Assembly: GCA_947568835.1 (NCBI GenBank)
Contig: OX387602.1
Location: 19,705,021 to 19,769,020 of the forward strand
From: Protonemura montana
Taxonomy: Eukaryota > Arthropoda > Insecta > Plecoptera > Nemouridae
DNA length: 64,000 nucleotides
Direction: 5' to 3'
A program made the translations under genes and the position numbers. The stretch's first letter is position 1. Each line of letters opens with the position of its first letter. Under the pieces are notes generated by a model. That model was not told where the DNA came from, searched no databases, and was given only the letters and a program-made list of their open reading frames with translations. This document shows, one piece after another, positions 1 to 64,000 of the stretch.

Positions 1-505
1 GTGAGTCAAGATCTAGTCTTAAAAGAGTCTTGTTGCTCAATGCACGAAAAGGTGACAGAAATGGCGACGGAAAGACGCGTTGTAAGCTGGTGATGCGACG
101 CGTGCCGTATTTTATGCTGACACTGGATTGCCATAAGTTCCGATAGATTATTAATAGATTGCCAACATTCTACTTTCACGGTATGATATGTTTTCTTGGC
201 TTTGCACATTGACGTATTTGATTTACCTAGATCTACATTAGAAACACATCTGGATCTATAGTCCGTTTTATAATCAGGTGTCCAGCCTCCTTGGACTTGA
301 TATAACTTTGAGTTCGTCAGTGTTATTTCTGTCAAATTTTCTGCCAGACGGGAGTAATTTTCTGATGTTGACGCATGTCAGTTATAATTGTTTTGATTGG
401 AATACAACAGAATGAGCTGAGTGTCTCTCATTTTCTCTTACTCTCAGGGTGCATTCTGTGCGAACCTAGGATATTTCCTTGACCTCGCTCTTGCTTTGTT
501 CGCAG
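1..505 (+). other. Last intron of the receptor tyrosine kinase gene (partial or complete)
   Basis: The window opens with GTGAGT, a perfect splice-donor consensus, and the stretch ends at a pyrimidine-rich acceptor (TTGCTTTGTTCGCAG, 491-505) directly before the kinase exon. It is therefore most simply read as one complete 505-base intron whose 5' exon ended just before the window. A second acceptor-like site lies near 447. No coding signal is seen on either strand. The donor reading is an inference, because the upstream exon is not in view. Confidence 0.6.
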
Positions 506-1262
506 TTACGATGTGATGAACGGCTGCTGGCAGGAAGACCCCAGCACTCGGCCTTCCTTCCACGACCTCACCCTTATCTTTGAACGCATGCTCGAGGACG
601 GCGTGGAGTACCTCGACCTCAACCCCCGAATCGTCCACAACCGCACCTATTTCACCTCACAGATTGAGTCAACACCCCTCTGGACCAATCCGCTCCTCTT
701 CAACAACAACAATACTAGCAGCAGCAGTAGCACTCGGAATGTAGGCAAAGCGGATGCACTGACCACAATCCTCGAAGAGACCTCAGCAGTACAATATTCA
801 ACAATCAGTAGGTCCGAAACTCGTCAGTTGCTGCAGAGTGTCGACTGCTTGAATTCACAAGAAGACTCTACAATCATTCCCGAAACGTTGCAACTCATCC
901 AGAACACGAGCCGAAGAAGCCCGAAGACGAAACAAGCCTGTGCGTCTTCTGAGTCTATTCAGCTTTTACCAAAGACTGTAAAACTAGTGGAAATCCAAGA
1001 TGTTCCTGGCGATGAAGATGGCGGCGATGACAGTGAACCGCACTCTTACCAAAACGACGAGGAGAAAGCGAAGGAGGCGAGCCGAAATGGCGCATACCTG
1101 AGCCCGATTAAGAGCTTAAGAAGGACGCAAAATGTGGAGGGGTACTCGTATGTGGCGATGGCGGATGGACAGGCAGAGGAAGGCCGGTCACAGGATCAGC
1201 TGCCTTCCACTAAGAAAGACCCGCTGTCGAGTCCGACTCCTGCGAAAGTGACGCGTTTTTGA
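506..1262 (+). CDS. Receptor tyrosine kinase, C-terminal coding exon (partial; RET/FGFR-like)
   Basis: The exon starts after the acceptor at 501-505 and reads YDVMNGCWQEDPSTRPSF, the conserved end of a tyrosine-kinase domain (helix with CW, then the invariant R-P of kinase subdomain XI). It continues as a helix and the segment VEYLDLNP, a Tyr-containing C-terminal element of the kind found just after the kinase domain in RET and FGFR receptors. The remaining tail of about 200 residues is polar and low in complexity (runs of Asn and Ser, acidic patches, YSYVAM near the end) and probably carries phosphotyrosine docking sites. The stop is TGA at 1260-1262, with a polyadenylation signal at 1337. 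The ectodomain, transmembrane segment and most of the kinase domain lie before the window. The kinase identity is firm. RET is my preferred class, but FGFR or torso-type receptors are not excluded. Confidence 0.8.
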
Positions 1263-1336
1263 ATGGGGTCGTGATTTGCCGGAAATATGTGATTTTGATC
1301 TTAATGTGTGCAAAATATTTTTAGATTTGAGCTTGA

Positions 1337-1342
1337 AATAAA
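1337..1342 (+). terminator. Polyadenylation signal AATAAA of the receptor kinase gene
   Basis: AATAAA lies 75 bases after the stop codon and is followed by T-rich DNA. A second copy of the hexamer lies about 100 bases further on. Confidence 0.55.
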
Positions 1343-2994
1343 GGTGAAATCATGTCTATATCAGGTCGTCATTGAGAATATTTTTTTGAAGTAAACTATG
1401 AACACTAACTATTGAATATGCCCACCGAAGAAAACTTTTTCAAAAATAAAGCATGCTTGCATTTGAACGCGTTCTTGTAAATTTTAGCCATTATTATTTA
1501 AAACTAAGTTCACGACAAGTACACATGTTTAATGCTTTTTCGCGGCGTTAATTGGCAATTTCGAATCGATATCAATTATCTCTCTCCAGTCATTAGCCTT
1601 AGAATCTATGTCCAGTATCTATATTTATATGTATTTACGAAGTACGTGTATTATAAAACATGAATAGTATTTTAAAGAGTATCATAACTCCACGAAAAAG
1701 AGATTAGATTACTATCGTAGCGTAAAAATCGAACACTATTTTTGAATTATGAAAGTGCCCATCTTTGTTGGGTGATGTCATTGAGCTGAAACGTGATTAA
1801 ATACAAGGCTAAGGTATGAGTGTCGGGTCATGAATCCAAAAAGAGTGTTTCCATCCCTTGATCGGCAAATAAAGATATTTACACGGAAGAAATGTGTTTT
1901 TTATTTTAATATTCGATTTATATTTGTATTAGTAAGACATTTTTTGCAAAACTTCGTAGCTTTTGTCAATCAGAAGAACTAAGTGGTACAGCTGAATTGA
2001 CTTTGCAGACTGCGTCTAATAGCGGAAACTTTTTCATTTCGGTGAGATATACTTTGGATGTGGGATATTTGAATGTGTGTTTCCAAAACACGTAAAGTAT
2101 CGTAATGCATGGGTATTTGCTGTTTCTGAGATGGATAGCCGTGTCAGGCTTTCTGGAACCATATATATCTTATACCATATACATATTTACTAGCTACTAG
2201 CTAAAGCCATGACTTGACAAGCAACTATAATTATACCTTCACTGCCTTTTTTTAAATTGAATGAAATTAAATTTAAATCATTATTTTTTTGATTGAGCTG
2301 GGAGTGCCAAATTGGTTCTGCGGCTTACACGAACTGAGGGTAGTGTTTCTGTTTGAGTCAGAGTTTTAGATACATTTAAATCACATTTTAAGTTGATAAT
2401 AATAATTATCACATGATTTATGATAAGTTTTAAATAACATTTAGCAATTAATTTGGTCATAGCCACGATTTCGGCGCTGGTCAATTGCGTTAAAAGGTCA
2501 CATTGAGACCGTTGTCACCTTAGGTTACAAACCATGTATAAAACATAAGACAAGCAGTCAAATCTAGAACACAATTCTGGAAAATAAAATAAAAAAGTTC
2601 CCCTGTGTGTTGTGATGTAAATATCGTTTGTCATTTTGCAAGCACACAAGCTTATTTTTGAAGTAAAACTCCTTCAACCAAACGTGGACTCAGGAATCGC
2701 TATTTCAAGGCAGAAAATACAGCGCATACTAATTTAGTGAATAACCCGAGTTAAAAAAATCAATTCGCAAACCCAAAACTTATCAAAGAGAAGCCAGAGA
2801 CAATTTGTCTTACAATGTTACCGGTAGTCAGTGAAGGAAAGAGTATTCGACCCACTCAATCATCGACTATTGTTACTTTTTAACGTCAGACTAGTGCCCC
2901 ATTCTCACATCTGTTAAGTAAAGTAAACACGTTGCATTGCACTTCTTATTGTACCTTACCTCCACATGAATAAAATCCATTCGAGGTGCCAAGT

Positions 2995-3184
2995 TTGCTC
3001 TGCGGGCTGCGTCCAGGGACTGACGTTAGTTAACGAGTTTTTGTTTGCTTCGTGTTTTCGTTGTGCTATAACAAATAAGGAAAGTGTTACTGAAGATCTT
3101 GCAACATGTCAAAATACGTCCAGCGACTTCTGAAGGACGTAAGTGTTGGAATTGACAAGATTGCTCTGCGGGCTGCGTTCAGGG
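2995..3184 (+). repeat. Pair of 24-base direct repeats
   Basis: The 24-base unit beginning TTGCTCTGCGGGCTGCG occurs at 2995-3018 and again at 3161-3184 with one mismatch. A weaker relative (TGGTTCTGCGG...) lies near 2313. The flanks also resemble each other loosely (GCCAAG or GACAAG before the unit). This looks like a dispersed repeat family or duplicated promoter or 5' UTR segments. No function is evident. Confidence 0.5.
3105..3139 (+). other. Possible orphan first coding exon (unassigned)
   Basis: An ATG in a good context (CAACATG) opens the short peptide MSKYVQRLLKD and runs directly into GTAAGTG, a strong splice donor. It lies between the two 24-base direct repeats. I could not find a matching downstream exon in the window and I do not recognise the peptide. 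It may be the start of a gene spliced to distant exons, a transposon-borne exon, or chance. Confidence 0.2.
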
Positions 3185-6100
3185 GTTAAAGACGAGTAAA
3201 CGATTGTAAGATTAAATATCCAAATTTAAATTTTGCAAAATATTTAAAAAATGGTTAAGGTATCGTTTTGTTATCCAACTCTTTTCCCTGCAATTAATTT
3301 ATTGGATATTCTGCATATTTTAATCCAAGTTTCTTTTTATTTACGTGGAGACCCACCAAGTACAATGATTTTGAAAAGAAGTATAAAAATGTAAAAAAAA
3401 ATTTGGCCACGAGCGTCTGTGTTCAGATCAGAGAGTCACCGTCGGTTTTTAGTTTGGTCTCTGAGAGCTAAACGAAAGTCGCTCTCATCCTGCCGATCTA
3501 TAAGTCGTGCCTGTCACCGACTGAGCAGCCGACGCCTTACAGTTCTAGCATTATCTCCTAGAGTGCAGGACAGGTTTGCAGTCCGCGGGAATTTCTGTCG
3601 TTCAGGGTTAGATTGCAGATTTTCAAATGCCGCTTGTTTTAAATGCTCGAACCATATAAAAGAGCCAAATACACACAAAAAATTCTTAAAAAATAGAAAA
3701 TTAAAAAAATGTGTGTTCTAGTAATGGACTATTTTGTGGTTTCTCATCAGTGCTCGTAATGCATCACGCCTCGTTGTTTATAGACTGGCTAAGCATCGCA
3801 AAGCAGCTAGCGAAACATGTTTGCATGTTTTTACTACTTGCCACTCTGCAGGGGCGTTGAGACGCATATTTTACATTTTAGCGTTATTAATGGAGGGCCC
3901 GGTAATTTTCCATGCGGCCTTAAAGCATTACACCTATGAAGTGATCGTCTAATTATAGGTTACCGAAAATGTCTACTCAACTCATGCTCGTGATAAGTAC
4001 GATTTAATTACTGGTTCACTTACGATTTACCTCGAGTTTCAAGCTTTACGAAGAACTTACTGGTCTAAACACCGCGTCATTACAGGTGAATTATTAATCA
4101 AAGCATCTCGAAACACCTGCAAGCTAATGGGTTACAATATCAGAGAGATGATGCCATGTTGTTATACCCAAGGGAAGAATAAGAATCGTAATTGCGCCAG
4201 AGGCCTGCTATCATTCTTTGCTCCACAGGGGTGTTTAAGAATACCGTGTAGGAAAGCTGCCTGTCCAGGCAATTGGTTCCCAGATATTTTTTTTAACATA
4301 ATAAGTAATTACCTACACTATATATATTTTTTTCAATTCTTGTTGACCAGAGAACGTGTTGACACTACATCTTGTAGATGGTTTTCTCAGAAACGATGCA
4401 GTAATCACTAACTAGCCTCCTGAGCCAGTTTCGAACAGGTGGCTTTTAGTTTTAATTTTTAATTGCCCGATCGTCGCTAGAAAGCGAAAGCAAATATGCA
4501 AATCAGCTCGCAACGATTGGCGATGTTTTCAATCCCGGCTCGATTGGCCACCACAATGAATTGACAGCCAACCCGTACATTAATTGCTAAACCAGCACAG
4601 AAAGAAAAAAATAAAGAAAATATTTGCAGATGACAATAATTGTCGCTTGCTTGGAGTTATCTCACGATAGCGTGCTAATGTGCTTCGCGCGATCCTGATC
4701 TGAGTGTGTGTGTGAGTGTGTTTGTGTATGTGTGTGCGTTTTTTTTTCTTTGCTTTGGATTTGGCCAGGTGTGTTCTGCCGTTCGGACCGGCGGTGTCCC
4801 GAAACGACTCTAATGGACTGCGGTCGAGGCGCATCGTAAAGATCGGCGTACCACTCAATGCCCGCCGCCTCCCTGCGAGGACCAATAAGACAAAGGGAAT
4901 TTGGTTATGCGGTTAAAAGCAGCGATAAATCAACTTCCTGTTAGCGTCAAGCGGGGCTTCGCCAAAGGATGGCCTTTCCAAGGAAGGCCACCCATATAAA
5001 AGTCCCAGGCAATGGATTTTTTGTTTGATTATATCATAATAATATTATATTACTTGTCAAAATATAGATATTCGTAGCTTACAAGAACTATATAGTGTAC
5101 GTTTAATATCCTTGCCCGCGTGGTGCAGCAATCTGTTTGATATGTCGTTCAGTTTTGTGCATAAATCTATGAAAAGATGAGCAGTTAAGCTCAAGGACTG
5201 GATAAGGACTGGAACATAACTATTTTTTATGTAAATGTAGGTTTATTAAAATGTTATCGTTTGTTATGGATTTTTGTAAAGGTGTGGTTTTATCTCCAAA
5301 ATTGTTCGTGCAATGCAATGGTTGAAGTCATATTAATGTTACCTAGCATTAAGAATTATGTTCTAGATAATGGAATGCGAAATGTTTTATTAGGCATATC
5401 AATTGTATATCTTAATTTTTTAATAAAAATTTTACATAAAAATCCGGAGTAATCAAAGTTGAACATTTTCTTTAACAGTGCCGCTCAGCTTACTTATATC
5501 GTAATAAAAATTCTCCGGAGATAAAACGATGACAGAATATCAAATAGCTCCGAGGTTGTTACCTAAACTTTGAAAAATGAGCCGCCAGATAAACGTGGCC
5601 GAACTGTTCGACGGATGACAAGCCGTCTTGCGAGAGCGGCGTCGGCCTATTTAGCCGCATGGGGTAAGTACGGCCCGGCCGGCCGGGGCCTTCGGCGGGG
5701 TGTGGTGAATGTCCCACGCAGAGAAACAATGGCCACACGACACTAGTGTGTTTTTACTCACGTATGATGTATCGGTCAACATCTCGACCACCAATCATTC
5801 GCGGCAGCGGCGGGAGGAAAAGAGCCAGAGTGTAGACCGGAGAGAAAATGGGGGTGACGACAGAGCGATGATGAAATTCACCACGTGGACCGTGGATGAG
5901 TTCGGGTTGAATAATTTATGTCTGTGAATTGTGAGAAGCACAACACGCCTGGCGAAATGTTTCCATTTGTTTGCCCCAGTTCCGCTAAAGGCGTTCTCTC
6001 GGGTGGCAGACAGCGGACCATCTGTGGAGTGCCGAGAGGGTGCGTTTTGAATTGAATTTAAATTTTCATTCCTCGCCATGAATACAAAAGATCACGGCAC

Positions 6101-8219
6101 ACAGTCTAATGTGACCCTTGAGGGCTCTGAAACCTGTCACAATTCGGAGAATGCTATAAAGTGTAAGTTGCGGAGGAGGAAGGTTTGTAGAACGGACGAA
6201 TATTGAAGTCGCTAACTAAGAAATGTCAGATGCACGAAGCCACAGACTTTATGTAGGTATTTGGCCATAGCCAACTGTCGAAAAATCGTTCAAACAAAAT
6301 CGGATCTCACTTGGGTATGACGGTAAGCACAATTCTATCTGTCTCTACAAGTTTCGTCTCCACTCTGTCTAGCAGCTCTCTGAATTTCCATCTCTTTCCA
6401 TGCCAGGGTGCTGCCACCCAATCTCCATACTCGGCTTGTTAAATTTCTATAAATCTTTCTCTTTGTCCGCTGTTTGACATCCGACAAGGATCCGAACCCC
6501 GCCCTCGGTCCAGCAGACCAAGATGATATGACGTTAATGCCACAACAGTAATTAATTCTGGAAATATAATACAGCTAGCGCATTAGAGAACGTGCCAAAA
6601 AATACCAGAATCAGTTGACCACAGCAGCTTTTAACAATTTACTCGAAATGATCAAGCCGGATATCGTTTCTTAATAAGGATTCTTTGCTTTAGGGCAAAA
6701 TATTCCTCCTACTAACTCATTACTCAAAATGTATACCGTATAACGTTGGTGAAATAAACAGGGTTTCTACATTTCAGATGTATACCCAGGAAAGAGCTCA
6801 GATTTGATTAGCGTAATCTACCAGAAGATTTGCGGTTGGCCCGCAGAGATGAGGAGACACCCACCCATGGAAAGGTCCGTGAGAGATGATTTAAATACCT
6901 GGGACGTTTGCAAAAAAAAGGCGGCTTACATGGTTTCACTCTTAGCAGCAGATAAGGTCCCCGCAAATTACACAGCCACCCTCTTTCCCCTTCGTGGAGT
7001 TGCAGCTTCAGAGAAATAATTTAAAACGACATTGGTGACGACACATTTCTATTGTCTTGTGGTGGGACAATGCTGGAGGTTTGATCGCGAAGATCTGAGA
7101 TAGGTATGTCTGTCAGTCAGTAGGTGGGACATGTAATTATAAAAAAAAGCACGTTAGCCGTTTATATCATAGAGCACTCAAAGCTCAGCACGTTTTAGTG
7201 GACATTAGAAAAACAAAGTGGGGTTATGGGTTTCGTATGAATATTGCGTTTGAGTGTACAAGCTAATTATCTACCAAGAAAGAATGTAACCCAATATGTA
7301 TGAACCATATTACCCTGGTAGGGTATTCTCCGACTATCTGTCCGTTGTCACTTCACTTACCTCGTTGTGAATGTCGAAGAACGAACGAGGTCAGTCAAGG
7401 GTCACGCTCTTCATGCTTAGAATGCATCACGTTCACACTCTGTGCTTTAAAAGCACTTGTTTTTCAAACGTATATGAGCCGAATGCAACGGAGCGCAAAC
7501 GACCCGCCCCCTTCAACGGCTCCTCGTCTTGTACACTAATTATAATAAAAATAAATCCGTTTAATGTGATTCTCAATGCCAATACCAACAAATCATGGCT
7601 TTTGTACGTGTATGCTTGATATTTTACCTGCAGAACATCGATTCGGTTCAATACCACGATAGGTTTTCTCTTGGGAGTAATTGTGATGTCGTTCCCCTTC
7701 CATAATATTAAAACGATTTCATATGATGTTGATTGTAGTTTGCCAGAAGCACAGAGTTTCAATTATAGTTTTATGTTCGAATTGACGATCAATTTATGGC
7801 TGCAGCATTATTTTTATTATTTATTATTAAGAAACGTCTATTTATTTTACAAACATATATAAATACATAAAAACCAGTGTCTGCTAAGTTTTACTCTCTA
7901 CATTAACATAAAAAACATCGGTACTAGATATTATAGGACAGCTGTTCTCTCTCTCTCGAGCATTTCACAATTCATTCGATAATAAATAATTAAATATAAA
8001 TATAATACATAAATGTGATATTCATGTTTCTTATTTGCTAATAGTGAATTTGAAGCCATTAAATATACACAATACACGCATTTGTTTTCATATTGCACTA
8101 GTTTCCTAATATGTACACCCTAAAGCTAGACATTGAAGTAAGTGAATTATTTTAAGTTTAATCACTATTTGACAGAGAATTGTCTTACAATGACAATTGG
8201 GAGGAACGGCTTGGTACTC

Positions 8220-8250
8220 AGTATGTATGTATGTATGAATGTATGTATGT
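8220..8250. repeat. GTAT tetranucleotide microsatellite
   Basis: About seven copies of GTAT/GTATGT-type units with one interruption. A simple-sequence tract with no coding context. Confidence 0.7.
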
Positions 8251-9129
8251 AAAAGTTTTTAGACATGCATACTTCTGGCATAATGATATCAACACTGATC
8301 TTCAAAGAGGACGAATCATATTTGCTGAAAGCTTGCAATTGTCTGCCAATTATCTACAATTGTGCCTATCATGTTCGTTGGCTTACTCTAGAATGGTAAA
8401 AGACAGTTTAAAACTTTCTTTGCAAGTTCACAAAGTCATATAATATTACATGGTCACGATTTAATTAAACCCTTTCTGTTATATACATTTCCACGGCAGA
8501 CCCGTGCATGAAAGAATGGCTCGACCTACCGGTATACGTCAGGTTTTGTCACACATACCTTCATATCATTTACGTTTTAAGGGTCGAATTAATAGGAAAA
8601 TGTGTAAATACTTGAAATTGCTACATTTCACAAATAATTCGTTAATAATTATCCCTATTTGGCACTTAAATTATAAATGGAAGGCTGGAAATTACCTTAG
8701 GATAGAAATGGAATAAATGTTCTAGTCTAGTTCTGAACGCTGTAATTATTTGATCCAGCATTATGCTAAACGATTTTTTGTTCTAAAACGTTTCCTTTTT
8801 GCGATTCACTCGCTCTTGAGTTTTGAATGTGGCCATTGAATTTCCCTCATCATACTTACATTTGGCGTCTTGCGAGGGAAACTGGCTTGTTACCAGGTGG
8901 GGATGAAAACAGGACTAACCGAAGGGGATTGGCCAAACAGTTTGACTCGAATATTTCCGTTGGCTTTCAGTGCTGGCACGGGTCACCCCTGACGACTCGC
9001 AAAGCACCAAGCAACTCGACCAACTCTGTTCATCCAGAAATTATTACAGTCTGTAAATGTAAATACTAAACTAATATAAAGGTGAGCCCCGTTCCGACAC
9101 GCGGTTCCTACTCTGCACAGGACACCGAT

Positions 9130-12100
9130 TTACCGACACGCGCACGAGTCGACAGTCATGTCGTGGTAGCTTCTGAGAACCACGTTGTTGTTGTCATCAA
9201 GGTAGAGGAGACTCATAGCGCTGAGCTTGTCGGGGACGCAGCATGGATCAGGCACATGGGCCTCGCTCCCGATGGCGTGAACCAAGCTCTGGATGGTCGC
9301 GTGGTTGGTGGGCTTCATCGCCTGGAACAGACCGGGTTTTGTCACAATTATTTCGGTGATCATCTACATTTACTAATCAGTAATCACACATGTCTCGCGT
9401 AACGTTGCGCCGGCCAAACCACCGAATGAATTAACACTTCTCCCAACGGCTCCTTTTGGTTTAAGAATTTTAAGAATTTTGCAAGATGGTTTAGTTTCTC
9501 TGGTGTTTTCTCATAGGTGCTCAAACTAGTAAGCATTGAATGGTAAGGATTGGAAAATGTGCGATCGAATCGGGATACGAACTCGGGACCTTCCGTTCCC
9601 TTATTCCACAGAACGAGAAAGAAATCTTGTGTGTGACCGGCAATCGGCATGTCCCGGGTTCGTATCCATATTCGGTCGCGCATTTCTCCAGCCTCACTCC
9701 TCTTCCAATCTAGATAAGCAATCCAATCCAATTCAATCAAAAGCTTACCAATCTAGGTAAGCAATTAGGAGACACATTTTCTCTCACCCTTTACTTTGAA
9801 TTTCACTTACACAGAGACCTAAGGGTCCCCTATCTCCACACTATGTCTGCGTCAAAAATAACGTCTTTCATTGATGTATGAAGATATGAGAGCATTGAGA
9901 ACCAACGTAGTTCCGTTTTTAAGGTGTTCAACCTTTTTTTATTGGCGAATATGGCACTATACTGCGTAAACTTCGGGTTAGGCATTATACTTACGGCACA
10001 CTTCTCAGTTTTGTTGTGTTTGTCTCCAGTCTACAAATCCAGGCGGCAAAAAGAGAGGGAAGAAAAGCGATTTCAATGGTTTAATAAACTTGTATGTAAG
10101 CAAGCACTGCGCGTGGAAGCAAGGTGGCGTAAGGCTGGACACAAGAAATATAGCAAAAAGTTTGTCTTCAGTTGATTACCTTTGTCAGGGGATAGACACA
10201 CTGCCCTGCGCAATAGTGCGCCTCGAATTTCTGCGGGCTGATGATCCAGTCTGCCCACCCGATGTCGGCAAAGTCAACCACCAGCTTGTTTTTGCGGCAT
10301 GACGATCCGGGGTCTCCTCGAGATATCCCAGCTTTCGCAGAGTTCTCGTGCAACTCGTCGTCGTCCTTTGAACAAACGTTGCAATTGCCAATTACCCAAT
10401 TATGCAGCGGGGTCTACTGAACATTTAAAACATCACACCCTCCGCGGTCTAAGTGACGAATATTGTGTTATTTTCACTCGTTTTATTTTTCACTGGTTAT
10501 CTAGAAATTTTCCGCGCTTGTTTTCTTTGGAACATGGTGACATTTTTATGTCGTTTCCCATCTTGCACATCGGGTGATGACTCTTAACGTCTAGCGACTA
10601 AGCTGCGGTTTCAAGGCTCCTAATTCTGATCATTCCATCTCACTCTCGTGGAAAAAGTGGCATCATTATTTTCACAAAATAACCCGTGGTTAGCCAGAAT
10701 CCTCTAAAACAAAGTGAATGAATCGGTGGTAATGTCTCAGAGAATCTCGCTTAGCCACAGATAACATGGGACAAGCGGCCATCGTGACGTTAGTGGGCTA
10801 GAAAGAATTGTAAAGATAAATAGAGCTTGGCTTGAGAGAAAGCGCACACTAAAAGCTCTTGTTCTTATCATCTCAACCCTAATGGATGTTGAGGGTTGGT
10901 GCCGCGACCGTGCGATGGGAACGCGCGCTAGGCGAGGCGAGGCAGGGGCTACTTAAGTACAGTTTTATTACCTCGCCACCTTGGGTAGCTTTGCTTGGCG
11001 CCACCAAAACAGGGCACTTCGGAAGGTGTGCTCTGACTGCCGTGGGCGTCGTCGTGGGTGCAGCGAGGGAGATTAAACCCTACTAATAACCTCGAGTGGA
11101 CACTTGCACTGAGGCTTTATTGCTCTCATATATAGGTAAGTCAAGCGTTTCTGGATATAATAGTTAAATGTTTATGACTCGGAACGCTTTATGAAAGCAT
11201 GGCGTGCATCGCGAATTTTCCCAGCGCTGGAGGAAAACTATTATGTTCTTTGCAACTTATGCAATTTAAAGTTGCAGGTTTTACGTTCGATGTTACAATT
11301 AGGTCATTGAAATTCTGATCTATGTCTCACCTGGTCCCCTTTTGATTGGCGAGTATCGATGACTTTCTTTCCTCTGTGCTTGTTATCCCGTTTCTTTCCC
11401 CTGCTTCTCTTCCTACCGCCACCACCGCCGCCTCCGCCGCCTCCGCCGCCACTTCCAGTGCCACCACCGCTGGCGCCTTTCCACCGCTTCGTTGACCTCC
11501 CCGGCAAAGGGATCACGTTCTGCCCCCGACGTCCAGACTCTTGTGACGTTCGGGACTTCAGCAGCGTCTGCGGTGAGCTCCTCGGGATCTCCCCGCTCCT
11601 CATGTCAATCGCGTCCGGTAGCTCGTTGTCGGTGATCGATCTGATCACCCTGCCTCCGACCATCAACTCAACGCCATCGTACTTCTTGAGCAGACCCCGT
11701 GTTGCTACGGCGTCGTCTCGCTCCATCTGAGTGGCCGTCGAGCGCACAGACCGCTTGCCGAAACGCACGTTGTTGTCAAACCCGTCATCCGGCGCCCTTC
11801 TCGGCGCCACCACGTCTTCCCCCTTCTGGCGCAAGCGGTAGCGCGTCTTAGGGTGGATGCGACGTCTTCGCTCAGCGAAACCCTTCTTGCTCGAGTCGCC
11901 GTTTGGCAGTTCGTCGAGAATCTTCGCCTTCTTGCCTTTCGCCAGGGCGGAAGGTCGAGGGTTATCGTCGGTGTCTCCAATGGAGTTGTCGCTGCCTTGG
12001 TACTGTCGGGTGACTGGGTTTTTCGTGTAAGGCCTGTGCTTCGATGTGGCAGCCACTTGTTTGAGCTTTTTCTCCGCTTCCTTCGCTTCCAATTTACTTT

Positions 12101-15100
12101 TCCTCTTTTCCACGAAATTCTCGAAGCTGTTGTGGTCCGAGTCAGAATCGACCGCCTCATCGTCCACTTTGTCTTCGCCCTTGAGGTAAAAGTCGTCATC
12201 GTTGGTGGCGTTGAGAGCGCCTTGCGCGGGGTCCACGTCGTGAATCAGCGAGGCTAGTGTATGGGTGTGTCTAAGAGGGTTTCGTGCGCGGGACTCTTCG
12301 CCTAACAGGCTGTTGTCGTCCGAAAAGACGACGAGGAAGGCCGACGTCTCGTTAGTGGTCTTCAGGAAGCGGTCGGGAGCGATAGGCCGGTTGCGCGGCG
12401 CCTCGAACCGGATACCCAACTGCAGCGGCGAGGACGGGGTGCTCAGAAGCAGCTCCCGGAGCACCGAGGTAACGTCCAGGGTGTGCCACCCGCCGCGCGT
12501 GTGCTGTGCCACCGGCAGGTTGGCTAGGAGCACGGTGCGAGATCTGTAAGAATGGGCGGGTCAAGAGTGATTTAGACAGTGCTTTGGGTTCGCTTCGCAC
12601 CCAGCGCGGCAAACACCTACCCGACAAAAATGTGAAAACTTGGTCTCGTCATTCGTCAGAAGATTTCGTTCAGAAAATATCTTTAAATTTAACCCCAACG
12701 TCCTGGTCCTTAAATTCTACCCACTAGCATCCGAGAATGTACAAATAAGAGTCTCCAGGCCGATCCATCCAGCCAACTGAACGCGTCGATCAAAGTGTCC
12801 CACGACTTGATCGATGATTTCCTTCAAGCCTGCTACAACTGCAGCAGATTGGGGTTGAGTGCATTCTGGAGAAGTCCTAAAGACTAAGAGCCGGGAGCCG
12901 GGACGGCGATGCTGACCTGTGATTGAGCACGTGGTAGATGCGGACACGGTAGGGGGGCTCCAGCGTCCGTCCGCGTCGAGGAGCGACCTCTTTGCGCGGC
13001 AGGCGACGTCGATGAAGATGAAGCTGTGCCAAATTCACTTCTTCGGACTGCTCGATACACGTCACATTGAACACGAGCAGCTCGCTGCCGGGGCTCGAGC
13101 CTGCAGGACACAAAAGAATTCGAATACTATTATTATATATTTTATCATAGCGGCGGTATACATAAGAGTTAATTACCACGAGCTACTTGGGCATAAAATA
13201 ACATGATTAATATCCTTGTTGGCCGTACGTCCACTGACTCATCACATTCTTGGTGGTGAATAAGCAATCGACGTCTGCTTCGATGGACCGTCGGGTACAA
13301 CCGCTACAGTTTGGTTAATTAGCGATGTGTATCTAACACATTTCTTGCTTCAGCGACGCTTTCGAGATCGGCAAAAGTCAGCTGCAGCGCCGTGTTCTCT
13401 GGACGAGCGAAAAAGCCGGCTCGTGGAAAAGAAACTCTGTAGATGTAACTTGGTGTAACTTGTTAATTAGACGCTGATTTGCACGATTATTCGTTTACCT
13501 AACTCTTAGCAAAATGTTTTCTAGTGGGAAGGCTAACAAATATACATTAGCAGCTGGCGTGGAGGTCAGAAGTCTAGCACCGGACAATGCCACTCTCAGG
13601 GTACTGATCCCTGTAAACCCGGTATGATCGCTCGTTAAAATGCTTTTCAATTGATTTGGGTACACAGCTACCAGACAAACAGATCACGTTGTGTGCCTCA
13701 AAGGTTTCGAGTTTCAGAGTTAAGTTGATGAATCATTGTAATCATTTTGAGTCCCCCCTAACTGCCCCATTTCCTCTCATCATTTGTAACATAATAGCTG
13801 AGGAAAGCGGTAAATATTAACATTGTCTTATGTGGAAGGGTGGAGTTTTAAAGATGCACCTGTTTAAATCTTTGCTTACAGCTTCGGCTTTCGTAAAACA
13901 TGGTGGTTTAAAATTGAAAGTTTGAACAAAACACACAGAATTGTTCAGATAGCCAGAAGAAAGCCTATTATTTAACCAGGCCTAATATTGACCGAACGAT
14001 CCTGGTTTGAAACAGCCTATTTCGTGTGTATCGCGGCAGGGTCGCCCATTAGCACGTCTTCAGTCTTGTTTAGAGCATTGTTGGAGAAAAGTTTCGAAGC
14101 CTGCCTTCTTCCGACTATGGCGGTGTTCTAATGCCATTCGGTTGTGTCCGAAATTTGCAAATCTCCACCAGTTACTTTAGTTGTAAAATATAATTGTAAG
14201 TACCTCTATGTCTAATTAGTTGTAAACGATGAACCCTGCGCTAGGTTGGCCAAGACATACTCAATGAAGTTGACTCCATTGAAAATGTCAACAAAGCATC
14301 GACAATAAAATCATCATACCAATTTAGAGGTTATGAAAACGTGAAGCCATGGTTGTACATGGTAAAATATGGTTGTAATGTTCCTTACGTTTGTTTTACA
14401 TGTATTACACATAATGTGGATCACTTAGAAATTAACATAAAATAATGTAAGAGTTGAATAAAAATTGTGCATTCTATTTTCATGCTGGTGCAGAGTAGAA
14501 TAGCTGGCGATAAAAACGGCGTACGTAGGGAAGTGCTAAACGCAACAATTTCCCACAGAATACTAAGTTCAGCACTCGAAAACGCCGACCTCGATTAAAA
14601 TTAATAAAGCAAACGTAACAATGCAACGCACTTGATTGCGTTACGTAGGTACAGAGATATAGAGTGAGAGAGAAAGAGAGCGAGTGGTAGAGAGGAGGAG
14701 AGAGAGCAAGAGATGGTCGGCGAAAAGGTGGCTTCTCCATACCGTGGATCGGGCGACAGGGTGGTCCTGAGAGCAATCAGCATCTCTCATCTGAGAGCCA
14801 GCTCCTTAGGGAGGCTGCGGCTTGAAGGGAGAGGGGGGCCCCACTAGAATTGAATGGAAAGAATGCACGTGAACCCATAGTCTTAATATCTGAGTAGGTA
14901 TAATCATAAGCCCGCATGCTTGAGGTGGATGTGCAGCATCGATTTAACTAATCTCAAAGTGGGATAATCTGAATTAGAATGCATAAGTGGTAAACTTGAA
15001 AGAAAACAGCTTATGAAGATATTTTTCTGGCTTGATAAGCATTGTTTTAGCTTTAAGTTCTAATTTTTTTATATTTTCTCAATGGTGATCCAAGCTGATG

Positions 15101-18100
15101 TAACAATCCAACGTCCTCTCGAAGAGTTATTTGAAGAATGGAGGAATTAAAGAACGTCAAGATTTCTTTGGCATCGAATCATGGATAGAACACAGAAATT
15201 TAAGTAATTATTAAAACTAAAAATAAGATGTGATGACCATGTACTTCATAAATCTCGTAGATACTCGTGGATCAGTGTGAACATTGTATTTTGAATAAGA
15301 AATCAATTTCTAAACCTACACTGAGCCCATTCACAAGACGCGAAGGGATATATTATCAAACTAGGATCACGTTAAATAATGAAATCTTCGAGTGCCTATT
15401 GTTCTATGTGTATTTGGCCGCCACACAGGTGGTATGGTGGTACCTATCGGTTTGATTGAGCTGTTAACATCATAACATGTGGATGTGGATGTTGATTGTT
15501 GCGCCGATGGAATTACATAGAATGGAGATGTCGACATGAAAAACACACTGAAGACGCCCCTAAATAATCCGACGACCGGCAATTACGTGCTCTTCGGCCC
15601 AGAAATCGTGACCGAGTGGAATGCACGAGACTATCTAGAGACCAGCATGGAATCCGCCGAGAGGTTACCAATCATAGTGAAGAAGAGATCGCTCCCCGGA
15701 GACGATCTAGAGGCTGTAAACGGAGCCTGTAAACATCGGCTCATTTTTTGCGACTCAAATATGCATGCAGATTTTGTGCTAGTGATCAATTTGCGTTTCT
15801 ATTATCGTCGTTAATACAATTACAGCCCATAAATAGTTCGTGGTAGCTATGGATTTGGATGTTGGTATCATGAAAATCCCACGAGTTTGATTTGTTGCAA
15901 ATTTCCTCTTAAAAAATAAATTATCCTATCGCTTGCGCTGATCGCTACTTTACCGATAATATGCCAATTTGGCTCTGAAAATAATGTGTATGACAATAAA
16001 GAAGGCCATGCAATCTTTTGTTTGATACTCGTACGCTATACTACAAATTTGTTAAAAAAATACGACGTTTTACGGGAAAAAAATCAACGCAAAATGTTTC
16101 GGAATGCCTTTCAAAGTGGATTCCTAACTATTTTGTTCGGAGGAGGCAGTAATCCTCTGTCTATATGGGACAAGAAGGTAAGATTAATTACAGGCGACTC
16201 TCGCGAAGTAGGACAATACTTTGGCATTCAATTCCACTTTGCTACTTTCCCATCAGATTGAGAATGGTCACCTGAAACGTACGACAGACGAAGAAGTAAA
16301 GGCGATTGTCGTGGAGATCATAGGAAACAACGTCGCCACAGCGTATATCTTCTGTCCCTCGAACCCAAAGATATCTTTGGGCATCAAGCTACCTTTCCTC
16401 ATCATGATCATCAAGAACTTGAAGAGATACTTCAGCTTCGAAGTACAGGTGAACAAAACACCTGTGTGCCAGTATTTGACAGGCGACAAAATAAATATCT
16501 TCCTTTAGTTTGACAAATATTCTGCTTCTTGGAACAATCTGTGTTGACGCTCGCTGTCAAATTTACAGCCTAGTCAACCTAAACAACAAAACCATTGAAG
16601 CAGCTCGCTAAACCTATCGTCGACAACAGCTGATTGTGATTAAACTAGCGGTTGTCCATCAGTTAGAAGTGAAAATAGAAAAGTTATTCCAGTAAAAGCA
16701 AAGCCGTTGGCGAGGCAGCTGCCAAGGTCATTGGCAAGGCGTTGACGTGCCAAACGTCACAGGCCACGCGGCTGTCAAAAGCATGGCGAACATTTGCAGA
16801 TTCTCGACGACAAATACCAGAAGCGTCGGTTCCGAGTGAGCAATTTCCAGTCGGCGAGCAAGGTGCGACCATTCTGCTGCACCATCCCGCTCAGTTTGAA
16901 TGAGGGATGGAACCAGGTGCAGTTCAATCTAGCGGACATCACTCGACGAGCCTACGGGACTAACTACATAGAGGCAGTGCGCATGCAGGTAGGCCCGTTT
17001 TGGAAATATGATATCACTTTCATTTTGATGGTCTTGGATGGTGTGCGCTTCACTGAAGATTACTTTTTCCAGTAAAAGGGAGGGATGGGATGAAAGGTTG
17101 TAGAGAAACTCTGGCATAGGGACCTAACACTTTGGTCATTTTAAAATTGAGTCGTGTAAGTTTTTTGCTACTAGGAAATCGAAACACGCGGTGATCGTTC
17201 CGTGGATGCAAGGGATATTAACTTGGATTATTTTTTGACCAGAATTTGTAAAGCTCAATTTTTTAGTGCTTAAAAACAGATTTGGAAAATTGGGACCCCG
17301 AAGTTTCTGGTGTTTCTTGCCCAGATATAGAGGGACATTTAAGATTTCTTAGTGATTTTAGGTGCAGGTGATTTTTTGGATTCACCATCTCCATATAAAA
17401 TTGTGTATCTAGTGGCAGTCAAAACAAATCTAGGCGTTTGATGTAAAATTTGGATTGTTGGGGTCTTTAAGAAATGCATTGGCAAAGACACCTATTATAG
17501 CGACGCTTTGGAAGTCTCTTAAAAAAAATTTTGATCTTGATCGTGCACCAATTTCTCTCTAGGTGCATGCCAACTGCCGTGTGCGCCGTATCTACTTCGC
17601 CGACCGTCTATATACGGACGACGAGCTCCCTGCAGACTTCAAACTGTTCATGCCCGCCGCCGAGAGGAAGCCCACGCACAGAAACTAGGCCCATTGCCTG
17701 GGCGCCTCCATCATCTACACGTGTTGTCTTCAATATCATGTTTTACACGCAAATAACATGTTTTATAAACTCTATTCATCCACTACTCCATTACTTGCTC
17801 AAACAATCTGTGCTCAAACCATATTTTGTAAGATTGAAATAAATATTGATAATGGAAAATTAGCAACATGGAATACTTTTCATTCTATAGTCACCAACCA
17901 TATACGCTATACGTATAATTTCGCTTTTAGTAAATTAAGCTTCCATTGGAAGTCAAGAAAATACGGTCCCAGTGTGAATCGAGTTCACATTTTGTAGGTA
18001 CCGGTTCCACGCGGACCTCTCAAAATTTTCCACATCAATTCAATTTCCAAACAAGTTTGCGTGATCACTGCAAAAAGGCATGTGTTGCGAGCGAACCCGA

Positions 18101-21100
18101 CGCCGCATTATAAAGTTGCACACTCATATCCCTGGCCGGCCGCGCCGTGCCGTGTGATAATAAGCTTCTAACGAAGCGATGGCTGCTTTGATTTATGAAC
18201 TCTGTGGCATCGATGAAAGCACACAGAACGCCCACTCCCGAGCGGTGGGGCCACCGGCCACCGACCAGAGCAGTCACCGAGCAGGTGGTGATGCCAGCTA
18301 GGGGTCGATCTAATGTACACATACCAATGATTTAATAAGTCGAAATATGCCTCCATATATCATTCGAATGATTTTATGAATTATTATAGTTTTTGATTTA
18401 GTGGTTCCAGTGATTGGCTACCATATTTTCAAGTGCCGTGCGTCTTGGCCAGAAGTAGTCAGTTGATTGCGCTTTTAAGATGTCTACAAGAGACAAAGCA
18501 AGAGCAAAGGGGAGAAGGGGGGTCAAAGTTCTTGGGGTGCACGTCCAAGTTGCCCCATGGCTAAAGTAGTTCGAATAACGCAAACTATCCAATATCTTGG
18601 TGCCCTGTTCATGGATTTTATGTTGTGCTAATTTAGCGGTAGGTTTGCAGCGAGTACAATTCTCTGAACCTTATATGATAGCGATTTTGGAAATGAGCGC
18701 AATGCGCTCGAAACGATTTTCTTTGCTTAAAACCATATCGGTCGTTTCCAAAAAAAACAATCATTGTAAGAGGCAAACTTGTACCACTGACTTGTACCCA
18801 ACCTTTTTTTTTCACAACATTTTTAATTGGGTTTTCTTTAACATTCTCGTGTGTTGCGTTTTCCAATATTAAATAAAGCAACACGTAAATGACATCATTA
18901 CCATCAAATGATTACACCAATCAATATTGTCGAGATAAGGCGCTCGTGCGCCACACGTTTATCAGCCACCAGCTGTCAATCAGTTTAAGGGCGGGATTAA
19001 GTGGAGCCCTTAATTCGGTGCTAAGCTGACTCGTATGAGTGACGTGTCGGTGGTGGTGTGTGGGAGGGGAGGGGGGGGGGGGGGGTCTGCCACCACGTCA
19101 ACTTAGTCAACTTAGCCCAATTAACAAGGATGAACGAGTGATAAGCCTGCTTTCAAATGAAAACCAAATTAATGAACACGATCAAGAATGAAAAATATTC
19201 GCTCGCAAAGTTTAGCCTTGTTAACCACCAATTTAAGTAGATGGGCTGATTTTAAAATTGAACAATTGTTTCCGACTCTTCGACTCAATTACCCTGTACT
19301 TTATTTAGCTATCCCTTCATTGTTAGTGAAGTTAAAATCTAATGTTTTAAACAGTAATCAGGGTGGAGTTTTGCCGAAGCGATGAATTCAAACCTCCAGT
19401 TGGTTAAATCGTGCAAACGTGGTCTATCTATTGCGTAGTCAAAAGTTTGGTTCCTATGAAAATTCTCATATTAAATAAAACCGGTACCGGACCCAGTTTT
19501 CAGCGCTCTTTGCTGGATTTAGTTGGAAACGCATCATATGATCACTATTGAGATTATCTTTATAGTGCAACAGGCTGTTAATTCTCCCATAACCATGTGT
19601 TCGCCTTGTAGGGTTATCACAACCCCACGACTTAATGATATCTTCCTCACATGACTCCAAGGGAAACTTTGCCCCGAGGGTTCCGTTACTTTTTCAATCA
19701 GCAGGAGTAAGCAGTTCGCACGCTTCAAGTCGCAGCGATAAAATCCTGTGCCCACCTGTGCCCACCTGTGCGGCACTGCACCGCTCTCAGACAAAGGAAA
19801 TTAAGGAGACGGCCAAGACGACGGGAATTCGTGATTGCGCACTTGATCTGTGCGCACTCACAACTTCATCACGACGAAAAGAAAGAAAAAAACGCACGGT
19901 TAATTGTAAAGTCGTGTTTAAATTTCCTCCACAATAAAACAACGAAAGTAGTGTCAACGCATATACATATAGGTTTCCAATCGGAATCCACGGAAAAAAT
20001 ATACATACATACCTTCATAAAACAAGTTAATCAAACAATGTGGGTCCAGTGTTTTTTAAATTCTTCTTCCCGTTATCCGATATCATCTCCTACCATTGTG
20101 ATTTAGATCTAACCTTTTGTCAAACTCGTCGTCGTCCTAGACTTAGACGCTGGCCCTAATCTTCAATATCCAACGACGTAATCTCATCCCTTTGCCCCTT
20201 AGTTCAGCAGATTACGACGCCCGTCGCACCTGTGTTCCCCGGCGTCGCGACGTCTTAAACGGCGTCATTTGTCAAACTAAACACGTGCACGTTTTGTTCA
20301 AACTTAAAATCACTGGAGGGGCGGCGACGACGAGACTTTTTTTTACACAGCTGTCGGTTTTTAGAAGTGTGGCTACTAGATAGGTAGTTCGTCCCCATGT
20401 TGCAAAATTAATTCAAACCAATTCGGGAGTTCTAACTTTAATACATTACAAGCTAGTTCAATAGTGGCTGTGATGAGAACGATTTTTCTTTTTCTGTCTA
20501 GCTCGGAAAAGGAACCTCTCGTGCGGATTCATGGCGTATCTGTTGGACGTAAAGCGAATTACAGTGACCGCCAATGAAAGCATTGCCATCAAAAACAAAC
20601 CCATATCTTAGTTGTCGTAGCAATTACATGGTTCCGAAATGTTACGTTCAGTGTACGGCGCGAATTCGCCAACTGTGTTAATTATTAACATTTGGCAATG
20701 ACATTAATATTGTACTGCACGTGGAACACACGAGCTAGCCTAGCTGAGGGTAAATATCACAAAACGGCTGTTTGAATTGTACGGATACAAACGGTGGAGA
20801 TTGTACAAATTACAAACTACAAACCCTTGTTCTCCGTTTCTGTATATGTTCACATACCGTGCTAGACCAACACACATGGCCAAGTAGGAGTTTCTCGTTC
20901 GACAAATTCAACGTTCACACGTCCTGTGCTCAACGTTTGCGCTTTCAGTTTGTCGAATGGACATTTTATACTTCACTCTCAGCCGGTTTTCCATCATTTT
21001 CGATCACTTTCGCATGTACATTCTCAATTATTGGTGTCAATCGTGATAAAGTACCAGACTGAAAATCTACCATATTCCAATGCAATTGAGTTCACCCTCC

Positions 21101-24100
21101 GTAAAATCAGGATTCGCTGTGCCATCCATCCTTCCTATTAGCCACTGTCCCCGGCACGCTGTGATGATAACAGGTGCCATTATTCTCAAGGGATTAAAGG
21201 CATGAAGCAAATAGCATTGTCTACTCGTTCATCAGGCGATCGCTCCGGTGTTAATCCCAACAGTCTGGGGACGAAAGAGGCATCAACCTCAGTACACATG
21301 AATATTGAAATTATAGGAAGGGTTCATGGTTGTAATAAGGGAGGTATAGAGGAGCAGATATCTTTGTACAGGTGTTTTAGTTTTCAGAGAGCGGAAATAG
21401 GATATAAAACAATGGATGCAGGCAATCACGGGTTGGCAAACATCCCTTATAGAATGGGACGCGGGCCCTGTAACCAGTACCCGCCGTTGACAGTTTCGTG
21501 GCTTTATGGCAGCTGGTTGCAAGAATGGCAGAGGAGGAAAGCCATAACCAATCCGTGATACCTATGTCCAAGCTGGCTGGAACGAGATCTAAAGCTATCG
21601 ATTGTGTAAGAAATAAGCGTCGAGAAAAACAGGCTTGTATCGTAATTCGTTACATCTAAGCAGCGCCATTCTGTCAAGTAGGTACTTTACCAACCAGAAA
21701 ATCCGACAAAAAATAAATCCGAGTTTTCCAATCGCTTCTAGCCGATTCTGTGCTACTCAAATATAAACTGCCATCTCCACACTTTTGTCCGCGATTCTTG
21801 CAGGCTGCGACGAGGCTACCACTTTTTGGCAGATCGCTGTTTGTTATGAGGGTGATAATCCTGTCCATTCCACGGGTGACGGCATTCAACCCCTCGACCC
21901 TCCACGCCAGCTTCGACACGCATTCTAATTGACGTGTCAAATGCTTGAATCTTGCGCCCGCATCGTGCGTGTCATGCGTTCTGTCCAATTGGGACAATCA
22001 ATCTACGGTGAAGGTAGAGGATTTATTGTTTTTTGATCAACAACGGAGGCAAGTCCGTAGACAAGACAAAAGAAAATATATAAAAATCAAACACCACGAT
22101 ATTCATTTGTTTCGGGAAATTCTTTAAGTAGGCCACGTGTAAATAATAGCACCTCCCACGAGGCCATGTCTTTAGCTGGGACGCTTAAATACATAACCAT
22201 CACCAATTGAGAGTTTCTTGAAATGTAATAATTCTAAAGCGAAAAACATTTACAGGTTTCTCCGAGTGAGAAGTGCCGTCAATTGACCGAGACAAAATGT
22301 CAGGTGAAAAACAGCGAAGCCATAGTCATAACGCAGCGCATTTTTAATCAAACGAAAGCAAGCGTGTGCAGGTTACTCAAAACTCTGAGATGAAGAAAAC
22401 TTTTAGAAGCAGAAAAAGTCTGCTATATACCTAGTCATTGTTATTGAATCAATGGTTTGTTATCCTTTGAAAATGTTATGTTATTGGAAAGTGAAAACTG
22501 AAGAGAGTTATTGGTATAAAATAAACTAAATAAAGAAAGCTGGGTTCTCTGTTCATTTCCTAACACCAACTCCACACGGCATGCCATGGGCACATAGAAA
22601 CCAGAGAGCAGGAAGACGACAGCGGTCACTTTATTTAGAATCGTTATATTTCTTGCCAAAATTGGACCATTTTCTCGCTGGAGACGAGCACCGCCCCCAA
22701 TTGGGTCCAGCTGTAATTCAGGGCAGCATGTCAGAGTCTCAGGTAGTGTCATTATATCGGTCTAACAGGTGGACATAATTACCTTCTCCTCTAGTTCTGA
22801 CAACCTCCCTGACGGATCCTTTGTTCGACTTCATTACATTTCAAGTGCCACTTCACAGTTTACCAAAGCTCGAGTAGACGATAGGCAATAGGTACAGAGA
22901 AGCATGCTGGCTGTCTGCCACCGCTGACGCATTGTTGCAACTCCAAATGATTTGCAATGCAATTATGTGATAAGTCATACTCACACACTAAATGTACTTA
23001 ACCATACAGACGCTGACTGTCACGGTTTTAGCGGCACAGTACCAAACTATATTCAAGAACAGACAATAATCTGATCACAAACTCCGCTGCTTTCACCCAC
23101 AAATTTTACGTTAATTTTCTTGTGTTCTTTCATACAACAGTATCTGAATCGCATTGGAAGCGTCATCGCTTTCCACATCTGCATTTTACTGGTTGCCATT
23201 CGCGCAATTCGTAAGCCGGGTATTTCACGCTGCTCCAAGAAGGGCCATATTTTTGTTCACACCAGACAGGGCGATCTGCGAGGGAGGTGTTTGCTCGTCC
23301 TAGTGCGGGGTGCGGATGCTTTCCTCCCGTTGAGACGAAGCAAGGGCCGCCTGTTCTGCGCTCGAGTGTTTCCCGAGTGACCATAACCCACAGATGGCTG
23401 CCCGTCCAGCCACGCACATAAAACCCAGCAGCGTTTTCCGATTCGTACGCGATCAACGGGGACCACACGGACACGACAGCGCGGCACGGCGGAAACAAAG
23501 TGTCTCCGTCAGAGAAATAAACTCTTTTTACGGCAAACCAAAGGGACTAATAACACACTCTGCAAAGTGGGCGATATGTTTGCTGGGTCGATATGATATC
23601 TCTTACATGAAGTAGTTTTAGGCGATTTGAAATGTACGTTGGTAGGGGTGAAAGAGATCAGGTGTGGGAGGTGCACGTAACTTTGCACCCCTCGTCGAGT
23701 AAAATTAAACCACCGTTCTATATTCGACGAGACTAGAGGCCTGAGTACCTCAACGAATCAGAAAATGTTGTTTCGCTCGTTTAAAATTGCAAGTCGTCGA
23801 CGAGATTTGTACAGATGATGGCACCAAGTCAAAAATAACGAGAAAATTATGTCTTCTTTGACGGCCCATAGAAAATGACTTCCTAAGTGATAAAAGATTA
23901 CACCCTTGAAATCAGTTCCTGGTAAAAATTACCCCTCATCGCATTCCTATCGCTATGTGGCCCATGAGCGATTGTCTCTTGTTATTGTGTCGGGGCGGCG
24001 CGGTGCGGCGGCCCCGAGCCGCGAGGGTAGCAAGTCCAAAGGAACATCGAGGACTAAAAGCGCCTGGCGCCGAACACACCTGATCGAGTGCACCACCCTG

Positions 24101-26437
24101 GCCGCCACCTAATTGACGAGACACCGGCCACGACTGTTAGGAGACAGAGTGGGGAGGTACGAGGTACCGCGAGAGTTTGCGCGAGAGAGTGCAACAGCAC
24201 CGGAAGTGGGTCTTCTGACACCAGCCGCGTTGACACAATATTCCTAGAAGACAATTGTTTATAGGTGCTCCGCTGTATAATTAGGGTGAATTCGTATCCT
24301 CTTCAAAGCACGGTCGGTGGAGTGATTGCAGCGTTCTTTGTCACATGCTATTTAGAGGAGATTTATTTACGCTGGACTATCAGAAGAGTGGTCTCTCTGA
24401 TGAGATGTGCTCGAAGCAGCATCGAATAGCGTAAAACATGCCCATTCATCAAATGCACATAGATAATAATTTCCACTGACTTGTTTTGTCTCTGGTCGTT
24501 AGTATACGTGTAGTGTTACAGGTTACATCCACAGCGCTAGGGTTGGGGTAATGTGGGATTGCTAATGAAAGAGTGCGAAACTGCAAACGGGCTTGCCATG
24601 CATTTCAGCCGGGTTTACAGCGGGGGCAGTGTTTACGCGTGCTGGGACAGGGAGAGTTCCCCAGTAATGGTGCTACGAAAAGAGCGTTCCCTTCCCCATT
24701 TCCCTGGCTAATGCCGAGGGTTACTATTGCACATTGTCGCAAGAGCTTGTCAGGCTTTACTGATGCTATACTGCTATGGTTTTGGTCGTTGGGTGGACAA
24801 CGTTTCATGGCGCCAGTATCGCGACATTCCTTTTAGGGGGTAAGGAAAGTGACACAAGAGTTGTTACCTTCGGTTATTTATATACCTTTAGTTAATTGTC
24901 AGTCTCTGGTCACTTAAGGTTCGATGTAAGAAATGAAGGCGAGGATAATGTGGTTAAATGAATGTTCGAAAATCGAGTTGGGAAGGGTTGTCAACAGCCG
25001 TTTTCAGAAGTTATATTTCCAATAATAAATGCCTACAAGTAAGTTAAAAATAAAAATAAATAAAAAAAATTCGATGAAATATTTGAGGGGAAAAAATGTG
25101 ATTATTTTTAGCCATTTGCGTTTTACCTGCAAGAAAACTTAAATGCATACGAAAACTTGTTCAAAACGTTGGTCACCTTGGCTAACAAAAGAATAGGAAT
25201 CGGAACAAAGTGATCATTACCACATGTCATTACTTTAAGCGGCTGGCTCTTGCTACGCGAGTTTATTTCTGGAATCAGACGGGTATAATTTGTGATCAAT
25301 TGGGCAAACCCTGTGAATGAGGATGAGTATTTGCGCGATCATTATTCATTGGCATCATTTTATATTCACTTGTCAACTCTGTGTGTTTCCTTATGAGTTT
25401 AATGCCAACTATATCAGTGTGTTAGTTCTCATAGCGCGTTCTGCGCATTTAAGAAGCGATTTCCTAAAATTTCGTGAGCAACCATCCGAATGTTCTGAAA
25501 ATAGATTTACGTCAACGCTGGTGTCACGCTTAATTGTTCGCCAAAAAAACGTCGTGTTCATTAAAACTTCTATACTGTAATGAACGCCAAAAACCTTTGC
25601 ATACATATTTGAATAGTAAATTGTAGTTACCTACGTTCCATTAGTAAAAAAAATGTTTTAAGCCATCATGCGTTGCAGACAAGACAAAGAAAATAGGTGT
25701 TCTCCTCTAGGTCAAAGATAATTTTTAAGAAAACAAAACCAATGTCGCCGACTGTGGTATACAGAAGTTGGGGCTCTGCAACGGACCTAAAGAGTGATCA
25801 TACTACCTGTTCTAAAATACGATTTCACCCAGAAGTAAAAGAAAATACTCACGCAACGTAATAATACCTACGCATTTTACAGTTAAACATTTTTAAATTG
25901 AAAAGAATTGCAAATGCACATGAAAACATAATGTAGTCCCACCGGCAAATAATAAAGCAACACCCAAGCCCCAATCATTAAAACGTGTGTTGTAAGCTAA
26001 GACTACCGTGTGCTACCCCCAAGAAGGGTGCCACGAAACGGCTTCCCACCGGCTCCAAGTCCAAACCTTCCAAATGAATAGCATCTCTCGCGGCGTGTCC
26101 CAAAACAACTATAATTACGTAGAGGTAAAAACACATATAATGCCTTTCATCGACAATTACCTTTGAGCGTCGGCAGAATACTGCGAACCGTGTTCCCACT
26201 CATCCTCCTGGCACCACCAGCCATTGCGTACTTTTGGTAAAGTTCCATCATGTGTTTTGGGGGCAGCGACGGCGCCACGGCTCCCGCCAGCCCCGCTGCA
26301 CCAACCGGGGGCTGTAACTTGAGGATATGACGGAAGACATTCTGCACTGCGATCTCTTGGTCACTGTCGAACGCAGCTTTGGCAGCGCAAATCGTGGCCA
26401 GCGACAGGATTACGCACAATCTGAGCGTCGGAAACAT
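9130..26437 (-). CDS. Bmp3: BMP3/GDF10-type TGF-beta family ligand (five exons, 683 aa)
   Basis: Coding exons on the minus strand: 26437-26161, 13100-12917, 12543-11331, 10365-10180 and 9321-9130. All junctions are GT-AG and keep frame (2052 nt). Exon 1 encodes a signal peptide ([21 protein letters not shown]) and a propeptide start with MELYQKY and GNTVRS, typical of TGF-beta prodomains. Exons 2-3 give LLVFNVT and [12 protein letters not shown]. The C-terminal 103 residues hold seven cysteines in cystine-knot spacing, with [29 protein letters not shown] and a CACR end. The DFADIGW/WIISP, NHATIQS and SCACR features resemble vertebrate BMP3 and GDF10 more than dpp, gbb or activins. The processing site may be RSVR near residues 418-421. 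A basic, acidic and Gly-rich linker precedes the knot. Secreted and probably dimeric. The first intron (13 kb) contains another gene. The ligand class is strong; BMP3 orthology is likely but not proven. Confidence 0.9.
9538..9705. repeat. Inverted pair of truncated tRNA-derived SINE copies
   Basis: The left arm (about 9548-9593) carries a minus-strand copy of a tRNA-like B box and SINE body. The right arm (about 9640-9695) carries the same body on the plus strand, with GGGTTCGTATCC and the TTTCTCCAGCCTCACTCC tail. The arms are diverged but clearly match each other and the pair at 37481-37781. The tRNA-proximal ends of both copies are missing at the centre. The pair lies in the last intron of the BMP3-type gene. 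Confidence 0.65.
11416..11460 (-). repeat. In-frame GGN (poly-glycine) trinucleotide tract in the BMP3-type gene
   Basis: CCN-type triplets on the plus strand encode about 12 consecutive glycines (about residues 519-530), followed by a strongly basic segment (RKRSRGKKR). This is coding microsatellite DNA and likely to vary in length between individuals. Confidence 0.75.
16094..17688 (+). CDS. Cfap20: CFAP20/Bug22-like cilia and flagella protein (four exons, 196 aa)
   Basis: Exons 16094-16177, 16257-16448, 16800-16988 and 17563-17688 are all phase 0 and total 591 nt. The start ATG (CGCAAAATG) gives [15 protein letters not shown], followed by [80 protein letters not shown] and [13 protein letters not shown]. 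These are the landmarks of the DUF667/CFAP20 family, and the length is close to the usual 193 or so. CFAP20 is an axonemal doublet-microtubule inner-junction protein needed for ciliary and sperm motility, with reported nuclear roles. By eye this copy has many more substitutions than I expect for this very conserved protein (for example [25 protein letters not shown]), which suggests a relaxed or male-specialised paralogue. It is nested antisense in intron 1 of the BMP3-type gene. A polyA signal lies at 17838. Confidence 0.92.
17838..17843 (+). terminator. Polyadenylation signal AATAAA of the CFAP20-like gene
   Basis: AATAAA lies 150 bases after the TAG stop of the nested gene. It is the first good hexamer downstream and fits a short 3' UTR. 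Confidence 0.6.
19062..19085 (+). repeat. G-rich homopurine tract
   Basis: GGGAGGGGA is followed by 15 consecutive G, just after a GGTGGTGGTGTG stretch. It could form a G-quadruplex, or simply be a slippage-prone homopolymer. It lies in intron 1 of the BMP3-type gene. Confidence 0.7.
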
Positions 26438-28641
26438 TGTCGCACTCACGGTTTGTCACTGGTTGTCAACTACACGCGTATGACACGCGCTTGGCTTCAA
26501 CTCGTTTAAAAACACAAGCACGATCCCTGTTGGGAAAATAATACGCACGGAGTTTAAATTTTCCACTGCGATCGCAAAATCATTTGGCACATTGATAGCG
26601 TGAATGCTGAATCAAATGATTCTAGACCACTTGTTAGCGGTTGGTGGATAGATTGTTGTGCGTGATAGTCTTATTGTTTATTTATCTCATTATGCATGCC
26701 AGGCAGCCAGCAGACAGCGGCTTGCAGCCAGGTCAGATGATGAACGCTAACTAAACTAGCGAAGAAAAAGCCACCTGGAGCTCGTGCGGGCAGAATGGGC
26801 CGCGCAACCGCGCGCCCGCTCACCGGTTGGCTCGCATCCACCAATCACGGGCGACCCCGCTAAGGGTAGTGCAGATTTTGGTTTCACTTTGTTTTTCCGT
26901 ATTGGTTACAAAGATTTTTTACGTCACTCAAACATTGCTTTGTGTGCAGGCTCCGTGGAGTGTGGAGTTTGCGAGATCGGTTGTTGTTTCCAATTCACTT
27001 TTTTCGATTTTGTATCATATTACACACAAATACCTTATTGCTTTACGGATAAACACTAATGCTATATGTGCTAATATACCTAATATACCAAATTAAATCG
27101 TATATACTGATACGGACATGGATGTACGGATTTACACTTATTACCCTTGAAAAGTATTAAGTATGATGATTCCATTACACTGCATAGATACGCACAAAAC
27201 AAGTGTCAAGTGTGTATACTGGCACAAGCAGTTAATTCAGATTAAAAATGTTTATTTTAATATTCCAAGAGCCAGTTAGAGTATTTCCTTTTAAAAAATA
27301 AAAAGATAACTGTCAGCCAGCTAAAGTTTCATCTCCATGTTCACAGCCAACCAGATATACTGTCTTTGCAACTTAACCTAACGACTAACGAGGCATCATA
27401 AAGTCGCTCTAAATCTTATACCTACACTTAAATATTATGCAATACATACTTCTAACGTGCATACTTCATATCAAAGTCGTTCATGATAAAACGTCAAGTT
27501 TTAGTTCTCTTGACAAACAGATCCAATCGCAAATCACCGGGGCATAACCGCCAGATCTTCTGTCATTTGTCGACACACGGTTTCTGGGTCTCTGGCGCGT
27601 TTGCGTGCGACATGGCGTTTGACAGCTTATCGGGGATTGGACAATGAGATGCAGCATATTTTCCCGAACTGCGGCACTTGGAGACAACATGGGCTCCGTG
27701 CCCATCCCTTAACGTCGGGGTCGGTACATCGCTAGTCTGCACTTGACGTTTCACCGATATGCAACCGCGACGGCGACCCACACCACCACCGACGCCGACG
27801 TCGACGCTCTCGAAATCGAGCTGACAGTTCGCAATGAATGTTTCTTTTATTCGAGTTATATACCGGAGTGAGGCACGTACGATGCATGAGAGTTCGGAAA
27901 ATGTGAAGAAGTGAAACTCATTTGGAAACCTGACGGCTTTGGTATGCATGCTCTAAATAAGATGCTGTCTAAATTGTAGTGAAGTCGATGACAGTTTCAA
28001 TTTCCAATTTTCAATTTTCTTGGAATTTATGGAATTAATTTAGAATTTTGATTTCATCGATTAAACTTTGAAATATGCCGAAAAAAAGTAGTTCGCGACA
28101 CACTTCGGGCGTGTATGATGGGTATCTACCTCTAAGTTCTGAGGTAGATCATCAAAAAATGAAAATAAAATGGGAAAGTGCATAACAGAACCTTCTATTC
28201 GTTTTAAAACCGTAGATAAGGTATTCTACAATTCTAATATGTATGTTTTTTATTTACCTGCTGCTTTTTCCTCGACAATCACGCTGCGCTGATTTATAAT
28301 TAGAATTCTTTTCCGTTAAATACATTTTAAAGTTGAAAACGTACCAACACATAATTTGTATCGCTAATTACCTAGAGTGCTTGCAACGGATCTTATTAGA
28401 TCCGTTGATTAGATCCGTTATTAGAGCAACGATCTTATTATTATACTCTAGAAGATGATAGAAAACTGTCGGGAGTTTTGAATTGTCTCTAACTGACATA
28501 TCCAAATCCAAGGTTATGTTGTTATCAGTTGTTATGTTGGTACTCGGCACTGCTCTGCACCAAAGACCTCTGCACTGCATATAGAAGAAAAACTGACACC
28601 CGGCTCAGCTGTCGCAAAGTGGAATCAAGCTTGATATTAAG
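26438..28641. other. Intergenic region between the divergent BMP3-type and Sod2 genes
   Basis: This 2.2 kb stretch should contain both promoters: BMP3-type to the left (minus strand) and Sod2 to the right (plus strand). A GC-rich patch near 26769-26850 stands out from the AT-rich background, about 350-400 bases upstream of the BMP3-type start codon. A 9-base inverted repeat (28385-28406) lies about 240 bases upstream of the Sod2 ATG. No convincing coding exon is seen. Confidence 0.5.
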
Positions 28642-29614
28642 ATGTTTTCCCTCAAGAGAGGATTAGTTACATTGTTGAGGTGAATATGCATACTTGTTGC
28701 AAGTTGCAACGCTTACTGGTTGCCGGTTGCTGGTAACTTGGTTTTCTTGGATTAAATATTGACATTTTATAACATTACAGAAATGGGGAGTCTACTGTCA
28801 GCATGAGCAGTGTTCACCTAAAACACACGCTCCCTCCTCTCCCTTATGATGTGAAAGCATTGGAACCAGTCATTTGCGGTGACATTATGAGCCTGCACCA
28901 TTCAAAACATCATGCCACTTACGTTGCCAACCTCAACGCTGCTGAGGAAAAGCTGAAGGAAGCACAAGCTAAAAGTAGGTACTTACCTACCGAATAGGTG
29001 CAGATTTCATTCACTGATCTTGTATCCAATACCTTCTTTATTGTTAAGAGGCGTGACTAAAAAGTATTTTCCTTTGTAGATGATGTCAGTGCTATAATTG
29101 CACTAGCACCGGCACTGCGGTTCAATGGTGGCGGCCACATAAATCACTCGATATTTTGGCAAAACCTTTCTCCTTGCGGTGGAAATCCTTCTTGTAAGTT
29201 AAGTTCAGCCGCCAAGTATAAATTGGTAATGCAGTTTTATCTCATTGAATTATTTGCTGTTACTTACACGGAATAATTTATTTTCTAGCTGAACTTGAAG
29301 CAGCTATTAAACGGGACTTTGGCTCATTAGACAACCTCAAGTCGCAGCTGAGTGCAGCTTCAGTTGGAGTGCAAGGCTCTGGTTGGGGCTGGCTTGGATT
29401 TAACAAGCAGTCAAAGAAGCTGCAGCTGGCAGCATGTCCCAACCAAGATCCATTAGAAGCCACTACTGGATTGCTACCCTTATTCGGTATTGACGTTTGG
29501 GAGCATGCTTATTACCTGCAGTACAAAAATGTACGAGCCGACTACGTCAAAGCCATATTTGAGGTTGCAAACTGGGGAGATATTTCGGAACGGTTTGCTA
29601 AGGCGCAATGTTAA
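28642..29614 (+). CDS. Sod2: Superoxide dismutase [Mn], mitochondrial (four exons, 223 aa)
   Basis: Exons 28642-28679, 28781-28974, 29080-29193 and 29289-29614 (672 nt) join in frame. The first exon encodes [12 protein letters not shown], a basic hydrophobic presequence for mitochondrial import. Mature sequence landmarks are [23 protein letters not shown] (first metal histidine and an active-site histidine), [11 protein letters not shown] (second metal histidine), [13 protein letters not shown] and [13 protein letters not shown] (metal Asp and His). All four Mn ligands expected for the Fe/Mn SOD family are present. The enzyme converts matrix superoxide to hydrogen peroxide. The length matches the usual 220 or so residues. 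The ATG at 28803 could start a cytosolic form, but the upstream exon gives a better family match. Confidence 0.96.
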
Positions 29615-30247
29615 ACTTACAAAGTGTACAGGCGTTGAAATTTTGGGCCATAAAATGAAACCTTAGTTCATGCACATATAATTTCGTGGAGGTAATGTGC
29701 TAAAAATGTATTTTGCTCATTTAGAATTTATTGTGATGCATTATTTATTGAAAAGTAGAAAATGTATCAACACAACTCCATAATAATAGAACACAATGTT
29801 GTCATATAGTCTAGTTAATACAACATCACCTTACAATTATCCATCCTCCCTGAAAAATGAAAATATCCACTTATCTTACATGAAATGGGGTTCATGTAAA
29901 GAAACCTATGTGAGACCTTGATGGGTCATGGACCCATCACAATCCCATCATGGGTCAATAACAAGGCTACTTTCTTCTGGATTTTCTGTTAGTGTTGGCT
30001 TTTGCCCTTGCAATATTTTGACAGCACCACCTAGTGCCCCATCTTGTCCATGTGGTCTCCAGCTAGTCTTTGCTCCAGCTCAGCTGCAAGTTCGAGGTCA
30101 ACTGACAATAGGTGACAGGTAGAAATTTTCTCACTCATCATTTTTGGGATATCAGGCATGACGAGCAAATTTGTGATACTTTTAACCTATTATCAGTGAA
30201 GTATCTATCATTCACCCTTCGCACCTTATCAACATTCCTCGACGAAA
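29615..30247. other. Intergenic region between Sod2 and the FAAH2-like gene
   Basis: It contains the Sod2 3' UTR and the promoter of the amidase gene. A perfect 8-base inverted repeat with a 3-base loop (GATGGGTC-ATG-GACCCATC, 29920-29938) lies about 310 bases upstream of the amidase ATG, and a partial copy (CCCATCATGGGTC) follows. No coding exon is seen. Confidence 0.5.
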
Positions 30248-33126
30248 ATGGTAAGCAGAAATATTTTTATGAATGGCTACTATAAATGCTACTCATTTAC
30301 TTTTGTGAACTGCTGTCATACTATGCTTTGTAACATTGGTTTCAATACAGGCCCAAGAAAAAAGAAAGCCACATACCCACCATTACAAGAAGAGGTCCAA
30401 TAAGCCCCAAACAGGTGGATTTTGTGCCTTCATGAAGACTGCTATTTTGGAGGGCTGGTTCCTTTTGCATGCTCTCATCGACTACATAATAGACTTGTGC
30501 TTCAGTCTCTACTACAAAGATGAGCACCGCAAGTTCATTCCCCCGATCAAAGAATCATTTCTAAGAGAGAGTGCCCATTCCTTAGCTGAAAAAATAAAGA
30601 AGAGAGAGGTTGGTATAGTTTGATGGGTGGTTTCATATTTTAAACCAATTTTTTTGTTGTTGATAACAACACTGTTTCAATTTTGATAGGTGACATCAGA
30701 ACAAATTGTACAAGCCTACATTGACCGAATCGGTGAAGTTAATTCAATAATTAATGCAGTTGTCGATGACAGATTCGAAGCTGCTCTTGGAGAAGCTAGA
30801 TCTGTTGACAAATTAATAGCCTCGGGTCCCCTCTCTGCAGAGGAGATCAGGCGAAAACCTTTTCTGGGGGTGCCATTTACCACCAAGGAAAGCACCTCCT
30901 GTAAAGGCATGTATTCAATGCAAGATACTGTAAATTATCTTTATGACTACATTATTTTATAGAACTGAAACTTACATTTCACAGGTTTAAAATACTCATT
31001 GGGCCTTGTGTGCCGTAAAAATGTGAAAGCTACAGAGGATGCAGAAGTAGTCGAACTTCTGAAGAAAGCCGGTGGAATATTAATTGCAAATACTAATATT
31101 CCCGTTATGAATTTGTGGTGTGAAACTGGGAACAATTTGTACGGCTACACAAACAACCCGTACAACACTACAAGAACGGTAAAAACAGCCTTTACCTAGA
31201 TTAAGATAAGCCATTTAACAGCAAAGCAGCTTAAGTTGCTAAGTGTAAATTATGGAATAGGAATAGTCATAGCTCCTCTGGCTGCTTTATTAAAAGAGTC
31301 TTATTTTTTCAGTTGTCTTTTCTAACATCTCAATTTCACATCTCACATCTCATTTCACATCTCAATTTGAGATACTAGACATACTTGTCAGCAGCACAAT
31401 CAAACAATGCAATATTAACAGCTCATCTGTTGGAATTAGTACACATTTTTCATGCTCAAATCTACTCAACTCATAAACTGACAGGTGGGAGGTTCTTCTG
31501 GAGGTGAAGCTGCCTTGATTGCATCGTGTGGCTCGCCAATTGGCATTGGTACTGACATAGGAGGCTCCATTCGTATGCCAGCCTTCTTCTGCGGCATCTT
31601 TGGACACAAGCCGACTACTGGACTTATCTCTTTGCGAGGATTGACTCGAAGAACAGGAAACGAGGGACCTACTATGGTCTGCACTGGCCCAATGAGTCGG
31701 TATGTCGATGACCTGGCACCTTTGCTGAAAGTCATGCTCGGCGACAATATTTCCTCGCTACCAAAACTTGATGCCAAGGTTTGTGAACCAAAACTATTCT
31801 GCTGAATGCATACTCTGACTTTAAACTGATGCGGCAAGGTATAAGATGCAGGAAGTTAAACATAAATTAGGTTCATATACAAAGACATAAATCTTGAATG
31901 TGGCCAAGCTCGAGAAGAATATTAATCACTCAGTTACTACTTCTTAGTCACTTAAAAACAACTTGAACAGTTGAAAGTGGAATGACTTATTGCCCATTAA
32001 CTTCAGCCAGTTTAACCCAGGTAGCTAAAGTACCAATTTTACAAGCCCGGTGCTTTATTGATGCTCGGTTTTACCAGATCTCGATGGTAGATATCAAGTT
32101 CTTCTTCCTGGAGAGCTCGAGGGACGTGCGAGCAAGCCGAGTTACCGGTGACATGCAGCGCGCTCTTAACCGTGCTATTGAACATCTGTCGGGTGCCGGG
32201 GGCCAACCAGCCCAACGACTTCCCTTGCCGGAGTTCCAATACAGCTTCCGTCTCTGGCGTTACTGGCAAGCTCGAGAACCTGGGCCTGGTTTGGCTGCGG
32301 AGCTCGTCGATCGCAAGGCAAGTCCCAGCAGCATGAATCGAGCGTGGGTTTTTGTTGTCTGAATAGTACTTTGGTTCTCAACAAATTTCAAATTTTGGTC
32401 GACAACAATGTTCAACGATTAATCTTTTCTCAGGGATTTGCAAATGCTTGGACAGAACTCTTCAAAAAGGTGACATGTCAAAGTGATCTAACATTGGCAC
32501 CAATTCTGAAACTTTTTGATGGGAAATTGCCACAAGAAAAACCAAAATGGGCAGAGGCCAAAACTGAATCGCTGAGAAAACAGTTGCTGGTAAGTGTAGA
32601 ATTTAAAATTTTTGCTAGTAATTTAAAGAGTAAAAAGTAGTAGTTAGTAACAAACTTTGAAATTCTAGGAGGCATTGGGTGAGAACGGAGTATTGCTCTT
32701 CCCTAGTCATCCGTTCCCTGCCAGCTACCATTACTCATCGTACTTCCGTCCGTACAACTTTGGCTACTGGGGAATATTCAACGTTCTCAATTTGCCCGTT
32801 ACTCAGGTAATTAAGCCATTTTTAGCAAGCCTTTTCACTGTAACATTTTTCGCATTTCATTTTTCAAATGTTGAACATATCTAAATTTAAAATATATATT
32901 TGTTGTACATGTCAATTAACATTCTGTGAGGCTTAAAGGGGTCTACACATATAGATATATATTTGAGCTTTTTTATTATTTGTAGGTTCCGATGGGGCTA
33001 TCATCTTCTGGGCTGCCAGTTGGAATACAGGTAGTGGCTGCACCATACCAAGACCATCTGTGTTTGGCTGTGGCTCGTGAATTGCAGGAAGTATTTGGCG
33101 GCTGGGTGCCACCATTCCAAGCCTAG
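30248..33126 (+). CDS. Faah2: Fatty-acid amide hydrolase 2-like amidase (nine exons, 546 aa)
   Basis: Exons: 30248-30250, 30351-30608, 30690-30906, 30985-31178, 31485-31778, 32078-32317, 32434-32589, 32669-32806 and 32986-33126 (1641 nt, in frame). It is an amidase-signature serine hydrolase that cleaves fatty-acid amides. The Ser-Ser-Lys triad is complete: Lys153 in GVPFTTKES, Ser228 in VGGSSGGE and Ser252 in GTDIGGSIRMP. Their spacings (75 and 24) equal those of mammalian FAAH. Other landmarks are GIFGHKPTTG, TGPMSRYVDDL, FPSHPFPA and GLPVGIQVVAAPYQDH. A hydrophobic stretch (AILEGWFLLHALIDYIIDL, about residues 30-50) suggests a membrane anchor, as in FAAH2. Two introns appear to start with GC (30907 and 32318). 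The first coding exon consists only of the ATG. That start is chosen because it splices cleanly in phase 0; an internal ATG is the alternative. Confidence 0.92.
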
Positions 33127-33996
33127 GTGTTCATGACCCATACCAACTAAAAATAATTAGTGACCTTCTTTTAGCTTTTAGGTCCATATATTGTCTTTAG
33201 ATTTCAAGCTATTTTCTATACTTTTGGATTCTTAGGGTTTAATTTAGTGCCAGTATTGCTGGCAACATATCTTCTATTGAAGGTTTTGTTAATGCTAATT
33301 TTTTAAATTGGGGAGTGGAAAACGTTAACAATGAGCTTCAGCACATGTATAGTAAATCATGTATTTCAAACAGTTCATTGATGGACCATAAATATTATAA
33401 TCCAGGTTACAATTTCACTGGAACTATTTGATAGAACACAGCTGTGATAGCTTTGGATAGAAACACACTGATACGTACATCAATACGTACACCAATGCCA
33501 GAATTATTTTTTTTATAAATTTTTTATTTTGCAATGTTATTTTGCATGGACTACCTCTAGTAGGTAGGTATTGTTTCAAGTTTTTATCTTTTTGATTGAT
33601 TCAATTACACTGAATCAAAATAGAGCACTAAATGGATAAATGAATCAATTTGTTTGTAAAATTGGCCTTTACTTAATACATTTTTGAATGCCCGCATTTA
33701 TTTCAAGGAGCATTGCTCTCGTTTAAATTCCTTATTGATCTGGCACATACAGCATAAAGATCCAGTGCTAATTAATATCAAAATAGGGATAAAAATATAA
33801 TAATTCAGCTACAAAGGATCGATGACCAGATGTTACCAACACAAATATTATATGTATTTCATTAAACCTCATGAAAACACACAGACTTTACAATCACGCC
33901 ATTTCCAAAGCACCATTTAAATATTGGTAAAAAGCTTCAAATCAACTGCTCGATACACAGTGTTTGAAGTGGAGTCTGATGGATGTAGTAACAGCC
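33127..33996. other. Intergenic region between convergent FAAH2-like and MOSPD1-like genes
   Basis: AT-rich DNA holding the two facing 3' UTRs. No exon, strong repeat or RNA gene is recognised. Confidence 0.5.
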
Positions 33997-37243
<3,247 letters not shown>

Positions 37244-40200
37244 TTAGCTACCCAAGGCTCGTGCTGAGCTGTGCTCCATGATCTCCTGCTGGCGGTCCTG
37301 CTCTACTGAAGAGTCCAAGTCGAGAATGAGCTGGTCTATGTTTGGCTTTGGTCCGTCACGAGGCATCAACAGTTTGGGTACCAGCTCGTATTGAGCTTTT
37401 GAGCAATGGTTTGTCAATGTTTGCTTGGGCAAGTCGTAAGTTACTCCTGGAAAGAAAGATAAGGTAAATATCCAAATGAAAGAGGAGCTGAACTGGAAAA
37501 ATGTGCGACCGAACCGGGATACGAACCCGGGACCTCCCAATTGCCGGTCCGATGCTCTACCAACTGAGCTATCAGGGCACACATATTCCGGTTTTTCGGG
37601 GTTGGTTAAGGGATCCCCTAAAGGGGGAAGAGACCGAGGCGACTCATAATGACAAGTACTTAGCGAAAACTGGAATATGTGTGCCCGGATAGCTCAGTTG
37701 AAAGAGCACCCGATCGACAATTGGGTGGTCCCAGGTTCGTATCCTGGTTTGGTTGCACATTTTTCCAGTCTAGCTCCCCTTCCATGCAACGCTTGCTAGT
37801 TTCAGCTCCTTAGTAGTATCACCAGAAAAACCAAAAACCCTGCAAATATCCATAAATATCCATAAATATCCAAATATCTATCTATGTTTAACATTGGTAA
37901 AATCTGATTTAAATTGCTAACGCTTGCAATGCTTGCAACACCTGCGACAGGTGGAGATTGGGTTTCGATTCCCCATTTGGGCATCAATTTTTGAGAGATT
38001 ATTAGTGTTCCTAATAATAAAATGTTTAACATTGTTTAAGGTAGCAGTTCTAGGCTAGATATCAAAGATGTCTTCAAATTTTGAATTGATCCAACAAATT
38101 AAGTAAAAAGCATACAAAAAATTACAAAGTTAAAGTAAAAAAAAAAAAAAAAAAAAAAAAACATTTTGCAGGTTATTTTGATTTGTAGTCAAATTGAGTC
38201 ATCATCCAATAAGAAAAAATATTTACCTTGCTTCTGGTAAAAAAGAACATAACCATTGTTATAATGTTCTTCTTGAGGCTTCTGTTTGGTGACATCTGCG
38301 TCGTTGAAGTAATGCCACTCCCCAGTTGACAAATGCTTCGTGTACGCCGTGTAATGCCCCGCAGTCGAGTCTCCAAAGTGGCAAACACTCGAATATAAGT
38401 TGTATGTATGAGTTGGCCCATGGTGCTGGCCTGACGATGAGTTAAACTTTAGACCAGTCAACGGAAAAGTGATTTTATTGTCGAGTTTCACGCTTACGCC
38501 ATCGTGGAAAATGAACCTGCAAAAGTAAACTTTTCTTATTAAATCCAATTGTTTCTCATTTCTTAACTCATTCAAAACTTTTTCTTTTTTCAAATAATAT
38601 AGAAATGTAACTTTTTTCTTGTTTTTATACCTCAGTCAAGCATCGGATTTGCGGTAAAACGGACTTATATGTACACAATGATCAAATAAATAAAATATAA
38701 AAAATAAATAAATAAAGAAAGTAAATAAACATATCATTGATTCTAACTATTTGACAACAATGATTGTAGTGCACCACGTCATGCCAATTTTTTGCTCTGG
38801 TAAGCTGCACTTCTCATTTCTTTCCTTCTTCACTTCTATCAATATCTAGCCTATTGTAACTTTATTTGCATTATTTGATAATAGTTAATTGATAATTTGT
38901 TAATTTGATCATTGGTAATATTGTCAATATTTTATAATAGTTAGAAGAACAGATTATCAAAACTAGCAATACAATATGACAAGAGAATTGAGCCAACCTT
39001 TTCAGATAAACAATGAGGAAGTTAGGATAACGCCACACGGAGAGCGTTTTCGTGGCACACTGATTCTTGTTGCACACCGGGCAGTACCACGGGTTGTTCT
39101 CGTCCAATTGCTCGCTGAAAATTTGCCCAAAAATATATTATCTCATCTTATACTATCAACGATACTATATATTATACAGACTCTGGATTAAATACATGCA
39201 ACAAAATATAGAAACAGTGCCGCCATTCGAAACCTAAACTGAAAGAATTATTTCACAATTTGACGCCGCAATCACAATTTGATGGAAGCAACGTGCCATC
39301 TATCAATTTTTATGGTGGTCAGTAGAGATTATAATACGAAAACAATGCGACAATAAGCCGACAAGCTTAGAAGAGCAATAAGTTACTTATGTTTTAGATT
39401 GAGATCAGTCTTTGTTAGTAAAGACAGACTACCACAGAGTAATTGAATGGGGTCAGTGAAGGAGAAATCGTTTACAGGCAAACCAGTACAAAAATCAGCC
39501 TGTCATTAGGAAGAAAGAAGTTACTTTTGATTGCATGCCAATTCAGGAAATGGTCAGGTGAACAGCTCCTAGCCTTAACTACTAAGTGATTGTTTAAAAC
39601 TTAACAATTGTCAAATAAGTTGTCGAGCTATGTCATGCCGCTTGCTTTAGTTATCAATGGGTTTGGACAGCGCCACCGACAACTCATTCAACATGCTTAC
39701 ACAAATCGATCCCACGTTTATTCTGAGCTATTACCTTTTGCTGAATGCTTGCAAACAGTCATAGAGAGAGAGTGGCTCGCTACTACGCTGGTCAGCCATG
39801 CTCGGATGGTCTACAGTCCGCACAGTATCTGCCACTTCCTCATAGAGGCGGACCGCAAGAGTGTCTCCTTTGTGCAGCCTGAGCTCTCCCTGGTGTGAGA
39901 TCGGGCAGCCTCGACAGTGCACAGTGTACATGCAACGAGAGCACCGATAACCCTGTTGCAAAAGAACATCAAAGTTATTATGTTTTTAAGCCTCATGCCT
40001 CTATCCTGGTACTCTTTTCTGAATTCTCGCATAGCATTCAATGCCCGGTTTGGAAGACTGTTTTGTTGGAAAGTTAATATTGCTTCTTCTTCAAGTTCTC
40101 TCTATTTTATCACTATAAATCAAACGCCAAGTTATGATAATTAGCCACACGATAATTCAAGAGATATTTGGACATGGAAAACTATACCTGTCCATCAACT

Positions 40201-43200
40201 AGGAGAATTGTGTACCGAGCAGAATACGGTACAAGTCGATCAACAGCGGCATACATATCTTCTCCCGTAATTGAACTAGGAAGTCTAATTAGGTGCGGAT
40301 GACCAAACAACTGCATTGTCTTCTTGTTGTTGTTTCCGTCCCCTTCGGTGTCCAGTCGAAACACGATAGGAACATTAAGAATCCTAAAAGTTGGCTTGAT
40401 ATCCCCAACCTTATCGACGGGCACAAATTCAGTCTCAGGTTTCACAACCGTGCCGCAAACAGGGCAGGTGAGCATGTCACCATTCGGATCATAATGCTTG
40501 CAAGACATCTGAAATATATCACCAATCCAGGTCAGTAAACACACCCTTTTAGCACAGTAAAAATAAAAATGTATAGTACATATTTCACGATGTATTGAAA
40601 TTCCTATTTACATCAATGCAAGAGTTGCAGAGGTGGCATCCACAAGCTTTGTGGCATCGCACATTTGTTTCAAGGTCTTCCAGGCAGATTGTACATGTTT
40701 TCCAGCTATCACGGTTTTCAAAAATCGGGTTTGGTTCCGTGAGTTGTTCGAATTCGATCGCAGTCATTGGTCCCATTAATTCTGAGCCATCGCCTTCACC
40801 ATTGTCTGGAAAGCTGCCATCAAGATTTTCGGGCAAAGAAGGACTGGTCGTTCCGTCTCCCGAACAACTAGGCATGCCCATTCTGATATCTTCCAGGTCT
40901 GGGGTCAGGTCTAGAGGGAGGGGATTGGCGATTTGCTCGATGACACCCATACCCGTGTCTATTATATCGCACTTGGAGGCTGATGATGGGAGCATCTCGA
41001 AGGCGTAGATGCTGCGGTTGACATCGTTCACGTGTCGCAGGTGGAGGTTTTCGTCGAGTGTCCTAGCGATATGAGCGTCTAGCACTTCTGCCAAAACTAG
41101 GCTCTTGGGGCCTTCCGGGCCAATCAACCGAAACAGTTCCTCTTTTAGCTTCATCACCTTATCCTGCTTGTTTAGGGTCAGTAGGTATTTCACAGAGTCT
41201 CTTGAATCCACAGGTACCACAGTAACACCTAGACAAATAAAATGGTTATGTAATTAAGTTTGCTAGCATTTTTAACCTATGTGAGTCTGACAGAAAATAA
41301 AACGTACATATCTGTCTCTCCATTGCATGAGGTACTGGGACTGACAGGTACATGAACGGTTCATGAGTTACAGAAATGTAGCCACAAGATGAACACACAA
41401 CCTAAGAAAAAAATCAAATTAATTCACTTGTTGAGGATAAAACTAGGCATACCAATAACAAAATTTTTGGTGCATGAAGTGCAATCTTTGAAAGGTCTAA
41501 CCGTGCTCTTGAATTGTCCTTGAAAAGTATCGACAACGATGCTCTGGTTAGCCCCGAGATGTTTCTCCCAGAACTTGTCGGCCTCCACCTCGTCGTTTTG
41601 GTGGTGCGAAGGAATCTGGTGGCCCGAACTTGAGCTGCTTGCCATTGCAGTGCCTACCTCCAGCTCCTGCTCCTCGTCTGACTCAAACTTGCGCTCGATT
41701 TCCATGCGAAAGTTCTTCTCGCTGTCCCCAAGCCTCATGCGCTTGATATTGTTAAAGCATTTACTCGATTCCATATCCAGACTCTCTTCATCAAACTCAT
41801 TTCCTGACTCCACCGAATCTTTGAACAAGTTATTGTCTTTAATTCGTTTGGAGCTCACAGTCTTTCCGTCGAAGTTGTGGAATTCTGTCAGATTGGGATT
41901 CTCCAACGATTCCCGCCTTCGCACTTTTTCTTGCTTGGGAAACTTTTCCGAGTCGAAGCGTATCTCGTTGTTGATTTCCTGCTCAGATACTAAGACATTC
42001 ACATTTGAGGTTTTCGCATCTTTTAATATGTGTTCTAGCCCTTGGAAACGCTGTGAAACGTTATTGAATCGTGTTGCAATTTCATTTTTATCCAGAACTG
42101 CGTCTCCAGATTCATTGTTGCCTCGTTTTAATTGATTTTCCATTACAAGATTATTGCAAGGACTGTTATCCTTGCTTATTTGATTACAAAACAGATCCAT
42201 TGCGGCATTGTCAACATCGACATGTTCAGGAGTGGCAGAGGAAGACGTAGGCTGTTCAACCACATCCATTAACAAATCAGCATGATTTTTCAGGTCACCA
42301 AAGGGCAGTATGTGCTCGGGAATAGGTTGCAGCCGAAAAACGTTCCGGGATTCCCCTGAACTCTCGGAACTGTGTGACGATGACGACTGGTTACATCTAT
42401 CGAACGAAGAAACTGACTGAGTTGCTGAGGCCTGCGCTGATGAATCAATCGGTGCTTTCCTCATTAAGTCACGGTCATCAAAAGCATCGGTAGAGCTGTA
42501 TGGCGTCGGAGGGGCCGTGGACAAGTCGGACAAAATGCTTTTGCAGCTGGCCTGGTTCAGCTGTTCGTGGAGATTATCAAGAAGAAGGGCAACAAACTCT
42601 TGACAGTCATGCTGAAACCAATCACGATTTATTTAAACCAAAGGTACTAAGAGTTAAAAATGAGATTACTTTAAAGCGTCTAGGAAATTAAAAAAATATA
42701 TTGACCAGTAGCAAGTATTTACCTGTCTGTAGTCCTTGAATTGAGGATGGTTGATTCCCAAAGCCTGCTTAAACTCATCAGGGCCTAGCACGCTGAACTT
42801 GCCTGACCACATCTTCTGTATCAGCGAAGAGAACTGTTCGGTGAGTGAATGAGGCAGATCTTTTTCACTCGATGGACGGGCCAAGAAGTATTCTACTAGA
42901 GCCGGAGTGGCAGCTAGACATTGTAGGCCAGCTCCCATAAAACATGTGTTCCCCATGTTGTGCAACCCACAAACTCCAGCTGTAGCTGTAGCATCTATAA
43001 CATAGGTAAATGCAAGTGTTACTAGTTAATTGAAAAAATTAAGTGACAAAAAAGGCACACAATAAATGCACAGTGCAAGCTCATAGAGGTCAAGCAACCT
43101 ACAAGTGATCTGCAAGAAAAAATAAATGCATTTTTAGAAAACACCTGAATTTCAAATCTAAGAGGCTTTGGATTATTGCTAGAACTCAATAAAAATGTTT

Positions 43201-45511
43201 ACTTGTGAATTTGATGGCCCGACCTTTCGAATCACGCTGTCGCAAACCACCACCCATAGTTGTGATCATGTTGCCTCCAACAGGGCAACATCATCACTTG
43301 TCATAACAGGCTCTAGATGCACTGGATATTTTATTCAACCAGAAACAGAGCAAATAAAGGCAGACCAAGAATATTACTGATAATACTACAGTAAACAAGA
43401 GAGAAACTTAACGTATTTCAATCAACTCTGCCACCATACCAGTTGCCATTTCGACAAAGAAAAATCATTTTCAATTATGAAATAAAAAAAGCTACTAATG
43501 CAAAAATGTCGTGGAATAATTAATAGTTCTGTAACCACAATATATTATACTGGGCGTTTTGAAACCTAATGACACAATCACAGCGAAAAAGTGCAGTTTT
43601 AAAACATCTACTGTAGCCAGTATACTGTATCACAGTACTGTATCCAGTAGGTTTTGGAATCCAACCAATATCTTGAAAATAAGTAATCTAACACTGACAT
43701 ATGAATCTGTGATCTGCATTTTGAAACAAAACAAGATACTACATTTGTATTAAAAACAAATACATCTCTTTTAAAAAAAAACTTTAAATAGATAGGTATC
43801 GATTCGTTACTCCAAATCAAGAACCTACCTTATAAAGAACATTCTCATCTAATATAAACACAATGTAGATGGTAAGAAGCTACCAACTAATTTAATATCA
43901 GATTGGTCTTGAAAACACATAATACTTAATACCTATTTCAGATCAGAACGCTCTGTTAGCCAAACGGACCAACTAAACCCGTTCCCTAGCGAGGACCATT
44001 TGCTCAAAACCCAGACACAGTGTTCCTTATTACACCGACCGAACGATCGCCGATTGAGGGACGACTATCTGTACGTTATCTATTTGTGCTCCATATTTGA
44101 TTTGAATGCGATGTCGGGTAGGGACAAATAATTACATTAGGCGAAGGCACTCGTCAGTTTATCATCGCTTTGAGTGCTGAAAATGCAGAACAGTACTGAG
44201 CAGCTAAAACTAGCTGAAATGGTTTATAAATTTGTACTTTTGGACTTGTGAGATTTTCTAAACCACATCTCAAACCCTGCTACACTTTTGTATATTTTTT
44301 CTGGCTAGTGATCGTTTCCAGGGTATAAATTGAAATTTTAAATTAATAATAACAAATATTACTACTAACAATGACATATACATTTTATAATGGTTTTCTG
44401 CATAAACGGTACTGATTTCTACAGACATTCTGTTATTATCCAAGAGTTTAGTGACATCAACTAAGAACAAAACGAACAGCTATTGAACAGCCTGTGCATT
44501 CTAATCTGATTGCTGGACACACTCTAGGTACCCAGCCATAGCATTGAATTTAATTTTGAAATTATTTTGAGAAAGCAGCACCATAGAAATCATCTTTATC
44601 ATATAACTAGGCTGAATTCAAAAGTGTAGGTGATAGGCTCGTGATGAATAAATAGCAGGATTGACAGCGATGAAAACAATTATGGAAAACCTGGAAATAG
44701 TTCTAAGGTAAGAGCATTGGTGCCAAAACCCTGGTACATGAACTGAGGGAGGAAAGAAAGATACACAACGTCCCGAGGTTGAAATTGCTGGTTGCAAAAG
44801 TTGAAGAGAGTTGTAAACATTTCCGCTCCTTCCTCGTTAAAATAAAGTTTGCTCTCTCTTGGTCATTTAAACTACATTCGTTGATTTTCATTCTTTTCTC
44901 TTCCCCAGTTTGTCTAGGAATGATAACTATTTACCTTTGACATCTTCGGCCATACCCGCATTGCTGGAGAAAAGTTGTCCCAATTCTGATTCATGGAAGG
45001 GCCCATGAACAGACGATTGCATATCCGAGTCCAAGCACTGAATTTCATCATAGCTGCCAGGAGGAGGTAAAGGGATGGGAAAGTCTCCCGCAGGAGTCGA
45101 GGCAAAGTCGGTTTCGTCGTTCCTAAGATAGAAAAACCATTTTCAAAGATAGCTAACTCTCACACTAAACAACATCATCAAATAATCCAATTCAAAAAGG
45201 TGGTTGATTATTCTTTTAATTAATTGTAGCATACAAAACAGTAGAGAATTTCAGTGAACTTACCAAGTATTGTTTTCAATCCCCATTGTTTCGAAAGGAT
45301 GATCAATATTGTGAATATCCTCAGAAACAGTCTCTACAATGCAGTTGTTGCTCAAAATATTCTTGCACGGAAAGTCCTCAAACGAATTGTTTAAGGTAAC
45401 AATAACTTTGGATTGAGTGGATTCACCCAAATTTGGCGCAATTGGCTCAGCCACATTCGGAGATGTCATGCAGCCGCTTAGGTTAAGCAAACGAGGAGTA
45501 TCCCTGTCCAT
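37244..45511 (-). CDS. Ubiquitin-specific protease, USP4/11/15/32-like, with a RING-like insert (11 exons, 1225 aa)
   Basis: Exons on the minus strand: 45511-45264, 45122-44935, 42994-42723, 42611-41502, 41401-41308, 41228-40612, 40508-40188, 39952-39735, 39114-38998, 38516-38227 and 37446-37244 (3678 nt). It is a cysteine protease that removes ubiquitin. The Cys box is GLHNMGNTCFMGAGLQC (catalytic Cys163), then HDCQEFVALLLD, IVVDTFQGQFKST, CSSC...EPFMYLSVPVP, the C-R-G-C and GDTLAV segment, WYCPVCNKNQ, FLIVYLKRF, the His box CHFGDSTAGHYTAYTK (His1116) and WHYFNDADV. Cys609/612 and Cys1034/1037 form the usual USP zinc ribbon. Two insertions split the domain: a Ser-rich acidic segment (about residues 245-570) and a cysteine/histidine-rich RING-like module (816-861). 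No DUSP or UBL domain precedes it; the first 145 residues are polar. The family is firm, the subfamily less so. Confidence 0.92.
37481..37781. repeat. Inverted pair of tRNA-derived SINEs
   Basis: The left copy (37597-37481, minus) and the right copy (37664-37781, plus) are about 118 bases each, separated by 66 bases. Read in sense, each has a short leader (GGAATATGTGT), a tRNA-like head (GCCCGGATAGCTCAGTTG with box A, GGTTCGTATCC as box B) and a tail ending TTTTCCAGTCTAGCTCC. The head resembles tRNA-Lys. The acceptor-stem halves do not pair fully, and no CCA or terminator fits a working tRNA. The pair lies in the last intron of the protease gene and could fold as a long hairpin in its pre-mRNA. 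Confidence 0.8.
37798..38161 (+). repeat. Probable retroposed segment ending in poly(A)
   Basis: The stretch starts near three tandem AAATATCCAT units, holds a tRNA B-box-like motif (GGGTTTCGATTCCCC, about 37957-37971) and ends in 25 consecutive A (38137-38161). A poly(A) end suggests LINE-mobilised insertion. The boundaries are uncertain and no target-site duplication was identified. Confidence 0.35.
42995..44934 (-). other. Second intron of the USP gene
   Basis: A 1.94 kb phase-1 intron between AAAG|GTAAAT (minus, at 44934) and TTATAG (42995). No exon or element of known type is seen in it. A small reiterated GTATACTGTATC-like patch lies near 43617-43650. Confidence 0.7.
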
Positions 45512-46859
45512 TCAGCTTCATGTATTTTCAAGCAATGAAGATCTTAAACAGAAAACAAAATACCTTACTTAGAAAATTACAAGACTGAGTTGACAGATAT
45601 CCGATAAAATTAAAAAAAAATCTATGACTGTCAGTTGCTTCAAAATTCTCTCCTAACAAAAAGACTTCATATGTTGCCCTTGAGCCGCATGCACACTAGA
45701 TTCTCAATTCAGTCACATTATTTGTAAGTTTATGAACCACCTGAGCACAAAGAATTTGCACTTGTAGGAAACAGAAGTAACAAAGGTAGGTTACTGTTAG
45801 GTAATCTAAGCTTACTTCCTTGTTCCACCTGGGCCGACAGCGAAATTAATGCTAGTAAGTAATCTAATGACAGTGCCAATTATGAAACACTTGTGGCTAA
45901 TACGAAATCAACATATTTCTTGTCACACCAGTCAAAAACCGCTAGTGAAAAACATTTCCTCACAAATACATGGCAGCCAAAATGTCTCACATCACCTAGG
46001 AAGTGCATGAAACCTGATGAAACTGAAACGAAAAGGAGAAGCGGTAGAGGGGGCAGAAGCCACCGGTGAGGAAACGAGGTACCATAGACACGGCGGTAGC
46101 TTTAAGCACGATTTGAAGAAAGAACCGAAGGGTCTCTGTGGGTATTATCAATCCATGGAGTGGTGTGATCAAACCACTAAGTCCGTGATAAAACCATACC
46201 ATACCTAAGTAAAAAAATATCTTTGGACTCCGAAAATTCTTTACTTTCCTTGTGCATAAGAAATAAATCCCTTTTCAAAATAAAGAAAATAGAATATGTT
46301 TCACGATTGTTCTTTCAGCGTGAGGGAAGGACCAAATTTCCCCAGCCACTGTTTTCTAATTCTTTTGCTGTAGCAAATAGGTACTACCGGTGAAACACTC
46401 AACAGTACTTCTAGTTAGGTCCGATATGGATAGATAAACAATTGTAAGCATTCCAACCAGAAGCTGAATTGGGACCATGTGGCTGATTGCATAAAGATAT
46501 TGAGTGGGTTGCTGGACGTTATAGACAGCATGGCCCAAATGAAACCCAATTGAAATCGAAGGAAGTGACGAGCTACCATGTGACAACTTTTCTGACAATT
46601 TTTGCGCAATCCCTCTGCAGGTCTACAGTCCTGGTGCTTGCTCTTGCAAAACAGCCAACAGAGAAAATGTTTCAAGAAATTGATATAAATCAATATAATG
46701 CACACCACCCTTTAGCTGTGCATGAGAAATGTCTTGAACGAAATTTTGCCTCTACTAATTATTTTATTTATTACTATTTTTTAATTGATTTTATTTTTCA
46801 TCCATTTATTAAAACAGGTAGAAAATGTTTACTTAAAGGCTCAATTATGCCAAATTATT
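45512..46859. other. Intergenic region upstream of the USP gene
   Basis: The first 300-500 bases probably include the 5' UTR and promoter of the minus-strand protease. A G/A-rich patch with short internal similarity (46010-46205) is present. No coding exon with family support was recognised; the open frames here look like chance. Confidence 0.45.
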
Positions 46860-47690
46860 TTTCCTCTCCTTCGTGCTCTTTTTGATATTTGTTTTCTTTC
46901 ACCAACTTCTTCCATATCTCCTTACCTAGACAGCTTTCTTTCTCTTCTACTTCATTCCATTTCCCACATATTTACTCCACATCTGCTTGTACCTTTTGTA
47001 TCCATCTTTCTCTTAGTCTTCCTCTTCTCTCATATGGCAGGCTTTAAATATTTCTTCCTCAATTTTCATATTTTTTCCAAATTATTTCAATCTTTCTTTC
47101 CCAATTTTACCACCTAATCTCTCGATATTTATTCATTCTTCTCAATATTTTGCATTTGATCTTGTCCAGCTTCGACACCCCTTCAATACTCCTTATAAAC
47201 ATCATCTGCGCTGCTTCCATTCATCTTTCCCCTGTTACATTCAAACTCCACAATCCACCCCCACACATTAAAATGAGTTTGTAATACATCTTATGTATTA
47301 GAACCTTGCATTTTTCGGGGAAGCTTTTGTCCCAAATTAGTTTTCTGACTTTGTTATAAAAATGTTCCCCTTGTTGTATTCGTTTATTTATTTCCGTTTC
47401 TATTCTCGCATCTTTATTAAGCATGCTTCCCAAATATTTGCAGTCTTCTTTTTCTTCTATTACTCTCATCTCAAAGTTCCCATTTCATCATAGTTCCCTT
47501 TCCTTTTCCTCTCTTCATCACAACCGCCTTACTCTTATCTTGGCTTATTTTCATTCCATACATTCCTGTTATCTTCTCCCATCTTTCAATTTTTATTTGA
47601 ACAGAATCTGTATTTCTCCATAATAAAATATTATCAGCATAAATGCATGTATTTGTTTCCTTTTCTTCCCCTTCTACTTCTCCCAATACT
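46860..47690 (-). mobile_element. Decayed non-LTR retrotransposon (LINE) reverse-transcriptase fragment
   Basis: The minus-strand frames read CIYADNILLWRNTDSVQ, then MYGMKISQDKSKAVVM, CKYLGSMLNKDARIETEINKRI, KVRKLIW, KAAQMMFIRSIEGVSKLDKIK-like sequence and a WIQKVQADV-like tail. This order matches the C-terminal half of arthropod LINE reverse transcriptases, from the catalytic YADD box through the thumb. The YADD box is changed to YADN, there is a frameshift near 47470, and stops interrupt the frame near 47220 and below. The 5' part of the element is missing. It is an inactive fossil. The clade cannot be fixed by eye. Confidence 0.75.
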
Positions 47691-48591
47691 TAATCCATTT
47701 CCTCTACAAATAACAAAGGTGACAAAACACTTGTACATAAAAATATAATTAATTACAATAAATTAGAATTATGAAATTAAATTAAAATTAAATGACCATA
47801 AAAAAGCATTGATTTGATTTTGAATTCTTAAGCCCCTTAGCAATGGTCTAACCTAACTAAAAGCTTAAATCACTGCTTGCAGCTTGCAGGCAATGCTTAT
47901 TTGATGAAATTTTACAAAGTAAATTAAGAGCAAATTTTGATGACCATTTTTCTAAAGAAAATTCACCAACATTTTTTGTGTGTCTAGTTCTCCGACAGTA
48001 TGTAGAAGTATCACATTAGTTGAGTGGAAGGGAAACACTGCTGGCACTCTGATCGAACATCGGCGCAGCAGGGCCTTAGTGGGCCGTAGCCCAAGAGAGC
48101 CCAAATCCAGCAGCCACATATTTGATATTAGGCATAGAAGTAGAAGGCTTTGCTCTAGAAATGCATATTTTAGCCTTAAGTTTATGTATTAGGTAACAAG
48201 CAACATGAAGCCAATTTTTCCCTTTCGCTGGTGAATAAAAAAAAAATTCAATGCTTACAATAGATCAAATGAACAAATCTCATTTCATCTTGCTGGAGAA
48301 GAGCTACAGATTTCATCTGTTGCAAAGGTCAAGATGAGTTACAGAAACCTAACTAGGATAACTTAGAGTAGCTGGAGGCCAGACCGAGGGCTCTCATTAA
48401 GCACCTGGCCATTGAGTCAGGTCCAGAGAAAGTTTGAAAACTATTTAAAATAATTTGAAACAGTACATATGGACAGATAATTTAAATATAGGCACAGTAA
48501 CAGAGGAGACATTTTTTTAATAATATTTAATGGTACACATGAACAGTAGCTATAAACTAAATTGCTATAATCACATTTTTAAGAATTGATT
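47691..48591. other. Intergenic region between LINE fossil and mRpL27
   Basis: AT-rich DNA. A short plus-strand open frame at about 47980-48192 has no recognised similarity. The lower end should hold the mRpL27 3' UTR. Confidence 0.45.
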
Positions 48592-49967
48592 TCAAATACT
48601 TTCGATCAATTTGAATTTACCTTCTTGTGGTTTGTGCAAAACGTTAAAAAACTTTTTGTAAATTGTTTGATCTTCTCTGCCTGCATAGTTTTTCATAATC
48701 CATGTGTGATCCCAATTTGGATCAATCTTCTCACATGTGATTAACACTGTGCCGGGCTCCATTGCAAACAAAGTGCCATTTCTTCCCATTCCCACCTAAG
48801 AAAAAGATTAAAAAATAAGACTTGGTTTCTTTGAAGTGTGGAAAACACATATGCAATGTGCATAGAGAATTGCTTCCTTCAAAGTAGTTCAGTTGGTGAT
48901 TACCGCTATCACTTTGCTTTTCTCTGTAAGTTCCGTACCTCCACTACACTTTCCTCTTCCCTTTAGGCGTGCCTAAAAGTAGTATCTAATTACGTAAAAT
49001 CTAATACTATAGATGTACCTACCTCTACCTAACTTAGTAGATATCGTGCTTTTAGCTTAGGCCAACGGTAGAATTTGATAATTGTTTCAGAAGTAAATTT
49101 AACTTTTTTATACCTATTTGGTTTGGTGAAGTGGTTCACAGCTGTGGGTGAATGTTGTGGTGAGTATCAGACTTGCTCTGTTGAGATTGACTTGAGATCC
49201 TAAAATGGACCTAAAAAGTATCTTGGAATTTATAGGTCCTTTATAGGACCACAAGTCAATCTCGACAGAGCAAATCCGATACTCACCACAACATTTTTTA
49301 GATTTATCCAGAAAATTTCAATAAAAAACACAAAATATTCTCTTTTACTCAAGAGAATGAAAATGTCAAATGGATTTCTTTCCAGATGCCAAAACTTAGC
49401 TCTTAGATGGAATGGAATGAACGTTTCAGGATAGATATGGGGCTATACTTGTACATGCTTATTCCTTAGAAAAAAGAATGGGTCTTGTACCATAGAAAAA
49501 AGATAGGCTATACTTATACCATGAGTATGGGGTTTGTACAGACACTAATGCGAACGATCTGGATCAAAGTGTTTAAATTGATCTGCTCTCCTTATAGGAC
49601 TGTAAAGATCTTTGCTTGACATAGCACGGCCATTCTAGAAATACACTAACCAAATACTCTGTACATAACTTTTTATTAGTTTAATATCATAATCTCTTCT
49701 ACTTACATTAAGTCCTGCATGAAATCGTAGATTGAGCTGCGCTGCTAGGATGGTCCCAGCCTGAACATAATGCCCATCCTGAACTCGAACCCCTCGATGC
49801 TTAGGTCTCGCATGCCCTTTTTGGTTGCGAGTGCTACCACCCGTTTTCTTCGAAGCACATCGTACAGCATCAGCTTTAGAAAATGCAATGGTTAAGGAAG
49901 GAAGAAGTACTTGTCGACTAGAATTCGAACTTAGGTTAAGCAAGCCAATCAATCCCAACGCAGACAT
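48592..49967 (-). CDS. mRpL27: Mitochondrial large-subunit ribosomal protein bL27m (two exons, 154 aa)
   Basis: Exons on the minus strand: 49967-49707 and 48795-48592 (465 nt, phase 0). The N terminus MSALGLIGLLNLSSNSSRQ is a plausible mitochondrial presequence. RCASKKTGGSTRNQKGHARPKHRGVRVQDGHYVQAGTILAAQ is the bL27 core (bacterial counterpart: A-x-KK-GGGS-x-N-GRDS...G-x-GxxVxAG-x-I). The N-terminal arm of bL27 reaches the peptidyl-transferase centre. GMGRNGTLFAMEPG follows, then a mitochondrial C-terminal extension ending KFKLIESI. The length is close to human MRPL27. An upstream in-frame open stretch has no ATG, so the start at 49967 is chosen. The 911-base intron carries a palindromic MITE-like element. 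Confidence 0.94.
49151..49295. mobile_element. Palindromic MITE-like foldback (145 bp) in the mRpL27 intron
   Basis: The left arm 49151-49194 and right arm 49252-49295 are inverted copies of 44 bases with only a few mismatches (start AATGTTGTGGTGAGTATC). The centre holds a smaller inverted repeat (GGTCC-TTTATA-GGACC). The whole would fold into one long hairpin. It has no coding capacity. The size and symmetry fit a MITE or an inverted SINE remnant. Confidence 0.75.
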
Positions 49968-50509
49968 AATTCCTACAGAACTATGACAACAAATAGGTTC
50001 ATGGAAGAGCAAGGGTAGAGGTTAACCTCTTTTTCACAGCTGTTTTGCAGGACAACTTTGCAGTGTTGCCAAAGGAACATACAAGAAATTACAAGCAAAC
50101 AAAAATTTAAATTAGTCTAATTTTGCATTCAGGATTCGCACGAAGAGTGTAATTAATTGATGAGAATTAAAGACCATTTTATTTTACCAATGAACTGTCA
50201 ACATTAAAAATAAATAAAAAAATATATTATTTAATTGTTATTCAAATGTTCTCCCCCATCTCATTTGGAGACAAAACCATAGGTAATATTAACAGTTTTG
50301 AACCTTTGCTAGCTGTAGTACCTTCCGTGGGAACCCTGATCTTATGAGTTGTGATACCACACATTATGTAATTAAGGAGATTGAAGCAATTAAACCACTC
50401 GTGTCAAAAGAGAATTTCTTATTGTATACATACATCAAATTACAAGACAGGACAGACTTAAATATACCATGTTCTTCAGGAACAAGTGATTCAACAAAAC
50501 TGTTAATAA
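49968..50509. other. Intergenic region between mRpL27 and RPB11
   Basis: This 540-base stretch must hold the mRpL27 promoter (right of 49967, minus strand) and the RPB11 3' UTR. It is AT-rich and I see no other feature. Confidence 0.5.
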
Positions 50510-52552
50510 CTAATCGAGGCCTTCCTTCTTCTCTTTGATTGCATCCTGGAACAAACAAGCACACATTGGATAAAAAAATTGTGAAATGAAAATTCTGCAG
50601 AGGGAACCTCAAAGTAAGAAATAAGCTACTAGGTCAGGAGTTGCCACGTAATTGTTCAAGAAACATGTTCCTCAAACATGCATGTAACTTACTTTAAATC
50701 TCTCTTCAAACAGAGAGAGCTCTGCAAGAAGATCGGTTATTGCATTTGTAAGCGCATCTTGTGGAGTGTAGTCTGATGTCGTCTGTATACGAATTATGAA
50801 TTTGTGCTCCAAAGGATGGGGCAACTTATATCCCGCAAATAATACATTCGGATCCTTCAAAAGTTGGCTGGAAAACAAAAATAACTTTAAATATTTATAA
50901 CAACCCACAAACAGATATCATGAAGTTCGTTTATTTGATTTTGACCAGGTTTGTATGCTACTGTTGATGGGCAGCTGAAAGCTATCCATAATTAGTGACA
51001 CTACCATGAAATTTGGGAAATTGGCAAGGTTGCCGCTCACAGTTGAAACGAAGTTACCAGGAGGACAGACAGCGCTAATTCTGGCTAGATGCCCAGCCGT
51101 GGTTTCCCTAATTTTTTCCAGGACCCTTATTCACTAACTTTTCTCGTCGCCAATGCCCGGCAATGGGAGTCCAATTGCGAGAAATGGAAATCTCGCCTAA
51201 AATTGGTATTCACTATCTAGTAATGCGATCCAAAGCCGCGAATTGGAATTACAACCGGGACTTTCTTTTTCTGAGTCAACCGGACCCCGTAAATGGACTA
51301 AGTTGGGTTAAAGGTTGACAAACAATCATCGTCAAAGAACCAAATTCTTTTCAAAGTATCCCTTCTAAGTTATAATTAAGTATATATTGTGAGAAGTGTC
51401 GTATTACGCGTTTCACAATGGTAATGTGACTATCTTTCCAAGAAAAAACATGCGTAATAATTTAGTGTAACAAAGATAGAATGCTAAAATATTGTAGTGA
51501 TGGTGATGTCCAAAGTATTGGCGTTGAACAAGGTTATAACTCTATTCCACTAAAAATTGAATGAAACAGATTTGTATTTATTATAGCTATTGCCCTTTGA
51601 ATATGAAAATCATTTATGAATATGAAATAATGCATGGTTATGGTCATTTACAACGTATGTGACAACTATAAAAGGTTGCTGAGTTTAAGGAATGAATTTA
51701 ATAAAATATTTACAATTAAAAAGAAATATTCTTCTGATTTTCAGGAAAATTTTAAATGATCGACGTGGTGTTCGGCTGAGATGTTTCGTTGTTGCAATAA
51801 TAAGAAGGTGCAAACGAAGAATCCTTGAAATGTCAAAAGCGAAAACGAATTCATAATTCAGCAGTATTTTATCAGTTTTCCACTCTGCCTTTGCCTCATT
51901 GACTCTGATTTCCCCTCCAGTGCCTTGGTTTCCATTTACCCGCCCGAGTCCATTGCCAAGTGCATAGTGAATACCAACTTTCTGGGCATTGGCATTCGCG
52001 CGACTTCAACATTTTGTCTAATGCCGGATATTGAAATTCTGACCAAATATTCGGAAAGTTAGTGAATAAGGCTCCAGTTGGATTTTCTAGCCATTCAAAT
52101 TTGGAGCCGGGAATTTGCCATTAGCTACTTCTATCGCTGCTCCTTCACTTGGCGGGAACAAATGGGCAGCCTCCCAAAAGCGATTAACCTGACCAATATT
52201 ATCTGCTACCAGTGCTACTAACGTTGCAACATAGATTGCAACTAGCTGTTGATTATATACACACTCAACAATCATGGCCAGGATATCACTTACTTTCTTA
52301 TCATGTTTCCCAGTGTATGATCTTCTTTATTGATCGTAAAAATCGCTGCATTTGGTACCTTTGTATCTTGTTCTTTTATTACCCTGAAATAAGAAATCTT
52401 TTTAGTTTCAAGCTTCATCTGACTGCACCTGTTAGGGAATCCATAGCCAATCTTAACCTGCAAAATTTTGAAAATATCTTTTTTGTTTAAATTACTCACT
52501 TCTTTTCTCCTTCAAAGAGTAAGAATGACTCAAATGTAGGTGGAGCATTCAT
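50510..52552 (-). CDS. Rpb11: DNA-directed RNA polymerase II subunit RPB11 (four exons, 117 aa)
   Basis: Exons on the minus strand: 52552-52500, 52383-52294, 50867-50693 and 50545-50510 (354 nt). The protein starts [18 protein letters not shown] and continues [60 protein letters not shown] and [25 protein letters not shown], ending [11 protein letters not shown]. This is near the full human RPB11 pattern and the same length (117). RPB11 pairs with RPB3 in an alpha-like heterodimer that nucleates assembly of RNA polymerase II. The last exon encodes only 11 residues. Intron 2 (1426 bases) carries a terminal-inverted-repeat element. The gene is divergent from P5cr, with 680 bases between the start codons. 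Confidence 0.97.
51126..52071. mobile_element. Non-coding element with terminal inverted repeats (about 946 bp) in RPB11 intron 2
   Basis: A perfect 17-base terminal inverted repeat (CCTTATTCACTAACTTT) bounds the element at 51126-51142 and 52055-52071. Subterminal motifs also recur in inverted orientation: GCCAATGCCC and TTGGTATTCACTAT near 51215 on the left and near 51968 on the right. No transposase-like frame is visible. No clear target-site duplication was found. A MITE or other non-autonomous DNA transposon is the best reading. Confidence 0.7.
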
Positions 52553-53232
52553 AACTAAACGATATTTTCTGATATGCTCAAAATGGAATTAGACGGCCCA
52601 GAAATATCCCGAACAAGGCGCATTTGTCGCCGAATATCCAAATAAAGCTGTCAGATTTCAATCAAGCGTACTTCGCACGCGTGCGCATGAGCTATAAGGC
52701 TCCCCAAGTTAAGCCAATCACATGATTCTGAGTATTTGGCGGCAAAATGTGTATTGTTGTGCAAAAATTGTGTGCCATTTCTGATTACGCTTAATTAAAA
52801 GAAATTAAACGGAATGATGCTTGATAATAAAGACACTGTACAACGAAGTTTTGCCACTAACGTATGATCTTCAAGTTTGTTTTTTCATCCTACAATGATA
52901 TAAACTACACAATGAGGCATTTTTATTTATACTGAAGTGGTTAAACCTTTTCAAATGTAGTGCCATTATCTTTTTCTGTTTTACTAATGCATCTTACATC
53001 GGTTAGTGATATCTTTCGATAAGTTATTGAAACGCGATTAGAATTTGGCATCACGCCAGTAATCACAAGTGAACTGATAAAAGTGTTGTTATTCTCTCAA
53101 CTCAAATTTGATCCAACCACACGAACTGTAACGTAATAATTAATGTCAATAGAACCAATTTTCATTCAGTGGCGGCGAAGATATCGAATGAAGAACATTC
53201 AGTAGAGAAGCTAGTGTAGAAAAAGCTCAGTC
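52553..53232. promoter_or_regulatory. Shared upstream region of the divergent RPB11 and P5cr genes
   Basis: The 680 bases between the two start codons must contain both core promoters and 5' UTRs. The sequence is AT-rich, and no TATA box at a convincing distance or other named motif stands out. A bidirectional promoter is an inference from the head-to-head layout alone. Confidence 0.45.
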
Positions 53233-54784
53233 ATGATCAAAATAGGGTTCATAGGGGCAGGGAAGATGGCTCAAGCACTAGCGAAAGGGTTCATTTCGGC
53301 AGGTGAGAGAAACTATTAATACGACGTTAAGATTGTATGCCATAAAATATGAAACACAGATACTTTGCTCAGTTCAAGGTCTTGCAAAGTTACGTGTTTT
53401 TTTCACATAATATAATTTTTAAGAAAACTAAACAAGTCTGTTTGCAAGTATCAATGTGCTAAGTTCATCTTAAACGCGTGCAAAAATTTGTAATTTTAAC
53501 ACACCCTTCAAACTATCAATTGGTCGATAACAAAGAACCCTCTTGAGTAACCAAAACGATTTCATGTCACAAGGACAAACGATAATGAAGTCAACATTAG
53601 TTGCCGTTCTTACTTAGGGTCAATTTATTTGACCTATTGACATGGCTACTTGATGATATGGTACAGTCTGAATATGATCTTCTAAAAGTGGACCTATTCG
53701 TTTGTTTGTATTGCAATAACTTAAAGATCTTGTCCTTACGTCTTTTTAGTAGGAATCTAATATATTATAACGAACTCGTTGCAGGGATAGCACGAGGAGA
53801 AAACATCATAGCCAGCTGTGCCCCACAAGATCTACAGTGCAAAGAGATTTTCGAGGCAAGTAGACTCAGGCTTCTTTTTCATTTTACAGAGTAAAACTCA
53901 CCAGGAAAAAATTTTATGGACCTAAACCGCAACATTCTTATTTTCAGGAATTAGGTGCAACAGCGTTGTTTGAAAACAAACCGGTTGTTAAAAACTCTGA
54001 TGTGGTGATTTTGGCTGTGAAGCCTTCTGTCATGTCAATCGTACTCGCAGATATAAAGCCTGTTGTAACTAGCAGAAATCTTTTGCTCTCCATCGCTATG
54101 GGCGTATCAATATCAGACATAGAAAAGGTGACTACCACTCTAGACTTAATAACAGTTACCGTTTAAACATTATCATCTACTCTCATTAACAGGGGCTTAA
54201 AGCCAATTAATACTAAAAAATGAGCTGAAACACATAACTTGAATTACCCAGATTCAAAATCAATTACAATAATTTGTTGTCCTTCACCCCACTAGTCCCT
54301 GCCGAACGACTCTCGCGTCGTTAGGGTGATGCCTAACACGACTGCGGTGGTTGGTTGCGGTGCATCTGTGTTTGCATGCGGGTCATCCGCACTCCCTGAG
54401 GACACACAAACAACACAGCGACTGCTCCAAGCAGTGGGCACGTGCGACCAAGTCGCAGAGTATCTTTTTGACCCCATAACGGCGCTGAGTGGTTCTGGCC
54501 CTGCCTACATCTACATGGTCATCGAGGCCTTGGCTGACGGGGGCGTCAAGATGGGGCTGCCGAGGTTGCTAGCTTACAAATTGGCGGCGCAGACCGTGCT
54601 AGGAGCTGGCAAGATGGTCATGGAGACTAACACGCACCCTGGCGAGCTAAAGGACGATGTGATGTCACCGGCAGGATCAACGGCAGAGGCCGTGCACTTT
54701 CTCGAGAAATCTGGTATGCGTGCAGCTTTTATTGGCGCAATCGAAGTTGCCACTCTCAAGTGCAGGGACACTGCTGGAAAGTGA
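53233..54784 (+). CDS. P5cr: Pyrroline-5-carboxylate reductase (four exons, 269 aa)
   Basis: Exons 53233-53302, 53785-53855, 53948-54127 and 54296-54784 (810 nt, in frame). The enzyme reduces pyrroline-5-carboxylate to proline with NAD(P)H. The N terminus MIKIGFIGAGKMAQALAKGF is the Rossmann dinucleotide loop (GxGxMxxA). Then follow SDVVILAVKPSVM, RVVRVMPNTTAVVGCGASV, TALSGSGPAYIYMVIEALADGGVKMGLPR (substrate-binding and dimer region) and HPGELKDDVMSPAGSTAEAVHFLEKSGMRAAFI. The length is usual for the family (about 270). No organelle presequence is present, so cytosolic location is likely. Intron 2 appears to use a GC donor (GAG|GCAAGT, 53856). A candidate polyA signal lies at 55187. Confidence 0.95.
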
Positions 54785-57171
54785 TATGGAATACTTCATG
54801 ATGGAAAATGCATTTTTTTGATAGAATTTGGTTCCCAGTGCTTGCATCACAATGGTACCCATTTCCATTAAAAAAATGATACAGACTGCATTGTAGAGGG
54901 AGGCCAAATGTGCCTTGTAACATTGTAAAATAGTAATTTTGCCAAAGATTTTCGACCAGTGAACAATTATAACTCTTTATAACACGACAATGATATTACA
55001 TAACAATATTTATTTACAATTTTTTAAGAAAAACAAATGTAGCTAACTACATTATCCAATTGAACGTAGGTACTACCTAAAACATCAGTTACGAAAAACA
55101 CCTTAATTGTGAATTTATTTTTAATGTTTTATTGGTATTGTGTGGTTCCAGATATAATTTTTCTACTGTACAAAAAATATACCATAAATAAAATGTCAAA
55201 TACTTCTTCATTCATCCAGAAGGATGGTACAGGTATCCAATAGAACATGTTATTTGAGCGTAAAATGACGGAAACAAACCGTAAATCCAAACTGGCTTTC
55301 TGGTGTCACAAGAAATTACTGGGAAACACATATTTCAATAATTCTTTCAATTCTCAAGCAAGCATTGCAAGTAGTAATAAAACGTATTCTTTCGATAAGG
55401 TAGCTAGCCTAATTTGGATTCCATCAACAATCAACAAATCATCACTCACAAAATCAAGTGCTTAATGCAATAAATGAACACCGAGGTGTTTACTAGTGGG
55501 AATTGTTTCGACAACAAAAAAACATATAATGGATAAACGTATTTCATTACTACACAGTAGCAGCGAGTGGCCTGTAACGGCGAGACGATAATATTGATAA
55601 GCACCAATGGAGCGGCTACCGACGGCAGAAGACACATACACATTGGACGAATCGACTGGGTGTGTAGTACTGCGTAACATTGGCCTACGTACGTGTGCAA
55701 GAGGATGCCCTGCGAATTTCCCTCACCTCTCCAACCCTCCATGCTTTAGCATAACCATCCACTTCGCTAAACCTATTATTATCGTACCAATCACTTGTAT
55801 CATATTCTATTATCGTATTATATACAAGTTATCTATCAACCGAAATATACAAATAAATATAATTAGTACCTAGATTTAATAGTATATAACTTTTATCACT
55901 TCTAATTCTTTATAACACTGTAAAAAACACCATTCACTTTTCGCTTCACAATATTATTACGATATATCGTCAGGTCAGTCTTTCGGTATACTCGCTCTAG
56001 CCGTCATGGTTTAGGCATCTACTTGTGAACCATTTGACATCACGCAATATACTACAATATCAAAAAAAAACTCTACAGCTTAAATCTTGTTTAGATATTC
56101 AGCATGATGATTAATATGAGATCCATTATTAATATTGCCGAGTTTCTAACTGCTGGATTACGACTAAACAACACCTCGTTTATGTACGTATTTATGATTG
56201 AAGTCTATTTAGTGAGATAATTGAGGTGCAAGTCATGTTATGTGCCGACTCACAGGTACAGATACACATTGATTTTCTTACAGATATTGCATTACTGTCA
56301 TGTGACAAAAGATTAAAATTTAAAACAATTTTCCTCAAGATGAACTTCCTCGAGTAGACACCGATAGGAAGTACAACCACGAACGGTGCAATACTAGGTG
56401 TTTTCATTTGACTAGCGAATTGAAACGAGATAAAAACACATTAAAAATAGATAAAAATTAAAATCTAAGTGCCCAGCAAATAGTGCCGAACGGTCGAACT
56501 AAGTTCGTTGTTCTTAAACAGAGTAGTGCCCGATTCCTTTCAAGTATTTGCTAGTTACAGATTCGAGCTAATAGATGCGTTGCCAAACACGCTATCGATA
56601 GGATCACCGAATGTTTGATAACTCAATGCCTCTAAAGAATGACAAACCTTTCAATAAGCATTTAATATCCTATTCCAAACAAAAAAAGTGTTTCACTCCT
56701 AGAATTGGAGTGTATGTTTGAAATTATAAAATCAAAAGTAAAATTTTCCAGTAATTAATATGTACCTATTTGAGTTTTTCTTGTAATTTAAAAAACAGTT
56801 AGATTTTTAGCCTGCATCTAATTCTTTGAACTGCAAACCTGCAACCAGAACTCTTTGAGAGCCGGCAAGGTCTAGAGAAGCCGTATTACGGTAGGTACAG
56901 TGAATGGGAAGTTTCACTTGAATAGCAATGTTTTTGGTATAAAAGGCAACATTGTTACTGCCATGTATTAAAAAATTAAAAAATTAAGTAATCATTATTT
57001 GAATGCAGGTAATAAGTATTGAGTAGTAAACTTCTGCTGCTTTAATTTTGGTCGAATGAAGTTATCTAAAACATGCTGAGAGGTGTCAGACGCTTACGAA
57101 AAACATCATCGGATTTGCTTCTAATAATTGTATTGGCTACTCGCTAGGTAATTGTTGACAGGATAGGTTAA
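54785..57171. other. Intergenic region between convergent P5cr and TMCC genes
   Basis: 2.4 kb of AT-rich DNA with both 3' UTRs. AATAAA at 55187-55192 may end P5cr transcripts. Open frames at 55446-55873 on both strands lack similarity to any family I know. No repeat with clear borders is seen. Confidence 0.5.
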
Positions 57172-59729
57172 CTACTTGACAGATAAGGCTTCTTTCAAGT
57201 GCCGCATCAGATGTGTGCCAACGTCTCTAAGCTCTGGCCACTGCTTTAAGACGAAGACAATTCCAGCCACAAGTAAGGTGGTTGTCAGCACTCGTAACCT
57301 GAAAAAAATCACCAATTTTAAGTTTTTAACCAATTTAAACATAATTATTGTTTCATTTACTAACTTTAAGTGGCTTAAAATGCATGGAGATAATATTTAA
57401 ATTACTTAAAAATTTTGGTCATAATATCACTGTCTACCATGCAAATTGTCTACTCATTAAAAATACACAATAACCATTATTTATTTCTGATTAAACTACT
57501 TAACTATTTCCAAGAGTAAATCAATATTAGAACAGACGTGTTTCTTAAACGTGAATATGATTAGCAGTCTCAGAGAGAGTTAACAATCATATATGTAATG
57601 GTAGGAAATCGCGGGCCACAACACATGGTACATACCGGGTGCGCAAGAAGGGCATGACAATGCCTGCAGTGGTTGCGACCAACAAAAGAACAACCTGCAA
57701 CACTGTCAGCAGCACATTGATAAGCTTCACTGCCAGCGCCCTCGCATTAGAGTTGTCGATGCCCTCGAGCGTGACGTACTGCTGGTGCTGCAGCTGTTGG
57801 TGCTCCATCTTTGAAATCTGCAATATGGAGGCAACAGTCAGCATGTGCTAGGTGCCGAGTCTTGTTAGTCTTAAATCTCCAAGATTTAATATTATTCCAC
57901 TGTTCTTATAATTAGAATTACCTCTGTAGAAATAATTACTGTTGGTTTTAGATGCTACCTGCAATATATCTGATTGCTATTAAATTTAATTTCTTCAACA
58001 ACTGAACGATTTGGCAAGAAAAAAGAGCAATGGTTCATAAAAGCGACACCACATTTTTACTTAATTATCTTTGCATCAAAAGTGCCCGCAGGGAGAACGA
58101 AACATTATGTGGTCTTAGATGAAATCTTATTTAAATTGCAAACACTTGTAATGCGCGGGGTATTTTATTATTATGCGGTCTTATTTTACATTAACAATTA
58201 GAGTTCATACCCAAAAACACAACACAATAGGACACACAATCCGCAATGAATGTAAGAAATCTAATTGAGCCTAATGACTGTTGTCTTTGAGCTATGATGC
58301 TAATTTATTCTATTGATTGCACAAGTTTTAATAAGCCTGAACCAAGGCCGGTTATAAATGAGCTTCTTACCTTGGTCTGGCAACATTCTAGCATCTCATG
58401 TATATCTCTAAGCCGCTCCTCACTCTGGTATTGGACCTTCTCCTCCATGTCGGTGATAGTTTGCTTGAGATTCTCTACTTCGTTCTGGTGGAGTTCAGTG
58501 AGGTCGTTGACCTGCTCCTCGAGCCGTTCGCTGCGGAACCTCTCCTCTTGAAGCGACTGGCTCACAAACGACACTTCGTGCTGCAATGCCTGCTAACAAA
58601 ATAGACCCATCAATTTCTAGAAAAGAACTAATTCAGAAAAGAAGCAAGAAAGGTTAACTTATAACTTAAGTAAGCTTTCAAGTTAAAAGTTTCATCTCTC
58701 AAAAAGCACGAGCGATATTTGGGATGAGTAGGGCAACAAAAAAAGAAATGTTTATTAAAGGAGTTCAAGAGAACAACTTCCAACTAAAGAGTAAATAAAA
58801 ACAGCACTGATTGAAGTTTTAATTGTTGGGAACATCTGAAGACAAAAACAAAGAAATATACTAATCTCAAGCTCTTTGAAATGAAGCAAGCAAAGAAAGA
58901 CTCAAAGTTATAACAAAAAAAAAAACTCCTACTACAAGCAACCACCCCAGTCCTCAAAACATAAACCGACCTTCATTGCATCGAGCTCTTCTCGAAACCG
59001 CTCGAACTCCTCCCGGCGCTCCTGCATCTCCGTGAAAATGGGCTCCAGGTTGTAGGTGGGCGACGACACGCCCATAGCGGCGTGGTGGCGTGGAGAAGAG
59101 GTGTGCGTGGCGCCCGGCGGCAAGCTGCCGCTAGTCACGGAGCTGCACGCCGATCCGCCGTCTGAAGGATACTTGGTGACGCCCGCGCTCGACGACGCGT
59201 GAGTCGAACCGAGGCTGCAGCCGCCTGGTAATGTTGCGCTGCCGTGGTGTACTTTCTCATCGTCTACCGAGCAGTTGTCACCATTTCCTAAGCACATTCA
59301 GAATGTCTTGTTGTATCTCATATTTTGAGCGAGTCGTTAGGTTGCGCCAATGAGATTCATTTAACATTTCTTAGCTCCAAAATTTGCAGATAGCCTTAGA
59401 AATGAACAATTATTTTCTATTGAACAATGGGATTGGATTAGATTTGCGTCGAATGGATTAGAACTACTCATGAATACTTATGATTTGTCTCTAATATATA
59501 AGAATAATATACTTTTAATTCTAATATACTTTTGTATATCGGTACCACAGTATATCAACAGTACTTGGGTGAATTTTAACTCACATCTGAATTGTTTGTA
59601 ATGTAATATATGAAAAATTGGCTTCTGAGCTATCAAATAAACATTATTATTATTATAAAAAGTTATTTGAATTGTGTTGGAAGATGAGCATAGCGATAAT
59701 TTAGCATGATAAAATGTGAAGCCTGTATA

Positions 59730-59782
<53 letters not shown>

Positions 59783-62700
59783 CAAAACTGCCAAAAATGC
59801 ACAAAATTAAGTTGGAAATGTGTGAATAAAAAGAGAGAGCTTATTAATTTTGACGTATTTTACATCTTTGCAAAGTTCAGTGCTGAAAACATATCAAATA
59901 CTTTTGGCAATACATCTCTTAAAAGTGTATCAAATATCTGAAAATTTTAGTAAATTTGGAATAGTTTCAATACTAATCGGCTGATTTTGCTGAAAAATGT
60001 AGGGCACCAAGTTGAGAACACAAAAATGTGCGCTGCAAATTTGATTCAGATCGGAGCTGGTGATTGGCTGCTTGAGTGATATATATATATATATATAAGC
60101 AAAACTGCCAAAAATGCACAAAATTAAGTTGGAAATGTGTGAATAAAAAGAGAGAGCTTATTAATTTTGACGTATTTTACATCTTTGCAAAGTTCACTGC
60201 TGAAAACATATCAAATACTTTTGGCAATACATCTCTTAAAAGTGTATCAAATATCTGAAAATTTTAGTAAATTTGGAATAGTTTCAATACTAATCGGCTG
60301 ATTTTGCTGAAAAATGTAGGGCACCAAGTTGAGAACACAAAAATGTGCGCTGCAAATTTGATTCAGATCGGAGCTGGTGATTGGCTGCTTGAGTGATTTT
60401 TTTCCGGGGTAAGTGAAATTGAATATTTCGCTCCACTTGCTACGCTCATCAACAAACGTTTCAAAATATTATGAAAAAATAAATGTGAGCAAGTGGGGAA
60501 AAAAAAATCAACTTACGTGATAGCTGATTTATGTTGTCAGCACTTCCAAATTTGTTCTTTATTAGATGGGCAAATTCCCTTGGTTTTGACATGACAGTTC
60601 TAAAGAAAGGAAAAAGAAACTTGTTATTATATAATGAAAGCAAACAGTGTACCTGCTTAGATCAGTTATCTGTGGACACTTGCAATCTTTGCCAACAAAC
60701 AAAGCCAAACTATTTACACAAACAGCTGCATGCAACAAAACTATATTAAAAACGAATACTTTCTATGTGTTCTTCAACCAAAATCATATAGATAAGGAAG
60801 TTGCCGGCAGACAGATAGCTGGACGAATCCAAAGAAAATGTATGTACAATGCGAGCTCTTTCTTACCCAGAGAACCCTGTAATACCATCCCGAATGTTTC
60901 CGCCAACATTTCTGCAAAGACAACCACAAAGAACGTCACAGAAACTACACATTAGCAGCGTACAAAAAACCGATTAACGTGAAAACAACAACCACCAGCA
61001 TATTAATAAGCAATGCAACATGTATCAAAATAAACTTTGATTAACTCTAATAGGCTCGGCTAGACCAAAGGGCTGCACACTTTAAAAGTCATGAAGATAT
61101 CACTTCAAAAGTTATGTTGAGGATAAATGGTGAAGTTTTGATTAGCTCTAAGAGTGTTTAGACAAAGTTCAGTAGCCATCACAAATCGGTTTAAAGAACA
61201 CAGTACCTTTGAAGTACTTGCGTGAGTGAGCGTTTATGTGTGTGTGTGTGTGTGTGTGTAGTGTTGACAAAAAAACAGTGACACTAAGAAACTTGACACA
61301 AAAAAAAAGGTTTTTCTTGCTTGAATCTATGCAAATGAATGAGAACTGACAAGTGACAACCACAAAAAATGTCACACTATTTCAATGGGGATAAGTAAAT
61401 ATAGGCAAGGCCTATCACAGAAGAGATAAGATAAGGAAGAATGATATGAGCTGTCATCCCAACTTTTTCTAGGCTTTATTGGTAATGAACTCTTACTTGA
61501 GGCCTTGTCCCATATCACGAAGCATTTCACGAGGCTGCCGATGACTGCTATGCAGACCGTACGTTTCCAAGTCGCGCAATTTCTTGTTGTAACTCTCTAA
61601 CTTTTTTTGCAGCTGAGAAATGGTTTGCGCAGATTTCTGGTTCTTCTTTTCAAATACAGCTTTTATTCTTTGAGATTGTTGTTTGTCTGCATTTGCTGCT
61701 AGCTTTAAATACTCGTTTACATTGTCTGAAAAACAAACACAAATGAAATTAACAAATACCTAATCAGGGGAAAGAAAGCAAAATTTTAGCTAACAATCTG
61801 ATTGATTGGCATTTTTTCAATTGCACTTTAATCTAGAACCAAGGTTCTCTAGTCTCTATTTTTAAGAAAAAAAATGCCATGCAAACTGTTACCAAATTGA
61901 GTTGAAAGCATTAACTTTTATTTATACCAGCAGTCACCAAAAATAAAATCTATGCAGCATCAACCAGCTCAAAATACATTTTTTTATCTGTAAACCAAGT
62001 CTGCTTCTGCTATTCCCTTGCAATAACTAAATTGTTGACAAGCTGAAATCCTGTAAATGTGATATAGGAGCTAACAAATAGGACTGATGGCATTTATCAG
62101 GCAGTGTAACAAAAGTGCAAGCTGCCAGGTGGGCAACAATCTCATACATTTAAAAAAGGGCTGGGGGTGGGCGGGAATACAAATTGATGGGAATTTCTTG
62201 ATAAATTGCCATTCAACTAAATCATATGTATGTGAAAGGTCTGTTGGCTATCTCAGCATTTTCATGGCTATCAAATGTTGCATCTACAACTGAACCTACA
62301 ACACTAAAAACATCTTTTTGGTCTCAATTTGGTAATAAGGGCTACCTATCTAAAAAAATGTCACTAGAGATTTCATCAAATGACTGTTATTGGAAGTTTT
62401 CAAAAACACATAAAAAAATGTGTCGTTTTGGACTTCTTTAGTTCTTTTAGTTGGCTTGCTAGCTCATGAAATTGACAACAAATAAGTGGCTACAATAATC
62501 TGCAATGGAAACTTTATTACATTTGCAAAGCTTAGTTTTATAGTTCAAGGTAATTTATCAATTAGAAAGTATTCTTCCTCACCATCCCTTGTAGTTTGTT
62601 CTCCTCGGATGAGTTCTCGGGTCCGACTGATTTTTGACATCATATGGTCCATTGCAGCTCTTGTTCTTAGAAGGTCTGGAGTGCCACTGCTATTTCCATC

Positions 62701-63365
62701 AATGTCATCGAAAGACATGCCAGACATGACATGTTCCATGGAACCATTTGGCATAACCGAGGAGGAAGGATGAAATATATCTTCTTCCTCGGTGACGCTT
62801 TGTGCAGTCACTTCTTCTTGAGAACCTTGATTTGATATTGGCTCAGTGTGGGAAACATGCAAGTTTCCCCCATCTGCAGAGCCAGACTCGCGAGTCCTGC
62901 GTACTGCAACAGGGGACTTGCGGCTTTTTGCCACCGACCCACTCATTGTTATATCACCGACACTGCTGCCGCTACCACTGCTTCCATTGCCAGTTCGCCA
63001 ACTGATAGAAGAACAATAAAAGTTTGGATTTAGAGCAAGACCATTTGAGACTCGGTTGAGCAAGGGTCAATGGTCAAAGATTTCTTTAATGTACACACAA
63101 TACCAAAATACTGTACAACTAAAATGTTATGTGTTACTTATTGCTACGTAAAGCTTATTAAAATTCAATGTCAGAAGAATAAATTACAAGGAAGTACAGT
63201 AAGTACATACGCAACAGCATTTTTCTGAGCTGAATGACCAGAGACAGCCGTTCCGCTGCCTGCGTGGCTGGTTCCAGCGCTAGCGTGATGTTGGCGACAT
63301 GGGGAGGTGCTACGACTCGACGACTTGCTAGTGCTCACCGTTTGAGCCACCTGCAAACTATCCAT
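57172..63365 (-). CDS. Tmcc: TMCC/Dementin-type transmembrane and coiled-coil protein (eight exons, 576 aa)
   Basis: Exons on the minus strand: 63365-63211, 63001-62583, 61725-61497, 60599-60517, 59287-58971, 58589-58371, 57817-57636 and 57298-57172 (1731 nt). The Ser-rich N terminus is followed by [65 protein letters not shown] (first coiled coil, about residues 175-250), [19 protein letters not shown], a Ser/Gly linker, a second coiled coil ([45 protein letters not shown]) and two C-terminal membrane segments ([27 protein letters not shown] and [16 protein letters not shown]). The order matches human TMCC1/2 and Drosophila Dementin, ER proteins reported in ER-contact and APP-related roles. 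An open frame runs upstream of the ATG to an acceptor near 63397, so 5' exons exist, and a longer form is possible. Confidence 0.94.
59733..59780. repeat. (TA)n microsatellite
   Basis: About 24 TA units. A shorter TA run (60079-60097) separates the two copies of the adjacent 317-base duplication, so the microsatellite marks the left edge of both units. Confidence 0.9.
59781..60397. repeat. Recent tandem duplication, period 317 bp, in a TMCC intron
   Basis: The 300-base unit starting AGCAAAACTGCCAAAAATGC at 59781 recurs at 60098, ending GCTTGAGTGAT at 60080 and 60397. I see one clear difference (GTTCAGTGC versus GTTCACTGC), so the copies are nearly identical and the event is recent. A TA run precedes each copy. 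The unit has no coding frame of note. Confidence 0.88.
61229..61260. repeat. (GT)n microsatellite
   Basis: A run of about twelve GT units in the intron between TMCC exons 3 and 4. Confidence 0.85.
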
Positions 63366-64000
63366 TCTTTGTGTTGTCCAAATATGAGGCCATACCTGGA
63401 AATGTAAAATTGGCAGTAATAACGAGTCAACCTTGTGATAAGAAAACAAGGCTTTAGGGAACAAAAGATAATAATTATTTAAGATAATAAAAAGGCATAA
63501 AGGCAAACGTTTAAAATATTGATAGGGTGCAAAAAATGAACAATTTTCAACGAATCACTTTATCAACTTACCAATCGAGTGTCAAGAGTTATAGACACTA
63601 GAAGATAGGCCTACTCCAAGTTATATTATCCTAAAATCGCCAAAAGTCCTTCACAAAATATGTGTAGTTGAACTCACTAAAACAAATTAGGAATGCGCGA
63701 CAAGATGACACATATTCTTGAGGTATTTCTTCATCAGCGGCAGTAGCAATCACAGCTCATTCCCAACAATGATTCACGAATAATTGCATTCACAGGCTAT
63801 CTTCCACTTGTAAACACTCGCTGTCAAACGTCACAATCCTTTCATTTTCACAGCCTATAGCTCACTTGCCGATTCCGTGGGCGTGAGTCCGAGGAGGTGG
63901 GGTGGGGATGAGTTGCTATATTATCTGATTTCTGCCAATTTTTGTAGTTATGAATGTTTTAAAATTATGCCATTAGTCTGACTCATGCGACTGCAGATTC
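63366..64000 (-). other. TMCC 5' region
   Basis: A candidate acceptor (ATTTCCAG, about 63397-63404, minus strand) precedes the 5' UTR part of the start exon, so one or more non-coding or coding 5' exons and the promoter lie to the right, possibly outside the window. No exon could be assigned here. The last 150 bases include a short GC-richer patch (63870-63910). Confidence 0.45.

What the first reader, a model, noticed from the sequence alone, without database searches (positions are those of the whole stretch)
9130..26437. BMP3/GDF10-type ligand in an apparent arthropod genome
The cystine-knot domain carries [20 protein letters not shown] and a CACR end, a combination I know from vertebrate BMP3 and GDF10 rather than from dpp, gbb, maverick, myoglianin or activin-type ligands. 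The standard Drosophila ligand set has no BMP3. If the host is an insect, this is a retained ancestral ligand lost in flies, and its receptor use (BMP3 antagonises activin/BMP signalling in vertebrates) would be of interest.
Basis: partly seen in the sequence, partly recalled or inferred. Interest (0 to 1): 0.75.

Follow-up and report, generated by a model that had tools for sequence, protein, structure and literature searches.

The report
BMP3 signalling gene in an invertebrate
This stretch holds an intact five-exon gene for a secreted growth factor of the BMP3 class, a class absent from flies but already reported from centipedes and a cricket, so it is a sound find but not a surprising one.

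Summary
A five-exon minus-strand gene runs from 26437 to 9130 (683 codons, four GT-AG introns, consistent phases). It encodes a TGF-beta precursor with a propeptide and a seven-cysteine domain. The last 103 residues are BMP3/GDF10 class. Human BMP3 is the best solved-structure match by about 20 bits. The tree groups the domain with human BMP3 and GDF10 at 100/100, and the six other placements tested are rejected (AU p 0.002 or less). This holds without GDF10. The window protein branches outside the BMP3+GDF10 pair, so the host is very probably not a vertebrate. Nothing here shows that it is an arthropod: the host genome search did not complete. Arthropod BMP3 is not new. It is reported from the centipede Strigamia (2014) and the cricket Gryllus (2021), and a 2012 transcriptome table lists it for a centipede and a harvestman. 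In Gryllus, single knock-downs of candidates including BMP3 gave no patterning defect. One point is worth testing: where human BMP3 has Lys30, recalled as an antagonism switch, this protein has Gln. A new member of a known kind, modest interest.

The parts
26161..26437 (-). exon 1: start codon, hydrophobic N-terminus (signal-peptide-like by eye), start of the precursor; ends in phase 1
13101..26160 (-). intron 1, 13060 bp, GT...AG
12917..13100 (-). exon 2: first part of the TGFb_propeptide match
11331..12543 (-). exon 3: rest of the propeptide match, then a long charged and glycine-rich linker with the basic sites
10180..10365 (-). exon 4: first part of the cystine-knot domain ([13 protein letters not shown]); an alternative acceptor would start it at 10413
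9130..9321 (-). exon 5: NHATIQS ... CCVP ... SCACR and stop codon
10231..10233 (-). codon for Gln603, aligned with residue 30 (Lys) of human BMP3 chain 2qcq_A
   Evidence: counted on the alignment; WIISP placed at 10234-10248

Best explanation
The gene is a BMP3/GDF10-class ligand of an invertebrate animal, from before the split of vertebrate BMP3 and GDF10. Shown: gene structure, propeptide plus seven-cysteine domain, and class by tree. Inferred from established knowledge of the family: it is secreted as a dimeric precursor, cleaved in the basic stretch late in exon 3, and the mature dimer binds a type II activin receptor (ACVR2B in vertebrates, Punt in arthropods). It then holds that receptor in poorly signalling complexes and so dampens Dpp/BMP and activin signals. 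I put the class at about 0.97 and the antagonist mode of action at about 0.55.
For: Intact open frame over five exons with GT-AG introns and GC3 of 0.65-0.78, against intron GC of 0.42-0.49. Pfam TGF_beta E 2.6e-34 and TGFb_propeptide E 5.1e-07. Human BMP3 (2qcq) 154.5 bits against 134.9 for the next PDB sequence. Tree of 21 ligands: window + BMP3 + GDF10 100/100; forced placement with BMP2/4/dpp, BMP6/7/gbb/scw, ADMP, BMP9/10, GDF5 or Nodal rejected, AU p 0.00012 to 0.00197. The window pairs with BMP3 at 100/100 when GDF10 is left out. 60 of 103 residues identical to BMP3 with no gap; each of the 18 rows outside BMP3/GDF10 needs at least one gap. Antagonism of BMP and activin, with ACVR2B binding, is the reported vertebrate mode (passages of PMC3579780, and PMC12800155).
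Against: The only R-X-[K/R]-R site is at residue 379, far upstream of the domain; nearer to it there are only R-X-X-R at 418 and 452 and dibasic sites, the last at 538, so the cleavage point is unclear. The propeptide does not favour BMP3: it aligns to recalled human BMP3 (score 79) and BMP2 (score 76) about equally. Lys30 of human BMP3 is Gln here. No expression or binding data. In Gryllus, single knock-downs of components including BMP3 gave no patterning defect.
Confidence: 0.8

Rival explanations
1. The ligand belongs to another BMP class (BMP2/4, BMP5-8, ADMP, BMP9/10, GDF5 or Nodal) and only looks like BMP3.
For: ADMP and BMP6 come fairly close by identity, 54 of 103 residues each, and ADMP shares two residues exclusively with the window protein.
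Against: All six forced placements rejected at AU p 0.002 or less; BMP3 clade 100/100 with and without GDF10. Placement with the activin/TGF-beta rows or GDF1 was not forced, but the free tree keeps them apart.
Confidence: 0.02
2. It is a BMP3-class ligand but acts as an ordinary agonist, not an antagonist, in this animal.
For: The residue aligned with human Lys30 is Gln; from memory, changing Lys30 in human BMP3 raises ActRIIB affinity and turns it into a signalling ligand (Allendorph et al. 2007, recalled, not read here). In a brachiopod bmp3 is expressed on the dorsal side together with bmp2/4, where BMP signalling is read out (passages).
Against: Vertebrate BMP3 is an antagonist; an annelid study calls its ventral bmp3 a BMP antagonist (passages); one residue is thin evidence.
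Confidence: 0.3
3. The gene is an unexpressed or decaying copy.
For: No transcription data; low-complexity linker in exon 3; a second acceptor possible for exon 4.
Against: 683 codons open, all seven domain cysteines present, canonical splice sites, coding-like GC3 in each exon.
Confidence: 0.03
4. The host is an invertebrate other than an arthropod (for example a mollusc, annelid or other worm).
For: BMP3 is reported from spiralians; no tool could name the host; over its C-terminal exon the SOD2 neighbour is 75% identical to recalled worm, 73% to human and 67% to fly SOD2.
Against: Over the N-terminal SOD2 part fly SOD2 scores best, 129 bits against 114 (human) and 115 (worm). The dense gene spacing and mixed CpG levels fit many invertebrates, arthropods included.
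Confidence: 0.3

Closest known systems
Vertebrate BMP3 and GDF10 (BMP3b); structure 2QCQ
   Same: Seven-cysteine domain aligned without a gap, 60 of 103 (BMP3) and 59 of 103 (recalled GDF10) identical; [24 protein letters not shown] end
   Different: Branches before the BMP3/GDF10 split; Gln for Lys30; five coding exons and a long charged, Gly-rich linker
BMP3 of the centipede Strigamia maritima (PMC4244043) and the cricket Gryllus bimaculatus (PMC8051952)
   Same: BMP3-class ligand retained in an arthropod while absent from Drosophila (passages read)
BMP3 entries for the harvestman Metasiro americanus and the centipede Alipes grandidieri (table in PMC3538665, 2012)
   Same: Transcripts named BMP3, 117 and 480 residues long (table passage)
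   Different: Named in a section headed Local blast; no sequences available here
Spiralian bmp3 (a brachiopod, Platynereis and Capitella reports)
   Same: Protostome BMP3 (passages read)
   Different: Sequences not available here; expression side differs between brachiopod (dorsal) and annelid (ventral)
Drosophila dpp, gbb, scw (recalled sequences)
   Same: Same cystine-knot superfamily, 37-47% identity
   Different: Different class; grouping with them rejected

Membership tests
BMP3/GDF10 class of TGF-beta ligands | Cystine-knot domain with seven cysteines in TGF-beta spacing | tested here: met
   Cys 581, 610, 614, 647, 648, 680, 682; PF00019 E 2.6e-34
BMP3/GDF10 class of TGF-beta ligands | Groups with BMP3 and GDF10 in a ligand tree against other classes | tested here: met
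   100/100 in 21 rows, 100/100 with BMP3 alone in 15 rows without GDF10; most rows recalled
BMP3/GDF10 class of TGF-beta ligands | Class-specific residues and loop length | tested here: met
   Five columns shared by window, BMP3 and GDF10 and by none of 13 other rows; no gap to BMP3 or GDF10, at least one gap to each of 18 other rows
BMP3/GDF10 class of TGF-beta ligands | TGF-beta propeptide upstream | tested here: met
   PF00688 E 5.1e-07, residues 100-203; not specific for BMP3
BMP3/GDF10 class of TGF-beta ligands | Proprotein cleavage site just before the mature domain | tested here: inconclusive
   Near the domain only dibasic sites, KR at 506, 532 and 538; the sole R-X-[K/R]-R is at 379
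BMP3/GDF10 class of TGF-beta ligands | Antagonism through the type II receptor ACVR2B/Punt | not testable with these tools
   Needs binding and reporter assays; Lys30 replaced by Gln
Arthropod gene | Host is an arthropod | tested here: inconclusive
   Own-assembly search asked 12 times, never answered; SOD2 comparison ambiguous
BMP2/4, BMP5-8, ADMP, BMP9/10, GDF5, Nodal classes | Groups with that class | tested here: not met
   AU p 0.00012 to 0.00197 for the six forced groupings

The most novel reading that the evidence does not exclude
Protostome BMP3 may lack the vertebrate antagonist specialisation. The window protein has Gln where human BMP3 has Lys30, so the ancestral BMP3 could have been a signalling ligand and antagonism could have come later, in the vertebrate line. 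Under this reading the gene would be an agonist or a heterodimer partner kept in some arthropods and lost in flies.
Probability: 0.15. Interest if true: 0.55.

Novelty: new member of a known kind. Interest (0 to 1): 0.27.

Why it matters
BMP3 was once described as found only in deuterostomes (passages of PMC3579780). Each clear protostome copy helps date its origin to the bilaterian ancestor and shows where it was lost. If the host is an experimental arthropod, the gene gives a place to ask what BMP3 does outside vertebrates; the only arthropod functional result I saw is the negative knock-down remark for Gryllus. The retention pattern itself is already in print, so this is a useful addition and not a surprise.

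Tried and rejected
Prodomain as evidence for BMP3: I expected the NTVRS motif to be BMP3-specific, but recalled BMP2 carries it too and aligns almost as well, so I dropped that argument.

Naming the host: the own-assembly search did not complete. The SINE-like repeat gave one 21-base match in a Rickettsiales metagenome contig with no similarity beyond those 21 bases, taken as chance; there was no match in viral contigs. A BMP3 protein scan of viral contigs gave three pattern matches, none confirmed by tblastn. SOD2 against recalled fly, human and worm sequences was ambiguous. The receptor kinase next door could not be assigned to a family. NCBIfam on six window stretches gave only general matches below the curated cut-offs for four of them and none for two. 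Rfam at its gathering scores gave one tRNA match and ARAGORN one tRNA; a looser Rfam search added a second tRNA match above gathering and four matches below it, taken as chance.

Papers: eight searches were answered. Four listings were capped: 25 of 889 papers, 20 of 171, 20 of 9,977 and 10 of 17. One search (BMP3 and arthropods) listed 15 of 16. The arthropod BMP3 reports found are the cricket, the Strigamia paper and the 2012 transcriptome table. One further listed paper that I opened means a fungal kinase by Bmp3; several others in that listing were not opened. Most subscription papers are not held, so absence from this library means little. Kokabu 2012 is not held. The Lys30 report was sought and not found; it rests on memory.

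Full report
Observation. The minus strand holds five exons at 26437-26161, 13100-12917, 12543-11331, 10365-10180 and 9321-9130. They join with intron phases 1, 2, 0 and 0 into an open frame of 683 codons ending in a stop. The introns are 13060, 373, 965 and 858 bp and run GT...AG. Exon GC3 is 0.65-0.78, while intron GC is 0.42-0.49. The acceptor of exon 4 is the doubtful site: 10413 also keeps the frame and would add 16 residues.

Domain content. Pfam finds TGF_beta at residues 580-682 (E 2.6e-34) and TGFb_propeptide at 100-203 (E 5.1e-07). The mature domain has seven cysteines at 581, 610, 614, 647, 648, 680 and 682, and the precursor has three N-glycosylation motifs. The N-terminus is hydrophobic and looks like a signal peptide (by eye). 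The only R-X-[K/R]-R site is at residue 379. Nearer the domain there are R-X-X-R at 418 and 452 and dibasic sites, the last at 538, so the cleavage point is not settled.

Class. Against solved structures, human BMP3 (2qcq) is first with 154.5 bits, then a BMP2/BMP6 chimera with 134.9; 65 distinct sequences pass 0.001. In a tree of 21 ligands the window domain groups with human BMP3 and GDF10 at 100/100. Forcing it next to BMP2/4/dpp, BMP6/7/gbb/scw, ADMP, BMP9/10, GDF5 or Nodal is rejected with AU p of 0.00043, 0.00012, 0.00015, 0.00044, 0.0020 and 0.0016. Groupings with the activin/TGF-beta rows or GDF1 were not forced. In a 16-row set with scw, Nodal, GDF1, INHBB and TGFB1 left out, five alignment columns are shared by the window, BMP3 and GDF10 and by none of the other 13 rows. 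Four control groupings of the window with other pairs gave none. Single-row controls gave 0 to 2: ADMP 2; BMP3, GDF10, GDF5 and INHBA 1 each; the other ten 0. Without GDF10 the window still pairs with BMP3 at 100/100. The BMP3 row comes, and the BMP6 row was held by eye.

What the propeptide does not say. It aligns to recalled human BMP3 (score 79) and recalled BMP2 (score 76) about equally. In four comparisons (two ligands, two lengths of the window propeptide, 300 shuffles each) the best shuffled score was 58 to 62. It supports a BMP-type ligand but not the BMP3 class.

Host. Human BMP3 and GDF10 group together at 100/99 with the window protein outside them. It therefore left before the two split, and the host is very probably not a vertebrate. 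Nothing here shows an arthropod. The own-assembly search did not answer in 12 tries. Neighbours are ordinary animal genes by Pfam: receptor kinase tail (below Pfam's cut-off), SOD2, an amidase, a ubiquitin hydrolase, mitochondrial-type L27, P5C reductase and a TMCC-like protein. Of ten stretches scanned, two gave no match. SOD2 gave mixed signals. CpG observed/expected is 1.01 over BMP3 intron 1 and 1.16 over exon 3, and 0.52-0.91 over five other stretches. This could mean gene-body methylation of some neighbours, as in many invertebrates, which is my inference.

Known work. The Strigamia genome paper reports BMP3, noting that it had been suggested to be only in deuterostomes (passages of PMC4244043). 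[quoted passage not shown] A 2012 table already lists BMP3 for the harvestman Metasiro (117 residues) and the centipede Alipes (480 residues) (table passage of PMC3538665). Passages of a brachiopod paper (PMC13121700) and two annelid papers (PMC13275895; PMC7522025) treat bmp3 as an ordinary protostome gene. The Nasonia survey speaks of eight ligands and does not use the word BMP3 in its main text (PMC4218986). So retention in some arthropods and absence from flies is an established pattern.

Mechanism. In vertebrates BMP3 dampens BMP and activin signals; the precise mechanism is called unclear, with high-affinity binding to ACVR2B shown (passages of PMC3579780; PMC12800155). By class, I expect a secreted dimer that binds Punt or its counterpart. 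Whether it antagonises is open. Position 30 of the human chain is Lys and the window has Gln603 (counted on the alignment); from memory, this residue tunes ActRIIB affinity in human BMP3. I rate antagonism at about 0.55 and agonism at about 0.3.

Verdict. The BMP3 call is correct, the arthropod host is unproven, and the finding is a new member of a known kind.

Noticed in passing
window 1-64000: CpG observed/expected is near or above 1 over the BMP3 gene (intron 1 1.01, exon 3 1.16) and lower over five other stretches (0.52 to 0.91), a mosaic that could mean gene-body methylation in the host.
   Followed up: partly
window 483-1259 (+): C-terminal exon of a receptor tyrosine kinase, convergent with the BMP3 gene; the family could not be told. 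It looked RET-like by eye, from memory only; human RET and GDF10 lie in the same chromosome region (recalled), so a shared ancient linkage could be tested.
   Followed up: partly
window 37476-37785, 9635-9707: tRNA-like SINE: two inverted copies 70 bp apart, both matched by the Rfam tRNA model and one called tRNA-Val by ARAGORN, and a third diverged copy in BMP3 intron 4.
   Followed up: partly
window 59762-60397: Two tandem copies of a 317 bp unit, 99-100% identical, beside a TA microsatellite: a recent duplication or an assembly artefact.
   Followed up: no
window 49151-49295: Inverted repeat (67 bp arms, 88% complementary, 11 bp gap), possibly a MITE; it overlaps a below-threshold mir-787 hit.
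   Followed up: no
window 28797-29608 (+): Mn superoxide dismutase gene in several exons; its C-terminal exon is nearer to recalled worm and human SOD2 than to fly SOD2, its N-terminal part the reverse by score.
   Followed up: partly
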